NCBI GenBank assembly: GCA_947627215.1
Contig: CANQVD010000022.1
Location: 1-56,318, forward strand
Direction: 5' to 3'
Length of the DNA stretch: 56,318 nt
From: an uncultured Eisenbergiella sp.
GTDB taxonomy: Bacteria; Bacillota; Clostridia; Lachnospirales; Lachnospiraceae
Shown here: positions 1 to 56,318 of the stretch, piece by piece
Position numbering within the stretch: the first letter of the stretch is position 1
Layout: every line of letters starts with the position of its first letter
Program-made: the position numbers and the translations under genes
The notes under the pieces: model-generated
Databases searched by the model: none
Seen by the model: only the letters and a program-made list of their open reading frames with translations
What the model was told of the DNA's origin: nothing

Positions 1-45
1 ATCAATTCTTCGATTAACAAGCTAACACCACCTTTTTATACGCTA

Positions 46-74
46 ATTATAGCAAAGAGATTTTGCTTATTCAA
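46..74 (-). promoter_or_regulatory. sigma-A type promoter pointing out of the left edge
   Basis: On the minus strand TTGAAT (69-74), a 17-nt spacer and TATAAT (46-51) form a near-consensus promoter reading leftward out of the window. The gene it serves is not in the window. The -35 and spacer lie inside a set of short repeats, as also occurs at the AAA/DUF4143 gene at 39860-41212. Confidence 0.7.
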
Positions 75-130
75 GCGCATTTTGCTAAATAGACAAAGAG
101 ATTTTGCTGAATAAGCAAAGGGCATTTGCA
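53..130. repeat. four degenerate 15-bp repeats overlapping the left-edge promoter
   Basis: On the minus strand the core AGCAAAATCTCTTTG or close variants occurs at 53-67, 72-86, 94-108 and 116-130, with start-to-start spacings of 19, 22 and 22 bp. Copies at 53-67 and 94-108 are identical; the others differ at several bases. About two helical turns between copies, and overlap with the -35/spacer region, suggest a binding array for a regulator of the gene left of the window. Each copy is also partly palindromic (CAAA...TTTG). The remaining 131-291 stretch shows nothing I can support. Confidence 0.65.
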
Positions 131-291
131 TATTTCAGTATAACCGAGGCCAAACCACAATGAGTCATAATGACAGGCAGGAGCTGTAAAGTTGCCATAT
201 AATCGCGCATGGCAGCCGATATCCCGGTCGGAAAGACGATGGAATCCTCACCGAGTCGTTGGCCCGGTTCGCCCGAAATACCGCGCCCCCG

Positions 292-1119
292 TCAGTCAGC
301 GAACAGCACCAGCTTCGTGATCGTATCGTATTCATCCGTCCACGCCAAACAGCGGGAGCCTTCCCGGATGTCATCCAGCGTCACGATGTTCCGCGTCAGA
401 TATGGCTGTACCTCCACATCGTCCGCCAGCAGGTAATCCTGCTCCCCGTAAGCATCCAGCAGTTTCCCATTGTCCGTATCCAGAACCGCGTCCGCGGCGA
501 TCACAAACACAGGCGCCTTAAAATCCTCCGGGATATTCACGATCACCGCATATGCCGTCGCCTGCGGCGGCAGCGACAGCGTCATGGCCGGTCCCAAATA
601 GGCCTCGAAGCTTTCCCCCTCTTTCCGGTCGGAAAGCTCCGCCGGAAGACCGGTCACCGCATCAATGACCACCGATTGTTCCGAAGCCGCATGGATGATC
701 AGTTCCCCGAAATCGGCGGAATCCGGAGCTCTGTTCACCGTGAGGGAATCCCCTTCCACGCGCACGATCTCGCCCTGTACATGGACAGGGGCCTGGACGT
801 CAACCTCTTCTCCGGGCTGCGCTGTCTCTGCCGGAGAAACATTGGAAATATCGTCTTGCGCCGTCGCGGCATCCCCGTCGGGCGACGCCGCCTCCGGATC
901 TTCCGCTTCCTTGCCGGTCTCCACGGCGTCTGCAGCCGCCGTGCTTTCTTCTGCGGCCTCCGTCTCCGCCGCATCCACCTGCGCGGGAGCTGTCTCTGCC
1001 GCACTCGTCTGGGCAGGTGACGTCTCCTTCTGTGCCGCCTTCTGCCCACAGCCGCCCGCAAGCAGCATGGCTCCAATCAGTACAGCGACGATCCCCCACA
1101 TGTCATTCCTTCTTCTCAT
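292..1119 (-). CDS. putative lipoprotein of unknown function
   Basis: A 275-residue exported protein. The N-terminus has Arg-rich residues 2-4, a hydrophobic stretch at about 8-20 and a lipobox LAGGC with the modified cysteine at residue 24, so it should be anchored on the outer face of the membrane. Residues 25-100 are a low-complexity linker rich in Ala, Glu, Thr and Asp. The C-terminal 170 residues look globular and mostly beta, but I do not recognise the family. ATG at 1119 follows AGGAGG closely; an internal ATG at 1101 with AGAAGG upstream is an alternative start. It lies about 95 bp downstream of the APH-like gene on the same strand. Confidence 0.8.
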   Translation of the reverse strand: MRRRNDMWGIVAVLIGAMLLAGGCGQKAAQKETSPAQTSAAETAPAQVDAAETEAAEESTAAADAVETGKEAEDPEAASPDGDAATAQDDISNVSPAETAQPGEEVDVQAPVHVQGEIVRVEGDSLTVNRAPDSADFGELIIHAASEQSVVIDAVTGLPAELSDRKEGESFEAYLGPAMTLSLPPQATAYAVIVNIPEDFKAPVFVIAADAVLDTDNGKLLDAYGEQDYLLADDVEVQPYLTRNIVTLDDIREGSRCLAWTDEYDTITKLVLFAD

Positions 1120-1175
1120 ATTCCTCCTCTTTTCTGCCGCCCATGCGGCGCCTTTTCATTTTAGTTCAGCCTGTT

Positions 1176-1200
1176 CCTGTCCGACCGGACGGCGGACAGG
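1176..1200 (-). terminator. hairpin between APH-like gene and lipoprotein gene
   Basis: An 8-bp perfect stem (CCTGTCCG/CGGACAGG) with a 9-nt loop lies 15 nt after the stop of the phosphotransferase gene. There is no U-tract on the minus strand, so it may be only a weak terminator or a processing hairpin. Confidence 0.35.
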
Positions 1201-1215
1201 AGGCAAAATCTCCAT

Positions 1216-2184
1216 TTATATACAGTGTTCCAGTATCTGCTCACGCATCTTCGCATAATAAATAATATGCCGTATGGTTTCCTCCGTCTGTTCGATTCCC
1301 ATTTGCTTCTCATCTTCCCCGCAGTCGATGCCCAGGACGCGCTTCAGATTATATTCCAGCCATTCCAGCCTCCCGTTATTGCAGTCATACAGCGTCGCCC
1401 AGTCCGTAGGCAGTTCCCCTCCGGCATTCGCATACCCCCGGAGAAAGGCCCGAAACCGCCGGAAATTAATCTGACATTCCTCATATCCCGACCAGCACAG
1501 AGCCAGCTCGAACAGTTCCAGCATCGGATTGCCGTAAGACAGGCATTCCAGATCGATGATCCGGTAATCCTCTCCGTTCCAGAGAACATTTTTGCGATCC
1601 ATATCGTTGTGACAGACAGCGAGGATATGCGGAAGCCTTTTTCTTGCCCGGTTTCCGTTCTCCTGACCTTCCGCAAGAAGCGCACGGCAGGGGCGCAGCA
1701 TTTCATACAGCCGTTGATCCGCCCGCTCCATCGCGGAAAGATAGAAATCCCAGTCAACCGACATGTTTTTATATTCTGTATTCGCGTTTTTCCTGTCCGT
1801 GCCATGGATCGCGGCGAGCACGCTTCCCATCCGCGCGCAATGGTACTCCGTGATCTCATCCGCACGCAGCGGTTTTCCGTCATAATAGTCGAACAGGTAA
1901 AAATATTCTCCGTCTATTTCCTGCATCTTCCGTCCCCCGATCGTCAGGGCCGGAAGAATGGGAATGCCTCTTTGCTCCAGCAGCCGTTCCAGCCGCTCCG
2001 CTTCGGCGTAATTGCCCATCGCGGTTTCTCTCCGCATCACAAACCGATTCAGCAGCTTCAGCGCATACGTCCCCTGCTCCGTTTCGATCCGGTACATCTT
2101 ATGCATAAAGCCGCCTGTTAAGGGAACGGGAGCCCCCTTCAGCTTCCAGTGATATGCGCTTTCCAGCTTTTCAAATATGGACAT
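1216..2184 (-). CDS. aminoglycoside phosphotransferase / CotS-like kinase family protein
   Basis: A 322-residue protein-kinase-like fold enzyme. The catalytic loop HNDMDRKN (about residue 191, Brenner-type motif) and the metal-binding IIDLE motif about 20 residues later are intact, and an N-terminal beta sheet with an ALKLL lysine is present. The family includes small-molecule kinases (aminoglycoside, choline, homoserine) and CotS-type spore-coat kinases; the substrate cannot be told. The chosen ATG at 2184 has GAGGA 7 nt upstream and lies 20 nt after the kinase stop codon; an upstream ATG at 2202 has no such site. It is probably cotranscribed with the preceding kinase from the promoter at 2795-2823. 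Confidence 0.8.
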   Translation of the reverse strand: MSIFEKLESAYHWKLKGAPVPLTGGFMHKMYRIETEQGTYALKLLNRFVMRRETAMGNYAEAERLERLLEQRGIPILPALTIGGRKMQEIDGEYFYLFDYYDGKPLRADEITEYHCARMGSVLAAIHGTDRKNANTEYKNMSVDWDFYLSAMERADQRLYEMLRPCRALLAEGQENGNRARKRLPHILAVCHNDMDRKNVLWNGEDYRIIDLECLSYGNPMLELFELALCWSGYEECQINFRRFRAFLRGYANAGGELPTDWATLYDCNNGRLEWLEYNLKRVLGIDCGEDEKQMGIEQTEETIRHIIYYAKMREQILEHCI

Positions 2185-2204
2185 GGTCTTTCCTCTGGGC
2201 ACAA

Positions 2205-2762
2205 CTATTCCATGACAAGATACTGATCCAAAACGATCTCTCTGACCGCATCCTCCGGGCTTATCCGGGTATTGTCATACAAATGGCCCTGATTTTCCGG
2301 CATCGCATCCAGCTTCTTTTTCAAAAACAGCGCTCTGCCGATCATGTCCGCATCCCCGCGCAGGCGGATGCGCCTTTCAATCTCTCCCGCTTCCGCCGTC
2401 AGAACGATATAATAAAGCTCCGCCTGATGAAGCTCCGCCAGTTCCCGAACGCGCGGCAGTTCTTCTTCGATCACATAGTCGATCAAAACATCGGTTCCCT
2501 GTCTGAGGGCCCTGTCTGCCGTCGCTATGATGCAGTCCCAGTTAAACCGCAGGATATCCTCCCAAAGCACCGGATCGGACGCCTCTCCGTCCGCAAAGAA
2601 ATTCCCCTTATTCTCCGGTTCTATGAATCCCCTGTGAAAATCATCGCCATGGATCACATAAACGGCCTTCCCGGACCGATCGACAAGATATCTCGCATAG
2701 CTTTCCGTAAACGTCGACTTCCCGCATCCGCAGGGACCCGATATCAAGATGAGTTTTGCCAT
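2205..2762 (-). CDS. P-loop NTPase, small-molecule or nucleoside kinase-like
   Basis: A 185-residue cytoplasmic P-loop protein with Walker A GPCGCGKS at residues 9-16 and a DxDxxxxRG-like pattern (HGDDFHRGF) typical of AAA_33/uridine-kinase-like phosphotransferases. The rest of the protein has the length and pattern of a single-domain kinase. The phosphate acceptor is unknown. The start at 2762 was chosen because the promoter -10 lies at 2795-2800, which excludes the longer reading beginning at 2804, and GGAGG precedes it. The neighbouring APH-like gene on the same transcript suggests a two-kinase operon. Confidence 0.75.
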   Translation of the reverse strand: MAKLILISGPCGCGKSTFTESYARYLVDRSGKAVYVIHGDDFHRGFIEPENKGNFFADGEASDPVLWEDILRFNWDCIIATADRALRQGTDVLIDYVIEEELPRVRELAELHQAELYYIVLTAEAGEIERRIRLRGDADMIGRALFLKKKLDAMPENQGHLYDNTRISPEDAVREIVLDQYLVME

Positions 2763-2794
2763 TTTCCCATGCCCCCTCCGTCCGACCTTCTTTG

Positions 2795-2823
2795 AATATA
2801 ACAAAAAAGTTCCTGACTTTCAA
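2795..2823 (-). promoter_or_regulatory. promoter of the kinase/phosphotransferase genes
   Basis: TTGAAA (2818-2823), 17-nt spacer, TATATT (2795-2800) on the minus strand; transcription would begin near 2788, 26 nt before the chosen ATG at 2762. Confidence 0.7.
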
Positions 2824-2911
2824 CCATATCACGCAATCGCCAGTCCTGCCGACCTGATAAAAATGTTCTGTGCTGATGTTTCCCATCACGATGAGGAAAG
2901 TGTCATCCGTG

Positions 2912-2943
2912 AAAAAAAGAATAGGTTGCCCTATTCTTTTAAA
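2912..2943 (-). terminator. rho-independent terminator, end of the pilus transcript
   Basis: An 11-bp perfect stem, AAAAGAATAGG (2915-2925) and CCTATTCTTTT (2930-2940), with a 4-nt loop. On the minus strand it is followed by a run of T residues, so it can end the pilin transcript coming from 3182; the T-rich right arm also allows some function on the plus strand. Confidence 0.7.
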
Positions 2944-3026
2944 GCTCTGTCCGATTCGGCCGGTGTGAAACGCCGTCCGTCCGGGATCGTTGTTATTTTC
3001 TCACGCATTCATGGAAAATGCAATCC

Positions 3027-3071
3027 ATATTATCAGGCGGAAAGCAACCCGTCTGTTCCTCCTGATAATAT
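3027..3071. repeat. 11-bp perfect inverted repeat downstream of pilin gene
   Basis: ATATTATCAGG at 3027-3037 pairs with CCTGATAATAT at 3061-3071 across a 23-nt loop. It lies between the last pilin stop and the terminator and could be a 3-prime stabilising stem-loop of the pilin mRNA. Confidence 0.45.
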
Positions 3072-3181
3072 CAGATCGCAGCTCCGTCACCGCCGTATGT
3101 TATATCGGAAATATCCAAATCGAAACGGCTTTGATCCGCATAGCGATGACAAAAAATTGCAGGAGCATAATTGAAGGATGG

Positions 3182-3613
3182 TTAATCAACATTAACCTCA
3201 CCGTTATGGGGCTTAGGATCAGAAACAGAACCACCCGCCCATGTAATCTCCACATCGCCCTTATCCGTTAACTTTACGTTAATATACGAGCCTTTATGGT
3301 CGGAGCATTTTCCATATTGTGGCTTAGGCGACATACTTTCTTTCAGTTTTCCTGCTGCTGCATCATAAACATAATCTATAGAATCCGATGAACCAGCCTT
3401 ACCAAACGGATCATCTGTTAGCATTATGATTAATGCCTCCGCCTTCGCCGCTCTTTCATTCGCCGCATCGGTCGCAACTCTCGCTCTCTCCAGCGCCGTA
3501 TTCACGATCGGAATGGAAACCGCGACAAGGATCGCGATGATCGCAACGACGACCAGCATTTCGATCAGCGTAAAACCGCCCTGCTCCTTCATCCTGTTTT
3601 TCAGGTTTCTCAC
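3182..3613 (-). CDS. type IV major pilin (prepilin), copy 1
   Basis: A 143-residue prepilin. Residues 1-13 are a charged leader ending in GG; PilD would cut before Phe14 to give a mature start FTLIEML with Glu at position +5, followed by a classic hydrophobic helix (about 18-38) and a helix continuing to about residue 60. The rest is a small variable globular domain. The first 55 residues are almost identical to the pilin at 4221-4676. The start is a GTG at 3613, preceded by AGGAGG and 8 nt, exactly matching the ATG position of the paralogue; the upstream ATG at 3637 would lengthen the leader and has no such site. It is the last gene of the pilus locus. Confidence 0.88.
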   Translation of the reverse strand: MRNLKNRMKEQGGFTLIEMLVVVAIIAILVAVSIPIVNTALERARVATDAANERAAKAEALIIMLTDDPFGKAGSSDSIDYVYDAAAGKLKESMSPKPQYGKCSDHKGSYINVKLTDKGDVEITWAGGSVSDPKPHNGEVNVD

Positions 3614-3907
3614 TTTTCTCGCCTCCTTTCTGCTCATGACATTTCATGCGCCTTTCAGCGCCCGGTAAAGTGCCATTTTCCAAAAAGGAAACCGGAAAAG
3701 TCTCCTTTGCGCGACAAAACGAGGCAGACCTTACGATCTTCCCCGTTTGCCATTTGAACCATATTGAATACAGCCATGCGCCGTATTTCGGAAACGAAGA
3801 TTCCGTTCCCAAAAGCGGGCTCAATCGCTGTCTCGGGTTGACACAGCGCAAACCAGGCTATGCAGTCAGCGATATCCTCCGCCCATGACGGCAATACTTC
3901 TCCGTCG

Positions 3908-4003
3908 TCGGTTCCCGTGGCTCCGGTGGGAAAATGCACTTTATAATGGGTCAAACCTTTTGGCACATTATAAAGCACATTTTCCCACGGCGCCGCAGGA
4001 ACC
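3908..4003. repeat. long imperfect inverted repeat between pilin genes
   Basis: The arms around GTGGGAAAATGCACTTTATAATG (left, about 3926-3948) and its near reverse complement (right, about 3963-3988) pair over roughly 25 positions with two mismatches. Weaker pairing extends outward through CGGTTCC/GGAACCG (about 45 nt per arm). A related motif, GGAAAATGGCACTTTA on the minus strand, recurs at about 3668-3683. It could be a folded regulatory RNA, a recombination site or a decayed miniature element. Confidence 0.7.
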
Positions 4004-4027
4004 GTTTCTTCTCAGGGATGATATTCC

Positions 4028-4063
4028 CGAACAGGAAGCAACCCGCCTATTCCCATCGGGAAT
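4028..4063. repeat. 10-bp inverted repeat ATATTCCCGA...TCGGGAATAT
   Basis: ATATTCCCGA and TCGGGAATAT are perfect reverse complements separated by about 20 nt, within the inter-pilin region. Function unknown. Confidence 0.5.
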
Positions 4064-4220
4064 ATCCAGGACTAGGTCACAACCCCCCCCGCTTCTGACA
4101 GAAACGTTCGGGATCATCACAATATTATGTTGTTTGTGACAATTCAGTCTTTTTGCGTACATCTTTGTTCCTTTACAATACATGTTCAACTAAGAACGAT
4201 AATGATTTTGATACAGGTCA

Positions 4221-4676
4221 TTAAGGAGCAGTGGAATCAATAGCACCGTTGTGAAGACCAGTGCCTTTACTCCATGAAAAAGTCATTGAATCATTATCTC
4301 CAAAATCGAGTTGAATATATCCACCTGCATGTGATCCAACACTATCGACATCTTTTGTACACTTGCCATAAGGAGTAATCCCTATAGCACTAGCCTTCCA
4401 TTCACCCGATGCCGCATCATAGAAAAACTTCTTGGCGGCAAGTTCCTTTGTGGTTTGATTAAAGAACACCTTACCCTCCGACAGATACTCCACCATCGCC
4501 GCCGCCTTCGCCGCTCTCTCGTTCGCCGCATCGGTCGCCCTTCTGGTTCTGTCCAGCGCCGTATTCACAATCGGAATGGAAACCGCGACAAGGATCGCGA
4601 TAATCGCAACGACGACCAGCATTTCGATCAGCGTAAAGCCGCCCTGCTCTTTCAGCCTGTTTTTCAGGTTTTTCAT
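4221..4676 (-). CDS. type IV major pilin (prepilin), copy 2
   Basis: A 151-residue prepilin with a 13-residue leader ending in GG, predicted cleavage before Phe14, mature FTLIEML with Glu+5, hydrophobic helix and an amphipathic helix to about residue 65. It shares its N-terminal half with the pilin at 3182-3613 but the C-terminal globular domain is different, as in paralogous pilins that diverge in their exposed part. ATG at 4676 is preceded by AGGAGG and 8 nt. It follows the PilC gene after a 176-bp gap holding two GC-rich hairpins. Which of the two pilins is the main fibre subunit cannot be decided. Confidence 0.9.
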   Translation of the reverse strand: MKNLKNRLKEQGGFTLIEMLVVVAIIAILVAVSIPIVNTALDRTRRATDAANERAAKAAAMVEYLSEGKVFFNQTTKELAAKKFFYDAASGEWKASAIGITPYGKCTKDVDSVGSHAGGYIQLDFGDNDSMTFSWSKGTGLHNGAIDSTAP

Positions 4677-4724
4677 CTCTTTCACCTCCTTTCCTCCATA
4701 TGAATTTTCTGATATTGCGTTATA

Positions 4725-4780
4725 CCGCGGCCGGAAAAGCGATGCGGCCGCGGCCTGTTGTATCGCCGGCAGAACCGGCG
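4725..4780. repeat. two GC-rich hairpins upstream of the pilin gene
   Basis: CCGCGGCC (4725-4732) pairs with GGCCGCGG (4746-4753), and CGCCGG (4764-4769) with CCGGCG (4775-4780). They sit between PilC and the pilin on the same transcript and could protect or help to process a pilin mRNA made in excess of the assembly genes. A TATAAC directly follows the first one on the minus strand, but no good -35 lies 17 nt upstream. Confidence 0.5.
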
Positions 4781-4852
4781 CCGCCTGCGCGGGAAACGGA
4801 TCGGCGGGTTGCGGCCGACCCCATACAACCGTAAAGATAAAGCTGCGCTGCC

Positions 4853-6055
4853 CTAGACCGCCTGGTAAAGGGAGAAGATGGGCAGGTATACCGCCAGCAG
4901 GATCACGACGACGATCCCGGCCAGCATGAGGATGATCAGCGGTTCCAGCATGGAAAGCGCCCGCGCGGTAGCGGTATCGACCTCGTTGTCGTAGTACTCG
5001 GCCATTACGTTCAGGGTGGACTCGATGGAACCGGTGGATTCGCCGATGGAAGTCATCTGAACGAGCATCTCGGGAAGATCCCGGGAGCGGCTCAGGCTTT
5101 CCCCCAGGGTTTTTCCCGCCTCCACGCCGGGAATGGCGTCCAGCACAGCCCTGGACATACAGTAATTGCTTATGGAGCGGCCGGAAACCTCGATCGCCTG
5201 GAGGATCGGCATACCGGCGGCCAGCATCGTGGACATGGTATGGGAAAACTGGCTGGCCCCGCCCATGCTGCTGATCCTTCCCAGCACCGGGATGCCAAGA
5301 CGAAGACGCGCCAGAACTTCTCTGCCCTTTACGGTGCGGCCGAAAATGAAAACCGCCAGGATCACGGCAGCGATCAGGAATATGATCAAAACGATATATT
5401 TTGTAAAAAAGTTGGATGTCGCGATCAAAAAACGGGTCACGAACGGCAGCTCAATGCCCATGGACTCGAAGGTGGAGGAAAAGGTGGGCACGGCGTACAG
5501 CATGATGATGCCCACGACGATAACCGCCACCACGATGACGAAGGCGGGGTACATCAGCGCGCTGGTGGTTTTCTGCCTCGTTTTATACATCCGGTCATAA
5601 TAGTCGCTCAGCCGTTCAAAGGCTTTTACCAGGTCGCCTGATTCTTCCCCGGAACGCACGGTCTCAATGAAGGTGACCGGCAGTTTTCTGCCCCGCTGCT
5701 GCAGGCTGTAGGAAAGCCCCCAGCCGTTGGAAACGTCTTCGGCCACCTGTTTCAGGATCCGGGACAACAGGCGGTCCCGGGTCTGGCCCGCGGTCAGGTC
5801 GACGGCCTGTACCAAAGGCAGACCGGCCTTCAAAATGATGGAAAACTGCCTGCACATCAGCGCCAGGGATTTGGGATCCACCTTCTGAAACAGGGCGGCG
5901 CCCCCTTCTTCCTTTTTTTTGACTTCCCGCAGGGTCATGACCATATCGCAGTTTCTGCGGATCTGGTTGACCGCCTCGGTGCGGCTCGGCGCTTCCACAA
6001 TGCCCGTCACGCGTTCTCCGTTGGCGTAAGCGCCCTCATAATAATAGGCAGGCAT
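4853..6055 (-). CDS. pilC: type IV pilus inner-membrane platform protein PilC (GspF family)
   Basis: A 400-residue membrane platform protein that, with the PilB and PilT motors, drives insertion of pilins into the fibre. It has the two GspF/T2SSF repeats (about residues 67-190 and 270-392), each with the conserved FxR/LRxG pattern such as MCRQFSIILKAGLPLVQAV and FSHTMSTMLAAGMPILQAI, and three hydrophobic segments at about 170-190, 220-240 and 370-395. Length is usual for the family. ATG at 6055 follows AAGGAGGG. It starts 22 nt after PilT stops, in the same operon. Confidence 0.95.
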   Translation of the reverse strand: MPAYYYEGAYANGERVTGIVEAPSRTEAVNQIRRNCDMVMTLREVKKKEEGGAALFQKVDPKSLALMCRQFSIILKAGLPLVQAVDLTAGQTRDRLLSRILKQVAEDVSNGWGLSYSLQQRGRKLPVTFIETVRSGEESGDLVKAFERLSDYYDRMYKTRQKTTSALMYPAFVIVVAVIVVGIIMLYAVPTFSSTFESMGIELPFVTRFLIATSNFFTKYIVLIIFLIAAVILAVFIFGRTVKGREVLARLRLGIPVLGRISSMGGASQFSHTMSTMLAAGMPILQAIEVSGRSISNYCMSRAVLDAIPGVEAGKTLGESLSRSRDLPEMLVQMTSIGESTGSIESTLNVMAEYYDNEVDTATARALSMLEPLIILMLAGIVVVILLAVYLPIFSLYQAV

Positions 6056-6077
6056 AACCGGTTCCCTCCTTCAGCGG

Positions 6078-7205
6078 TCAGAAACGATATTGGATATTGG
6101 ATTTCGCCCTCTGCGAAGCGCCGTCATCCGAAGGCGTCTCCTTTTTGCGCGTTTCGGTTCCCGCCATTTTCCCCGCCGGTATGACAGGATCGCGCCGCGC
6201 GGATTCATAGGTTTCCATGGAAATATCCCCATTCGCATAAAGCTGCTGCAGCGCGCGGTCCATCAGAATATTTCCGATACTCCCCGTCGTCTGGATGCTG
6301 TTGTAGATCTGCGGGGTCTTGCCCTCACGGATCAGGTTGCGGATGGCTCCGTCCACCTTCATGACCTCGCAGGCCAGCACGCGCCCTTTGCCGGACTTCC
6401 TGGGAAGGAGCTGCTGGGAAAGGACGGCCTTTAAGGTCATGGAGAGCTGCAGCCGGATCTGCTGCTGACGCTCCGCCGGAAACACATCCACGATCCTGTC
6501 GATAGAATCCGCCGCGGAATTGGTGTGGACGGTGCCAAAGACCAGATGGCCCGTTTCCGCCGCGGTCAAAGCGGTTTCGATCGTGTCCAGGTCGCGCATT
6601 TCACCGACCAGGATCACGTCCGGATCCTCCCGCAGAGCGGCTCTGAGACCGGCGGAAAAGCTTTTGGTATCCTTGCCGATCTCCCTCTGGTTGATCACAC
6701 ATTTTTCCGGCGTATACACATACTCCACCGGATCCTCCAGGGTCAGGATATGCTTTGTCTGGGTCTGATTGATGTGATTGAGGATCGCGGCCAGCGTCGT
6801 GGATTTCCCGGAACCCGTTTCGCCCGTGATCAGCACGATCCCCTGATTGTACCAGGGAAACTCCGACGCCACGTTCGGCAGCCCCAGTTCGCTCATCATC
6901 GGGATCCTGTCGTTTAACAGACGGATCGCGGCGGAATAGTGCCCCTGCTGGGAAAAAATATTCAGTCGGCAGCGGATGCCGGCGATCGTCCTGGCCAGAT
7001 CCACCTCTCCCACTTCCACTAAGGTATCAAAAAAATCTCCCGCCAGTTCGCTGGCGTAAGCCATACAGTCGGCGTCCGTCAGGCAAAACTGCGCCGCGTC
7101 GCACAGACTTCCGTCTACGCGGTAGCGCGGATTCAAACCGCATACAAGATGAATGTCCGAGGCCCTCTGTTCATAAGCGCCCTGTACCAGTTCTGTTATC
7201 GTCAT
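6078..7205 (-). CDS. pilT: type IV pilus retraction ATPase PilT
   Basis: A 375-residue hexameric motor ATPase that disassembles pili and powers twitching. It has Walker A GETGSGKS at residues 128-135, Asp-box and Walker B (EDPDVILVGEMRD), the His-box region ending GTVHTNSA, and the PilT-specific AIRNLIRE motif near residue 285. The C-terminal tail is polar and variable. ATG at 7205 has GGGAGG upstream; it lies 13 nt after the PilB stop. Presence of a PilT next to PilB implies that the pili can retract. Confidence 0.95.
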   Translation of the reverse strand: MTITELVQGAYEQRASDIHLVCGLNPRYRVDGSLCDAAQFCLTDADCMAYASELAGDFFDTLVEVGEVDLARTIAGIRCRLNIFSQQGHYSAAIRLLNDRIPMMSELGLPNVASEFPWYNQGIVLITGETGSGKSTTLAAILNHINQTQTKHILTLEDPVEYVYTPEKCVINQREIGKDTKSFSAGLRAALREDPDVILVGEMRDLDTIETALTAAETGHLVFGTVHTNSAADSIDRIVDVFPAERQQQIRLQLSMTLKAVLSQQLLPRKSGKGRVLACEVMKVDGAIRNLIREGKTPQIYNSIQTTGSIGNILMDRALQQLYANGDISMETYESARRDPVIPAGKMAGTETRKKETPSDDGASQRAKSNIQYRF

Positions 7206-7218
7206 AAAATCCTCCCGG

Positions 7219-8916
7219 TCAGATCCCGATCACCCGCGTCACCTCTTCCGTCGTCGTAACGCCCTTCCGGATCAGTTCTCTGCAGTTTTCCATGATCGGT
7301 ATCAAATTGGCTCTTTCCACCGCCGCCTCCATCTCCCTGCGGTTCCCGCTGTGGATGGCCCGGCGCAGATCCGGCGTGATATTAAGGATCTCAAACGCGC
7401 CGATCCGGCCTCTGTAACCGGTATGGAAACAGTCATCGCAGCCTTCGCCCCGGTAAAAGACCTCGTCGCCTTCCGGGGCAAAGCCCATCAGCTTCCTTTC
7501 CTCCCGTTCGGGAACATATTTTTTGCGGCAGTGCGGACAGATCCGGCGCAAAAGGCGCTGAGAAACGATCCCCTTTACCGCTCCGGCGACCACATAGGGC
7601 TCCACGCCGATATCCATCAAACGGTCAATGGAAGATACCGCGTCGTTGGTATGAATGGTGCTCAGCACAAGATGACCTGTGATCGCGGCGCGCATGGCGA
7701 TCTCCGCCGTCTCGCCGTCGCGGATCTCGCCTACCGCGATGATATCCGGATCCTGGCGGAGTACCGCGCGAAGCGCGTTGGCAAAGGTCATGCCCACCCG
7801 TTCGTTGATCTGTACCTGGCACACCGAATCCATGTAATATTCCACCGGATCTTCCAGAGAAACCAGATTATACTGCTCGTTCTTGATATGGTCGATGATC
7901 GTATACATCGTGGAGGTTTTCCCGGAACCGGTGGGGCCCACCAGAAGGATCGCGCCTTCCCTGACGGAATGCAGCAGTTCCCGAAACCTTTCCAGATTCC
8001 TGCCCGACAGGCCGATGCCCTCCATCGAGATCAGCTCCGGGTTTTTCCGCAGCAGACGGATCACCATTTTTTCCCCGTAAACCGTCGGCAGCGTGGAAAT
8101 ACGCAGATCCATCGCTTCCTGGCGTACCGTCACATTGGCATGTCCGTCCTGGGGGACGTTGCGCTGCGCGATGTCCAGACGGGACATGATCTTCAAACGG
8201 GAAATCACGGAAGTTTCCAGTTCCTTTGGCACGGAAATGACCGACCGCAGCATCCCGTCGATCCTCATGCGGATCTCCATCTGATCCTCTCCCGGCTCCA
8301 GATGGATATCGCTGGCCTTCTCGGCATAGGCGCGTTCAATGATGGAATTGACCAGACGGATCGCCGGCGCCGTATCTCCGTCTTCCTCGTCCACAACGAT
8401 GCTTTCCGCCGTCTGAACCACGGGAAGGTTGTTCGCCTGGCCGTTCATCATGTCGCGGCGCATTTCCTCTATGGCCCGCATCGCGCCCTGATTGCTGTAC
8501 AGGTTTTGTACCGCCCGGCTGGCCGCCTCTTCCGTGGTGATCATCGGTACCACATGACGCCGGGTAGCCGCTTCCACTTCCCCGATGGCGACAAAGTTCA
8601 GCGGATCGGCCATTGCCAGATAGAGGTCCGACCGGGTGGCCCTGACCGGCACTACCTGATATTTCCTGGCGATGCTCTTTGGCAGGATACGGGCCATTTC
8701 CGACGGGATCTCAAAAGAATTCAGATCGATATATTCCACGCCGATCTGCGTCATCAGCGCATGGATCATCTGTACCTCCGTGATGATCCCGTTTTCGATC
8801 AAAACGGACCCCAGACGCTTGCCGCTGATCTTTTGCAGAAGCAGGGCTTCCTCCAGTTGTTTTTCCGTTATCGCTCCGCTCTTGACAAGCAGATCCCCTA
8901 AGCGTATGTATGTCAT
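7219..8916 (-). CDS. pilB: type IV pilus assembly ATPase PilB (GspE family)
   Basis: A 565-residue extension motor. The N-terminal MshEN/GSPII_E-N domain begins with RLGDLLVKSGAITEKQLEEA, followed by the ATPase with Walker A GPTGSGKT (about residues 325-335), Walker B DPDIIAVGEIRD, and a zinc-binding four-cysteine motif (CPHC near 457, CDDC near 493). I chose ATG 8916 because AGGGAG lies 8 nt upstream and the protein then starts like other PilB proteins. A second candidate ATG at 8964 overlaps the stop codon of the preceding minor pilin (TAATG) and would add 16 residues. Confidence 0.95.
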   Translation of the reverse strand: MTYIRLGDLLVKSGAITEKQLEEALLLQKISGKRLGSVLIENGIITEVQMIHALMTQIGVEYIDLNSFEIPSEMARILPKSIARKYQVVPVRATRSDLYLAMADPLNFVAIGEVEAATRRHVVPMITTEEAASRAVQNLYSNQGAMRAIEEMRRDMMNGQANNLPVVQTAESIVVDEEDGDTAPAIRLVNSIIERAYAEKASDIHLEPGEDQMEIRMRIDGMLRSVISVPKELETSVISRLKIMSRLDIAQRNVPQDGHANVTVRQEAMDLRISTLPTVYGEKMVIRLLRKNPELISMEGIGLSGRNLERFRELLHSVREGAILLVGPTGSGKTSTMYTIIDHIKNEQYNLVSLEDPVEYYMDSVCQVQINERVGMTFANALRAVLRQDPDIIAVGEIRDGETAEIAMRAAITGHLVLSTIHTNDAVSSIDRLMDIGVEPYVVAGAVKGIVSQRLLRRICPHCRKKYVPEREERKLMGFAPEGDEVFYRGEGCDDCFHTGYRGRIGAFEILNITPDLRRAIHSGNRREMEAAVERANLIPIMENCRELIRKGVTTTEEVTRVIGI

Positions 8917-8963
8917 TCCAAAAACTCCCTGATACTGTTGTCCCGATATCTCTGTCCGGATCA

Positions 8964-9494
8964 TTATGTCGGTCCCGCCGCCCCGGACGGCGCCGCGTTG
9001 ATGCAATGGACCTTAAAATCCTGCTGTACTTCTTTCGCGCCGCCGTCTATTTTTATCCCGAAGGAAAAAATTCCGGTATCCTCGTCATAGGAAATCTTTT
9101 CGGTAAATTCTACTCCATAGCAGCCGTCCCGGCCATATACCCCTTCGGGAAGGAGCATCAGGGGCGATCCGGAGACGTTGATCACAAGCCGGCCCTCCTG
9201 CGTATCGATCATGGCATACGGGCCGTATACCTCGCTCCAGTACTGCGTCATCGCTCCGTCGCCGTCCGTCCTGATATTGCGGGCATAGCGCAGCTCATCG
9301 ATCAGCCGCGCGGACGCCGTCGAAAGCAAAAGCTTCGACTCGGAATCGGAGAGCATCGTATGATAGGAATGCAGCGAAAGATCCAATCCCGTGTCCACGA
9401 TGACACTGAACAGAACCAAAATCCCGACTGCCGCCAGCAGCTCTACTAGCGTCGTACCGCGCCGGTCCTTCAATTTCCGGAAGAATCGCTTCAT
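8964..9494 (-). CDS. minor pilin-like protein (PulJ/GspJ type prepilin)
   Basis: A 176-residue prepilin-like protein. Leader residues 1-13 end in RRG; cleavage would give TTLVE with Glu+5, then a hydrophobic helix to about 35. The soluble part resembles minor pseudopilins of the J type in length and in the early ARLIDELRYARN helix, but the assignment to J is an inference from order and size. Its ATG overlaps the stop of the preceding gene by four bases (ATGA), so the minor pilins are translationally coupled. Minor pilins usually prime fibre assembly at the tip. Confidence 0.8.
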   Translation of the reverse strand: MKRFFRKLKDRRGTTLVELLAAVGILVLFSVIVDTGLDLSLHSYHTMLSDSESKLLLSTASARLIDELRYARNIRTDGDGAMTQYWSEVYGPYAMIDTQEGRLVINVSGSPLMLLPEGVYGRDGCYGVEFTEKISYDEDTGIFSFGIKIDGGAKEVQQDFKVHCINAAPSGAAGPT

Positions 9495-9958
9495 GGGCCG
9501 CCACCTCCTCCGGACGTTTTGGCCTTAAAGGAGATCACGCCGTCGCCGCCGTATATGTCGACAGTTACCTCCGTCTCAGGCGATTTCGGCGCGCCCGTCG
9601 CAGGATCGATCTCCTGAATCGTGATCTCCGCCGTCCGCTCCGCGCCGTATTCGTCTTCTGCAGGCGAGGTCTGTTCCTCCGCCTGGATGAGATGCTCGTA
9701 AAAGCTTTCGTCGCTGTCCTCCGCGCTCTCCCCGATGCGGACGGAGGTGATGATCAGCGACATCAACAGAGCCACGGAAAGGCTGCCGATCAGAGCGGAC
9801 GCCAGCACCTCGATCAGCGTCTCGCCGCCGCTGCTCTGCAGCTTGTTTTGCAGTTTTCTTTGCAGCCTACCTTGCGGCTCGCTTTGCAGTTTTTCTTGCG
9901 ACTTACCTTGCAGCTCGCTTTGCAGCCCTCTTTTCTGCCCTTCTTTGATCCGCCTCAT
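9491..9958 (-). CDS. minor pilin-like prepilin with repeat-bearing leader
   Basis: A 155-residue prepilin-like protein. The mature part starts after GG45 with ETLIEV (Glu+5), followed by a hydrophobic helix to about residue 72. The leader is 45 residues long and contains eight tetrapeptide repeats of the form (L/S/P)-Q-x-(E/K/R/S) at residues 12-43, encoded by 12-bp DNA repeats. Prepilin leaders are normally much shorter. The C-terminal domain is acidic and short. Its start overlaps the previous stop by four bases and its stop overlaps the next start. A pseudopilin role (I or V type) is likely; exact type unknown. Confidence 0.8.
   Translation of the reverse strand: MRRIKEGQKRGLQSELQGKSQEKLQSEPQGRLQRKLQNKLQSSGGETLIEVLASALIGSLSVALLMSLIITSVRIGESAEDSDESFYEHLIQAEEQTSPAEDEYGAERTAEITIQEIDPATGAPKSPETEVTVDIYGGDGVISFKAKTSGGGGGP
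9830..9925. repeat. eight 12-bp tandem repeats (TTGCAG-N6) in a prepilin leader
   Basis: TTGCAG or a close variant (CTGCAG, TTGCGG, TTGCGA) begins at 9836, 9848, 9860, 9872, 9884, 9896, 9908 and 9920, an exact 12-bp period. Because 12 is divisible by three, gain or loss of units would change leader length without a frameshift. Confidence 0.9.
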
Positions 9959-10794
9959 GTGCCGCCTCCGTTCTCCTCAGGCTCCAGTCTGACGATCTTG
10001 CTCAATTCCAACTGAAGGGGGGTGGTCGTTCTTACTTCTGAAACGTTTGTGGAGGGAGTCAGCATCTCGGTATGCTCAATAAAAGCGGGTTTTTCGCTGC
10101 CCTGTACCGTCAACTCCGCCTGCATTGCATAAGACGGATAGCCGTTCTTATAATAATCATCCGGGACCTTCTCAACAGACGCGGTGACGATCAGGCGGTA
10201 ATCATCCGCGATTCCGCCGCCCGTCCCAAGGCCGGGCGCCTCGATCTCCATTCTGATCTGAAAATCTTTCAGCTCCGGCAAACCCGTTTCATCCGCTGTT
10301 ATCAGGAAGGTGCGTTTGGATGCTATCCCTGCGCCGATCGTGTCGGGATCAGGATTTGTCTCGTCCTGCAGGGCCCATTGAAGATCCGGATCCGTATTGT
10401 TGTTTTTTTCCAGAACCAGTCTGGCAATATACCGCTGAAATAATGCGTCAAAAACATCCCGATAGGCCAGCTTGCCCATCAAACAGTCGAACTCCCCCTG
10501 CCGCGGCACAAAATAACGGGTTTTCATGGTTGAGGGAGCAGGCTCTGAACGCTCCAGCAACTGATAGCTTCCCTTATATTCCGCACTCACCAGATCGTCT
10601 GTCACCAGCCGCAGCGCAGAGGAAAGGGCCAGGTAAACCTGCTCCTCCTGCCGGTTGCTGCGGGCCTTTCCGGCGTTGGAAACCGCGGCCATCAGGACAG
10701 AAGCGCCCACCATCATACAGATCAGCAGAAGCAGCATCGCCAGCAGGATGGAAGCGCCTTTTTCACTTTTCAGTTTGCCTGTCAATCTTCTCAA
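9955..10794 (-). CDS. PilX/GspK-like minor pilin component
   Basis: A 279-residue protein with a short leader ending in EKG (residues 11-13), then ASILLAMLLLLICMM: a prepilin-like hydrophobic helix that lacks Glu+5, the mark of GspK/PilX-type tip subunits. The long soluble domain is rich in polar segments. I chose a TTG start at 10794: AGGAGG lies 7 nt upstream and the gene then begins 19 nt after the stop of the giant gene. An upstream ATG at 10878 would add 28 Arg-rich residues and overlap the giant gene by 65 nt with no equivalent site. The gene links the giant protein to the other minor pilins. Confidence 0.8.
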   Translation of the reverse strand: MRRLTGKLKSEKGASILLAMLLLLICMMVGASVLMAAVSNAGKARSNRQEEQVYLALSSALRLVTDDLVSAEYKGSYQLLERSEPAPSTMKTRYFVPRQGEFDCLMGKLAYRDVFDALFQRYIARLVLEKNNNTDPDLQWALQDETNPDPDTIGAGIASKRTFLITADETGLPELKDFQIRMEIEAPGLGTGGGIADDYRLIVTASVEKVPDDYYKNGYPSYAMQAELTVQGSEKPAFIEHTEMLTPSTNVSEVRTTTPLQLELSKIVRLEPEENGGGT

Positions 10795-10813
10795 GGCGCT
10801 CCCTCCTTTCCTT

Positions 10814-13800
10814 CTATTCCTCCGGCTCCTCTGACGTCTCCGTTGGAGGCGGCGTCTGATCAGGTTCCGCCGGCCCATGCTCCGGCTGAGACGGCGGAAC
10901 CTCCGAAGACTGCCGGGGCTCTGTTTCGGACTGTTCCGTTTCCGTTGGCTGGGTCGAATCGGTCCCGCTTTCGCTCTCCGTCCCGGCGTCGGGCGCCGTC
11001 CCGCTCTCCGTTGCCGTGTCGGTTTCCGTTTCGGTCTGCGTCTCGGTCTGCGTTTCGCTCCCGGTTTCGGTATCGCTCTCCGTTTCGGTCTGCGTCCCGC
11101 TCCCGGTTTCGCTTTCGCTCTCCGTCCCGGCGTCTGACACCGTCCCGCTCTCCGTTACCGTGTCGGTTTCTGTTTCGGTCTGTGTCCCGCTTCCGGTTTC
11201 CGTTTCACTCTCCGTCCCGGTTTCGGTTTCCGTCTCGGTTTCTGTTTCCGTCTCGCTCTCTGTCTCTGTTTCGGTTTCTGTTTCCGTCTCTTCCTCTTCC
11301 GAATCCCTTCCCACGCTCATGAGCGACATCTCATCCCCATATTTTTCCTGCAGTTTCTCGCAGAAAGCGGGAAGCAGTTCAATCGCGAGAGGGATTTCCT
11401 TATGATATTCTTTTTCATTTATTGTCACGGAAACGGTGACAGTGCCGTTCAGCCTGATGTTTTCTCCCTCGTTCTGATCGAAAAGAGTGTCATTCGACGG
11501 CGAAGCGGTCGGCTCCGAATTTGACGCTGACGGGGCTGATATCGTTTCCTGGCTGAACAGCGCCGCACCCGGCGCTGCTGACCGCGCAAGCTGATCCGCA
11601 CCCGTCTCCGTTTCATCCGAATTGCCGTCGTCGAAAATTTCAGGGCCCGAATTTGCACCGGGCTGAACTTCCGGCTGACTTTCGGGCTTGCCTTCCGAAC
11701 TCGATTCCATCTGGCTTTCTGAACTCGATTCCGTCTGTTCCTCCGAAGCCGAACCCGTCAGTTCCTGTTCGTCCGGTTCCTTCTGGCTTTGCATCAGAGT
11801 GTTCCCAGACGCCCCGGCGAGAATTGAGGGCCAGTCTTCTTCAAGCTTCTCCTGATTCAGCGTCAGCTTTACCTGGCTGGAAACAGGCGCAGGCTCAGGC
11901 GTCTCTTCCGATTCGTCTGCCGCCAGGGCCTCCGGCGCGCCATTCTCCAATACTTCCAGTTTCACATAATCGCTGATCTCACTGGAAAGCGACCAACTGA
12001 ATGTCCCCTCCTGTTCGCTGTCCAACAGACTTGCCGTAATCAGGGCTTCCGCTGATTGTTCCCTGTTCTCCGGATCAGCGCCGGCGTAAAGGGTGGCGGA
12101 ATTTGACTTCAATCCTTCCAGCTTAAACGGCTGATCCAGAACCTCGATCTGGCCGATCAGATTAACTACATGTTCGCACGCCTTATAGGTAAAGTGCAGC
12201 GGAATAGTAATACTCGTTTTACCCGCTTTCGATCCTCTCAGAGACAGCGAACCGTCGTTATTTTCCCGCAGTTCCACCACCTCAGGATTGCCCAGGATAA
12301 GCTGACCCCATGTGCAGCCGTTGGCCAACAGTCCGTCGTCCCCGCTGACCTTCACTTCCTCGCCATCGATCTGGAAACGGAACGCTTTCTCTACAAAATC
12401 CCCCATCGTTTTGAACGCAAGCGTCCGTTCTCCGCTTTCACCGCGATAAAACACGACCGGCTGAACTTCCCAAGTAAACGGCGCCAGAGTTACGTTCATG
12501 GTGCTGGTGTAATTGGTAAGTGTAATTTTGTGCTCATCGTCTTTTTGACCGTTCGGATAATAATCAAAGCCATAAGTCAGCGTAACGGCCGTGCTGACCT
12601 TCGAGCCCGATGTTCCGGCGTCGCCGGCCGTATCGTTCTCCAAAAGATTCCCCTGTACAGTCAGTTTCTTCTGAAGCGGCAAAGGTTCCTTTGTTTCTCC
12701 GGACGCTGCAGTCTCCTCCGCATAAACCGGCTCAATTGTGATAGAATCTAAATACTCCGGATCAAAAACAACCGATGTATCCGGCAGATCGACTATTTTT
12801 TCGGTTACAGCCCCGCCCAGCAGTTCGGGAGGTTCCGCAGTATTATAAGGGAACATACGGATTATGTTTTGGTCGTCCTCGTTTTCATAAAGGAATACCA
12901 GCGGCTCCCCTTCCCCGGCGGGAATCACTTTTTTCTTATTCTCCGTTCCCGTTCCGGGCGTCGTCGCCGTGCCGGGATTCTCTGCCTCTTCCTCCATTTC
13001 CACAGCGGGCACCAGATTGAGGCTGGCTGTGACATTGACGGTGATCTTCAGGCTTGTGAAAACCTGGTCGCCATCGGATTCTTTATAGCTGACCGTAACT
13101 TCCGCCTTTCCTGGCTTCACCCCGTTTAAAAGCAGTTCGACAGAATCCGGAAGGGATGATCCAATTGCATAGGTATCTTCTTCTGTTGTTTTATCGCCGT
13201 CCTGAACAACAAACTTCGCTTCAACTACTGCCCCGTCCGTCTCTGCGCTTTCTGATCCCTCAGGTTCTGTCGTTACGGAAACTGTCAGTTTTCCGCTTTT
13301 GCCCTCTTTCTTCAGAATATCAGAAAGCGTGATCTCGACTTTTCTCTGTCCGTACTTTATATTCGCCGGATCCTGCGGTTCACCGCCCTCTTCTGTTTCT
13401 ATCTCATAATTTCGGAAAAGATCGATATCCACCGGCTTATCGCCAAAGTCTTTCAGCTCCAATCCCGGCAAAGGCCAGTCTCCATAGTGAACATTCTTTG
13501 TTTCACCGTTATATTCCTGCGTCAGAATTGTCGGGAACGGATAGTCCATACCGCTCAGACTGCTATCGGAAGCAAAGGTGAATCGTCCGGGAACAGCATT
13601 GCCATTGACCGTATTGGAAACCGTGTCAAATTGTTTGTCTTCTTCTTCCGATGGATTAGACTGGTTCAGGCTCGTCAAGACATTTCCGTTGCTCAGTTCG
13701 TCATATGTAACACCTGTTACCCCTGTAACTTGTTCTTGATTACCGTCTTTCGGCTTGTTGTTCTCGTCGTTCTCGGCGTAAAACGGTTGTATATCTTTCA

Positions 13801-16800
13801 AATAAAAACAGTTTTTATAGGTTGAGTCTTTATGCCCAGCTAGATCTACTAACTCTCCTATCCCGCCAATATAATACAAGTTACTTTTGTACCCGTCAGT
13901 ACCAACCGGAATAGAAGCAGGAAGAACGACATAACTGTAACAATGAGAAATCGTATTTGTTGCCCCGTTACTATTACCTACGATGTTTCGACCTGCATAA
14001 CTGAGGGTTCTCATAAAACTTCCCCCAACAATTCCTCCAATATGAACCCTCGACGCTTTCGACAATATGTCCTGGTCCGTAATATACCCACCTGCATAAC
14101 ATTCTGATATCGACTGCTGACACGAGCCGGCAATACCTCCCACTCGAATATTTCTGGAATTGGATGAATATGTATACTTTAAACTGATATTGGTAACTGC
14201 CGTACACTCTGAAAGTTTCATATTGCAGATTCCAACTAAGCCGCCCACGCCGCCTCCGCCGTGACCGCAACTATCATGGGCATCAATAATATTATACCCT
14301 GCAATTGCACAGTTACTGATGGGTATCTGATCCACTTCATTTTCCTTTGACGTAGCTGCCAAACCGACAAGTCCTCCCATTGCATACCAGCCGGAGGAGC
14401 CATCTCCCGTAACAGTATTTAATCCGCTTTCGCTGTAAAGTATAATATTCTTCAATTCTGCATCTATCGTAACGCCAAATAATCCTGTTGTATTTACAGA
14501 ATTGCCCGTGCCATCTTTTGTTGACACAATATCTATATTCTTAATCTGATAAGAATCTCCATCATAACTGCCGCCGAACCAACCGGACAACTGGTTCGCA
14601 CCAGTTCCATCAGCACCTTTCTCATCATAAAAACCCGCTATGGGTTTATACGAATTTTTCTTTCCATCCAAATCATGACTTTGTTTCCAGAAATAATTAC
14701 GATATTTATAATCATTTCCTTCACTGTTACTATAACAAAGATATGGGAACTTCTTATTCAAATCGTTCGCAAATGTTGTGGGATATTCCGTATTTTTTTG
14801 TTCATAATTCCAGTTGATATATCGCAGTTGCTGAACCGAACGCACACCAAAAGGGAATTCCATGCCGCCCACATCCTGCTTTGTTCCTGTGGCAATTCCC
14901 TCTATATCCCTGCCATCCTCGGCTTTTGCTTCTACCAAAACAATCGATTCTGCAAAAAAGGGATTGATTGCAAACGTATATTGAGGTCCGTTTGACAGAG
15001 GCCCCAATTTCCAGGTGCAATAAGAAAAATCGCCCACTATCCTCAATTTATCGTTATCAGTTTTATACGCACAGATAAAATAACCCGGACTTATGGCGCT
15101 GATATAATCTGATACATCCTGACTATATCCCAGTTCACTATCAACCTCAGGACAATTCTCAGTCTCAAAAATACCACCCAAACCATACTCATAGTAATAT
15201 CCATACCCATATTCCTCAATCACTCCGCCGTCAGAATGCTCCCGGCACAGAGTATTGATCTCGCTCGTGGTATTATCATCCGTATTCACTGAAATCGCTT
15301 TGATATGATAGGCCTCATTGTCGCCTTTTACTTCCTTCTCCCAGTAAAAGACGCCCATTGAACCTAACTTGATCTCCACAGGCCAGTCGCCGTAATGCAC
15401 CCGATTTCCCTGCGCATCCGTCACTACCGCAGGATAAGGATATTTTTCCCCTGGAGCAGAATATTTCCCCGCACCCATGGCAAAGGAACCGCCCAACTGG
15501 CTGACGGTGGTCGGATCGGCCTCTCCGCGCATCTGCCGCACGTTATGCCCCTGGCTGCCTTCGTTCGGCGGATACTGTGCGCTGAAGGTTTCACCAAGGT
15601 AATCAAAATTCCCCCTGTCAAGGAAATAGCAGTCGCCTGTACTCCCCTTGCAGAAACCGTAATCCTCAGCGCCGCCGCTGACAGTCAGAGCCGTCGCCGC
15701 ATAGGAATTGCGGATCGCGCCGCTGTTCTGTCCGGCAAAACCGCCTGCGATCACATCGCCGTCATGGGATTTGGCGGCGTCGATATCACCCACCGCATAG
15801 CAGTCATAGATCGCCGCGCCGCCCAGGTTCTGGCCGACCAGACCGCCCAGATACGCGTTGGAATAGTTGGTATCTGCCTTCATGCTGTCCAGAACGGCGG
15901 AGGACTGGCGGATCGTCCCTGCATTCACGCCAACCAGACCGCCTGCGTACAGCGTGCTGTAACCGTAGGAAGTCATCTCATTCATACTGATATAGGCCAC
16001 GGCGCAGTTAGTGATGTCGCCGCCGTTGCCGCCCGCCAGCGTTCCCACATAGAGAGAAGCGCCCTCCGCAGCGCTGCCGGATATATCCAGAACCGCTCTG
16101 CCCGATTCATCGCCCTCCGGCACTCCGATGCCGAGGTAAACGGTATTGCGGATCGTACCGCTGTTATAACCGAAGAGGCCCACATAAGAACCCGCCTCTG
16201 TTTTGGGCCGTACATTGATAATGGTATGACATTCACCGTCATAAGTGTTGGTAAAAGCGTCTCCGGCATTTCTGCCGATCCCGTCCTGGGATACGGGCCC
16301 GCCGGACGCGTCAGCGAACAGATCATAGCCCGTATAGAGGGCATAATCCAGATCCAGCTCCTGCAGATAGGTGTACCGTTTGACACTCCCATAGTATTGC
16401 TTATACATGCTCAGATAATAGAGGTGACGCGGAGAACGAATCCTTACCCGCAGCCCGTTCGTGAGCAGATCCAACTCCCCGCTCTCACCCTCTCTGGGCA
16501 GCACTGTCGCGGCAAAATGCGGATTATAGTAGTAATCGCCGCTGATGGTAGAACTGCTTTGGGTCGTCACGGTCACCCTGATAGGGATATAAAAATTCTC
16601 CGCGGCGCCCTCCGGGTTAATCAGTTTTTTGTCTTCGTCATCAGGCAAATCCGCCAGATAATATGTCTTCTGTATTAAACCTGTCTCTCCGTTTTCTTTC
16701 TTTCCCTGGATGAGAAGCGTTATGGGATGAAGCTGATCTTTTTGATAAGATACTACATAGTTCGCTGTGCCATCCGGCAAACCGACCCAATAATTGATCG

Positions 16801-19162
16801 TCGTTGTCTCCGCTGCCACATCCTCCTCGGCCAGAATGACCGCATAGCCGTCGTTGTTTACCAGATTCGGATCGGCCAGAAGGGTATCGATACCACCGCC
16901 GTAAATGTGGCGGGATACGTCAACGCCCTCATAGGTTTCCCAATAGACCAGGCTCCCCTCCTGTACCTGGGCAGTCCAGTCCCCGTAATGCTCAAGCGTC
17001 GAAAGGGCGGGATAAGGATATCGGTCCAGAGCGGAATCCGTCAGCAGATTGTAAGGATGGCTCTCGTACACGTTTTTCTTTTCAAAAGCCGCACCCATAT
17101 CCTGATTCACAAGCTGCTCATAATCCAAGGACAGCGATTGCCACCATTTGCTGTCGTCGGCCGCTCCGCCGTTTACATAGGCGGAATACAGATAATAAAC
17201 ATTGACCATCCCGGTGCCGTCAGCGGTATCGGCCAGAGGATAACGCTTATCAAGGATATCCGAAATGTCCGTCTCACCCCCCAGATCAGGCAGGCCATAC
17301 CCCATCGCGCTGTAGCTGTTTTGGATCGACGCGCTCCCGCCGCCAGCGGTCAGACACAACCCTCCGAGGGTCATATTCCTATAGTCGGTAGAAAAAAAGC
17401 CGGCGGCATAGCAGTCCGAAACAGCCAGCGTCCCAGAAGATACGCCGACAAGACCGCCCATCTCTGCCCCTTCTCCAGCGCTCAGATAGCAGTCCGCGTA
17501 GCTTCCTGTTATGTTCAGTCTCCCGTTCGCTTTTCCGACCAGTCCGCCAGCCGCGCTTTTCCCATAGACCGTGGCCGCGGCAAAGCTTCCTTCGACAGAA
17601 ACCTGGCCCGTTACGCTGCCGATCAGCCCTCCGGCGGCATCGCCGCCGTGAACCTTAAAGTCATCGTAACTGTCAAATCTATAATTTTTTTCCGCGCCGG
17701 TGCTGCCCAGCAGATATTTCAGATCGGTATGGGCATCGGAATCCGGCTCCCAGTAAAACTGACAGTCGGTAATTTTCGCATTTGTCCCCAGGCTTGCGCA
17801 GAGGACTCCGGCCTCGCCCGTCGCCTTCACGGAGGCGTTGACCAGGCGGATCCCTTTCAGTTCTGTCAGGGCGAAATCGCCTGTTATCTCTCCGAACAGG
17901 CCTGCCGATTCTCCGCTCGCCCCGTATTTCTCAGCGCGTTCCGCCGGATTTATGTAGAGATTGCGAATACTGTGGTCACCGCCGTCATAAGAACTCAGAT
18001 ACCGGTTCTCGATCGGCACAAAACTGTAAAATTCGGACATCCCGCTGCTTTCCGCAATCGCAATGGCCGGATTCTCGATATCCTGTATCTGTATCGCCGC
18101 CGTCTGGGGCGGTCTGGCGGAGTCATCGCAGGAGAACTTCGGATGAAGATTCTGCAAATGACGCATATACATGATACTTGCGGTCGTATCCGTGGAAGAT
18201 TTGGCGAACAGGCTGTTATCCTGATTGGAAGCCGACGCGCCGTTGACCCGGCGTTCATCGCCCGTATAGCGCACCTCCGCCGTGATCGTAAAATCCTTTC
18301 CCGGCGCGGTGTTCCATCCGCTTCCCGGCCCCAGATCCTTAAACTGCTGTCCCTTTATAAGCGAATCCAGAAGATAAACGTCGGTATGGCTGATGAAGGT
18401 CGCGCCCTCGCGCCTACTCTCGGTCATGCGGTCCGTGCCCTTAAGGACATCGCTTAAGACCACCTTCTGTTCCCCGTAAGTCAGGGTGACGATCAACTCA
18501 ATATCGTCCGCCACAGAGGACAGCGACTGGGGAACCCACCAGTCCACCTGTGCCGTCAGCACGTCCGTATTCTGTATCGTAATGACCGGAACGCGCAGGG
18601 CCACCGTCCCGCCGACGGGCGAAGGGTCGCTGCCATAATAACCCACCATCGGTTTTAACCGCATGCGGCCTGACCGGCTCTCGCCCGCATGCTCCTCATA
18701 AAAGGAGGCGTCGAAGCTGTGTCCGAAAGCGGACTCTTCCACATAGAAAACATCCGTAACGCTGCCGCTTTCCGGCTCGTAGACCACATAAAAACTGCCC
18801 TGCCGGAGTCTGGGATCGATCGTTCCTTCCGGCAGGAGCTGCTCCATCTCCGGATCGCTGTCGGAGCGATAATAGTAAAAAATATCACCGTCCATAGCAA
18901 TCCTGTTGGCGCCGCCCTCATTCTCTGTCAGCTCCACCAGGCTTTCATTATTCTGCAGAAGCACAGCCCTGTTCTGCGCCGCAAGGTAGATCTCCCTGGC
19001 CGCATTGTCCAGCTCCGTGATCTTTAAATATTTCTGATAATAAATCACCGCCACCAGAGAAAGCGCCAACAGGATCACGATAACGGCGACCGTGATCAGC
19101 GCTTCCGGCAGCGTAAAACCGGACTGTTCTTTCTTTTTCTTTAGCAAAAGTCGTATATTCAC
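10814..19162 (-). CDS. giant prepilin-like surface protein with GLUG repeats (putative pilus adhesin)
   Basis: A 2782-residue protein, far larger than any pilin. Residues 1-15 form a basic leader ending in SG; cleavage by PilD would give FTLPE with Glu+5, followed by a hydrophobic helix to about 40 and an assembly-type helix to about 65. Three large modules follow, each with GLUG-type repeats (GGLVG...SYA pattern, beta-helix-like) and each ending in a YP-P...HYGDW motif near residues 720, 1257 and 1894. About 1900-2400 looks like Ig-like beta domains. From about 2400 it is acidic Ser/Thr/Glu/Pro-rich with TETE repeats at about 2624-2744. There is no LPXTG or other sortase signal. The start is a GTG (19162) chosen because it gives a normal prepilin leader and lies 34 nt after the predicted transcript start; an ATG at 19285 lies upstream of that promoter. 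Probable role: adhesin carried by the pilus. No frameshift is seen. Confidence 0.88.
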   Translation of the reverse strand: MNIRLLLKKKKEQSGFTLPEALITVAVIVILLALSLVAVIYYQKYLKITELDNAAREIYLAAQNRAVLLQNNESLVELTENEGGANRIAMDGDIFYYYRSDSDPEMEQLLPEGTIDPRLRQGSFYVVYEPESGSVTDVFYVEESAFGHSFDASFYEEHAGESRSGRMRLKPMVGYYGSDPSPVGGTVALRVPVITIQNTDVLTAQVDWWVPQSLSSVADDIELIVTLTYGEQKVVLSDVLKGTDRMTESRREGATFISHTDVYLLDSLIKGQQFKDLGPGSGWNTAPGKDFTITAEVRYTGDERRVNGASASNQDNSLFAKSSTDTTASIMYMRHLQNLHPKFSCDDSARPPQTAAIQIQDIENPAIAIAESSGMSEFYSFVPIENRYLSSYDGGDHSIRNLYINPAERAEKYGASGESAGLFGEITGDFALTELKGIRLVNASVKATGEAGVLCASLGTNAKITDCQFYWEPDSDAHTDLKYLLGSTGAEKNYRFDSYDDFKVHGGDAAGGLIGSVTGQVSVEGSFAAATVYGKSAAGGLVGKANGRLNITGSYADCYLSAGEGAEMGGLVGVSSGTLAVSDCYAAGFFSTDYRNMTLGGLCLTAGGGSASIQNSYSAMGYGLPDLGGETDISDILDKRYPLADTADGTGMVNVYYLYSAYVNGGAADDSKWWQSLSLDYEQLVNQDMGAAFEKKNVYESHPYNLLTDSALDRYPYPALSTLEHYGDWTAQVQEGSLVYWETYEGVDVSRHIYGGGIDTLLADPNLVNNDGYAVILAEEDVAAETTTINYWVGLPDGTANYVVSYQKDQLHPITLLIQGKKENGETGLIQKTYYLADLPDDEDKKLINPEGAAENFYIPIRVTVTTQSSSTISGDYYYNPHFAATVLPREGESGELDLLTNGLRVRIRSPRHLYYLSMYKQYYGSVKRYTYLQELDLDYALYTGYDLFADASGGPVSQDGIGRNAGDAFTNTYDGECHTIINVRPKTEAGSYVGLFGYNSGTIRNTVYLGIGVPEGDESGRAVLDISGSAAEGASLYVGTLAGGNGGDITNCAVAYISMNEMTSYGYSTLYAGGLVGVNAGTIRQSSAVLDSMKADTNYSNAYLGGLVGQNLGGAAIYDCYAVGDIDAAKSHDGDVIAGGFAGQNSGAIRNSYAATALTVSGGAEDYGFCKGSTGDCYFLDRGNFDYLGETFSAQYPPNEGSQGHNVRQMRGEADPTTVSQLGGSFAMGAGKYSAPGEKYPYPAVVTDAQGNRVHYGDWPVEIKLGSMGVFYWEKEVKGDNEAYHIKAISVNTDDNTTSEINTLCREHSDGGVIEEYGYGYYYEYGLGGIFETENCPEVDSELGYSQDVSDYISAISPGYFICAYKTDNDKLRIVGDFSYCTWKLGPLSNGPQYTFAINPFFAESIVLVEAKAEDGRDIEGIATGTKQDVGGMEFPFGVRSVQQLRYINWNYEQKNTEYPTTFANDLNKKFPYLCYSNSEGNDYKYRNYFWKQSHDLDGKKNSYKPIAGFYDEKGADGTGANQLSGWFGGSYDGDSYQIKNIDIVSTKDGTGNSVNTTGLFGVTIDAELKNIILYSESGLNTVTGDGSSGWYAMGGLVGLAATSKENEVDQIPISNCAIAGYNIIDAHDSCGHGGGGVGGLVGICNMKLSECTAVTNISLKYTYSSNSRNIRVGGIAGSCQQSISECYAGGYITDQDILSKASRVHIGGIVGGSFMRTLSYAGRNIVGNSNGATNTISHCYSYVVLPASIPVGTDGYKSNLYYIGGIGELVDLAGHKDSTYKNCFYLKDIQPFYAENDENNKPKDGNQEQVTGVTGVTYDELSNGNVLTSLNQSNPSEEEDKQFDTVSNTVNGNAVPGRFTFASDSSLSGMDYPFPTILTQEYNGETKNVHYGDWPLPGLELKDFGDKPVDIDLFRNYEIETEEGGEPQDPANIKYGQRKVEITLSDILKKEGKSGKLTVSVTTEPEGSESAETDGAVVEAKFVVQDGDKTTEEDTYAIGSSLPDSVELLLNGVKPGKAEVTVSYKESDGDQVFTSLKITVNVTASLNLVPAVEMEEEAENPGTATTPGTGTENKKKVIPAGEGEPLVFLYENEDDQNIIRMFPYNTAEPPELLGGAVTEKIVDLPDTSVVFDPEYLDSITIEPVYAEETAASGETKEPLPLQKKLTVQGNLLENDTAGDAGTSGSKVSTAVTLTYGFDYYPNGQKDDEHKITLTNYTSTMNVTLAPFTWEVQPVVFYRGESGERTLAFKTMGDFVEKAFRFQIDGEEVKVSGDDGLLANGCTWGQLILGNPEVVELRENNDGSLSLRGSKAGKTSITIPLHFTYKACEHVVNLIGQIEVLDQPFKLEGLKSNSATLYAGADPENREQSAEALITASLLDSEQEGTFSWSLSSEISDYVKLEVLENGAPEALAADESEETPEPAPVSSQVKLTLNQEKLEEDWPSILAGASGNTLMQSQKEPDEQELTGSASEEQTESSSESQMESSSEGKPESQPEVQPGANSGPEIFDDGNSDETETGADQLARSAAPGAALFSQETISAPSASNSEPTASPSNDTLFDQNEGENIRLNGTVTVSVTINEKEYHKEIPLAIELLPAFCEKLQEKYGDEMSLMSVGRDSEEEETETETETETESETETETETETETGTESETETGSGTQTETETDTVTESGTVSDAGTESESETGSGTQTETESDTETGSETQTETQTETETDTATESGTAPDAGTESESGTDSTQPTETEQSETEPRQSSEVPPSQPEHGPAEPDQTPPPTETSEEPEE
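10930..11300. repeat. hexamer-based tandem repeats encoding Thr/Glu/Ser tail
   Basis: Short repeats of the type (G/T)GTTTC and CGTCTC, with a larger duplicated unit of about 40 codons, encode the TETE-rich tail of the giant pilin-like protein. The 6-bp periodicity keeps frame when units are gained or lost. Confidence 0.8.
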
Positions 19163-19202
19163 TTCCCATACCCTTAGAAAATAAACAGAATATCCCAACT
19201 TT

Positions 19203-19231
19203 ATTTTATGTGGCGCTGGTAATTTTGTCAA
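19203..19231 (-). promoter_or_regulatory. promoter of the giant pilin-like gene
   Basis: TTGACA (19226-19231, perfect -35), 17-nt spacer, TAAAAT (19203-19208) on the minus strand. It starts directly after the T-run of the upstream terminator and about 41 nt before the GTG start codon. Confidence 0.85.
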
Positions 19232-19275
19232 CAAAAAAAAGAGCATCGCCGATCCATAAATCGTTCGATGCCCAG
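19232..19275 (-). terminator. rho-independent terminator after pilO
   Basis: On the minus strand GCATCG and CGATGC enclose an inner CGAT/ATCG pairing, followed by a run of eight T residues ending at the promoter of the giant gene. It lies within 10 nt of the PilO stop codon. Confidence 0.85.
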
Positions 19276-19281
19276 GTTTTG

Positions 19282-19908
19282 TCACTCCTGAGGTTGATAT
19301 TCAAAAAACAGCAGCGTCGCGGTCACGCGAATCGCGGGCTCATCCGTCTGCACGCTTTCCGTCCCGGAGGCGCTCGTCCGTCCGCCGGTCCACCACCCCA
19401 ATCCGCCAATGGTCAGGCCTCCCGTTTCCGTCACGTTGATACTCAGATCGTCAAACATACATCGGAAGGGAATATCGTGCAGCCGCTGCAGGGTTTCCTT
19501 CGCCGCCGCATAATTCGGCGCCGTAAACTGCATGGAAATACTGCGCCGCATGACGCCGGATTCCTGCGCGCCTGCCACGGAAGCGAAATCCAGCGAATAA
19601 TCCTGGGTATCCGCCAGGATACTGTTCAGGGCAAACATCACATTCTGGCTGTTATCGTAGGGGGCCATTCCCACCGGATCCGGATCCTTTTCAAAGATCT
19701 GTGCCAGTTCCCGCTCCATCTCCTTCTTGCGCGCGATGCGAAGCTGATCCATTTCGATCTCATCCTGCGTACTCAGAATCTGCCCCTCCAGGCCGTCCCT
19801 GCGCTCCTGCATCGGCACGAAGAACCACAGATAGTAAGCGGAGACCAGAACCAGGACGAGAAGGATGATCAGAAGCACGATCTCACGGCTTGAAAGCTTT
19901 CGCCTCAT
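19282..19908 (-). CDS. pilO: type IV pilus alignment protein PilO-like
   Basis: A 208-residue bitopic protein: a short cytoplasmic N-terminus, one membrane helix at about 9-29, a coiled coil (about 35-70) with many charged residues, and a C-terminal ferredoxin-like domain. This is the usual plan of PilO, which pairs with PilN to form the inner-membrane alignment complex. Sequence similarity in this family is low, so the call rests on architecture and on its position after PilM and PilN. The ATG overlaps the PilN stop by four bases. Confidence 0.82.
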   Translation of the reverse strand: MRRKLSSREIVLLIILLVLVLVSAYYLWFFVPMQERRDGLEGQILSTQDEIEMDQLRIARKKEMERELAQIFEKDPDPVGMAPYDNSQNVMFALNSILADTQDYSLDFASVAGAQESGVMRRSISMQFTAPNYAAAKETLQRLHDIPFRCMFDDLSINVTETGGLTIGGLGWWTGGRTSASGTESVQTDEPAIRVTATLLFFEYQPQE

Positions 19909-20540
19909 GACTGTCCCCCTCCTTCCTGTTCTTTGCTGAGCGTGATCTGGATCGTAGCCTTTACCAGACTTCCCCGATCCTCTTCCGTGCCGGGAACCGG
20001 CGTCTGCGCGCCCTCCTGTCCCGACTGCGTCCCTTCCTCGGTATTGGCGGTATTGACCACGGTGGACGCTACGATCGGCGACTCTTCAAGCTCCCTGACC
20101 AGTTCCGCGGTTTCCCGCAGCGTCACCCCGGAAAAGGATACCTTTACATATCCGTCGCTGATCGAGATCGATTCGATCCCCGCATGGGGACGGATCACTT
20201 CATCCAGCAGTCCGAGAATCTCCATCCGGTTCGTCTGAGACAATTCCTCCTGCGTGGCCGAATAGATCTGATACTGATGCAGGACCTCATCATAGTCGGT
20301 CAGCATCGCCTCATAGCTTTCCTTCTCCGCCTCCGCCCGCGCCAGTTGTGCTTCCTTATCCGCAACATCCGCCAGAATGTCATAAATGAACCATTTGAAA
20401 AAACCGATGCCAAGCGTCACCGCAAACAGAACATACAGCATTATCGTCGCCGGCACGGTGGTACGATCCGGTTTGAAATACAGGTTCATCGTCCTCTTTT
20501 CCGGATAGGCCCCGCCTTTCTTTCCCCTGCCCTTAGCCAT
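19905..20540 (-). CDS. pilN: type IV pilus assembly protein PilN-like
   Basis: A 211-residue bitopic membrane protein. The cytoplasmic N-terminus contains MNLYFKPDR, the equivalent of the conserved PilN INLLP segment that docks in PilM, followed by a membrane helix at about 33-53, a coiled coil (about 58-100) and a small C-terminal domain. The tail after residue 165 is Gly/Gln/Thr-rich. It begins 1 nt from the PilM stop region, with GGAGGG upstream, and is coupled to PilO. Confidence 0.85.
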   Translation of the reverse strand: MAKGRGKKGGAYPEKRTMNLYFKPDRTTVPATIMLYVLFAVTLGIGFFKWFIYDILADVADKEAQLARAEAEKESYEAMLTDYDEVLHQYQIYSATQEELSQTNRMEILGLLDEVIRPHAGIESISISDGYVKVSFSGVTLRETAELVRELEESPIVASTVVNTANTEEGTQSGQEGAQTPVPGTEEDRGSLVKATIQITLSKEQEGGGQS

Positions 20541-20541
20541 T

Positions 20542-21552
20542 TTATCTGCCCTCCGTCTGTGCCAGCGCCACGCTCAGCGCCAGAATTCCCCTGGCCGCGC
20601 TCTCCGGTTTCAGATCATACCCGTCAAACAGTTCTGTGACCGGCAGTATCGCCATTCCGAGCATTTCTTCAATTCTCCCGCAAAGCTGCGGGATGGAAGA
20701 ACCGCCTCCCGTCAGGTAAACGCCGGAAAGCTGGCTGTCACGGTAATTAAAGCGGTAGAAATTTACGACCTTCAAAATCTCTACGGCGATATTGCTGTAG
20801 ACAGCTTCGCTTTCCGCAGAATCCAGCACGTTCTGATAGTTGTTGAATTTATAGGAGGCCGCGAGGAAAGGATCCTCATTGACCAGATCCGCAATGACCA
20901 GATCCAGTTGTCTGCAGCCAAGATTGATCTGGCGCATGGCCTGAATCCGGTCCTTCTTCACAATCGTGATCAGGACAGACTCCCAGCCGAGATTGATAAA
21001 ACAGTATTCCTGCGGGCCGTCCGGGTGTTTCTGCCGATGCAGCGACGTCATCCGGATCAGCGCCATCTCGCCGGGCAGCAGCGTGCGCAGTTTCAGTCCC
21101 GCGCCGGCAAACAGCCTGACATACTGCAGGATACGGTCTTTGGCGGCGGCCGCCGCGATCAGCGTCATCTGCTCTTCTCCGCCCCTGTCGTCCTCGGACG
21201 GTTCGCACATCGCATAATCACAAAAAAACCGGTCCGAGTCCCCCTGGATGAACTCACTGAATTCATAGGGAAGATTCAGCATAAGCTGCTCCGCTGACAT
21301 TTTGGGCAGCGTCACAGTGCGGCAGATTACCTGGCGCGCAGGCATAACCAGCGCGCACTCCCCTTTGGGGATCTTATGCTTTTTCCGTTCCTCCCGCAGA
21401 AATCCCGAAAAGGAATTGGGCATTGTGATCTCGCCTTCCTGCATCATATTGTCAGGCATCCGGATCTCAAATACCTCCGCCTTATCCCCGGAAACGGCCG
21501 CGACCTTCACGCTGCTGTTGCCGATGTCAAATCCAAGTCTGGTCTTCCCCAT
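20542..21552 (-). CDS. pilM: type IV pilus assembly actin-like ATPase PilM
   Basis: A 336-residue actin/FtsA-fold cytoplasmic protein. The phosphate-1 motif GFDIGNSSVKVAAV is at residues 7-20, and an ADENOSINE-type loop YLTGGGSSIPQL occurs near 275. It is of normal PilM length. PilM binds PilN and links the motors to the alignment complex. ATG at 21552 has AGGAGG upstream; the gene lies 21 nt after pilD and directly before pilN. Confidence 0.92.
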   Translation of the reverse strand: MGKTRLGFDIGNSSVKVAAVSGDKAEVFEIRMPDNMMQEGEITMPNSFSGFLREERKKHKIPKGECALVMPARQVICRTVTLPKMSAEQLMLNLPYEFSEFIQGDSDRFFCDYAMCEPSEDDRGGEEQMTLIAAAAAKDRILQYVRLFAGAGLKLRTLLPGEMALIRMTSLHRQKHPDGPQEYCFINLGWESVLITIVKKDRIQAMRQINLGCRQLDLVIADLVNEDPFLAASYKFNNYQNVLDSAESEAVYSNIAVEILKVVNFYRFNYRDSQLSGVYLTGGGSSIPQLCGRIEEMLGMAILPVTELFDGYDLKPESAARGILALSVALAQTEGR

Positions 21553-21573
21553 AAAAACCTCCTGCTCGTCTCT

Positions 21574-22371
21574 CTATAAAAGTCCCAGATACCAATCGAT
21601 CAACGGCCGCCCGAAGAGCACCACAAGCCCCGCGGCCATCGCCAGATAAGGGCCGAAGGGAAATTCCGGGGATTTTTTCCCCCCTTTGCCCGTATTGCGC
21701 AGAACGCTCCCCAAAATTCCCAGGATACAGGAAACAAGGAGCAGCAGGACCATCTCGGCCCAGTCGAAATACAGTCCAAGCACAAAGATCAGCTTGATAT
21801 CGCCGCCTCCCATCGTTTCCCTGCCTAACAGACGGTCCATCCCGAGCACAAGCAAAAGAAGCAGGCCTGAGATCACCAGAGCGCCGACCAGATACCCCGG
21901 CAGTTGCCCTCTCAGGGTCCTGGTGATCGCAAGGAAAACCAACCGGTTCACGGCCCCGGCCGCCAGAAGAAAATCCGGCAGTATCCGCTGAAAATGATCG
22001 ATGAGACTCAATAAAAGCAGCAGCGAGCCAAAGATCAGCCACTGGGGCAAAGAAAAGGAAACATCAAATCTGACAAACAGCGCGGCAAACATCACGGCGC
22101 CCGCCAGTTCGGCGATTAACGCGTCCGCCGGTATCTTTGCCTTACAGTAACGGCATCTGCCGCCCGAAAAAAGGTAACTGAACACCGGCACCAGATCCGG
22201 CGCACCCAGCACATGTCCGCACGACGCGCAATGGGAACGTCCCTTCCACGGGCTTTCCCCATGCGCCCTGCGCCAGGCCACGCAGTCCAGAAAGCTGCCC
22301 GTGACGGCTCCAAGCGCACCGGACAGGCACACAAGATATACGGTTAGAAAATCGATATGTACATGCGACAT
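21574..22371 (-). CDS. pilD: prepilin peptidase PilD (A24 family)
   Basis: A 265-residue polytopic aspartic protease that cleaves prepilin leaders and often methylates the new N-terminus. The cytoplasmic zinc-binding pair CASCGH and CRYCKA lies at about residues 47-75; the first active-site Asp is in the segment LIDHFQRILPD and the second in GGGDIKL. Seven to eight hydrophobic helices are visible. ATG at 22371 was chosen because GGGGGGAT precedes it and it lies downstream of the promoter at 22411-22439. It would process all prepilins of this locus, including the giant protein. Confidence 0.93.
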   Translation of the reverse strand: MSHVHIDFLTVYLVCLSGALGAVTGSFLDCVAWRRAHGESPWKGRSHCASCGHVLGAPDLVPVFSYLFSGGRCRYCKAKIPADALIAELAGAVMFAALFVRFDVSFSLPQWLIFGSLLLLLSLIDHFQRILPDFLLAAGAVNRLVFLAITRTLRGQLPGYLVGALVISGLLLLLVLGMDRLLGRETMGGGDIKLIFVLGLYFDWAEMVLLLLVSCILGILGSVLRNTGKGGKKSPEFPFGPYLAMAAGLVVLFGRPLIDWYLGLL

Positions 22372-22410
22372 TCCGATCCCCCCCGGAGTCAAAGATGATA
22401 AATTAAAATC

Positions 22411-22439
22411 ATTATACCGTCTAACGGCAAAACATACAA
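22411..22439 (-). promoter_or_regulatory. promoter of the pilD-M-N-O operon
   Basis: TTGTAT (22434-22439), 17-nt spacer, perfect TATAAT (22411-22416) on the minus strand, about 40 nt before the pilD start codon. A run of T residues on the same strand at about 22442-22449 precedes it. Confidence 0.75.
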
Positions 22440-22580
22440 GCAAAAAAAAGGCTTTTTCCCCGGGATAAACTGGATAAACTGCTGCTATTCACGGTCTAAA
22501 TAAAAATGAATACGCCAAACCGGCCGGATGGACACAGACGGTTGTCCTGTTTTTGCGTCAGATTATCTGATAAACAATGC

Positions 22581-22619
22581 CCGGCCCCCTGTTCCGCAGC
22601 AGCGGAACCAGGGGGCCGG
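22581..22619 (-). terminator. strong hairpin after the fucosidase gene
   Basis: CCGGCCCCCTG plus TTCCGC pairs with GCGGAA and CAGGGGGCCGG: 17 bp with one bulged base and a 4-nt loop, 32 nt after the fucosidase stop. The U-tract is poor, so it may act as a mRNA-end stabiliser as well as a terminator. Confidence 0.6.
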
Positions 22620-22650
22620 AATACATCTTTATGATTATATTCGTACCACA

Positions 22651-24123
22651 TCACGCCAGCCGGATCCGGAAGACGACGGGATCCGGACTCTGCAGGCCGC
22701 AGCGGATGTGCAGGCCGGCCTCGTCCCGGCTCCACGCCAAGGCCTCTTCACAGCCCAGCGCCCGGACATCCTCGATGATGCCGTGGAAATTCGCCTGTTT
22801 GGAGGCATCCTTCTCGCCCAGGGTGGTGATGCAGTATTCGCCGCTTTCGCTGCATTTGAGCGCGATCGCGTACAGGTATCCCCCGCGCACGGTGAACCGG
22901 AAGTCAGCGGAGGTGAAATTCTTCTTGATGCCGTCGGAGAACTGCCCCTCCACGATCTGCGTGGGCCCCTCCCCGTATTTCCGATAGACCCCGGCATCAT
23001 AGATCGCCTCGCCGTTGACCTTCAGCCAGCGCCCGATGTGCCGCAGCACCGCCGCGTCCGGCTCCGAGATCGTGCCGTCCGGCTTCGGCCCCACGTTCAA
23101 AAGCAGCGTGCCGTTCTTGCTGACGATGTCCACCAGATCCTGCAGGATCTCCGAAGGGTCCCGGAACTGGTTGTTTTCCGTATACCCCCAGGAGTTCAGC
23201 GCGATGGCGGTATCCGTCTGCCAGAAATAGGGCTTCATGTCCGCGAACTGCCCCCGCTCCACATCCGGCACGGCGGTCCCGAACAGGAACGCGTCATGCT
23301 TGTAATCGATCGCCACGCCCACGCCCCATTCCGCGGCCCGGTTGTAATAGTACGCGGCGATCTTGCGCAGATACGGCTTACATACGCTCTGCTGGATCCA
23401 CCAGTCAAAATAGAGGACCTTCGGCCGGTAGCGGTCGATGAGCTCGCAGGTGCGCACCATCCAGTCCTGCAGATACTCCTCCGTGGGCTCCGGCTTCGCG
23501 TACAGCGTCTGATGATCGTCCTCCGGCATGGAAGGCCAGTAAATGTCGCCCCGCTGCAGCGGCTCCTTAATATCGCTGTCAAATTCCTTCCCGTGCCCCA
23601 GGAAAAACCAGTGCTCCACCCGGTGGGTGGAGGCGCCGACCTGCATGCCCTTCTCTTCGCAGGCCGCCTTCAGCTCTCCCAGCACGTCCCGCTTCGGGCC
23701 CATCTCATAGGCGTTCCAGTGGGAGATCTCACTTTTGTACATCTGGAAGCCGTCGTGGTGCTCCGCCACCGGCACCACATATTTCGCCCCGGCCTCCTCG
23801 AACAGCGCCGCCCATGCCGCGGGGTCGAAGCGCTTCGCCTCGAACAGCGGGATGAAATCCTTATAGCCGAATTCCGTGTGCTTCCCGTAGGTCTTCACAT
23901 GGTGCTCAAATTCCCGCGATCCCTGAATGTACATGTTTCTGGGATACCATTCGTTCCCGAAGGCCGGTACGCTGTAGACGCCCCAGTGAATGAAAATGCC
24001 GAATTTCGCGTTTTTGTACCATTCCGGCACCCGGTACGCGGAAAGCGACTCCCAGGTATCCGTAAAAGGCCCCTGCGCCACGACCCGGTCGATCTGTTCC
24101 AGATATGGTCTCATATTATACAT
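22651..24123 (-). CDS. alpha-L-fucosidase, glycoside hydrolase family 29
   Basis: A 490-residue GH29 enzyme that would release L-fucose by a retaining mechanism. It has FGIFIHWG (residues 41-48), EHHDGF (121-126) and the nucleophile Asp240 in VLYFDWW, all in the usual places of the N-terminal barrel; a C-terminal beta domain follows from about 375. There is no signal peptide, so it should act in the cytoplasm on imported oligosaccharides. ATG at 24123 has GGGGAG upstream. It is the last gene of a three-gene operon with an aldo/keto reductase and a zinc dehydrogenase. Confidence 0.93.
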   Translation of the reverse strand: MYNMRPYLEQIDRVVAQGPFTDTWESLSAYRVPEWYKNAKFGIFIHWGVYSVPAFGNEWYPRNMYIQGSREFEHHVKTYGKHTEFGYKDFIPLFEAKRFDPAAWAALFEEAGAKYVVPVAEHHDGFQMYKSEISHWNAYEMGPKRDVLGELKAACEEKGMQVGASTHRVEHWFFLGHGKEFDSDIKEPLQRGDIYWPSMPEDDHQTLYAKPEPTEEYLQDWMVRTCELIDRYRPKVLYFDWWIQQSVCKPYLRKIAAYYYNRAAEWGVGVAIDYKHDAFLFGTAVPDVERGQFADMKPYFWQTDTAIALNSWGYTENNQFRDPSEILQDLVDIVSKNGTLLLNVGPKPDGTISEPDAAVLRHIGRWLKVNGEAIYDAGVYRKYGEGPTQIVEGQFSDGIKKNFTSADFRFTVRGGYLYAIALKCSESGEYCITTLGEKDASKQANFHGIIEDVRALGCEEALAWSRDEAGLHIRCGLQSPDPVVFRIRLA

Positions 24124-24175
24124 GCTGATTCTCCCCTTCCTGCGGCCGCCGCGCCGCGTCCCATCGGCCGCTTTG

Positions 24176-25189
24176 TCACTGCGGGATCACGCCGTCCACG
24201 TCCCAGAGATCCTCCCAGCCCTTCGCGCCCTTCCACAGAAAGACCTGGCCCTTGACCAGACGGCAGTTTTTGTCCTCCAGCCGGATGGCCTCCATCTCCG
24301 CGTCCGTCAGCGGATCCTGCGTCACACACGCCAGATTGGACATGTACTGCGCTTCCTTCACGGAAAACGGGATCGGCACCTGGCCCCGCTGCACGGCCCA
24401 TTTCAGGCAGACCAGCGCGGGATGAATGCCGTGGGCCCGCGCCGCCGCCTGCACGGCAGGCAGCTCCATGTCCGCCACGTCCTCCGCTGTGCGGTCCCGC
24501 TCCGGCCGGGAAGGAGAACCCAGCGGGCAGTAGCCGATGGGCAGGATATCGTGCACCACGGCGTAGTCGAACAGCGCCTGCTGCTGGAAAGACGGGTGCA
24601 GCTCCATCTCCAGCGCCGCCGGTTTGATCTCACACAGCGGCAGCACGGCCTCCAGCTTGGGGACCGTCATATTGCTCATGCCGATATAGCGCACCAGCCC
24701 CATCTTCACCAGCTGCTCGCACTGACGCCAGGCGGTCATGAAGCCCTCCACCGAAAAGGGCTTCGAATCCGGATTGCGGGAATTCCCGTCGCAGCCGGGC
24801 GCATGATAGTTGGGAAACGGCCAGTGCACGAAATACAGGTCGATCTGCGAAAGGCCCAGATCCGCCAGACTCTTCCGGCAGGATTCGATCACCTGTCCTT
24901 CGCCGTGTTTATCGTTCCATACCTTGGATGTGACGAACAGCTCTTCCCGCGTCACGGCCCCTTCCTCAAAAAGGCGCCGAAACACCTGCCCGATCTGCGC
25001 CTCATTCTGATAGACGGAAGCGCAGTCGATCAGGCGGTATCCGTATCGGATCGCGCCATACACCGCTTCCGACACCGCCTGCGCGCCGTATTTATCCGAG
25101 CCGAAAGTGCCAAGCCCCATGCAGGGGATCTTCGTTCCGTCGGGCAGGGCGCGCATCGGGATCCGCGCCTGTTCCAGTTGTGTTCCCAT
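24176..25189 (-). CDS. aldo/keto reductase
   Basis: A 337-residue NAD(P)H-dependent oxidoreductase with the catalytic tetrad visible: Asp55, Tyr60, Lys89 and His122 (DCASVY, SKVW, VHWP). The cofactor-binding C-terminal part includes IPFSVKEAQ. It probably interconverts a sugar or polyol aldehyde and alcohol. ATG at 25189 has AAGGGAG upstream; the gene follows the zinc dehydrogenase after 17 nt and precedes the fucosidase by 52 nt, suggesting joint use of a fucosylated substrate or its sugar. Confidence 0.9.
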   Translation of the reverse strand: MGTQLEQARIPMRALPDGTKIPCMGLGTFGSDKYGAQAVSEAVYGAIRYGYRLIDCASVYQNEAQIGQVFRRLFEEGAVTREELFVTSKVWNDKHGEGQVIESCRKSLADLGLSQIDLYFVHWPFPNYHAPGCDGNSRNPDSKPFSVEGFMTAWRQCEQLVKMGLVRYIGMSNMTVPKLEAVLPLCEIKPAALEMELHPSFQQQALFDYAVVHDILPIGYCPLGSPSRPERDRTAEDVADMELPAVQAAARAHGIHPALVCLKWAVQRGQVPIPFSVKEAQYMSNLACVTQDPLTDAEMEAIRLEDKNCRLVKGQVFLWKGAKGWEDLWDVDGVIPQ

Positions 25190-25206
25190 AATGATCTCCC
25201 TTCTTT

Positions 25207-26265
25207 TCAGTCGAACGTCACCGCCACCTTGCCGCACTGTCCGCCCGCCATCAGGGCATAGGCCTCTCCGGCCCGCTCCAGCGGGAACTCATGGGTAATC
25301 AGATCCTCCGGATGGATGTTCCAGCGCACCAGCCGCTCCACCAGCTCTTCCATTTTCCAAAGGGACGTCACCCAGGAACCGTAGATGCTCTTCTGGCCGT
25401 GGATGATGTCGGGGCTGGGCAGGAAGGTGCAGGTACCGCCCTCACCCACGAAGGCGATCTTGCCCCATTCCCTGGTGCCGCGGATGGCCAGCTGCCGCCC
25501 CGCGTCGCTGGCGGAGGCGTCGATGGCCCGCTCCGCTCCCATGCCGCCGGTGGCCGCCAGGATCTGCTCCAGCGCATCGTCCCCGGGCTTGACCACCACG
25601 TCCACCAGACCCAGCTGTTTCGCCAGCCCGATCCGGTAATCATTCATCTCCACGCCGATCAGCTTGTTCGCGCCCATGGCCTTCGCCAGCATCAGCGCCG
25701 CCAGCCCCACCGGGCCCAGGCCCGTCACCAGCACCGCGTCGCTGCCGCTGACGCCGATCTTGTCGATGGCCTCATAGACCGTGCCGAAGCCGCAGGCCAC
25801 CTGCGCCCCGTCCTTATAGCTCAGCTCGTCCGGCAGGGCGATCAGGTCCTTTTCCTCAGCCAGGATATAAGGCGCCATGCCGCCGTTTCGCTGCCAGCCG
25901 TAGGCCTGACGGAATTTGCTCTTGCAGGAAATGTAATAGCCCCTTCTGCAGTCGTAGCAGACGCCGCAGCCGGAAATATGATAGACGATCACCCGGTCGC
26001 CCTTTTTGAACCGCTTCAGCCCTTCCCCTTCTTCCACGATCAGGCCGCAGGGCTCATGCCCGGCCACCATGCCCGGAATATAGCCCTCCGGTCCCTTGCC
26101 GGTATGCTCCCGGTAAATACAGCGGATATCGCTGCCGCAGATCGTCGTAGCCTTGGTCTGGATCAGCACCTGTCCGTGTCCCGGCTTCGGAATCTCAAAA
26201 TCCTTCAGCTCCACGGTGCTGTTTCCGGGCAGCACCGCACCCTTCATCAACATTTTTACCGCCAT
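25207..26265 (-). CDS. zinc-dependent alcohol/polyol dehydrogenase (MDR family)
   Basis: A 352-residue medium-chain dehydrogenase. Catalytic zinc ligands Cys43 and His70-Glu71, structural-zinc cysteines 100, 103, 106 and 114, and the Rossmann GLGPVG (182-187) are all present. Polyol and sugar alcohol dehydrogenases such as sorbitol or threonine dehydrogenase share this plan; the substrate is unknown. ATG at 26265 has AGGAG 6 nt upstream. It is the first gene of the operon and is transcribed away from the AraC regulator. Confidence 0.9.
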   Translation of the reverse strand: MAVKMLMKGAVLPGNSTVELKDFEIPKPGHGQVLIQTKATTICGSDIRCIYREHTGKGPEGYIPGMVAGHEPCGLIVEEGEGLKRFKKGDRVIVYHISGCGVCYDCRRGYYISCKSKFRQAYGWQRNGGMAPYILAEEKDLIALPDELSYKDGAQVACGFGTVYEAIDKIGVSGSDAVLVTGLGPVGLAALMLAKAMGANKLIGVEMNDYRIGLAKQLGLVDVVVKPGDDALEQILAATGGMGAERAIDASASDAGRQLAIRGTREWGKIAFVGEGGTCTFLPSPDIIHGQKSIYGSWVTSLWKMEELVERLVRWNIHPEDLITHEFPLERAGEAYALMAGGQCGKVAVTFD

Positions 26266-26318
26266 CGGTTTCTCCTCTCTTTCCGCGCACATGCGGCTTT
26301 CACAGGTTTCTACTTCCC

Positions 26319-26337
26319 AGTATAGCGGGTTTCCCGC
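26319..26337 (-). promoter_or_regulatory. probable promoter and palindrome upstream of the zinc dehydrogenase
   Basis: TATACT (26319-26324) on the minus strand is preceded by the small palindrome GCGGGTTTCCCGC (26325-26337, given in plus orientation) lying in the -10/-35 spacer; the -35 (CTGGCG) is poor, as expected for an activator-dependent promoter. Confidence 0.45.
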
Positions 26338-26499
26338 CGGACGCCAGTTCATAGAATGCCATTTTTCATCCCGTTCTGTCGTATTTTCGAATTTTTCTTC
26401 TCATTTCATAAAAAATCCGCCCGCAGATGTCGCATTTTCACATTTTCCGTGTTACAATCAGGACAGACGGCAAAGCGGCCGCGGCAGGAGGACCTGGCG

Positions 26500-27357
26500 A
26501 TGATGAGATCGGAATACCCGGATCTGGACATCCGCTTCTTTGTGGAGAACGTTTCCATCCAGACCCTGAACATCAAATACGACAGCTTTTCCCGGCAGAT
26601 CCCGTTCCACAGCCACGGGGCGGGCTGCTATGAGATCCACTACATTCCCCGGGGCTACGGCACGCTGCAGACGGAAAACGCCTCCTATGACCTCGTGCCC
26701 AATACCCTGTTCATCACGGGCCCTCACGTGCGGCACGCCCAGACCCCGCGGGACGACGACCCCATGCGGGAATACTGCCTGTACCTGCGGATCCGGAAGA
26801 CGGACGGGAAGGCGGCCTCTCCCATCCTGGAGGCCTTCACCTCCACGCATTTCTGGATCGGGCAGGACGTCCACGGCATCCACGGACGGATGACGAGCCT
26901 CTTTGAGGAGCTGGAAGCACAGCGCACCGGCTACCGGGAGCAGGTCCGTTCGCTGCTTTCTCAGATCTTCGTCTGCATCGTGCGCAATTACGAGCAGGCC
27001 AAGGACGAAGAGGCCCGGCCGGCCAAACCGCTCCCGGTGGACAACCGTTCCATGATCATCGAGGAATATTTTCTCTACGAATTCGCCTCCCTCTCCCTGG
27101 ACGAGCTGGCAGGACGGCTGTTTTTAAGCCCCCGGCAGACTCAGCGGCTCCTGCAGGAATACTACGGGAAGTCCTTTCAGGAAAAAAAGACGGAGGCCCG
27201 GATGTCCGCCGCCACGCTCATGCTCTCCGACCCCCGGCGCAGCATCGCATCCGTCGCCGAAGCGTTGGGCTATGCCGCGCCGGAACAGTTCTCCACGGCG
27301 TTCAAGGCCTATTATCACGTCAGCCCCTTACGGTTCCGGAAAAAGGAGGGGAAATGA
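26500..27357 (+). CDS. AraC family transcriptional regulator
   Basis: A 285-residue regulator with an N-terminal cupin-like sensing domain (about 20-130; HSHGAGCYEIHYIPRG) and a C-terminal pair of helix-turn-helix motifs (about 190-285), ending with the family pattern GYAAPEQFSTAFKAYYHVSPLRFR. It probably binds a sugar and activates the divergent dehydrogenase/reductase/fucosidase operon. The start at 26500 follows GCAGGAGG; the reading frame is open further upstream but lacks a site. A weak TACAAT lies about 45 nt upstream. Confidence 0.9.
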   Translation: MMRSEYPDLDIRFFVENVSIQTLNIKYDSFSRQIPFHSHGAGCYEIHYIPRGYGTLQTENASYDLVPNTLFITGPHVRHAQTPRDDDPMREYCLYLRIRKTDGKAASPILEAFTSTHFWIGQDVHGIHGRMTSLFEELEAQRTGYREQVRSLLSQIFVCIVRNYEQAKDEEARPAKPLPVDNRSMIIEEYFLYEFASLSLDELAGRLFLSPRQTQRLLQEYYGKSFQEKKTEARMSAATLMLSDPRRSIASVAEALGYAAPEQFSTAFKAYYHVSPLRFRKKEGK

Positions 27358-27432
27358 AAAGGCGCAGGCCCCCTTTCCGGCCGCAGCTTTCCATTCCCCG
27401 GCTATGCAGTAAAGCAGTAAACGGCTTATCAT

Positions 27433-29250
27433 TTATGTTGCGAATCCCGCGTACTGCGTCATATAAAGATCATAGTATTTCCCTTTTTGTGCCAAAAGCT
27501 GGTCATGGCTGCCGCTTTCTACGATCTGCCCATGATCCATGACAACGATGAGATCGGAGTCGCGGATGGTAGAAAGGCGATGCGCGATGACGATGCTGGT
27601 GCGGTCTTTCATCACGCACTGCATGGCGTCCTGTATGGCTTTTTCCGTGCGTGTATCCACATTGGAGGTGGCCTCATCCAAAATCAGGATTTTCGGGTCA
27701 GCGACAAAAGCGCGGGCGATCGCCAGGAGCTGTCTCTGTCCCTGACTGATGTTTTCTCCGGAACCTACAAGAACGGATTCCAGGCCATGGGACAGTCGTT
27801 TGAGTAAATCATCGCAGCGGCTCATTTGCATGGCATTTGCGATCTGCGCATCCGCAGCCGCCTCATTCCCATACTTCATGTTTTGCCGCAGGGTATCGGA
27901 AAAAAGGACGGTGTCCTGCAAGACAATGGCCATATTTTTTCTCAGGTCATCCCGTGATACATGGGAGATATCCTGGCCGTTGATGCATATTCTGCCGCTT
28001 TCGATATCGTAAAAACGCATCAGAAGATTGACGATCGTCGTCTTGCCGCTGCCGGTGGCACCCACTAGCGCCACTTTTTTCCCGGAGGGAACGGTCAGTG
28101 TGAAATCCTGTATGACGGGGTGCCCCGGTTCGTAGGAGAAATTTACATTTTGGAAGGTAACTTCCATCTGCTCGCTTTCTTTCAGCCTTTCACCGGACTG
28201 ATCCTCATCGACCTCGTCCAGAACCGTAAATACCCGCTCCGCTCCGGCGATCGCGGTCTGAAGCTGGCCGTAGACCTGTGCCAGTTCATTGATCGGGCGG
28301 CTGAATTGCTTTGCATACACAATAAACGCAGAGATCACGCCGATCGAGATCAGTCCATGGATGGAGAAATATCCTCCGAAAGCCGCGATGATCACAAATC
28401 CGATGTTCCCGATACAGTTCATGACCGGCCCCATCACGCCGCTGAAAATGTCGGTTTTGATGCCAACCTTTGTAAGGGAATCCGCGGTTTGACAGAAATC
28501 CTCTGTTATTTTCTCCTGACGGTTATAAGCCACCACGGTTCGGTAGCCGGAAACCATCCCTTCCACAGTTCCGTTGAGCTGCCCCAATAATTGCTGCCGC
28601 CTGCGGGAGAATTTCCGTACCCTGCCCGAAAGGATTTTTGTTGCGAGCAGCGTCAATAGTACGGTAGCGAAGCTGAGGAACGCCAGCTGCCAGCAATACC
28701 ACATCATAATGGCGACGGTACCGATGATCGTAAGCACGCCGGAAAAAAGGGAAGGCAGAGATTGGGAAACCGTGGTGGAAATGTTCTCAATATCATTGGT
28801 CATGCGGCTCATGACGTCACCGTGCGAATGGGTATCCAGATAGCGCACCGGCAGATCCACAAGCTTGGCAAAAAGCTCCTCCCGCATGTGCTTCACAACC
28901 CGCTGGCTGAGCCGCGCGCTGACGATGCCCTGCAGCAGCTGACACATACTGTGCAAAAGATATATGCAAAGCATCAGAATCACAGTCCAAAGCAGATTTC
29001 CGGCCCGCACGCCCGCGATCGTGTCGATGGCCCGGCTTTGCAGGCTGGGTGCGTAAACACTGCAAAGCGTGCCGAAGATGACAACGGAAAGCATGAAAAC
29101 GACCATGCCTCTTTCACGGATAAAATAGGCGAAAATGCGTTTCAATGTGGCGCCGAGATGCTCCGCGTGCTGCACCTCCACAAAGCGTTCATGGCGATTC
29201 ATACCGGGAATATTCCGGCTGGCCAGTTTCTGATCTCTCGGTTCACTCAT
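27433..29250 (-). CDS. ABC exporter subunit, canonical ATPase site (heterodimer partner 1)
   Basis: A 605-residue type IV-fold (ABCB-like) half-transporter: six membrane helices in residues 40-330 and a nucleotide-binding domain with Walker A GATGSGKTT, Q-loop VLQDTVLF, signature ISQGQRQ and Walker B ILILDEATS with the catalytic Glu. The start overlaps the upstream partner gene by 8 nt, with GGAGGA upstream. Together with 29243-30982 it should form a heterodimeric multidrug or peptide exporter, controlled by the MarR regulator in front. The substrate is unknown. Confidence 0.92.
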   Translation of the reverse strand: MSEPRDQKLASRNIPGMNRHERFVEVQHAEHLGATLKRIFAYFIRERGMVVFMLSVVIFGTLCSVYAPSLQSRAIDTIAGVRAGNLLWTVILMLCIYLLHSMCQLLQGIVSARLSQRVVKHMREELFAKLVDLPVRYLDTHSHGDVMSRMTNDIENISTTVSQSLPSLFSGVLTIIGTVAIMMWYCWQLAFLSFATVLLTLLATKILSGRVRKFSRRRQQLLGQLNGTVEGMVSGYRTVVAYNRQEKITEDFCQTADSLTKVGIKTDIFSGVMGPVMNCIGNIGFVIIAAFGGYFSIHGLISIGVISAFIVYAKQFSRPINELAQVYGQLQTAIAGAERVFTVLDEVDEDQSGERLKESEQMEVTFQNVNFSYEPGHPVIQDFTLTVPSGKKVALVGATGSGKTTIVNLLMRFYDIESGRICINGQDISHVSRDDLRKNMAIVLQDTVLFSDTLRQNMKYGNEAAADAQIANAMQMSRCDDLLKRLSHGLESVLVGSGENISQGQRQLLAIARAFVADPKILILDEATSNVDTRTEKAIQDAMQCVMKDRTSIVIAHRLSTIRDSDLIVVMDHGQIVESGSHDQLLAQKGKYYDLYMTQYAGFAT

Positions 29251-30982
29251 GTCTGTCGTCCTCCTCTCCGATCTGGGACTGATAAATGGCCTGGTAAGCC
29301 GGACAGGAAGCTAAAAGCTCTTCATGGGAGCCGCAGGCAGCAATATGACCGTTTTCCAGAATGGCGATCTTATCCGCCTGCCGTGCGGATGCGATCCGCT
29401 GGGCGACGATGATTTTGGTGCTGTGCGGGTTGGCCTTGCGGAGCGCCGCGTACAGATCCGCTTCGGTTTTCAGATCCAAAGCGCTGGTGGAATCATCGAA
29501 GATCAGAATTTCCGCGTTCTTCAGAACAGCCCGCGCGATAGAAACACGCTGTTTCTGCCCTCCGGAAAGGCTCATGCCCCGTTCCGCCACGATCGTTCGA
29601 TAGCCGTCCGGCATCCGGGAAATAAAGCTGTCCGCCTGGGCTGCTGCAGCGGCGGATTTGATTTCTTCTTCTCCGGCCTTAGGATCGCCCCAGGATATAT
29701 TTTCCTGAACGGAGGCGCTGAAAAGTTCACTTTTCTGCAGCGCCATGGCGATCTTCCCGCGCAAAGCGGTTTGCCGGTATTCCCGCACATTGACGCCGTC
29801 CACAAGTACGGCGCCGCCGGTCACATCATAAAAACGCGGGATCAGGCTGACAAGGGTCGTTTTGCCGCAGCCCGTTTCGCCCATGAGCGCCAGCGTTTCG
29901 CCCGGATTGACCTTCAGATCAATGTGTTCCAGCACCGTCCGGCCGTCCGGATAGGCAAAGGATACGTCCCGAAATTCGATGCTGCCTTTCACGGCAGTTT
30001 CTCCGTTTTGTTCCCCGTCAGCAAGCTCCGGTGAGCTGTCCAGAATGCCCCGGACTCTTTTCCACGACGCAATCCCCCGTGTAATATTTTGAAAGAGCAT
30101 CACCAGCATCAGCATACCGTTGAGCATCTGCGTGGTGTAAGTAATGGCCGCCATAATGCTCCCCGGCGTCGCTTTGCCGGCGCTGACACTGACGTTCCCC
30201 ATGAGCAGAATGGCGGCTGTCGCAAGATACATCAGCGCGTTCACAATGGGATTCATAAATGCAAAGATGATCAATACCCTAAGCTGCGTTTTGATCAGCT
30301 CATCATTTGCCTTTCCAAAGCGCAGTTTTTCATAGATTTCCCGAACACAGGCTTTGATGACGCGGATACCGGTCACGTCCTCCTGCATGATGGAATTGAC
30401 GGTATCCAGCTGTTCCTGCAGTTTTGTAAACAGGGAACCGGCTTTTTTCATACAAACGGCCATTACGGCGATGATCAGCGGGAAAACGCAGAGCACTACA
30501 TACCCGAACATCCGGTTCAGCCGGAACATACAGTACATACTGCCGAAGGTAAGCATCGTCGTCCGGATCATGCCGCGCACAAACTGGGAAATGAAGTTCT
30601 GCACCTGGGTGATATCGTTCGTCATTCTGGTCACAAGGGAGCCTGTTCCGAACCGATCGATCTGCGGGAAAGAAAATGTCATGATCTTCCGAAAGCAGTC
30701 CTTGCGCATATCGTTGCCGATGTTTTGACCGGACAGATGTACAAACACGTTATTTAAGGAGCCGCACAGACCGCCGAACAGAACAAGGCAGATCATTTGC
30801 AGGCCGAGCTTCCAAATCAGATCCAGATTTCCAACTCCGCCAAAGTTCAGTCCCAGCACGCCGTCGTCCACAATTTGGCTCATGATACCGGGCTGGATCA
30901 GATCCATGGAAACCTCTCCGATCATAAAAGCTCCCGCCAGAATCGCATAAGGGAGATAACGGCGGATATATTTCCACATCAT
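29243..30982 (-). CDS. ABC exporter subunit with non-canonical Walker B (heterodimer partner 2)
   Basis: A 579-residue half-transporter with six membrane helices and a nucleotide-binding domain: Walker A GETGCGKTT, signature LSGGQKQ, Walker B ILIFDDSTS. The catalytic Glu after Walker B is replaced by Asp, a hallmark of the degenerate site in heterodimeric exporters of the BmrCD/LmrCD/TM287-288 type. I chose ATG 30982, which overlaps the MarR stop codon (ATGA) and has GGAGG upstream; a TTG at 30997 lies within that ribosome site. Confidence 0.92.
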   Translation of the reverse strand: MMWKYIRRYLPYAILAGAFMIGEVSMDLIQPGIMSQIVDDGVLGLNFGGVGNLDLIWKLGLQMICLVLFGGLCGSLNNVFVHLSGQNIGNDMRKDCFRKIMTFSFPQIDRFGTGSLVTRMTNDITQVQNFISQFVRGMIRTTMLTFGSMYCMFRLNRMFGYVVLCVFPLIIAVMAVCMKKAGSLFTKLQEQLDTVNSIMQEDVTGIRVIKACVREIYEKLRFGKANDELIKTQLRVLIIFAFMNPIVNALMYLATAAILLMGNVSVSAGKATPGSIMAAITYTTQMLNGMLMLVMLFQNITRGIASWKRVRGILDSSPELADGEQNGETAVKGSIEFRDVSFAYPDGRTVLEHIDLKVNPGETLALMGETGCGKTTLVSLIPRFYDVTGGAVLVDGVNVREYRQTALRGKIAMALQKSELFSASVQENISWGDPKAGEEEIKSAAAAAQADSFISRMPDGYRTIVAERGMSLSGGQKQRVSIARAVLKNAEILIFDDSTSALDLKTEADLYAALRKANPHSTKIIVAQRIASARQADKIAILENGHIAACGSHEELLASCPAYQAIYQSQIGEEDDRHE

Positions 30983-31560
30983 TCTGTTTTCCTCCAAAAG
31001 CCATCGTTTTTGTGCGGTCCGTGATGGCCGTCCCGCCCGTGATGTTCAAGCTCAAAATCCCGCCCGTGATGCGCATGCCCCAAACGGGCGCCTGCCGAAG
31101 GAAAACGTTTTTCCCAATCCGATGACAGCTTCTCCAGTAAAACGAGCAATTCTTCTTTTTCCGTCTCCGACAGACAAAGGAACATCTCTTCATGCCGCCG
31201 TTCGCGCTGACGCGCCGCTTCTTCGGCGGCCTCCCTGCCCTTTTCCGTCAATACCACCTCCACGTTCCGCCGGTCGGCCTCGCTTACGGTTCTGACGATA
31301 AAACCCGCGCTTTCCAATTTCCCGATCACCTCGCTGGCCGATCCCGATTGGATTTGCAGCCGCTCTGTCAGCACGCGCTGCATGACAGAGCCTCCCATTT
31401 CGTTGAGCACAATCAGCACCCGCTGCTGACTGCCCCGGCCTTCATACAGCCCGCGCATCATGTGACCCACATCTCTGAGATTGATGATGAGCTTTCCGTT
31501 CGTATTAGCCAATTGATAATGCGTCTCGCGCCATTCTGCTTTACCGTTTTCGTTTCTCAT
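30979..31560 (-). CDS. MarR family regulator with His-rich C-terminal tail
   Basis: A 193-residue repressor with a winged-helix domain (about 35-150; QSGSASEVIGKLESAGFIVR and the wing SEADRRNVEVVLTEKG). The last 35 residues form an unusual tail rich in histidine (HAHHGRD..EHHGRDGHHGPH), suggestive of metal binding. ATG at 31560 has GGAGG 9 nt upstream. It is the first gene of the operon with the ABC exporter, and its promoter is embedded in a perfect palindrome, so autorepression relieved by a drug or metal is likely. Confidence 0.9.
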   Translation of the reverse strand: MRNENGKAEWRETHYQLANTNGKLIINLRDVGHMMRGLYEGRGSQQRVLIVLNEMGGSVMQRVLTERLQIQSGSASEVIGKLESAGFIVRTVSEADRRNVEVVLTEKGREAAEEAARQRERRHEEMFLCLSETEKEELLVLLEKLSSDWEKRFPSAGARLGHAHHGRDFELEHHGRDGHHGPHKNDGFWRKTE

Positions 31561-31586
31561 GCTTCTGAACCTCCGTTAATTTACTT

Positions 31587-31632
31587 GGTACCTTGCAATT
31601 ATATACCTTCGTCTTTTGAATTGCAAGGTACC
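31587..31632. promoter_or_regulatory. probable MarR operator: 14-bp perfect inverted repeat
   Basis: GGTACCTTGCAATT (31587-31600) and AATTGCAAGGTACC (31619-31632) are exact reverse complements separated by 18 nt. Each arm also contains the palindrome GGTACC. The arms cover the -10 and -35 elements of the MarR promoter. Confidence 0.85.
31598..31626 (-). promoter_or_regulatory. promoter of the MarR/ABC exporter operon
   Basis: TTGCAA (31621-31626), 17-nt spacer, perfect TATAAT (31598-31603) on the minus strand; both elements lie within the two operator arms. Confidence 0.85.
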
Positions 31633-31827
31633 TTATTAATATTTTTAAAAAATCCCATGAATGCCTATAAATAATGAATTTCCGCGGAATTCTCAAGCTA
31701 TGCCGACACTGATTCTATGGTGAGGCTGAAAAACTGATTTAATCTTCCCGACAATATTTTCCTTCCCGCAACTTTGTGATATAGTGAAAAACAGGATTCG
31801 AAGCGTCACAACAGGAAAGGGGAAACT

Positions 31828-32937
31828 ATGGATAAGCGGATGACAGGCAAGTGGTACAAGGAAGAACTTGGAGAAACCATCAATATCTTTGACGAAACGC
31901 CTCTGCGCATGAAGATATCCTTTACCTCCAGCGGATATTACAATTTTGAGCCGAACCGCGTATACGAAAAAGACGGATACCTGTGCTTTGAAATCAACGA
32001 CGAACCCCATCGGATGGTGTATCACATTCGATACGCGGACGGCGGTCTGGAAGGATTTTATACACAGCACGGCAGGACAACCCCGGTGAAGTACGGGAAA
32101 GTCAGCGATGTTCCTGAGGATGCGCCCTATCAATTTCTCCCTGCCGAGGTTTATGTTCCCAAAACCGGTGAAACGAGAATCGAACTCCTGCGGAAATTTT
32201 CAGAATATGACCGGACCTGTGAGGACGACTGCCCGTCCGCTTTCGTTTTGGGCGGCGAAATCCCTGAAATACTGGAAAAATATCACTACGCCGACTACAT
32301 AAAGGGCTGCGACGCCTCTTCGGACGGAATCGTTTTCCGACTGCTCGATTTTGTCTGCGATCATTTCGGACACGACGGCAGCGGCGGAATGGGAAATGAC
32401 GTCCATATGACAGAACTCATAAAATTCTGTGAGCGAAACGGCGGAAAGACCAATTGCCGCGGCCTCGCCATTATGCTGGCGTCGCTTTTGCGGCTGAATA
32501 AAATCAAGGCCCGGCACATCACCTGTCTGCCGTATGAGGATCCCTTTGAGGACTGTCACGTAGTGGTGGACTGCCTTTTGCCGTCAGGCAGGCGCATCAT
32601 GCTTGATCCAACATGGAGACTGTATTTAAGGGATAAAGCCGGGGAATACGTTTCTTTATCCCGTCTCCGGGAATTACTGCTGGCGGAGGAACCGATCTTT
32701 GAAAATTCGGACGCCGATTACAACGGAACGGGATTCGCCAAAGAATATCACAGGGATTACATGATTAAAAACACGCTGCGTTTCGCCCGCTGCACACTCT
32801 GCAAAGACGGCGTTGACGGCCGGAGAGAGGGGTCGGAATATATCACGCTGATTCCGAAAGGATACCCGACTGACCAATTCCCCGAAGGGCAGAAAGCCGG
32901 CTTCGTTTACAACGATCTCGCTTTTTGGAGCATGTGA
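31828..32937 (+). CDS. transglutaminase-like domain protein
   Basis: A 369-residue protein. The N-terminal 100 residues look like a small beta domain. The transglutaminase-like (papain-fold) core has the triad Cys210 (TNCRGLA), His244 (DCHVVVD) and Asp260 (MLDPTW). No signal peptide or membrane segment is seen, so it is probably cytoplasmic. Such proteins are usually proteases or amidases rather than true transglutaminases. ATG at 31828 has AGGAAAGGGG upstream. It stands alone between the divergent MarR operon and the LytTR regulator. Confidence 0.85.
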   Translation: MDKRMTGKWYKEELGETINIFDETPLRMKISFTSSGYYNFEPNRVYEKDGYLCFEINDEPHRMVYHIRYADGGLEGFYTQHGRTTPVKYGKVSDVPEDAPYQFLPAEVYVPKTGETRIELLRKFSEYDRTCEDDCPSAFVLGGEIPEILEKYHYADYIKGCDASSDGIVFRLLDFVCDHFGHDGSGGMGNDVHMTELIKFCERNGGKTNCRGLAIMLASLLRLNKIKARHITCLPYEDPFEDCHVVVDCLLPSGRRIMLDPTWRLYLRDKAGEYVSLSRLRELLLAEEPIFENSDADYNGTGFAKEYHRDYMIKNTLRFARCTLCKDGVDGRREGSEYITLIPKGYPTDQFPEGQKAGFVYNDLAFWSM

Positions 32938-32992
32938 AAAAAACGGCTCTGCACACGATTTTAAAATTTTAGATTGGACAGGCAGGAAGATC

Positions 32993-33694
32993 ATGGATTA
33001 CAGGACAGCAGTTTGTGATGATTCTACAGCAGACCGGCAGGACATCTGCGGCATGGTACGCCGCTGGGCGGCAGCGTCGGGGAACCGGGTTCGGATCGAT
33101 GCGTTTCCCTCCGCCGAGAGCTTTCTTTTTCAGTACGCCGGGGATAACGATTACGATATCCTCCTGCTGGACGTGGAGATGCCGGATCTGTCCGGCATTG
33201 ACCTGGCCAGGCGCGTCAGGGCCGCGCGGTGCCGGGCCGAGATCATCTTCATCACCTCTCACTTCGAGTTCATCGCGGAAGGGTATGAGGTGGACGCTCT
33301 GCACTATCTCATGAAGCCCGTGTCGGAACAGAAGCTCTTCGAGGTGCTGTCCCGGGCGGCGAAGAAGCGCGGCGAGGAGCCTCCCTCCGTGATCATCATC
33401 TGTGACGGCGAGACGGTGAAGCTTTTTGAGGCGGACATCCTCTATGCGGAGGCTTTCGCCCACTCTATCGAGATCCATACCCGCGACCGCATTTACAGCC
33501 CCAGAGAGAGCATCACGGCGTTTGAAGAGAGGCTCAGCGACAATTTTTACCGGACGCACCGCTCCTATCTCGTCAACCTGAAAGCCGTGGAGCGGATCTC
33601 CCGAAGAGACGTGACCGTGACGGGCGGGGACCGGATCCCCCTGGCCCGGGGAAAATACGACGACATCCACCGGGCGTTCATAGAGAGAAACTGA
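32993..33694 (+). CDS. LytTR family response regulator
   Basis: A 233-residue response regulator: receiver domain (residues 1-125) with acidic pair Asp9-Asp10, phospho-acceptor Asp60 (LLLDVEMPD) and the Lys of LMKPV; LytTR DNA-binding domain at about 135-233 ending NFYRTHRSYLVNL...PLARGKY. This family (AgrA, VirR) binds tandem direct repeats upstream of target promoters. ATG at 32993 has AGGAAG upstream. The partner kinase follows after a three-hairpin spacer; likely targets are the ABC exporter genes behind it. Confidence 0.92.
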   Translation: MDYRTAVCDDSTADRQDICGMVRRWAAASGNRVRIDAFPSAESFLFQYAGDNDYDILLLDVEMPDLSGIDLARRVRAARCRAEIIFITSHFEFIAEGYEVDALHYLMKPVSEQKLFEVLSRAAKKRGEEPPSVIIICDGETVKLFEADILYAEAFAHSIEIHTRDRIYSPRESITAFEERLSDNFYRTHRSYLVNLKAVERISRRDVTVTGGDRIPLARGKYDDIHRAFIERN

Positions 33695-33705
33695 TAGTGA
33701 GGACA

Positions 33706-33741
33706 GTGTGAAAAATAAGCTCTATAGCTTATTTTTCACAC
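33706..33741. repeat. perfect 16-bp hairpin, first of three
   Basis: GTGTGAAAAATAAGCT (33706-33721) and AGCTTATTTTTCACAC (33726-33741) pair exactly with a CTAT loop. It begins 11 nt after the response regulator stop. Confidence 0.9.
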
Positions 33742-33742
33742 G

Positions 33743-33771
33743 GCTATTTGTGCCGAAGCGTCACAAATAGC
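33743..33771. repeat. perfect 10-bp hairpin, second of three
   Basis: GCTATTTGTG (33743-33752) and CACAAATAGC (33762-33771) pair exactly around a 9-nt loop, directly after the first hairpin. Confidence 0.9.
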
Positions 33772-33781
33772 TCTTATGGCA

Positions 33782-33811
33782 GATGAGAAATCGCATTCGC
33801 GATTTCTCATC
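33782..33811. repeat. perfect 13-bp hairpin, third of three
   Basis: GATGAGAAATCGC (33782-33794) and GCGATTTCTCATC (33799-33811) pair exactly with an ATTC loop, 37 nt before the kinase start. Confidence 0.9.
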
Positions 33812-33847
33812 GCCCCGTCGCGTAAACGCTCCGGAATGGAGACCGAC

Positions 33848-34498
33848 ATGCTGAAACGAACCTACCGAAAGCTCGCGGAATACCAGACGGAGCAGTCCCG
33901 GCAGCATCTCGAGGAGGTGCGAAGCATCCACCGGGAGATGCGCGGGTATAAACACGATTTCCACAACCACCTGCAGACGCTGAAGATCTATCTGGACGCC
34001 GGGGATACGGCACGGGCAAAGGAATATCTCGCAGAGCTGGACCAACAGCTCATGCATGTGGACACGCTTCTGAAAACCGGCAACGCGTCCCTGGACGCCA
34101 TCCTCTCCGCCAAGATCGCGCAGGCTAAAAACGAGGGCGCGGCCGTCACGGTGAAGGCCAACGTGCCGGAGGGGCTGACAGTCAGCGATCTGGAGCTTTC
34201 CATCGTGGTGGGAAACCTGCTGGACAACGCCATCGAGGCGTGCCGGGAATGCGCCGGGGACAGATTCATCCGTCTTTTCATCGGCATGAAGGGAAAGATG
34301 CTCTACTTCTCCATGCTCAATTCCGCGGGGGCAAAACGGAAGAAGGCGGGCAGCCTTTTCAAGAGCGGCAAGTCCGGCGTCCACGGCTTCGGGCTCCGGC
34401 GGGCGGAGGCCATCATTCAGGACCACGGCGGCTGGGTCAAATACAACAGCGAGGACGGCGCGTTCTCCTCTGAATTTCTGGTCCCGGCCCTTTCGTAG
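33848..34498 (+). CDS. GHKL-domain histidine kinase without membrane domain (AgrC-like)
   Basis: A 216-residue soluble kinase. A short coiled coil (about 5-32) leads to the dimerisation/phospho-acceptor box with YKHDFHNHL (likely His36), then the GHKL ATPase with N-box VVGNLLDNAIEAC and G-box HGFGLRRAEAIIQDHGG. AgrC-type kinases normally have six or seven membrane helices in front; none is encoded here. The ATG at 33848 was chosen because GGAG lies 6 nt upstream; ATG codons at 33836 and 33776 in the same frame lack a site, and the latter would read through the third hairpin. Either a shortened gene or a kinase sensing an intracellular signal. Confidence 0.82.
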   Translation: MLKRTYRKLAEYQTEQSRQHLEEVRSIHREMRGYKHDFHNHLQTLKIYLDAGDTARAKEYLAELDQQLMHVDTLLKTGNASLDAILSAKIAQAKNEGAAVTVKANVPEGLTVSDLELSIVVGNLLDNAIEACRECAGDRFIRLFIGMKGKMLYFSMLNSAGAKRKKAGSLFKSGKSGVHGFGLRRAEAIIQDHGGWVKYNSEDGAFSSEFLVPALS

Positions 34499-34506
34499 CT
34501 GCAATT

Positions 34507-34545
34507 CGTGCACCGACAGTGACAGTTGGTGCACGTATTTTTTAT
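34507..34545 (+). terminator. hairpin with T-run after the histidine kinase gene (or LytTR operator)
   Basis: CGTGCACC (34507-34514) pairs with GGTGCACG (34528-34535), extended by GAC/GTT, and is followed by TATTTTTTATTTT, a plausible rho-independent terminator. The loop holds ACAGTGACAGTT, two ACAGT half-sites like those bound by LytTR regulators, so an operator for the downstream exporter genes is an alternative. Confidence 0.6.
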
Positions 34546-34593
34546 TTTCCGCTTTTCTGCGCTATGCTGTAAGCGAAAGGAGCTGACAGAAGA

Positions 34594-36417
34594 ATGAAAA
34601 AACCGGCGTATTCCATGTTTTCCAATTTCGCATGGTCTTTGAAAATGCTGCTGCGATACAGCAGGACGGCTTTTTTTCTCACCGTCCTGTTCATCCCGGT
34701 CCATATCGGCCTGCAGTTTCTGGAGATCTATCTGCCATCGCTGGTGGTGGCGGAGGTGACAGGCGCACAGACGCTGGAGCACGCCCTGCTGTCCGCGGGC
34801 GCCGTCATGCTGCTGATCCTGCTCAGCTCCGTCATCCTTCAGGCGCTGGGATATGTCAGAGATTCCTCGCTCGGGGTCTACCGCTGTCAGATGACCGACC
34901 TGATCACCAGGAAACAGCTTTCCCTGTTTTATCAGACCTACGAACAGAAGGCGGTCCGCGACCTCAACAGCCGGGCGAATGTCGCGACCCAGATGTGGAA
35001 CGGCGTTCAGCCGCTTACCGATATGATATACAGCGGCTTCGGACTGATCGAGAACCTGTTTGGGTATCTGCTGTTCGGCTCCGTGATCTCCTTTGCGAGC
35101 CCCTGGCTGGTCCCGCTCCTGACCATAGCGCCCATCGTCAACCTTCTCGCCGTCAGAGCCTTTAATAAATGGGAGTATGCGCACAGAAGCAGGATGGCGG
35201 ATCTGGATCAGAAGCTCTGGTATATGGAGAGGCTTCCCGACGATTTTTCGGTTGCAAAGGACATCCGCCTCTACAGCATGTCGTCCTGGCTGCGCGAGTG
35301 CTATCAGGATCTGTCCGGGCAGCGGGCGAAATGGGACGGCGCCGTCGCCAAAAGGCGCTTTCTCTCCCGCATCGCCGACCTGACCGTGATCCTGCTCCGC
35401 GACGGCGGGGCGTACGCGCTTCTGATCCGCATGTTTTACGGCGGCCGGATCGGCATCGATGAATTCGTGCTCTATTTTGCCGCCATCTCCTCCTTCGCCT
35501 CCTGGGTGGACGGCATCCTGTCCTGCTGGAACAGGGCGAACACGATGAGTCTGCGGCTGTGCGACTTCCGGGAATTTGCGGATTATCCGGACGATGACGG
35601 GAATGGCGCCGCCAAAGCCGCGGACCACTTAAACGCCGCGCCGGAGATCATCTTCCGCCATGTCAGTTTCCGGTATGACGGTGCGGAAAACGACACCATT
35701 CACGATCTGTCGCTTCAGATCAGAAGCGGGGAAAAGCTGGCGCTGGTGGGTCCAAACGGCGCAGGCAAAACGACCCTCGTAAAGCTGCTCTGCGGTCTTT
35801 ACCGGCCCACGTCCGGAGATATCCTGATCAACGGCGTGCCTCTGTCCGATTTTAAGCGGGAAGAATATTACAAACTTGTATCTCCCGTCTTTCAGGAGGT
35901 GCGGACCTCCTTCTTTTCCCTGGCAGAAACGGTTTCCGGAAAAAGCACGGCGGATACCGATCTGAAAAAGGCGGAGCGCTGCATGCGCCGAGCGGGCCTG
36001 GGCGCGAAGCTCGACAGCCTCCCCGACGGCATCCATACGAAGCTGAACAAAAAGGTGCACGCGGACGGGACCGAGCTGTCCGGCGGGGAAGCGCAGAAGC
36101 TCATGCTCGCCCGCGCGCTTTACAAGGACGCGCCGCTGCTGATCCTGGACGAGCCCACCGCGGCGCTGGATCCGATTGCGGAAAGCAGGATCTACACGGA
36201 ATTCAATGCCATGGCGAGCCATAAAACCGCGCTGTTCATTTCCCACAGGCTCGCGTCCACGTCCTTCTGCGACCGGATCCTTCTGCTCGAAAACGGCAGG
36301 ATCGCGGAAGAGGGCACGCACCGGGAGCTGATCGCCGCCAACGGCAGATATAAGGAATTATTTGAGATCCAAAGCTGCTGGTATCAGGAAGACGCGCAGG
36401 GAGGCGGGGACAGATGA
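34594..36417 (+). CDS. ABC transporter, fused permease/ATPase (exporter subunit A)
   Basis: A 607-residue half-transporter with a membrane domain (about 20-320, six helices) and an ATPase with Walker A GPNGAGKTT, Q-loop VFQEV, signature LSGGEAQK and Walker B LLILDEPTAALDP with catalytic Glu. The DGTELSGGEAQK style of signature is typical of exporters found in Clostridia next to AgrA-like systems. AGGAG lies upstream of ATG 34594, with a longer than usual gap (about 11 nt). The next gene overlaps by 4 nt and is its probable partner. The cargo (peptide or antibiotic) is not known; no precursor peptide gene is visible nearby. Confidence 0.9.
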   Translation: MKKPAYSMFSNFAWSLKMLLRYSRTAFFLTVLFIPVHIGLQFLEIYLPSLVVAEVTGAQTLEHALLSAGAVMLLILLSSVILQALGYVRDSSLGVYRCQMTDLITRKQLSLFYQTYEQKAVRDLNSRANVATQMWNGVQPLTDMIYSGFGLIENLFGYLLFGSVISFASPWLVPLLTIAPIVNLLAVRAFNKWEYAHRSRMADLDQKLWYMERLPDDFSVAKDIRLYSMSSWLRECYQDLSGQRAKWDGAVAKRRFLSRIADLTVILLRDGGAYALLIRMFYGGRIGIDEFVLYFAAISSFASWVDGILSCWNRANTMSLRLCDFREFADYPDDDGNGAAKAADHLNAAPEIIFRHVSFRYDGAENDTIHDLSLQIRSGEKLALVGPNGAGKTTLVKLLCGLYRPTSGDILINGVPLSDFKREEYYKLVSPVFQEVRTSFFSLAETVSGKSTADTDLKKAERCMRRAGLGAKLDSLPDGIHTKLNKKVHADGTELSGGEAQKLMLARALYKDAPLLILDEPTAALDPIAESRIYTEFNAMASHKTALFISHRLASTSFCDRILLLENGRIAEEGTHRELIAANGRYKELFEIQSCWYQEDAQGGGDR

Positions 36418-38246
36418 CATTCAGAGAACATTTGCAGGTTTTCAGACGTGCTGCGAAATATACCTTTTCCGTGAACAGAAAATATACGCTGCTGCTGATC
36501 GCGAACGCGTTTCTTTCATCGGCGGTGGGCTATGTCCCGATCTATTTCTCCGCCCGGGTGATCGATTCGCTGATCGCGAAAGCGCCCGTCTCTTCGGCGA
36601 TCCTTTATGCGGCGCTCACGGTGGGCATCGTCTTTGCGGTCGATCTGCTGAACACCTATATTTCTTCCGAAAAAGATGCCGCATACAGCGCCGTATGGAG
36701 AAACGAGGACTGGGCCTATTCGGAAAAGGCCATGCAGATGGCCTACGGGTCGATCGAGGATCCGCAGATCGCAAGACTGCGCTACCGCATTCGGCTTGAA
36801 AGCCAGACGGGACAGAACCTGTTCTTTCTGTATCAGCATATCGAACGGTTCACGGGACAGGTGACAAAGATCGCCGCCTCCGCCGCGCTCACGGCATCCT
36901 TTTTCACGATCTCATCCGTCCCTGTCGGCTCTAAGCTCCTCATCGCGGCGGGCATAGGGATAACCCTGACCATGCAGATCTGGGCGTCAAAAAGGACGAA
37001 CGCGCTGACCCGGGATTTCAACGCGGCTTCTGTGGATATGAACGTGATCGGGGAACATTTTAACGACTATATTGAGGATTACGGGGCCGGAAAGGATATC
37101 CGCCTTTATGACATGGGAGATTTTCTCGGAGATTCCATTCTGTCCCTTGACAGGGCATACTGGGAACGCAGCCTGAAAAACGCCCGTCAGAAGGCGGCAT
37201 GGACGCTTCCGGTGACCGTTCTCAACACCGCGCTGAAATTCGGCGTCTACGCCGTTCTGATCTATGCCGCCCTGCAGGGAGGCATCACAACAGGCTCTAT
37301 CGCAAGATACGTGACCTGTATCATGCTGCTCGTCGAGACACTGCTCCAGGCGGTCGGCACGGTCCAGGCGGCGCTTGACAACAATCACTATCTGGAACGT
37401 TACTTCTCATATTTTGACATCCCGAACAAGATGTATCAGGGCTCCCTGACGGTGGAAAAGCGCGACGACAACGAATACGATATCGAGTTTCGGAACGTCA
37501 GCTTCCGCTATCCGAACACCGAGGCCTATGCCCTGAAAAACATCAGCCTGAAATTCCGGGTCGGGGAAAGGCTGGCCATCGTGGGCATGAACGGTTCCGG
37601 AAAGACCACCTTCATCAAGCTTCTTTGCCGCCTCTACGATCCCACCGAAGGGGAGATTTTGCTGAACGGCGTGAACATCCAGAAGTATGATTATGACGAA
37701 TATCTGTCGGTCTTTTCCGTCGTGTTCCAGGATTTCAGCCTGTTCTCCCTGAAGCTCGGCGAGGTCGTCGCGTCCGGCAGGGATTTCGCGGAAGACCGGG
37801 TGAGGGAATGCCTGCAAAAGGCGAATTTCGGCGACAGGCTGGACGCGATGCCGGACGGCGTTCATACCTATCTATACAAGAGATACGATCCCTCCGGCAC
37901 GGAGATCTCCGGCGGGGAAGCGCAGAAGATCGCCCTGGCCCGGGCCCTTTACAAGGATGCGCCGTTCATCCTTCTGGACGAGCCCACGGCCGCGCTCGAC
38001 CCGGTCTCCGAATATGAGGTGTATTCCGATTTCAACGCGATCGCGGGAGACAAAACCACCGTGTACATTTCTCACCGCCTGGCTTCCTGCCGCTTCTGCG
38101 ACAAGATCGCGGTCTTTCACGAGGGCCGGATCGTGCAGACGGGCACCCACGAAGAGCTGCTCGCCGACGAAACCGGCAAATACCATGAGCTCTGGACCGC
38201 CCAGGCACAGTATTATGCGGTAAAGCGGACAGGAAATCCGCTCTGA
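36414..38246 (+). CDS. ABC transporter, fused permease/ATPase (exporter subunit B)
   Basis: A 610-residue half-transporter, paralogous to the preceding one: six membrane helices in residues 20-320, Walker A GMNGSGKTT, Q-loop VFQDFSLFS, signature ISGGEAQK and Walker B FILLDEPTAALDP. Both partners have a canonical catalytic Glu, unlike the exporter at 27433-30982. It begins with ATG overlapping the previous stop (ATGA), so the two are made together and probably form a heterodimer. Confidence 0.9.
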   Translation: MTFREHLQVFRRAAKYTFSVNRKYTLLLIANAFLSSAVGYVPIYFSARVIDSLIAKAPVSSAILYAALTVGIVFAVDLLNTYISSEKDAAYSAVWRNEDWAYSEKAMQMAYGSIEDPQIARLRYRIRLESQTGQNLFFLYQHIERFTGQVTKIAASAALTASFFTISSVPVGSKLLIAAGIGITLTMQIWASKRTNALTRDFNAASVDMNVIGEHFNDYIEDYGAGKDIRLYDMGDFLGDSILSLDRAYWERSLKNARQKAAWTLPVTVLNTALKFGVYAVLIYAALQGGITTGSIARYVTCIMLLVETLLQAVGTVQAALDNNHYLERYFSYFDIPNKMYQGSLTVEKRDDNEYDIEFRNVSFRYPNTEAYALKNISLKFRVGERLAIVGMNGSGKTTFIKLLCRLYDPTEGEILLNGVNIQKYDYDEYLSVFSVVFQDFSLFSLKLGEVVASGRDFAEDRVRECLQKANFGDRLDAMPDGVHTYLYKRYDPSGTEISGGEAQKIALARALYKDAPFILLDEPTAALDPVSEYEVYSDFNAIAGDKTTVYISHRLASCRFCDKIAVFHEGRIVQTGTHEELLADETGKYHELWTAQAQYYAVKRTGNPL

Positions 38247-38370
38247 AAAAGCGTTCCCGCCTTACAGAACGGATTTTAAGAAAACCTTCAGGAAATCCCT
38301 GCGCTGTTTTTAATCTTCTTCCCGGATACTGACAGAAAACAGACATTTCGATCTTCAGGAGGTTTCCCAT

Positions 38371-39036
38371 ATGTTTCGAATGCTTTCGCTCGCCGTCGAC
38401 CTGTTTGCCGCCCTGGCCGTCCTGCTTCCGGCCGTTCTGCTGATCCAGTACGGCCTTTTCGGACAGCGCAGCAAAAAGCGGCTGGTGTTCTTTACCGCTT
38501 TTGCCGTTTATCTTTCGCTGGTCTTTTCGGTCACCGGACTCCCCTCCGCCGCGTCTCCGGTCTTTGATCCTTCCTTCAACTGGATCCCGCTCCTCGATAT
38601 CCGGAACGCGCCGCTTTCCTATCTGAAAAACACCATCCTGAACATCCTGCTGTTCATGCCCCTGGGGTTTTTCCTGCCCGCCATGGATCCCGCCTGCAGA
38701 TCTCCCCGGCGGATCCTTCTCGCCGGACTGGGCCTTTCTCTTTTCATCGAGGTGCTTCAGATCTTCACCTACCGGCTCACGGACGTGGACGATCTGCTGA
38801 CCAATGCTCTCGGCGCTTTCCTCGGCTATGCGCTGACGGTCCGACTGTCCAAAAAGATGGGGACTTTCTCTACCGCGCCGTCCGTCCGGCCCACGACCAA
38901 CATGCCATTCGTCCGACCCATGGCCGCCGTTCTGTTCGCCGCAGTCCTGCTCAATTCGTTCTTCGTTCAGCCCGCGCTTTCCGGTTTTCTCTGGGAGCTC
39001 GTGCTGGAGAGTCCGCTCTGGGAAGCCGTCCGGTAA
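38371..39036 (+). CDS. VanZ family membrane protein
   Basis: A 221-residue polytopic membrane protein. Helices lie at about 5-27, 35-57, 88-108, 114-134, 138-155 and 185-205; the VanZ pattern is seen in NWIPL...NTILNILLFMPLGFFLP and the following ...LFIEVLQIFTYRLTDVDDLLTNALGAFLGY. Some VanZ proteins give low-level resistance to glycopeptides or antimicrobial peptides; others have unknown roles. ATG at 38371 has AGGAGG upstream. It follows the ABC exporter pair by 124 nt and may belong to the same response. Confidence 0.9.
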   Translation: MFRMLSLAVDLFAALAVLLPAVLLIQYGLFGQRSKKRLVFFTAFAVYLSLVFSVTGLPSAASPVFDPSFNWIPLLDIRNAPLSYLKNTILNILLFMPLGFFLPAMDPACRSPRRILLAGLGLSLFIEVLQIFTYRLTDVDDLLTNALGAFLGYALTVRLSKKMGTFSTAPSVRPTTNMPFVRPMAAVLFAAVLLNSFFVQPALSGFLWELVLESPLWEAVR

Positions 39037-39039
39037 AGG

Positions 39040-39804
39040 TCACTCCGGGATCCCCTCCACCGTGCACAGGAACTCCCGCACCGCCTCCGTCATGCACTCC
39101 AGATGACGGTCAAAGCAGTGCGTATCCCCCGGCACGATCACCAGCTTCGCGTCCGCATACAGCTCTGCCGCCCTTTTGGCATAGGACAGCGGGACCGCCT
39201 CGTCCGCATCTCCCTGTACGATCAGCACCGGTCCCGGATACCGCTCGATCTCGTCCTCCACATGAATGGTCTGGGCGACGCGGACATAGTTGCCGTTCAG
39301 CCGCAGATCTCCCGCCACGATCTGATCCGGAATATGCCTGGGATCGAAGGGCATCCCCAGCAGGCACCCCTGTCTCGCCCCGTCCGGGATCATCCATGCG
39401 GGAGAAAGGGGAATGAGCGCTTTCAGGTCGTCCGCCCGCATGCCGCCGATCAGCATCGCCAGAAGCCCGCCCTGCGAATGCCCGCTGAAATACAGGCTGC
39501 TGACGAAATCCAGCGTCTTCGCATAGTCCACCACCGCCAGCGCGTCCGTCACCCACTTGTACAGCGTATGCTCCTCGAACTTCCCATCGCTTTTCCCGTG
39601 GCCGTACATCTCCGCCCGCAGCACCGCGAACCCCACATCGTTCGCCGTTTCGGCGGCAGCCACGATATGCCGCTCCTCCATATGGCCGGTAAAGCCGTGG
39701 ATCAGGATGAGCAGCGGACATTTCTTTCCGTCCTGCCATCCCTTGGGCATGTCCAGCTTCGCGTGAAGCCGAATGCCGTCGTTTTCAATAAAAAATTCCC
39801 GCAT
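39040..39804 (-). CDS. alpha/beta hydrolase, cinnamoyl/feruloyl esterase-like
   Basis: A 254-residue serine hydrolase. The oxyanion segment LIHGFTGH, nucleophile elbow GHSQGG, the acid Asp in QGDADEAVP and the His in GDTHCFDRH complete a triad, and the family pattern (DMPKG...GFTGHMEE) resembles cytoplasmic cinnamoyl esterases that cleave plant hydroxycinnamate esters. The substrate remains an inference. ATG at 39804 has AGGAGG 10 nt upstream; another ATG at 39843 would add 13 residues. It ends 3 nt from the VanZ stop, tail to tail. Confidence 0.85.
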   Translation of the reverse strand: MREFFIENDGIRLHAKLDMPKGWQDGKKCPLLILIHGFTGHMEERHIVAAAETANDVGFAVLRAEMYGHGKSDGKFEEHTLYKWVTDALAVVDYAKTLDFVSSLYFSGHSQGGLLAMLIGGMRADDLKALIPLSPAWMIPDGARQGCLLGMPFDPRHIPDQIVAGDLRLNGNYVRVAQTIHVEDEIERYPGPVLIVQGDADEAVPLSYAKRAAELYADAKLVIVPGDTHCFDRHLECMTEAVREFLCTVEGIPE

Positions 39805-39859
39805 GGTTTCGGTTCCTCCTTTTCTCAAAACCTTTTCTTTCAAAGCAATTCCCTGCCGC

Positions 39860-41212
39860 TCACTGCAGGACCGAAAGGTCCGGCTTATAGATCATTTCCC
39901 TGCTCTCGGCGTGTTTCTCCAGAAACATCAGCATGTAAACAGGATAATATCTGACCTTTCCCAAAACGCTGACATTACCGTTATGGAATACATATGCTTT
40001 CGGTACCGCATAACGCTCATTGGAGAGTACATTGGACAGGGCTGCATGCTTTGTATAATCCTTCCCGGATTTCAGCTCGATCGGCACGACCTCTCCCCCC
40101 TGCTCCACAAGAAAATCCAGTTCTCCCTGCTTTTTGCTGTTGAAATAATACAGTTCAAAACCGTGTGCTCTCAATTCCTGCGCCGCCGCATTCTCGTACA
40201 CAGCGCCAAAATTGATATCCTTTTCCCGATTCAGGATTTTGATCTGTATATCATCCATGTACATGGATGCCAAAAGCCCCACGTCTGCCAGGAACAGTTT
40301 AAACAGATTCGTAGATCTTGAAAGGAGCAGCGGTGCCGTCGGTTCGCTGACACAAAAGACAGGCAGCGCCACCCCTGCATCCCGAAGCCATAAAAAGCTG
40401 TTGCTGTATCTGGAAAACTTGAAATTTTCATTCAGGTTTTTCAGGATAAAACGCTTGTTCTTATTGTTCAGCTCACTCGGGATCAGTTCTAAAATATCCT
40501 CCAGATACAGCTTCTCCTCCGGATCGTATCGGGCGATATCCCTTTTATACATGGTGAGGATGGATCTCTGTTCACGGAATACCTCTCGCAGATTATTGGT
40601 TTCCAGATACCGCATGACGGCTGCCGGCATGCCTCCTACGATCAGATACAGACGAAAGAGCTCCATCATTTTTTCATGCACGAGATCATCCACGGGCGTA
40701 CCCGCATCAAAGGATTCTCTCAGCGCCTCCAAAATGTTTTGCGAAACTTTGTTCGCCCGGGCGAATTCCTCAAAATCCAACGGAAACATCTCCAGAACAT
40801 CCATGTATCCGACTGGGACAGAGCGGATATCCTTCAGATCTACCCCAAGAAGCGATCCGCTCAGGATATACCGGTAACTGCCTTCCTCCACCAGAAATTT
40901 GATCGCCGTTACCATATCCGCGCATTCCTGAACCTCGTCAAAAAAGATCAGCGTTTTCCCCGGGATCAGCGGCACATTGACAACAGCAGACAGACGGAGC
41001 AAAAGCTCGGAACTGTTCCGCGCATTTTCAAACAGGGTCCGGGCGGCAGCGTTTTCATAGAAATTGATCTCTGCAAAGGATTCGCACTGTTTTCCAAATT
41101 CCCGAATGATAAACGTCTTCCCTACCTGCCTCGCGCCCGTCACCAGAAGCGCTTTTTTTTCACCGTTATCCCAGAATCTTTGCAGTTCTTTTTCAATCTT
41201 TCTTGCAATCAT
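39860..41212 (-). CDS. AAA ATPase with DUF4143 domain
   Basis: A 450-residue protein: AAA_14 ATPase at residues 15-150 (Walker A GARQVGKT 26-33, Walker B TLIFFDE near 88-93), a winged-helix-like middle, and a C-terminal DUF4143 domain with a PD-(D/E)XK-like pattern (GELDFLVEQ...PIELKSG). Proteins of this family are common and often multicopy in Clostridia and Bacteroidetes, with unknown function. Its promoter carries three identical repeats, with the -35 inside one of them, which suggests regulated or self-limited expression. Confidence 0.9.
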   Translation of the reverse strand: MIARKIEKELQRFWDNGEKKALLVTGARQVGKTFIIREFGKQCESFAEINFYENAAARTLFENARNSSELLLRLSAVVNVPLIPGKTLIFFDEVQECADMVTAIKFLVEEGSYRYILSGSLLGVDLKDIRSVPVGYMDVLEMFPLDFEEFARANKVSQNILEALRESFDAGTPVDDLVHEKMMELFRLYLIVGGMPAAVMRYLETNNLREVFREQRSILTMYKRDIARYDPEEKLYLEDILELIPSELNNKNKRFILKNLNENFKFSRYSNSFLWLRDAGVALPVFCVSEPTAPLLLSRSTNLFKLFLADVGLLASMYMDDIQIKILNREKDINFGAVYENAAAQELRAHGFELYYFNSKKQGELDFLVEQGGEVVPIELKSGKDYTKHAALSNVLSNERYAVPKAYVFHNGNVSVLGKVRYYPVYMLMFLEKHAESREMIYKPDLSVLQ

Positions 41213-41273
41213 CCCTTCATGCTCCTTACCGCCGGATCATCACTTTTCGATATTTCCTTCGGTTCCTGCATCC

Positions 41274-41302
41274 ATTATAGCATCCTCTGTCCGTTTTTCC
41301 AA
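41274..41302 (-). promoter_or_regulatory. promoter of the AAA/DUF4143 gene
   Basis: TTGGAA (41297-41302), 17-nt spacer, TATAAT (41274-41279) on the minus strand; the -35 is the first six bases of the proximal repeat. Confidence 0.75.
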
Positions 41303-41367
41303 TATAATTCTGCTCATTTTGTCCGTTTTTCCAATACATTTTTGCCCTGTTTTGTCCGTTTTTCCAA
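41288..41367. repeat. three direct 15-bp repeats upstream of the AAA/DUF4143 gene
   Basis: TGTCCGTTTTTCCAA occurs exactly at 41288-41302, 41320-41334 and 41353-41367, spaced 32 and 33 bp (about three helical turns), so any bound protein would sit on one face of the DNA. Confidence 0.9.
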
Positions 41368-41392
41368 CATATTCAAAACTGCTGCGGCCATA

Positions 41393-41421
41393 TTTACATT
41401 CCCGCACCGCTGTGATACAAT
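41393..41421 (+). promoter_or_regulatory. promoter of the membrane-anchored protein gene
   Basis: TTTACA (41393-41398), 17-nt spacer, TACAAT (41416-41421) on the plus strand, about 44 nt before ATG 41465. It lies back to back with the AAA gene promoter and its repeats. Confidence 0.7.
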
Positions 41422-41464
41422 AACCTCACATGCGAACTACAGCCGTCTCACGAAAGGAATCCAA

Positions 41465-42199
41465 ATGAAACAGAAACAGCCTGACTCCAAACGCCAAATC
41501 ATAAAGGATAAGAAAAAAACTGTGCCGCTCCTGCTTTTGGCGGTCCTGCTGGCCGTCCTGGCAGTAGCCGCGGCGGTTTTCCCCTTTTCCCGTCCATCCG
41601 ATCCGGATTCCGGCGCGATCGATCCGGATGCTTCCGGCCCGGACTTTTCCGATGTCCTGAACGGCAATGCGGACTTCCTGTTCGTCTCGGAAGGGGCCGC
41701 CGTTTCCAGGACGATCGAAGACGTCCCCTCTCTCTTCGACCCTGATGACGAATATATGGCGATCTGGAACTTCGCCTCTCTGGACCTGGACAAAGACGGC
41801 GCGGAGGAAATCGTGCTCTCCGTCTCCGGCGTCTCCGGCGATATGGGCGGCAGACTTCTTCTGCACCGCATGAACGGCCGCATTTACGGCTATCGGACGG
41901 ACAGCCGCACGCTCGTGAGCCTGAAGGCGGACGGCACCGGCGAATATTCCGATCCCACCGGCGTTTCGGAGGTGGGCATCTGTTCCGTCGGACAATTTAC
42001 GGACACCGGATATACGCTGGACAAAATATCCTGGGCCACTGGAAACTATGAAGGGCTGAACGCCTTTACGGTGGACGGTCAGCCCTCCTCTGAAGATGAA
42101 TTTACGGCAGCCCTGGAAAAGCAGGGCGAAAAGGCCGATGCGGTCTGGCAGGAGTTCTCCGCCGAAAACATCGGCGCGCTTTCCGAAAAGGCCGAGTAA
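41465..42199 (+). CDS. membrane-anchored extracellular protein of unknown function
   Basis: A 244-residue protein with a basic N-terminus, one membrane helix at about residues 20-41 and an outside domain. The segment SLDLDKDGAEEIVLSVSG resembles the calcium-binding loops of FG-GAP/VCBS-type beta-propeller repeats. I do not recognise the rest. ATG at 41465 has AAAGGAA upstream. Three 37-bp tandem repeats start immediately after its stop codon. Confidence 0.75.
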   Translation: MKQKQPDSKRQIIKDKKKTVPLLLLAVLLAVLAVAAAVFPFSRPSDPDSGAIDPDASGPDFSDVLNGNADFLFVSEGAAVSRTIEDVPSLFDPDDEYMAIWNFASLDLDKDGAEEIVLSVSGVSGDMGGRLLLHRMNGRIYGYRTDSRTLVSLKADGTGEYSDPTGVSEVGICSVGQFTDTGYTLDKISWATGNYEGLNAFTVDGQPSSEDEFTAALEKQGEKADAVWQEFSAENIGALSEKAE

Positions 42200-42321
42200 A
42201 TCGCCGCTGTTCAGGGCTTCCAAAAGCATCGGATAGATCACCGCTGTTCAGGTCTTCTGAAAGCCCCGGATAAGCGCCGCTGTTCAGGTCTTCTGAAAGC
42301 GCTTTACAAAGCGCCGCTCAG
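42200..42321. repeat. three 37-bp tandem repeats plus partial fourth
   Basis: Units at 42200-42236, 42237-42273 and 42274-42310, followed by the first 11 or so bases of a fourth. They share the core CCGCTGTTCAGG and, in units 2 and 3, TTCAGGTCTTCTGAA, which can form a small hairpin. They lie between the convergent ends of the membrane protein and the Gfo/Idh/MocA gene and may act as a bidirectional transcript end. Confidence 0.85.
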
Positions 42322-43544
42322 AAATTCAGCGCGTATTTCTGCTCCGCGATGTCCTGCCGCTGTACCCAGCGCCCGGACGTGAAATCGGGGATCGCCACCG
42401 GCATGCTCCCCGTGGAGATCGACGCCTCGCTCAGCGCCGTAATGCACATCCAGGCCGCGGTATCATACACATCGATGGGCGGCTGTACGCCCGCCAGCGC
42501 CGTGTCCACGAAAGCGCTGTAGACCATTTCATCCATACCGTCATGCCCGCCCTTCGGCTCGAAACCGCGCCAGAGCGGGTGCAGATATTCGTCCTCATAT
42601 TCTGCCGCATTTCCCCACAGCCCGCGGGCATTGAATTCATATTTCCGATGCACCTGATCCAGGAAAAAGGCGTCTATGTCCTCAAAATAGGCTGCGGCGG
42701 TTCCCCGCACCGTAAATCCCCGGCTGTAGGCCCTGGGCAGCGTGGTGTCCAGCGTCAGGCAGATCGTCTCGCCCCCGGCGCAGCGGATCACCGTATTGAC
42801 CACATCTCCCTGGGCAAAGGCGGCATCGGCATATTTCGTCACCGGTCCCGTCTGCTTCTGCAGATAGGCATGCATGCCTTTGGCGCAGGACGCGGTGGAG
42901 GTCAGAGACAGCATCCGGTTCCCGTTGTTGATCTTCAGGACCTTCGCGATGGGGCCCAGCTCATGGGTGGGATAGTTCTCGCAGTTCCGGTGCAGATATT
43001 CCTGCAGCCGGTAATGACGGTTCACCTCGCCGCCCGCGATCTCGCTCCGGAGATCATGGTGGTAGCCGCCCTCGCAGTATACCACATCTCCGAAAACACC
43101 CTGCTTCACCATATTGAGCACCATCAGCTCCCGTTTTCCATAGCAGCAGTTTTCCAGCAGCATACAGGGCACACCGGTCTCCTCATAGGTGTGCACCAAC
43201 CGCCAGCACTCCTCCACGGAATAGGCGCCGCCCACCTCCAGCCCCACATACTTTCCCGCTTTCATGGCCTGTATGGCCATCTCCAGATGGGAACGCCAGG
43301 AGGACAGGATGAGGACCGCGTCGATATCCATTTCCAGGATCTCCCGATAATCCCCCGTTGCGAACGGCCGGTATCCGCAGGTCTCTTCCACCAGCTTCGC
43401 CGCTTTTTCCCGCCTGTCCTCATACACATCGCAGACGGCCGCGATTTCCAGCCGGTCCTCCGTCATGGGCAAAAGCGTGTCATGCAGAAGGCTGAATCCC
43501 CTGCATCCCATACCGATCAGACCCGCCCTCAGTTTCCTGCTCAT
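42318..43544 (-). CDS. Gfo/Idh/MocA family oxidoreductase (possible GH109-like glycosidase)
   Basis: A 408-residue protein with an N-terminal Rossmann domain (GLIGMGCRG, residues 8-16) and the C-terminal beta-sheet domain of the family. The segment CENYPTHELGPI, with a conserved His, resembles members that act as NAD-dependent glycosidases (GH109) as well as sugar dehydrogenases, so either activity is possible. ATG at 43544 has GGAAGG upstream. It follows the GH31 gene by 47 nt and is probably cotranscribed with it. Confidence 0.85.
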   Translation of the reverse strand: MSRKLRAGLIGMGCRGFSLLHDTLLPMTEDRLEIAAVCDVYEDRREKAAKLVEETCGYRPFATGDYREILEMDIDAVLILSSWRSHLEMAIQAMKAGKYVGLEVGGAYSVEECWRLVHTYEETGVPCMLLENCCYGKRELMVLNMVKQGVFGDVVYCEGGYHHDLRSEIAGGEVNRHYRLQEYLHRNCENYPTHELGPIAKVLKINNGNRMLSLTSTASCAKGMHAYLQKQTGPVTKYADAAFAQGDVVNTVIRCAGGETICLTLDTTLPRAYSRGFTVRGTAAAYFEDIDAFFLDQVHRKYEFNARGLWGNAAEYEDEYLHPLWRGFEPKGGHDGMDEMVYSAFVDTALAGVQPPIDVYDTAAWMCITALSEASISTGSMPVAIPDFTSGRWVQRQDIAEQKYALNF

Positions 43545-43591
43545 ATATGTATCCTTCCCTTTCTCTTCTCATCCAACGCCGACTGTGCGCT

Positions 43592-45967
43592 TTACTCTCC
43601 TTTTGCCGTCAAAATCTCCGTCACCGGCCCGACGATCTCCGTCCCGGTCCGCCGCAGCTCTTCTGCCGCGCGCCCCGCCGGCATACCCTGCTCCGCCTGC
43701 CCGGCGATCTCATAAATCCGGCCCTTCAGGATATAGGCGATCTGCGCCCGGTCAAGATAATCAAAGATCCGGGCCATTCTCTGATTGTCATGCTGCGCCG
43801 CGCCGGGGAAGATCACCTCGATCCGCTGCCCCACCGGCGTCTCCGGGATCTCCACGTCCCAGATCCCCCTTGCGGCATCGTACGCGCAGGCGGCCGGCTC
43901 CCGGCGCTCTCCCGCGATACAGATTTGCGGCTCACTTTCCCGCGACAGCCCGTAAAACCGGAACAGATACCCGCGTTTCTCCGGCAGGACCCGTACATTC
44001 CCCTCGGCCGCGTCGACGGCAAAAATGACATCCTGCCCCGTCTTTACACGCATCTGCGTCCTGGCCCAGTTTTCCTCCCGGAACGCCGCGTCCTGACCGT
44101 CATCCTCCCAGAGCGTAAAGGCCCCGTCCGATACCGCGTTGACGCAGACCGTCAGCAGCGGCGGCAGATCGATGGCATTGCCTTCCTCCCGCCCGTCCAG
44201 AACCAGGATCGCTCCGCCCTTCATCAGCACCGGGATAGTTTCGATTCCCCGGTACAGATCCATCCGCCGGCCTCCGGCATAGACCAGCCCGGTGAACAGA
44301 TCCGTCCACGTTCCCTCCGGCAGCCATCCGTGGAAAACCGCCCGTCCGGAAGCCCGGTCCGCAGGAGATGTCAGCGGACATACCAGCAGCTCCGAGCCGA
44401 AATAGTATTCATTCGGGAGCTGATAGGCTATTTTCTCTTCCGGATGCCGGTAATACAGCGGCTGTACCAGCGGAATGCCCTCCCGGCCGGCCCGCAGGTT
44501 CATCGCGTATAAGTACGGGATCAGCCTGTGGCGCAGGCGCAGGAACGCCTTCATCACCTTTTCCGCGATCAGATTATAGCGCCAGGGCTCCTTGCCGTTG
44601 AAAATCTCGTTGCTGCTGTGCAGGCGCATGATGGGAGAAAACACACCGTACTGAACCCAGCGGACGGTCAGCTCATCGTCCCTGGCGCCCCGCATGTGCC
44701 CGCCGATATCGTGGCTCCACCATCCGTAGCCGATATTGGAGGCCGTGGCGGTGAAATACGGCTGAAACGCCAGGCTCTTCCAGGTGATGATCGTATCCCC
44801 GGAAAAGCCGATGGGATAGCGGTGGCTCCCCGGCCCGCCGTAACGGGACAGGATCAGCCCCCTGGCATGCCTTTCCTTCGCGTCCAGATAATGCCGGTGG
44901 TTCAGGATCCACAGCGGATCCAGCCCCTCCACGTCGGAGCGCGTTCCCTGCTGCCAGTCGATCCACCAGAAATCCACTCCCTGCTCCTCCAGCGGGTGAT
45001 GGACATATTTAAAATAGCCTTCCAAAAACCGGCGGTCGCCGGGCATAAAACGCACCGGTTCTTCCTTTTCCGTATCCACGCCCATGAACCGGGCGAAGGC
45101 AGGATAGGCGTCCTCGTACGCCCGCACCCCGTCGGCAGGGTGGACGTTCAGCGAAACCTTCAGCCCGCGCCGGTGCAGCTTCTCCAGAAACCGTTCCGGC
45201 TCCGGAAACAGCGCCCGGTTCCAGGTATAGCCGGTCCAGCCGCTGCCGTACTTTGGATCGATCTCGGTCAGATGCCAGTCCATATCCACCACGGCAACGG
45301 TGAGCGGGATGTTCTCCCGTTCAAACCGGTCCATCAGCTCCAGATAGCTCTGCTCCGTGTACGCATGATATCTGCTCCACCAGTTGCCGAGCACGAACCG
45401 GGGCAGCAGCGGCACCGCCCCCGTCAGACGGTAATAATCCGCCAGAGCATCCAGATAATCCCGTCCGTAGCCAAAGAAATAAAGATCCAGCGCATCCGGA
45501 TCGCGTCTGGGCTCCACGCCGCCGTCCTCCGTGAGGGCCAGCGAACGGCTGTCATCCAGCAAAGACCAGCCCTGAACCGACAGGATTCCATGCTCCAGCG
45601 GAATCGCCCCATCCGCCGCATCCAGCGTCCGGGCGGTCCCGCCCAGATCCTCCGGTTCCTCCCCGTAATGCCAGACGGAGCCGATGTGCGCATACCGGCC
45701 GGTCAGAGTAATCTCCAGCCCCTCCGCAGAAAAGGCCCCCATATCATAGCACAGACACAGCGCGTCCGTGGTGATCCGCAGCTTTCCGTTCTCCTCCTCC
45801 GCCTGAAAAACGGGAACCGGGAATTCGCGGTTCACCGCCACCTGTGTCATCCGGTCCTCGAAACTCCCGGCTTCGCTGTATTCCAGCCGGATCAGCCGGT
45901 CTGTGAGCACGCTGAACCGATATTTCTTTCCGGATATAACAGAACCCTCTTTTTTCACCTGATCCAT
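43592..45967 (-). CDS. glycoside hydrolase family 31 (alpha-glucosidase/alpha-xylosidase type)
   Basis: A 791-residue GH31 enzyme. N-terminal beta-sandwich (1-180), barrel with LGNWWSRYH (193-201) and VVDMDWH (227-232), nucleophile Asp337 in WWIDWQQG, acid/base Asp391 in FSGDT, then two C-terminal beta domains. No signal peptide, so cytoplasmic. The family includes alpha-glucosidases, alpha-xylosidases and sulfoquinovosidases; I cannot assign the substrate. I chose ATG 45967, preceded by GGGAGG; ATG codons at 45991 and 46036 are possible. The promoter is at 46069-46097. Confidence 0.9.
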   Translation of the reverse strand: MDQVKKEGSVISGKKYRFSVLTDRLIRLEYSEAGSFEDRMTQVAVNREFPVPVFQAEEENGKLRITTDALCLCYDMGAFSAEGLEITLTGRYAHIGSVWHYGEEPEDLGGTARTLDAADGAIPLEHGILSVQGWSLLDDSRSLALTEDGGVEPRRDPDALDLYFFGYGRDYLDALADYYRLTGAVPLLPRFVLGNWWSRYHAYTEQSYLELMDRFERENIPLTVAVVDMDWHLTEIDPKYGSGWTGYTWNRALFPEPERFLEKLHRRGLKVSLNVHPADGVRAYEDAYPAFARFMGVDTEKEEPVRFMPGDRRFLEGYFKYVHHPLEEQGVDFWWIDWQQGTRSDVEGLDPLWILNHRHYLDAKERHARGLILSRYGGPGSHRYPIGFSGDTIITWKSLAFQPYFTATASNIGYGWWSHDIGGHMRGARDDELTVRWVQYGVFSPIMRLHSSNEIFNGKEPWRYNLIAEKVMKAFLRLRHRLIPYLYAMNLRAGREGIPLVQPLYYRHPEEKIAYQLPNEYYFGSELLVCPLTSPADRASGRAVFHGWLPEGTWTDLFTGLVYAGGRRMDLYRGIETIPVLMKGGAILVLDGREEGNAIDLPPLLTVCVNAVSDGAFTLWEDDGQDAAFREENWARTQMRVKTGQDVIFAVDAAEGNVRVLPEKRGYLFRFYGLSRESEPQICIAGERREPAACAYDAARGIWDVEIPETPVGQRIEVIFPGAAQHDNQRMARIFDYLDRAQIAYILKGRIYEIAGQAEQGMPAGRAAEELRRTGTEIVGPVTEILTAKGE

Positions 45968-46068
45968 CCTTTCCTCCCGCCTGTCCTTCATAATCAGGAT
46001 CTTCCTGGTTATATACACCCGCCCTTTGCCAAACATTTTTGCGGCATCCCGCGAAAATGATTAACAAA

Positions 46069-46097
46069 ATCATATCCGATGCCAATCGGTTTTGCAA
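46069..46097 (-). promoter_or_regulatory. promoter of the GH31/oxidoreductase operon
   Basis: TTGCAA (46092-46097), 17-nt spacer, TATGAT (46069-46074) on the minus strand, with the CCGAT...ATCGG palindrome inside the spacer as a possible repressor site. Confidence 0.65.
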
Positions 46098-46177
46098 CCC
46101 CCATCCAAAATTTTTGCAAGTCATCGCATGATGTTGACATTCTTCTGTTCCATCCTGTCCTTTTTCCCAGATTTCTG

Positions 46178-46206
46178 TTGATTGTCGGTTATCAATTCGG
46201 TATAAT
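46178..46206 (+). promoter_or_regulatory. promoter of the thioesterase gene
   Basis: TTGATT (46178-46183), 17-nt spacer, TATAAT (46201-46206) on the plus strand; leader of about 115 nt before ATG 46329. Confidence 0.7.
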
Positions 46207-46328
46207 TTAAGCAAAATTGATATCGGCTGTCCCGATGCCTCCGGCCCGGACGGTCCAAAGAAAAATCCAACCGCAGAAGGATCCCCGCAGCTTTGCAAAG
46301 ACCCGGGATCTGCAGAAAGAAGCCGCCC

Positions 46329-46742
46329 ATGGAACCGTACAGACACACCGTAAAATATTATGAAACAGATCGGATGGGATTCACGCACCATTCCAATTAT
46401 ATCCGATGGATGGAGGAAGCCCGCATTGATTTTCTGGACCAACTGGGATGGAGTTATCAAAAGCTGGAGGAGGCGGGGATCCTTTCCCCGGTCACCGCAA
46501 CGGAATGCCGGTACAGGCGCAGCACCACCTTCCCGGACACCGTATCCATTTCCGTCGCCGTGGAAGAATTCCGGGGCGTACGGCTCCGGCTGAAATACGT
46601 GATGACAAACGAGGAGAGCGCCGTCGTCTGCGAAGCGGCGTCGGAGCACTGCTTTATCGGAAAAGACGGTAAGCTCCTGAACCTGAAAAAAGAATATCCG
46701 GCGTTCTATGAGCTTCTCGTTGAGCTGGCCCGGCCCGCCTGA
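46329..46742 (+). CDS. acyl-CoA thioesterase, YbgC/4-hydroxybenzoyl-CoA thioesterase family
   Basis: A 137-residue hotdog-fold protein. The active-site segment YYETDRMGFTHHSNYIRWMEEARI (residues 10 to 33), with the Asp of ETDRMG, matches the family. It likely hydrolyses short acyl-CoA or aryl-CoA thioesters in the cytoplasm. ATG 46329 was chosen because the family starts just before this motif; the ribosome site (AGAAAGAAG) is weak. It is followed by the DUF3160 gene on the same strand, 70 nt later. Confidence 0.87.
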   Translation: MEPYRHTVKYYETDRMGFTHHSNYIRWMEEARIDFLDQLGWSYQKLEEAGILSPVTATECRYRRSTTFPDTVSISVAVEEFRGVRLRLKYVMTNEESAVVCEAASEHCFIGKDGKLLNLKKEYPAFYELLVELARPA

Positions 46743-46812
46743 ACCCGGCCCCTTTTCATGCATCAGGATTTCCCAAAAAGCTTCAGAACAGCATTTGCAT
46801 AAGGAGGTTCCC

Positions 46813-49161
46813 ATGACAAAAAGAAACTTATTTCTTTTTACAGCCGCAGCGCTGCTCTTCGTTTCGCTGTGCACCCTTCCGGGCTGCGGCACGCTGTCCG
46901 GCAGGGATTCACAGACGCCCGGAGACGGCGCGGCCCAGACAACTGAAGCCGGCGCTTCCCAGACTTCGGAGGCCGGCTCCGCTCAGGCAGACGGAACCGG
47001 TCAGGCAGGCGAAAACGGCACCGGCCAGACAGAGGAAGACAACAGCAGCCAGGCAGCCGGTGACACCCCTGATGCCGGAGAAGCTGCGCAAAATGGAGAC
47101 CCTCCTGCCAAATCGACCCCTCTCGCCGCGGCAGGCGGTTTTGCAAATATCGAGGTCACGATGCGGGATACGGACATGGCGCCCTGCGTGGAGCCCTATT
47201 CCATCGCGCCCGATCTCGGCAACGTGGACAATCTGTGGCAGTTTTATCTGGAAGACGGCATGAAGGACAAGCTGGCGCAGAACGGCTTCGTGGTATGCGG
47301 CAATGCCGGCAATGAATTTTACGAAGAATATGAATCGAACCGGTATTCCCAGACCGCGAGCTTCGTGACGGTGGATTCGCTGATGCACACCTACCATCTG
47401 TACTTCTCCCATCTGATGCGGAATACGGAAAAAGATGCTCTGACCGGACAGCTCTCCCGGCTGAGTCAGTTGATGCTGGCGGACAGTCAAGACGTGTATG
47501 AAGCGCTCAAAGGTACCTCCTGGGAAGAAGCGGCCCTGCGCACCGTTGTCTTTTTCACCGTGGGCACGTGCCTGCTGGACGATCAGACAACGCCGGACGA
47601 GGCGGCAGCAAAATCCGCCGGGGCGGAGCTGAACCGCATCCTGGCGGCGGACGGGATCGACGTTTCCACCGTGACGGGCGAGCTGGAAGACTATTCCCAA
47701 TATGCGCCGCGCGGGTATTACGAGGGCGACGATCTGCTGGAGCACTACTTCCGGGCGATGATGTGGTACGGCAGACTCCATTTCAAACAGGAATCTGAGG
47801 AGATGCAGAAAACCGCCCTTCTGATCACCTGGATGCTTTCGCAGGACGATGAGGCGCTCGGGCTCTGGGACGCCGTCTACCGGGTGACCTCCTTTTTCGC
47901 AGGGGCCAGCGACGATCCCTGCGTGAACGAATACCTGCCCATCCTGCAGGAGGTCTATGGGGAAAACGTCTCTGCGGATGCGTTGGCAAAGGATACGGAT
48001 GCCTTTGCCCTCTTTTGTCAGAAAACGAAGGCGCTGACGCCGCCCTCCATCAACTCCCAGCCGATCCCGGAAACGGCGGAAACGAATGGGATCCCCGGCT
48101 TCCGCTTTATGGGACAGCGCTTCACCATTGACGGCGCGGTCATGCAGCGCCTGATCTATCGGAACGTCGAGGAAGACAGCGCCGGGAACAGGCGTATGCT
48201 GCCGGACGTGCTGGACGTCCCCGCGGCCCTGGGCAGCGATGCCGCCCTGGAGATCCTGAAGGAAGCAGGCGCGACAGACTTCGCGGGCTATCCGGAACAG
48301 ATGGAGCTTCTGCGCGCCGCGCTGTCATCGGAAAACGACGCGCTCTGGGCGGCGAGCCTTTATGCCGGCTGGCTGAACACGCTCCGCCCGCTGCTCACGC
48401 CAAAGAAAGATGGCTATCCGGTCTTCATGCAGAACGCGGAATGGACCAAAAAGGATCTGGAGTGCTTCGCTGGCAGCTTCGCGGAGCTCAAGCACGACAC
48501 CGTCCTCTATTCCAAGCAGGTCATGGCGGAAATGGGCGGAGGCTGGGAGGAGGAGCCGGACGACAGAGGATATGTGGAGCCCGAGCCCCTCGTATATGCC
48601 AGATTCGCCGAGCTGGCCGATCGGACCGCACTGGGTCTTTCACAATACGGGATGCTGACAGACGCCGAGTCGGACAATCTGTCGCGCCTTGCGCAGATCG
48701 CGGACACACTGCTGGAGATCTCCAAAAAAGAATTGCAGAACGAGACGCCGACGGAGGACGAATTCGAGTTCATCCGGAATTACGGCGGCAATCTGGAGCA
48801 TTTCTGGCTGGAAGCCGTCAAAGACCTGGGCGATGTGGATGAGATCACGGCCATGGCAAACCCGGCGGCCGTCATCACGGATATCGCCACCGATCCCAAC
48901 GGCGCCGTGCTGGAGGTGGGCACCGGCGATCCCTCCAGGATCCTGGTGATCGTCCCGGTAGACGGAAAAATAAAGCTGGCACAGGGTACCGTATATTCCT
49001 TCTATCAGTTCTCCTGGCCCCTGGAAGACCGGCTGACGGACAGCAAATGGCGTCAGATGCTGGGGATCGAGCAGGATGCGGAAGGAAATTTCAGCCGGGA
49101 CGATTCGATCTCGCGGCCGGAATGGACAGAAAGCTATCAGTTCAGATATGAATGGGAATAA
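46813..49161 (+). CDS. DUF3160 family lipoprotein
   Basis: A 782-residue exported protein. Signal peptide with hydrophobic core at 5-20 and lipobox TLPGC (Cys25), then a low-complexity linker rich in Gly, Thr, Gln, Ala and Glu to about residue 100. The remainder is a DUF3160 domain, for example FVTVDSLMHTYHLYFSHLMR near 185 and the C-terminal DVGTGDPSRI-type segment. The function of the family is unknown; it is frequent in Clostridia. ATG at 46813 has AAGGAGG upstream. The CapA-like gene overlaps its last 14 nt, so both are made together. Confidence 0.87.
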   Translation: MTKRNLFLFTAAALLFVSLCTLPGCGTLSGRDSQTPGDGAAQTTEAGASQTSEAGSAQADGTGQAGENGTGQTEEDNSSQAAGDTPDAGEAAQNGDPPAKSTPLAAAGGFANIEVTMRDTDMAPCVEPYSIAPDLGNVDNLWQFYLEDGMKDKLAQNGFVVCGNAGNEFYEEYESNRYSQTASFVTVDSLMHTYHLYFSHLMRNTEKDALTGQLSRLSQLMLADSQDVYEALKGTSWEEAALRTVVFFTVGTCLLDDQTTPDEAAAKSAGAELNRILAADGIDVSTVTGELEDYSQYAPRGYYEGDDLLEHYFRAMMWYGRLHFKQESEEMQKTALLITWMLSQDDEALGLWDAVYRVTSFFAGASDDPCVNEYLPILQEVYGENVSADALAKDTDAFALFCQKTKALTPPSINSQPIPETAETNGIPGFRFMGQRFTIDGAVMQRLIYRNVEEDSAGNRRMLPDVLDVPAALGSDAALEILKEAGATDFAGYPEQMELLRAALSSENDALWAASLYAGWLNTLRPLLTPKKDGYPVFMQNAEWTKKDLECFAGSFAELKHDTVLYSKQVMAEMGGGWEEEPDDRGYVEPEPLVYARFAELADRTALGLSQYGMLTDAESDNLSRLAQIADTLLEISKKELQNETPTEDEFEFIRNYGGNLEHFWLEAVKDLGDVDEITAMANPAAVITDIATDPNGAVLEVGTGDPSRILVIVPVDGKIKLAQGTVYSFYQFSWPLEDRLTDSKWRQMLGIEQDAEGNFSRDDSISRPEWTESYQFRYEWE

Positions 49162-50803
49162 AAAAACGCGCAAAGGCATCCGCACCGCTCTTCTGCTTTC
49201 GGCACTGCTGTGCGCATTCGGGGCCATTCTCTTCCTTTCGTGGCACAGCGGGCTTTTCCTGCCCGGCTGGGTCGGATGGAAAAAAGCTGTCTTCACGGAC
49301 GCATCCGGGGCCTATACGGTACGCCTGGCAGGGCGGAGGGCCGAAGTCTCTTATGACGGACGCACGATATGGAAGCCGGAGCGCGGCATCAGGGTACAGG
49401 ACTCCCTGTTCGCTGACGTGGACGGGGACGGCCGGGACGAACTGGCGCTGCTGTGCTGGCGGATCGGCCGGTATGGCGCTGCCAGGCCCTTCTGGGTCAA
49501 AACAGACGAAAAGAACTGGTCGCAGCATCTCCTCGTCTGCCGTTTCGACGGCGGACAGGCCGCGCCGATGTGGATGGCCTCCGACATCGGGATGGAGGCG
49601 GTCCTTCTGGCGGCGTCCCCGCACAGGAGCGGCGGAACAGCCGATGCGGCGGCTGGCGGCGCGAATGGCGGCACAGCTGCCCCAAAAACAGCCGTCGACG
49701 TGCGCGGCAGCACGGCAGGCGAAGGCCCGGACACCGATGCGCACGGCAGCGCAGACCCTGCTGCCGCGTCAGCCGACGCTTCCAGCAGCCGCCCCGACCT
49801 GCGCCAGCGCCTCCTGCTGACCTCCTCCGACGGGACCCGCACCGGCTGGGTATGGGATTCCTGGGGTTTTACCCGGGAGAACATCGATATCACCTTCGCG
49901 GCGTTCGGCGACAACCTAATCCATGAACCGATCTATCGGTACGGCCTGACCGGCGGCGAAGGCTTTGATTTCCTGTACGACGGCCTGCGGGAAACCATCG
50001 AGGCGGCGGATGTCGCCGTCATCAATCAGGAAACGCCCCTCACGGACGATCCCTCCAGGTACAGCGATTTTCCCCGGTTCGGCACGCCCGCAGAGGTGGG
50101 CGAGGCTATCGTAAAGGCGGGCTTCGATGCGGTGACCTGCGCCACCAACCACGCGGCGGACCAGGGCATGGACGGCGTGGATTTCACCAGAACCTTTTTC
50201 CGCACCCGCGGCCTCGTGTGCGCGGGCACCCAGACAACGGCGGAAACAGCATACCGCCCCTACGAGACCATCGTCCGGGGCGGTTTACGGTTTGCCGTTC
50301 TCAATTATACTTACGGGACCAACGGTCTGGAGATCCCCTCCGACCGGTCTCAAATGATCCACACGCTTTCCGGCGAAACACAGGTGCGGGAAGACATCGC
50401 CCGGGCGCGGCAGGAAACGGATTTTGTGCTGGTGTTCCTGCACTGGGGCACGGAAAATGCCGCCGAACCGGATGCATTTCAGCAAAAATGGACGCAGATC
50501 CTGCTGGAAAGCCGCGCCGATGTAGTCATCGGCACCCATCCCCACGCGCTGCAGCCCTGCGAACTGCTGACCGGAGAGGACGGACATCGGATGCTCGTCT
50601 ATTACTCCCTGGGCAACTATGTCAGCGCGCAGCCGGAGCAGACCTGCACCAAAGGCGGCATGGCCCGCTTCACCGTATCCCTGACGCCCCAGGGCGGACG
50701 GCTCACGGACTACGAGCTGGTGCCGCTCTCCATCACGCGCGGGAAAGACGGCCGGTACACGGTCATTCCCTGCCCGCCTTCCGAAACGTCCCCGCCATCC
50801 TGA
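49148..50803 (+). CDS. CapA/PgsA-like metallophosphatase-fold protein, membrane-anchored
   Basis: A 551-residue protein. One membrane helix at about 13-33 is followed by a beta domain with an FG-GAP-like loop (FADVDGDGRDELALL), a low-complexity Ala/Gly/Ser linker (about 155-215) and the CapA domain (about 250-530): GDNLIHEPIY, NQETPL, CATNHAADQG, HWGTE and GTHPHALQP. The CapA family is tied to poly-gamma-glutamate synthesis but most members have unknown activity. Its ATG lies within the end of the DUF3160 gene; the two may act together at the cell surface. The fusion of a beta domain in front of CapA is unusual. Confidence 0.87.
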   Translation: MNGNKKTRKGIRTALLLSALLCAFGAILFLSWHSGLFLPGWVGWKKAVFTDASGAYTVRLAGRRAEVSYDGRTIWKPERGIRVQDSLFADVDGDGRDELALLCWRIGRYGAARPFWVKTDEKNWSQHLLVCRFDGGQAAPMWMASDIGMEAVLLAASPHRSGGTADAAAGGANGGTAAPKTAVDVRGSTAGEGPDTDAHGSADPAAASADASSSRPDLRQRLLLTSSDGTRTGWVWDSWGFTRENIDITFAAFGDNLIHEPIYRYGLTGGEGFDFLYDGLRETIEAADVAVINQETPLTDDPSRYSDFPRFGTPAEVGEAIVKAGFDAVTCATNHAADQGMDGVDFTRTFFRTRGLVCAGTQTTAETAYRPYETIVRGGLRFAVLNYTYGTNGLEIPSDRSQMIHTLSGETQVREDIARARQETDFVLVFLHWGTENAAEPDAFQQKWTQILLESRADVVIGTHPHALQPCELLTGEDGHRMLVYYSLGNYVSAQPEQTCTKGGMARFTVSLTPQGGRLTDYELVPLSITRGKDGRYTVIPCPPSETSPPS

Positions 50804-50876
50804 CCGTATCTGCGGCAGCGGGCGCCGTTTTCATCTTTCTCCATGCTGTGATCGTATGCGGGGCCGGTATGCGCTT

Positions 50877-51581
50877 TCAACTTCTCTCCCCCAACAGCCA
50901 CGCGATCCCCGCCGCCGTCCGCGGCGCCGCATCCCGGAAATGATTTCCCGGATGAAGCCGGAACACCGTCTCGACGCCCTGCTCTCTGAAGAAGGAACAG
51001 AGCTCCTCCGTCCGTTCCCGCACGGTTTTCATGACCGGATTCCCGGTCCTGTGCTCCCTGTCGCCCAGAGAAAAATAAAGCCGCTCCGGGCGGCGTTTCA
51101 TTTCACGGGAAAGCACATACTCCCGAAAGCCCGGAAACCACAGGGAGCCTGACATGCTGGCGGCCTCCGAAAAGAGGTCCGACTGATACAGCGCATACAG
51201 AGCGAACAGCCCGGCCAGAGAATATCCGGCGATCCCCCGCCGCGAAACGGGACCCGGCAGACACCGTTCCGCCTGCGGCACGATCTCGTCCGTCAGGAGC
51301 TGCAGATATTCTTCCGCTCCTCCCGTAAAGGGCGCGCCGCCCCGGAAAACGGCCGGCGCATCCCAGGGAGCCATATCGTGATTCCAGTCCAGACCGCTGA
51401 CGGCGATGAGCGAAAAGTCCGGGCATCCGCCGAGGCGAAGCGCCTCCCGGATGCGCCCGCCCTCTCCCTCAAAGGTGTTCAGATACACCGCCGGGCGGTC
51501 CGGGGCAGCGGCGGGAAATACCGAAACCGTCTTCCCCGCCGTCACCAATCTGCTTTCCTCTTCCCGCTCGTCTGCTCCCAT
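50877..51581 (-). CDS. esterase family alpha/beta hydrolase (IroE/Fes-like)
   Basis: A 234-residue hydrolase. The nucleophile elbow GYSLAG (near residue 115) and a C-terminal His in HPGNHFRD fit the putative esterase family that includes enterochelin esterases and esterase D-like proteins. No signal peptide. ATG at 51581 has AAAGGAA upstream. It is the last gene of a minus-strand cluster with a second hydrolase 24 nt upstream, which suggests removal of acyl groups from sugars or polymers handled by the neighbouring GH3. Confidence 0.82.
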   Translation of the reverse strand: MGADEREEESRLVTAGKTVSVFPAAAPDRPAVYLNTFEGEGGRIREALRLGGCPDFSLIAVSGLDWNHDMAPWDAPAVFRGGAPFTGGAEEYLQLLTDEIVPQAERCLPGPVSRRGIAGYSLAGLFALYALYQSDLFSEAASMSGSLWFPGFREYVLSREMKRRPERLYFSLGDREHRTGNPVMKTVRERTEELCSFFREQGVETVFRLHPGNHFRDAAPRTAAGIAWLLGERS

Positions 51582-51605
51582 AACGTTTCCTTTCTGTCTG
51601 CCGTT

Positions 51606-52658
51606 TTACACCTCCATCGGCCGGTTCGGAATCCTCTCCAGTTGCTCCTTAATCTGTTTTGTTATTTCCGCATCCGCGCCCAGATAAGAGAGCACCTCCC
51701 GCATCGTCAGCTTTTTGCCCAGTTCCATCATGGCATCCGCATCCGGCGCGCCGTTCTCATCCGCGCCGTCTGTACCGCCCCGCAGAAGGCCAGCCAAGAT
51801 GCCCTCCGCCAGCTTCCTGCCCGCCGGGACGCAAAGGATCCGCTCCACCGTGCAGTCCAGGGACAGGTATGGCTCATGATTGCCGTTGACATAGTGCCCG
51901 CAGACGGGCTCGCTCATCCCGTCGTCGGAAAAGCTGCCGAACACCTCTCCCAGCCAGCCGATGCTGTCCTCCACCCAGTGCGGGACCCGCGCCGAGATCT
52001 CTGTGGAAGGATGCTGCACTGAAAAATCACAGGTGGAAAATCCGTGGGGACCATAGCTGTAAATATGGCTTTCAAAGGAAATATCGTGCTTCGCCAGCGC
52101 CTCCATGAACCGGATGGAATTGTCGATGGGCACGATGCCGTCCGTCCGGGTGGCGAACAGGAAGCAGGGACAGGTCCTCTCGTCCACCGCAGCGATGGTG
52201 TCCGGCGCGGAGGGCAGACATCCCCGCACATCAGAACCCGCCACCGCATAGCCCAGAATGGCCGCGTTGGGACGGTTCTCGGACAGCGTGGCCGCCGCGC
52301 AGGCCAGATGTCCCCCGGCGGAAAACCCGATCACCGCCACCCTGTCCGGATACAATGTCCACTTATTTGCATTTCCCCGGATCAGCGCCATGGCCTGTTC
52401 ATAATCCTGCAGCGGATTGGGCCATACCGCATCCTGCTTCACCGAATACCGTAGAATGAAGACCTGATAGCCGGCCTTCAGATAGGGAAAGGCCACCGGA
52501 TCCGCCTCCCGGTCGGAACACATCTGATAGCCGCCGCCCGGCAGGATCAGAATGGCCGGACGTCTGGAAATATATCCGAATTCTCCGCCCACCTCCTGTA
52601 AATACGCGGTGAGCGTTACGCTTCTTTTTTCATTTAAAACAACGGTTTCTGTTCTCAT
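51606..52658 (-). CDS. alpha/beta hydrolase, acetyl-xylan-esterase/BD-FAE-like
   Basis: A 350-residue hydrolase. The oxyanion motif LPGGGYQ, nucleophile elbow GFSAGG (near 115), and the later Asp (TDGIVPI) and His (YGPHGFS) give a complete triad. This pattern is shared by bacterial esterases that de-acetylate or de-feruloylate plant polysaccharides. The C-terminal 120 residues are a helical extension beyond the core. ATG at 52658 has GGGAGG upstream; upstream ATG codons would include the terminator region. It lies between the GH3 gene and the smaller esterase. Confidence 0.85.
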   Translation of the reverse strand: MRTETVVLNEKRSVTLTAYLQEVGGEFGYISRRPAILILPGGGYQMCSDREADPVAFPYLKAGYQVFILRYSVKQDAVWPNPLQDYEQAMALIRGNANKWTLYPDRVAVIGFSAGGHLACAAATLSENRPNAAILGYAVAGSDVRGCLPSAPDTIAAVDERTCPCFLFATRTDGIVPIDNSIRFMEALAKHDISFESHIYSYGPHGFSTCDFSVQHPSTEISARVPHWVEDSIGWLGEVFGSFSDDGMSEPVCGHYVNGNHEPYLSLDCTVERILCVPAGRKLAEGILAGLLRGGTDGADENGAPDADAMMELGKKLTMREVLSYLGADAEITKQIKEQLERIPNRPMEV

Positions 52659-52720
52659 CTTTTCCTCCCGGTTCCCCCGTACGCCGAGGGCTTCGCCGCG
52701 CGTTTTCTCCGGCTTCATAA

Positions 52721-52751
52721 AGCAAACCACCGGACGGACCGGTGGTTTGCT
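52721..52751 (-). terminator. 13-bp perfect hairpin after the GH3 gene
   Basis: AGCAAACCACCGG (52721-52733) pairs with CCGGTGGTTTGCT (52739-52751) around 5 nt, 16 nt after the GH3 stop. There is no strong U-tract on the minus strand, so it may be a partial terminator dividing GH3 from the two esterases. Confidence 0.7.
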
Positions 52752-52767
52752 CTGTTTCATACTCTCA

Positions 52768-55395
52768 TTACAGCGCCTTTCCCACGGAAGCCGCGTACGG
52801 CGCGCTGTCCTCATAGGCCGCGCTCTGCAGGATGCTGTTCAGCATCCGCTTCGCGCAGGCCTGCAGATCGCCCAGCGTGATGGGATAAGGAACGCTCCCC
52901 GCTTCCGCGTCCACGGAGCGGACGATCTCATCCACATCCGCCTGACTGCCCGGCATGACCAGATCGTTGCCCGCTCTGATGCAGCCCGCCGCATTGGAGG
53001 CTCCGTATTTGAACGGTCCCTCCGATCCGTAGCCGCCCGTGGTGCCCCAGTCCGTCATGACGATGCCCGCAAAGCCCCATTCATCCCTGGCCACGGAGGT
53101 CAGCAGATCATAATGATTCGCGGAATGGGTCCCGTTGATCAGGTTGTAGGAGGTCATGATCGACATGGGCTGGGACCGCTTCACGGCGATCTCAAAGTTC
53201 TTCAGATAGATCTCCCGAAGCGCCCGCTCTCCCACATGGGCGTTGACATGCGTCCGGTTATCCTCCTGATTGTTCAGCGCGAAATGCTTGATCGTGGTAC
53301 CCACGCCGGGATGCTTCTGCACGCCCAGCGTGTCCGCCGCCGCGCACAGTCCGGCCACCAGCGGATCCTCGGAATAATACTCAAAGTTCCGGCCGCAGAG
53401 CGGATTCCGGTGGATGTTCATGCCGGGCGCGAGCCACAGGGTGACGCCCAGCTCCTCCATCTCCTCTCCCACGATATCGCCCGCTTCCTCTATGGCGGCA
53501 AGATCCCAGGTCTGGGCCAGCAGCGTGGCGATGGGGATCGCGGTACAATACTGATAATAACGCACGGCATCCGCGGGGATCTCCGGCTTCTCCTCTGCCA
53601 GGATCTCCATGCCGGGAAGCGGCGCTTCTCCTGTGCCGGGAATCACATTGCCCGCCGCGTCCGCCATAAACTGTCTGGAAAGCCGCAGTCCCGCAGGGCC
53701 GTCGGCCAGAACCATATTGCGCACATCTCGGTCTCCGATCATCAGAGAGGTGGTATCCCCCGCCGCGCCGGGACAGACCGCGGACGCCGCGCCCACAATG
53801 GACTCGCCCTGGCCGTCTCTGGCCGTTCCCACGCAGAGCGCCGCCATTTCCTCCACCGTCAACTGGCTCACCAGCTCGTCCAGCGTATTTCTGCCCGCTT
53901 TTACATCATCCGCGGTGATCTTCTCATCCGACGTCTTCGCGGAAAAGATTTCGTTTTCTCCCTGATAAACCGCCCTGCGGCAGGGGATCTGACCGGCATC
54001 GATCAGGATCCTGACAGCACCCACCTTTTCCGCCGCCTCACCCGCATAGGTAAAAGGCGACGCGCCGGCAGCGGACAGCTCCTCCATTTCGCAGTCCAGC
54101 GGCAGACAGTTTTTCAACTGCTCCGTATCCGCATCCCGCTCCAGCACCAGCGCCGCGGCGATATGCGTATTCCGGGAGTCTTTGCCCACTCTCACATAAT
54201 AATTTCCCGCTTCCAACACCCAGGCGGCCCTTGCCGGATCATAGGAGGCCATGCGCGCCAGAGGCCAGGAAATGCACAGCGTCTGGGATTCCCCCGGCGC
54301 CAGCAGCTTCGTCTTCGCGTAGGCCGCCAGCTCCTGCATGGGCTTTTCCAGTTTTCCTTCCGGCGCGGAATAATAGACCTGCACGACCTCTTTTCCCGCG
54401 TACTGCGTTCCCGTATTCGTGACCAGTACCCGGACCGTCACCGTCAGCGGATCCGCCGTCACCGCTTCCGTTTTCACCTCAAAGGCCGTATAAGAAAGAC
54501 CGTATCCAAAGGGATAGGCGGGCGTCACGCCGAAGGTATCGAAATACCGGTAGCCCACGAAAATCCCTTCCCGGTAATACTCGTCGTCCAGATCTCCGTT
54601 CATATGGCTGAAATCAGCCGCTCCCGGATAGTCCGCATAGCGCTGCGCCCAGGTGGTGGCCAGCCTGCCGCAGGGCGTCACCTTTCCGGTGAGCACATCG
54701 GCCAGGGCATAGCCGCTGACATTGCCCGCCTGGCTCATCAGCAGCAGGGCGCCGATCCCTTCCGTCTCCCGAAAGAACGCAGTATCCACCACACCGCCCA
54801 CGTTCAGCACCACGATCAGCTTTTCATAATGCTCCGCCAGCAGGCGGATGACCGCCTTTTCCTCCTCCAGGAGCTCATAATCTCCGGCCGCGGGCCGTCG
54901 GTCCTTTCCCTCGCCGGAATTGCGGGACAGCACATAGACCGCCGTATCCGTCTCCGAAGCGGCGATATCCGCCTCCGTCGCCATCAGCACGGGCGGCTCC
55001 CGGAAGGGATTGGAGAAAAGCTGCGAGATCGCATCCCCGCCCTTCTTCATCGCTTCCTTAAATCCGGCGAAATACGCGTCCCGGGCTGTCTCCACGGCCG
55101 CATCATAACGATCCAGCCAGTCCTTTGTGGTGACAAGAAAACCAGCCGCTTCCAGCCCCTGTTCCGCATTCACCACGAACCGGCTGTTCACGTCGCCGGA
55201 ACCGGTCCCGCCCTTCACGGTATGTCTCGCGCCGCTGCCGTAGAGTGCCAGCTTTCTCCCGTCCGCTTTCAGCGGAAGCGCCCCTTTATTCTCCAGAAGC
55301 ACCATGCCCTCCGCGCCGATCCGTCTGGCGCGCTCCCAGTTTCTTCTCTCCCGTTCGCTGATCTCAGGCGTCCGGGAGGCAAACAGTTTTGCCAT
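52768..55395 (-). CDS. beta-glycosidase, glycoside hydrolase family 3, reversed domain order
   Basis: An 875-residue GH3 enzyme. The alpha/beta sandwich comes first (about 30-290; RIGAEGMVLLENKGALPL), then an FnIII-like domain (about 300-400; AYPFGYGLSYTAFEV), and last the barrel (about 520-875) with the nucleophile in VMTDWG near residue 782 and KHFALNNQE. In most GH3 enzymes the barrel comes first; the swapped order is known from beta-glucosidases of Ruminococcus and Butyrivibrio. There is no signal peptide. ATG at 55395 has AGGAGG 6 nt upstream. It follows the DUF362 gene by 37 nt. Confidence 0.92.
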   Translation of the reverse strand: MAKLFASRTPEISERERRNWERARRIGAEGMVLLENKGALPLKADGRKLALYGSGARHTVKGGTGSGDVNSRFVVNAEQGLEAAGFLVTTKDWLDRYDAAVETARDAYFAGFKEAMKKGGDAISQLFSNPFREPPVLMATEADIAASETDTAVYVLSRNSGEGKDRRPAAGDYELLEEEKAVIRLLAEHYEKLIVVLNVGGVVDTAFFRETEGIGALLLMSQAGNVSGYALADVLTGKVTPCGRLATTWAQRYADYPGAADFSHMNGDLDDEYYREGIFVGYRYFDTFGVTPAYPFGYGLSYTAFEVKTEAVTADPLTVTVRVLVTNTGTQYAGKEVVQVYYSAPEGKLEKPMQELAAYAKTKLLAPGESQTLCISWPLARMASYDPARAAWVLEAGNYYVRVGKDSRNTHIAAALVLERDADTEQLKNCLPLDCEMEELSAAGASPFTYAGEAAEKVGAVRILIDAGQIPCRRAVYQGENEIFSAKTSDEKITADDVKAGRNTLDELVSQLTVEEMAALCVGTARDGQGESIVGAASAVCPGAAGDTTSLMIGDRDVRNMVLADGPAGLRLSRQFMADAAGNVIPGTGEAPLPGMEILAEEKPEIPADAVRYYQYCTAIPIATLLAQTWDLAAIEEAGDIVGEEMEELGVTLWLAPGMNIHRNPLCGRNFEYYSEDPLVAGLCAAADTLGVQKHPGVGTTIKHFALNNQEDNRTHVNAHVGERALREIYLKNFEIAVKRSQPMSIMTSYNLINGTHSANHYDLLTSVARDEWGFAGIVMTDWGTTGGYGSEGPFKYGASNAAGCIRAGNDLVMPGSQADVDEIVRSVDAEAGSVPYPITLGDLQACAKRMLNSILQSAAYEDSAPYAASVGKAL

Positions 55396-55432
55396 AACAG
55401 CCCTCCTTTCAGTCATTTGGTTTCCCGGTCAT

Positions 55433-56317
55433 TCAGTCCACGCGGATCAGCTCGTATTCCCTCGTGCCGAAGCCCAGCTCTGCCGCCGCCTCGATGGTGT
55501 GAATGCCGTGCAGGGATTCCACCCGCTCCAGGAAATGCGCCCTGCCCGGATCCTTCGACTGATAGATCAGATCCATGCAGGCCTGATCCAGCGCCACCGG
55601 ATCCAGAGAAGACAAAATGCCGATATCCGCCATGCAGGGATCCTCCGCCACGGAACAGCAGTCGCAGTCCACGGAAAGATTGCACATCATATTGATGAAC
55701 GCGGTCTTATCCCGGAAAAAGCTCATGATGCTCTGCGCCGCGTCCGCCATGGACTCACAGAACACATCCTGCTCCGCCATGTGATCCCATACGACAGTCT
55801 GATCCGTGATCAGGCCCCCGGAATGGATCAGACACTTGCCCACCGTAGAAGCGCAGCCGATCGCCAGTTGCTTCAGGGCCCCGCCGTAGCCTCCCGCCGG
55901 ATGTCCCTTGAAATGGGCCAGCACCAGCATGGAATCGTAATTCGCCAGATTCTTACCCACAAAATTTTCCTTCAGGATCCTGCCGTTGGGAATCTCCAGC
56001 TTCAGATCCGGCCCCTCGGCGTCCATCAGATCCACCGTAAAATATTTCGTCCAGCCGTGGTCGTCTATCAGCTTCCGATGCTTTTCCGTGGAATTGCGTT
56101 CCCCGTCATACGCCGTATTGCACTCCACGACGGTGCCGCCCACATGCTCCACCATGGGCCGCATGAATTCGGGATGCAGATAATTCTGATTGCCCGCCTC
56201 ACCGGAATGCACCTTGACCGCCACCCGGCCCGGCAGCGGCCGGTTCAAAACCTCGTACATCTTCACCACCGCTTCCGGTGTGATCTCCGTTGTGAAATAA
56301 ACCTTCGCTTTTTCCAT
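55433..56317 (-). CDS. DUF362 domain protein
   Basis: A 294-residue protein with the DUF362 fold, seen in KVHSGEAGNQNYL, CNTAYDGERNST, HFKGHPAGGYGGALKQLAIGC and the Cys-rich MCNLSVDCDCC segment (near 213-224) that could hold a metal or FeS centre; GILSSLDPVALDQACMDLI closes the domain. The family is widespread in anaerobes and its reaction is unknown. The ATG lies one base from the window edge (56317), so the promoter is outside. It is the first visible gene of the GH3/esterase cluster. Confidence 0.85.
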   Translation of the reverse strand: MEKAKVYFTTEITPEAVVKMYEVLNRPLPGRVAVKVHSGEAGNQNYLHPEFMRPMVEHVGGTVVECNTAYDGERNSTEKHRKLIDDHGWTKYFTVDLMDAEGPDLKLEIPNGRILKENFVGKNLANYDSMLVLAHFKGHPAGGYGGALKQLAIGCASTVGKCLIHSGGLITDQTVVWDHMAEQDVFCESMADAAQSIMSFFRDKTAFINMMCNLSVDCDCCSVAEDPCMADIGILSSLDPVALDQACMDLIYQSKDPGRAHFLERVESLHGIHTIEAAAELGFGTREYELIRVD

Positions 56318-56318
56318 G

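Follow-up and report, generated by a model that had tools for sequence, protein, structure and literature searches.

Pilins in which additional domains are grafted onto a pilin module have been described in large numbers: a survey of these modular pilins reports more than 1,200 proteins in 264 architectures, and the most extreme multi-domain case that it cites is an 860-residue protein (PMC8179133). Its architectures include IPR012902-IPR011493, there assigned to M26 peptidases (PMC8179133). A tip complex composed of modular pilins has been reported for a monoderm; according to the same report, monoderms lack PilC/PilY1 (PMC9934059). The tip complex has been described in a review as capped by a subunit without Glu5 (PMC10191384). 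Another review describes the binding component of clostridial and streptococcal pili as not known and draws attention to large modular minor pilins (PMC6916266).

Here we analyze a pilus locus in which one gene encodes a protein more than ten times longer than the usual pilus subunit, consisting of a pilin head and a chain of rod-like blocks. Because the head looks like that of an ordinary pilin, the blocks are rod-like and similar proteins occur in many relatives, we think it probable that the protein serves as a long adhesive arm close to the tip of the pilus.

The locus and the giant gene

The window, a stretch of 56,318 nucleotides from an uncultured Eisenbergiella sp., is one whole contig from a 4.0 Mb draft genome in 108 contigs. 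The pilus genes lie on one strand in the order pilD, pilM, pilN-like, pilO-like, giant, K-like, I-like, J-like, pilB, pilT, pilC and two ordinary pilins, with the following features:

21574..22443, minus strand, pilD, prepilin peptidase (Pfam)
20542..21552, minus strand, pilM (family matches)
19905..20540, minus strand, pilN-like gene (weak Pfam match to PilN, E 0.0087; position)
19282..19908, minus strand, pilO-like gene (weak Pfam match to T2SSM, E 0.0043; position)
19241..19273, minus strand, terminator-like hairpin with a trailing U run, located between pilO and the giant (z -2.93; 1 of 200 shuffles folds as well)
19203..19231, minus strand, promoter-like site TTGACA-17-TAAAAT, 11 of 12 matches (best of 21 in 2800-22700)
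10814..19162, minus strand, giant gene with GTG start, putative modular pilin (2782 aa)
9955..10878, minus strand, K-like (GspK-like) minor pilin without Glu+5, G↓ASILL (family matches, leader inspection)
9491..9958, minus strand, I-like minor pilin, G↓ETLIE (leader inspection)
8964..9494, minus strand, J-like minor pilin, G↓TTLVE (Pfam, leader inspection)
7219..9006, minus strand, pilB, extension ATPase (Pfam)
6078..7205, minus strand, pilT, retraction ATPase (T2SSE family; named by order and similarity)
4853..6055, minus strand, pilC, platform protein (Pfam)
4221..4685, minus strand, ordinary-size pilin (Pfam, family matches)
3182..3637, minus strand, ordinary-size pilin (Pfam, family matches)

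A preliminary description of this DNA had placed the giant among pilD-M-N-O and minor pilin genes, and that setting is borne out, with pilN and pilO recognized by weak Pfam matches. Its coordinates and length for the giant are also correct: the gene is a single intact frame of 2782 codons from the GTG, with zero internal stops, and the open frame read without regard to a start codon spans 10814-19285. The 21 promoter-like sites in the scanned 20 kb are only a slight excess over the 14.7 (sd 4.0) in shuffles, and the hairpin is not among the sites listed by that scan.

The N terminus of the giant carries a class III signal, as the preliminary description had recognized. A charged leader ending in Gly (SG↓FTLPE) is followed by Glu+5 and a hydrophobic stretch predicted to be helical, and the Pfam N_methyl model scores 19.6 bits, just below its cut-off of 21.2. 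Other family matches are weak (PRK10506, E 0.00098; ComGD, E 0.0012). At the other end, a regular-expression search of the last 60 residues for LPxTG-like motifs was negative and the last 45 contain no long hydrophobic run, in keeping with the earlier statement that a sortase signal is absent; the combination that marks sortase-anchored adhesins, an LPxTG-type motif with a C-terminal membrane segment, is not found in this protein. The giant is acidic, with about -8.7 net charges per 100 residues. Its Thr/Glu-rich tail, likewise seen before, is a degenerate repeat tract with periods of 6-144 bp. The MSCRAMM adhesins SdrC and ClfA were rejected as relatives, their NCBIfam matches falling on this low-complexity tail and far under cut-off.

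Several features of the neighboring genes were also recorded. In the K-like minor pilin the leader is long and rich in Arg; with translation from the first ATG, the ORF of this pilin would share 65 bases with the end of the giant. The unusually long Gln/Lys-rich leader of the I-like minor pilin comes from a 36-bp tandem repeat at 9837-9925. Near the pilus locus, a gene at 1216-2202 on the minus strand encodes an APH-family phosphotransferase (Pfam E 2.6e-19).

Pilin module and architecture of the putative arm

Within the giant, the following parts can be distinguished:

19118..19162, minus strand, prepilin leader, residues 1-15 (predicted cleavage after Gly15; Gly-1 and Glu+5 invariant in 35 aligned rows)
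18623..19117, minus strand, pilin module, residues 16 to about 180, ending just past a VGYYG motif (alignment, models, bare homologues)
18173..18607, minus strand, beta-rich domain, residues 186-330 (model)
16970..18172, minus strand, GLUG-type unit 1, residues 331-731, with a solenoid modelled at 390-624 (profile, model, Foldseek)
15377..16435, minus strand, GLUG-type unit 2, residues 910-1262 (profile)
13787..15226, minus strand, atypical codon usage, residues 1313-1792, GC3 about 0.35-0.41 (scan; 0 of 500 shuffles as low)
13469..14902, minus strand, GLUG-type unit 3, residues 1421-1898 (profile)
11303..13468, minus strand, C-terminal region, residues 1899-2620 (blastp)
10817..11302, minus strand, Thr/Glu-rich tail, residues 2621-2782 (composition, repeat tract)

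The pilin module of about 180 residues defines a family. Compared with solved structures, the module profile hits pilin chains at their N-terminal helix (best E 3.8e-12). A separate model of the module, built with 35 sequences (mean pLDDT 80.0), contains a helix and strands. The boundary of the module is marked by homologues that consist of the bare module: one of 191 aa from another family, in the gene order H-K-I-J, ends 10 residues past a GYYG-type motif, and one of 198 aa, near I- and J-like genes, ends 13 residues past it. A third short homologue has 338 aa, and the 20 kb available at its locus contain no pilus gene. In the giant, the pilin module is followed by an extra non-pilin module, the arrangement by which modular pilins are recognized.

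Immediately upstream of the bare 191-aa H-like pilin lies a gene (L142:4834-7110) for a 758-aa protein with F5/8 type C domains. This protein is without solenoid units, but a split arrangement could employ a separate binding protein of this type.

A model of residues 1-760 of the giant (24 sequences, mean pLDDT 70.8, with 654-760 at low confidence) predicts a helix at 18-71 followed by a beta sheet, with a beta domain near 186-330 and residues 390-624 coiled into a regular solenoid. In a Foldseek search at E<=0.001, the model gave five matches, all to IgA1 proteases (E 3.2e-6 to 1.6e-4; query TM-scores 0.25-0.27). A unit profile seeded with 8 proteins and iterated on the same protein set matches 29 of 36 giants before iteration and all 36 after it. 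It finds three copies in the window protein, and HYGDW lies near the end of each. Relatives of 730 and 843 aa stop at HYGDW and have two partial profile matches each, which we read as one unit. Residues 1901-2650 gave nothing better than E 0.045 in a blastp comparison with the 35 other giants.

The domains named in the preliminary description fared differently. The GLUG assignment stands (Pfam GLUG, 21.5 bits against a cut-off of 20.5; we take IPR011493 to be the InterPro entry for GLUG), but the Ig-like domains do not, the sole Pfam trace being a sub-threshold match at residues 2330-2361 in the numbering of the giant (P0001). In 14 homologues Pfam sees little besides N_methyl and an occasional GLUG or Flg_new, and in neither these nor the window protein was a DNA- or sugar-binding domain recognized; no ligand-binding domain was recognized either.

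Distribution among relatives

A search with residues 1-487 matched 4 of 41 genomes, namely its own and three more: a congener, a member of its family and a member of a different family. Every match is in a long frame, and the order giant, K, I, J occurs in two of the three non-self genomes. The module alone, searched in 397 genomes of the family (E<=1e-12), matches 65 of them at 81 places; since the other 332 have no match, the trait is widespread but patchy. At 45 of the 81 places the full module is covered (at least 200 of 237 positions), and here the open frame has a median of 2674 aa, reaching at least 600 aa in 43 cases and at least 2000 aa in 29; the two exceptions below 600 are frames of 200 and 340 aa. 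Of the 36 partial matches, 23 are to ordinary pilins with frames of at most 350 aa, whereas the other 13 fall in frames that start at 1893 aa. In a survey of 391 genomes across the class (E<=1e-18), 11 match, five from the same family and six from four other families.

Loci were also collected by a PilM search of genome contigs, which found 294 relatives and from which 80 loci were kept, some of the records being from genomes already in our numbered set. Of these 80 loci, 33 encode a module homologue whose frame reaches 500 aa or more (E<=1e-15), and none was seen within the flank, short in many cases, of the other 47. Named isolates have homologues, for example Emergencia timonensis (1405 aa), Eubacterium pyruvativorans (1193 aa), Clostridium sp. 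MCC353 (2655 aa) and [Clostridium] asparagiforme DSM 15981, with 2562 aa in a complete chromosome.

The longest relative, a prepilin-type protein of 7662 residues beside pilT, pilB and pilD, was read over two adjoining stretches (L124:1578-20000 and L125:1-4566, G207:C19). Its last 1999 residues end in NLPC_P60 (E 3.1e-15) and Hydrolase_2 (E 1.1e-13) domains; hydrolase domains were found in one of the 13 members of that domain scan. In another genome (G167, joined stretch L012 and L034, 18278-20518), a 746-aa J-like minor pilin shares a cassette with a 2156-aa giant and is perhaps a second modular subunit of one tip set. A frame of at least 2666 aa directly after a pilO (L010:1-7999, minus strand) is without a prepilin motif and continues past the edge of the contig; the part that was read finishes in GGA-type repeats.

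Partner genes and a proposed H position

The partner genes of the giant resemble the I-J-K part of the H-I-J-K tip complex. Glu+5 is present in 0 of 42 K-like, 45 of 48 I-like and 55 of 58 J-like partners, counts for which the cleavage site was set by a simple script that misplaced a few and in which some I- and J-like proteins belong to a second pilus lineage. We picked 20 giants by hand from the family survey (20 regions, 19 genomes): one or more K-, I- or J-like genes lie on the same strand within 4 kb of 18 of them, and machinery genes accompany 11. In the larger set, which comprises 61 homologues in frames of 500 aa or more (many of their loci PilM-derived or cut at an edge), 28 have all three K-, I- and J-like genes within 4 kb, 13 have one or two and 20 have none. 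Where at least 4 kb is available on both sides (27 homologues), all three are present in 18, one in 2 and none in 7; for four of the seven, such genes occur at a greater distance within the locus, and in the other three none were seen. As to whether the homologues lie beside pilus genes, the arrangement is conserved in relatives, with machinery genes near 44 of the 61, but is not invariable, as the 338-aa form shows.

An H subunit would be encoded together with I, J and a K that is without Glu+5, and this is what we see in the window and in most but not all relatives. Since the giant has Glu+5 and the K-like protein does not, the giant would occupy the H place below the cap and not the very top. 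The preliminary description had proposed a tip protein replacing PilY1; the very top would instead fall to the K-like protein, and a position near the tip may follow from the H place. As a Foldseek search with the module model returned no PDB chain at E<=0.001 and gave no confirmation by fold, the H assignment draws on gene order, the Glu+5 pattern and weak family matches.

Mosaic composition

Codon usage varies along the giant, with GC3 of 0.35-0.47 at residues 1301-2000 versus 0.51-0.73 elsewhere in the gene and 0.63-0.77 in ten neighboring genes. When 35 other giants were ranked by blastp bit score, the congener came 1st for the pilin module, 5th for the beta domain, 4th for unit 1, 11th for unit 2 and 7th for unit 3, with uniformly weak scores for the beta domain and a near tie for unit 1. 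Proteins from other genera come ahead of it for units 2 and 3: L137, L133 and L089, from loci of 40-44% G+C, and L118, from one of 50%, the congener's own locus having 55% G+C. As units 2 and 3 share only 25-35% identity with those of other giants, these data support a mosaic history and name no donor.

Residues 1293-1901 matched only their own genome among 299 genomes of the family (E<=1e-20), a weak negative because blastp among the giants in hand does find the third units of L133, L089 and L118 (28-30% identity to unit 3, E 1.6e-46 or better). Codon usage and ranking together suggest that unit 3 is of foreign origin.

Discussion

The intact frame with its prepilin signature, the surrounding pilus locus, the conserved module with co-located partners, the unit architecture and the mosaic composition are direct observations, and on balance they make it rather probable that the giant is a modular minor pilin in the H place, with an adhesive arm that sits close to the tip of a pilus able to retract. 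Such a role would entail cleavage, incorporation into the pilus, tip proximity and adhesion. PilD would cut the leader after Gly15, and the long N-terminal helix would hold the protein in the membrane until PilB and PilC polymerize it. The K-like subunit without Glu+5 may cap the pilus, with I and J next and the giant linking the tip to a shaft of ordinary pilins. The beta domain, the three GLUG-type solenoid units and the acidic tail could then form a long arm that binds a surface or partner cell; if it does, retraction by PilT could pull on it. Units that are gained, lost and exchanged between species would allow the pilus to stick to different things.

How else might such a protein be used? 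The prepilin helix could serve solely as a membrane anchor, the giant then being a cell-surface fibre that passes through the wall outside pili. Since there is neither a sortase motif nor a C-terminal anchor, the helix is the only visible anchor, and the gene has its own promoter-like site with a terminator-like hairpin ahead. However, Gly-1 and Glu+5 are invariant (35 of 35 rows) and K-, I- and J-like genes and machinery are co-located in most loci with full context, which leaves this explanation unlikely. It has also to be asked if the pilus is a capture device, with the solenoid arm taking DNA or sugars for uptake or feeding in place of cell adhesion. The ComZ beta-solenoid module has been linked to DNA, with capture proposed (PMC8179133), and a solenoid is predicted here. 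We consider this improbable, since the acidity of the window protein makes it poorly suited to DNA, and the domain searches above recognized no DNA- or sugar-binding domain.

Help in crossing or remodelling peptidoglycan is suggested by the cell-wall hydrolase domains that end the 7662-aa relative and by a hydrolase tied to pilus extrusion in S. sanguinis (PMC13192262). With such domains in a single one of 13 scanned members, and in neither the window protein nor the 14 homologues, we judge this very improbable for the giant. Short homologues (frames of 200 and 340 aa at full-module places and two further frames of about 190 aa in another family) might be taken to mean that the giant is an assembly-error fusion, or the decayed form of a short pilin with a separate giant. 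The preliminary description had proposed a search for such split genes; beside the four short homologues examined, two of them on short contigs, no separate giant was seen, and the nearest thing to an ORF with solenoid units was an E 0.013 match in an 817-aa frame. The absence of a split partner, the long frames at 43 of 45 full-module places and the 2562-aa homologue in a complete chromosome record rule out an assembly or annotation fusion, and we give next to no credence to this family of explanations as a whole.

If the giant is indeed an H-place subunit, a broader proposal can be made, which we advance tentatively as somewhat short of an even prospect. Lachnospiraceae and certain other Clostridia may have turned the H subunit of their tip complex into a giant exchangeable arm (frames of about 630 to 7662 aa), the monoderm answer to PilY1, built of chained GLUG solenoids and equipped in one lineage or more with peptidoglycan hydrolases. 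Such proteins would rank with the largest known pilins and be largely missed by domain-database surveys. PilFind used a length limit under 350 aa (PMC3244431), and pilin searches that set a length limit or need a second known domain would miss most giants. A conserved pilin module, a defined graft point and swappable arms offer a testable answer on the binding component of these pili. Also to be explained is how export and polymerization proceed for chains that reach 7662 residues.

Comparison with known systems

The preliminary description regarded the protein as unlike anything known and as a candidate undescribed system. That view does not hold, as modular pilins with grafted domains have already been described (PMC8179133); with modular pilins known (Raynaud 2021), the giant is an outsized variant that Pfam hardly sees, and no new type of system need be assumed. 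Our additions are the scale and a conserved module with a graft point in the putative H place, little seen by Pfam. Among the titles and abstract openings listed by our searches of open-licence papers, none describes giant pilins of this kind, and the supplement of the modular pilin survey may list some (PMC8179133).

PilC/PilY1 is similarly very large, tip-associated and endowed with a variable adhesive part (PMC8179133, PMC9934059), but PilY1 is not a pilin, whereas the giant is prepilin-type. The PilY1 beta-propeller domain (PF05567) has no Pfam match in the giant, and a search of its own genome, the one genome searched, did not find PilY1, the control likewise matching nowhere. A second pilus lineage among the relatives (L025:13054-19089, L026:2150-7444, L028:2673-8723) is marked by a long PilM and by several prepilin genes, behind which lies the gene of a separate protein of 1764-2016 aa; this protein is without a prepilin motif, matches DUF5057 and is a possible PilY1 stand-in.

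The M26 IgA1 protease beta-solenoids provide the best structural matches of the model and share the GLUG motif. The catalytic domain of M26 IgA proteases carries HExxH; the window protein has neither that motif nor a Pfam M26 match, so it was not classed as such a protease. ComZ likewise has a solenoid on a minor pilin (PMC8179133).

The H-I-J-K set of type IVa pili and type II secretion corresponds in having four minor pilin genes together, with a K-like protein without Glu+5. In known systems H is of ordinary size, whereas here it would bear a giant arm, and no H fold match was obtained. The likeness to PilB and PilC of S. sanguinis extends to the prepilin N terminus, the extra module after the pilin module, the monoderm host and a set of minor pilins that form a tip complex there and would do so here; an adhesive role has been shown for the S. 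sanguinis system (PMC8179133, PMC9934059). There, however, PilB is a 50.5 kDa protein with a vWA module and PilC has a lectin module (PMC8179133, PMC9934059); the giant has 2782 aa and three GLUG-type units and adjoins K-, I- and J-like genes.
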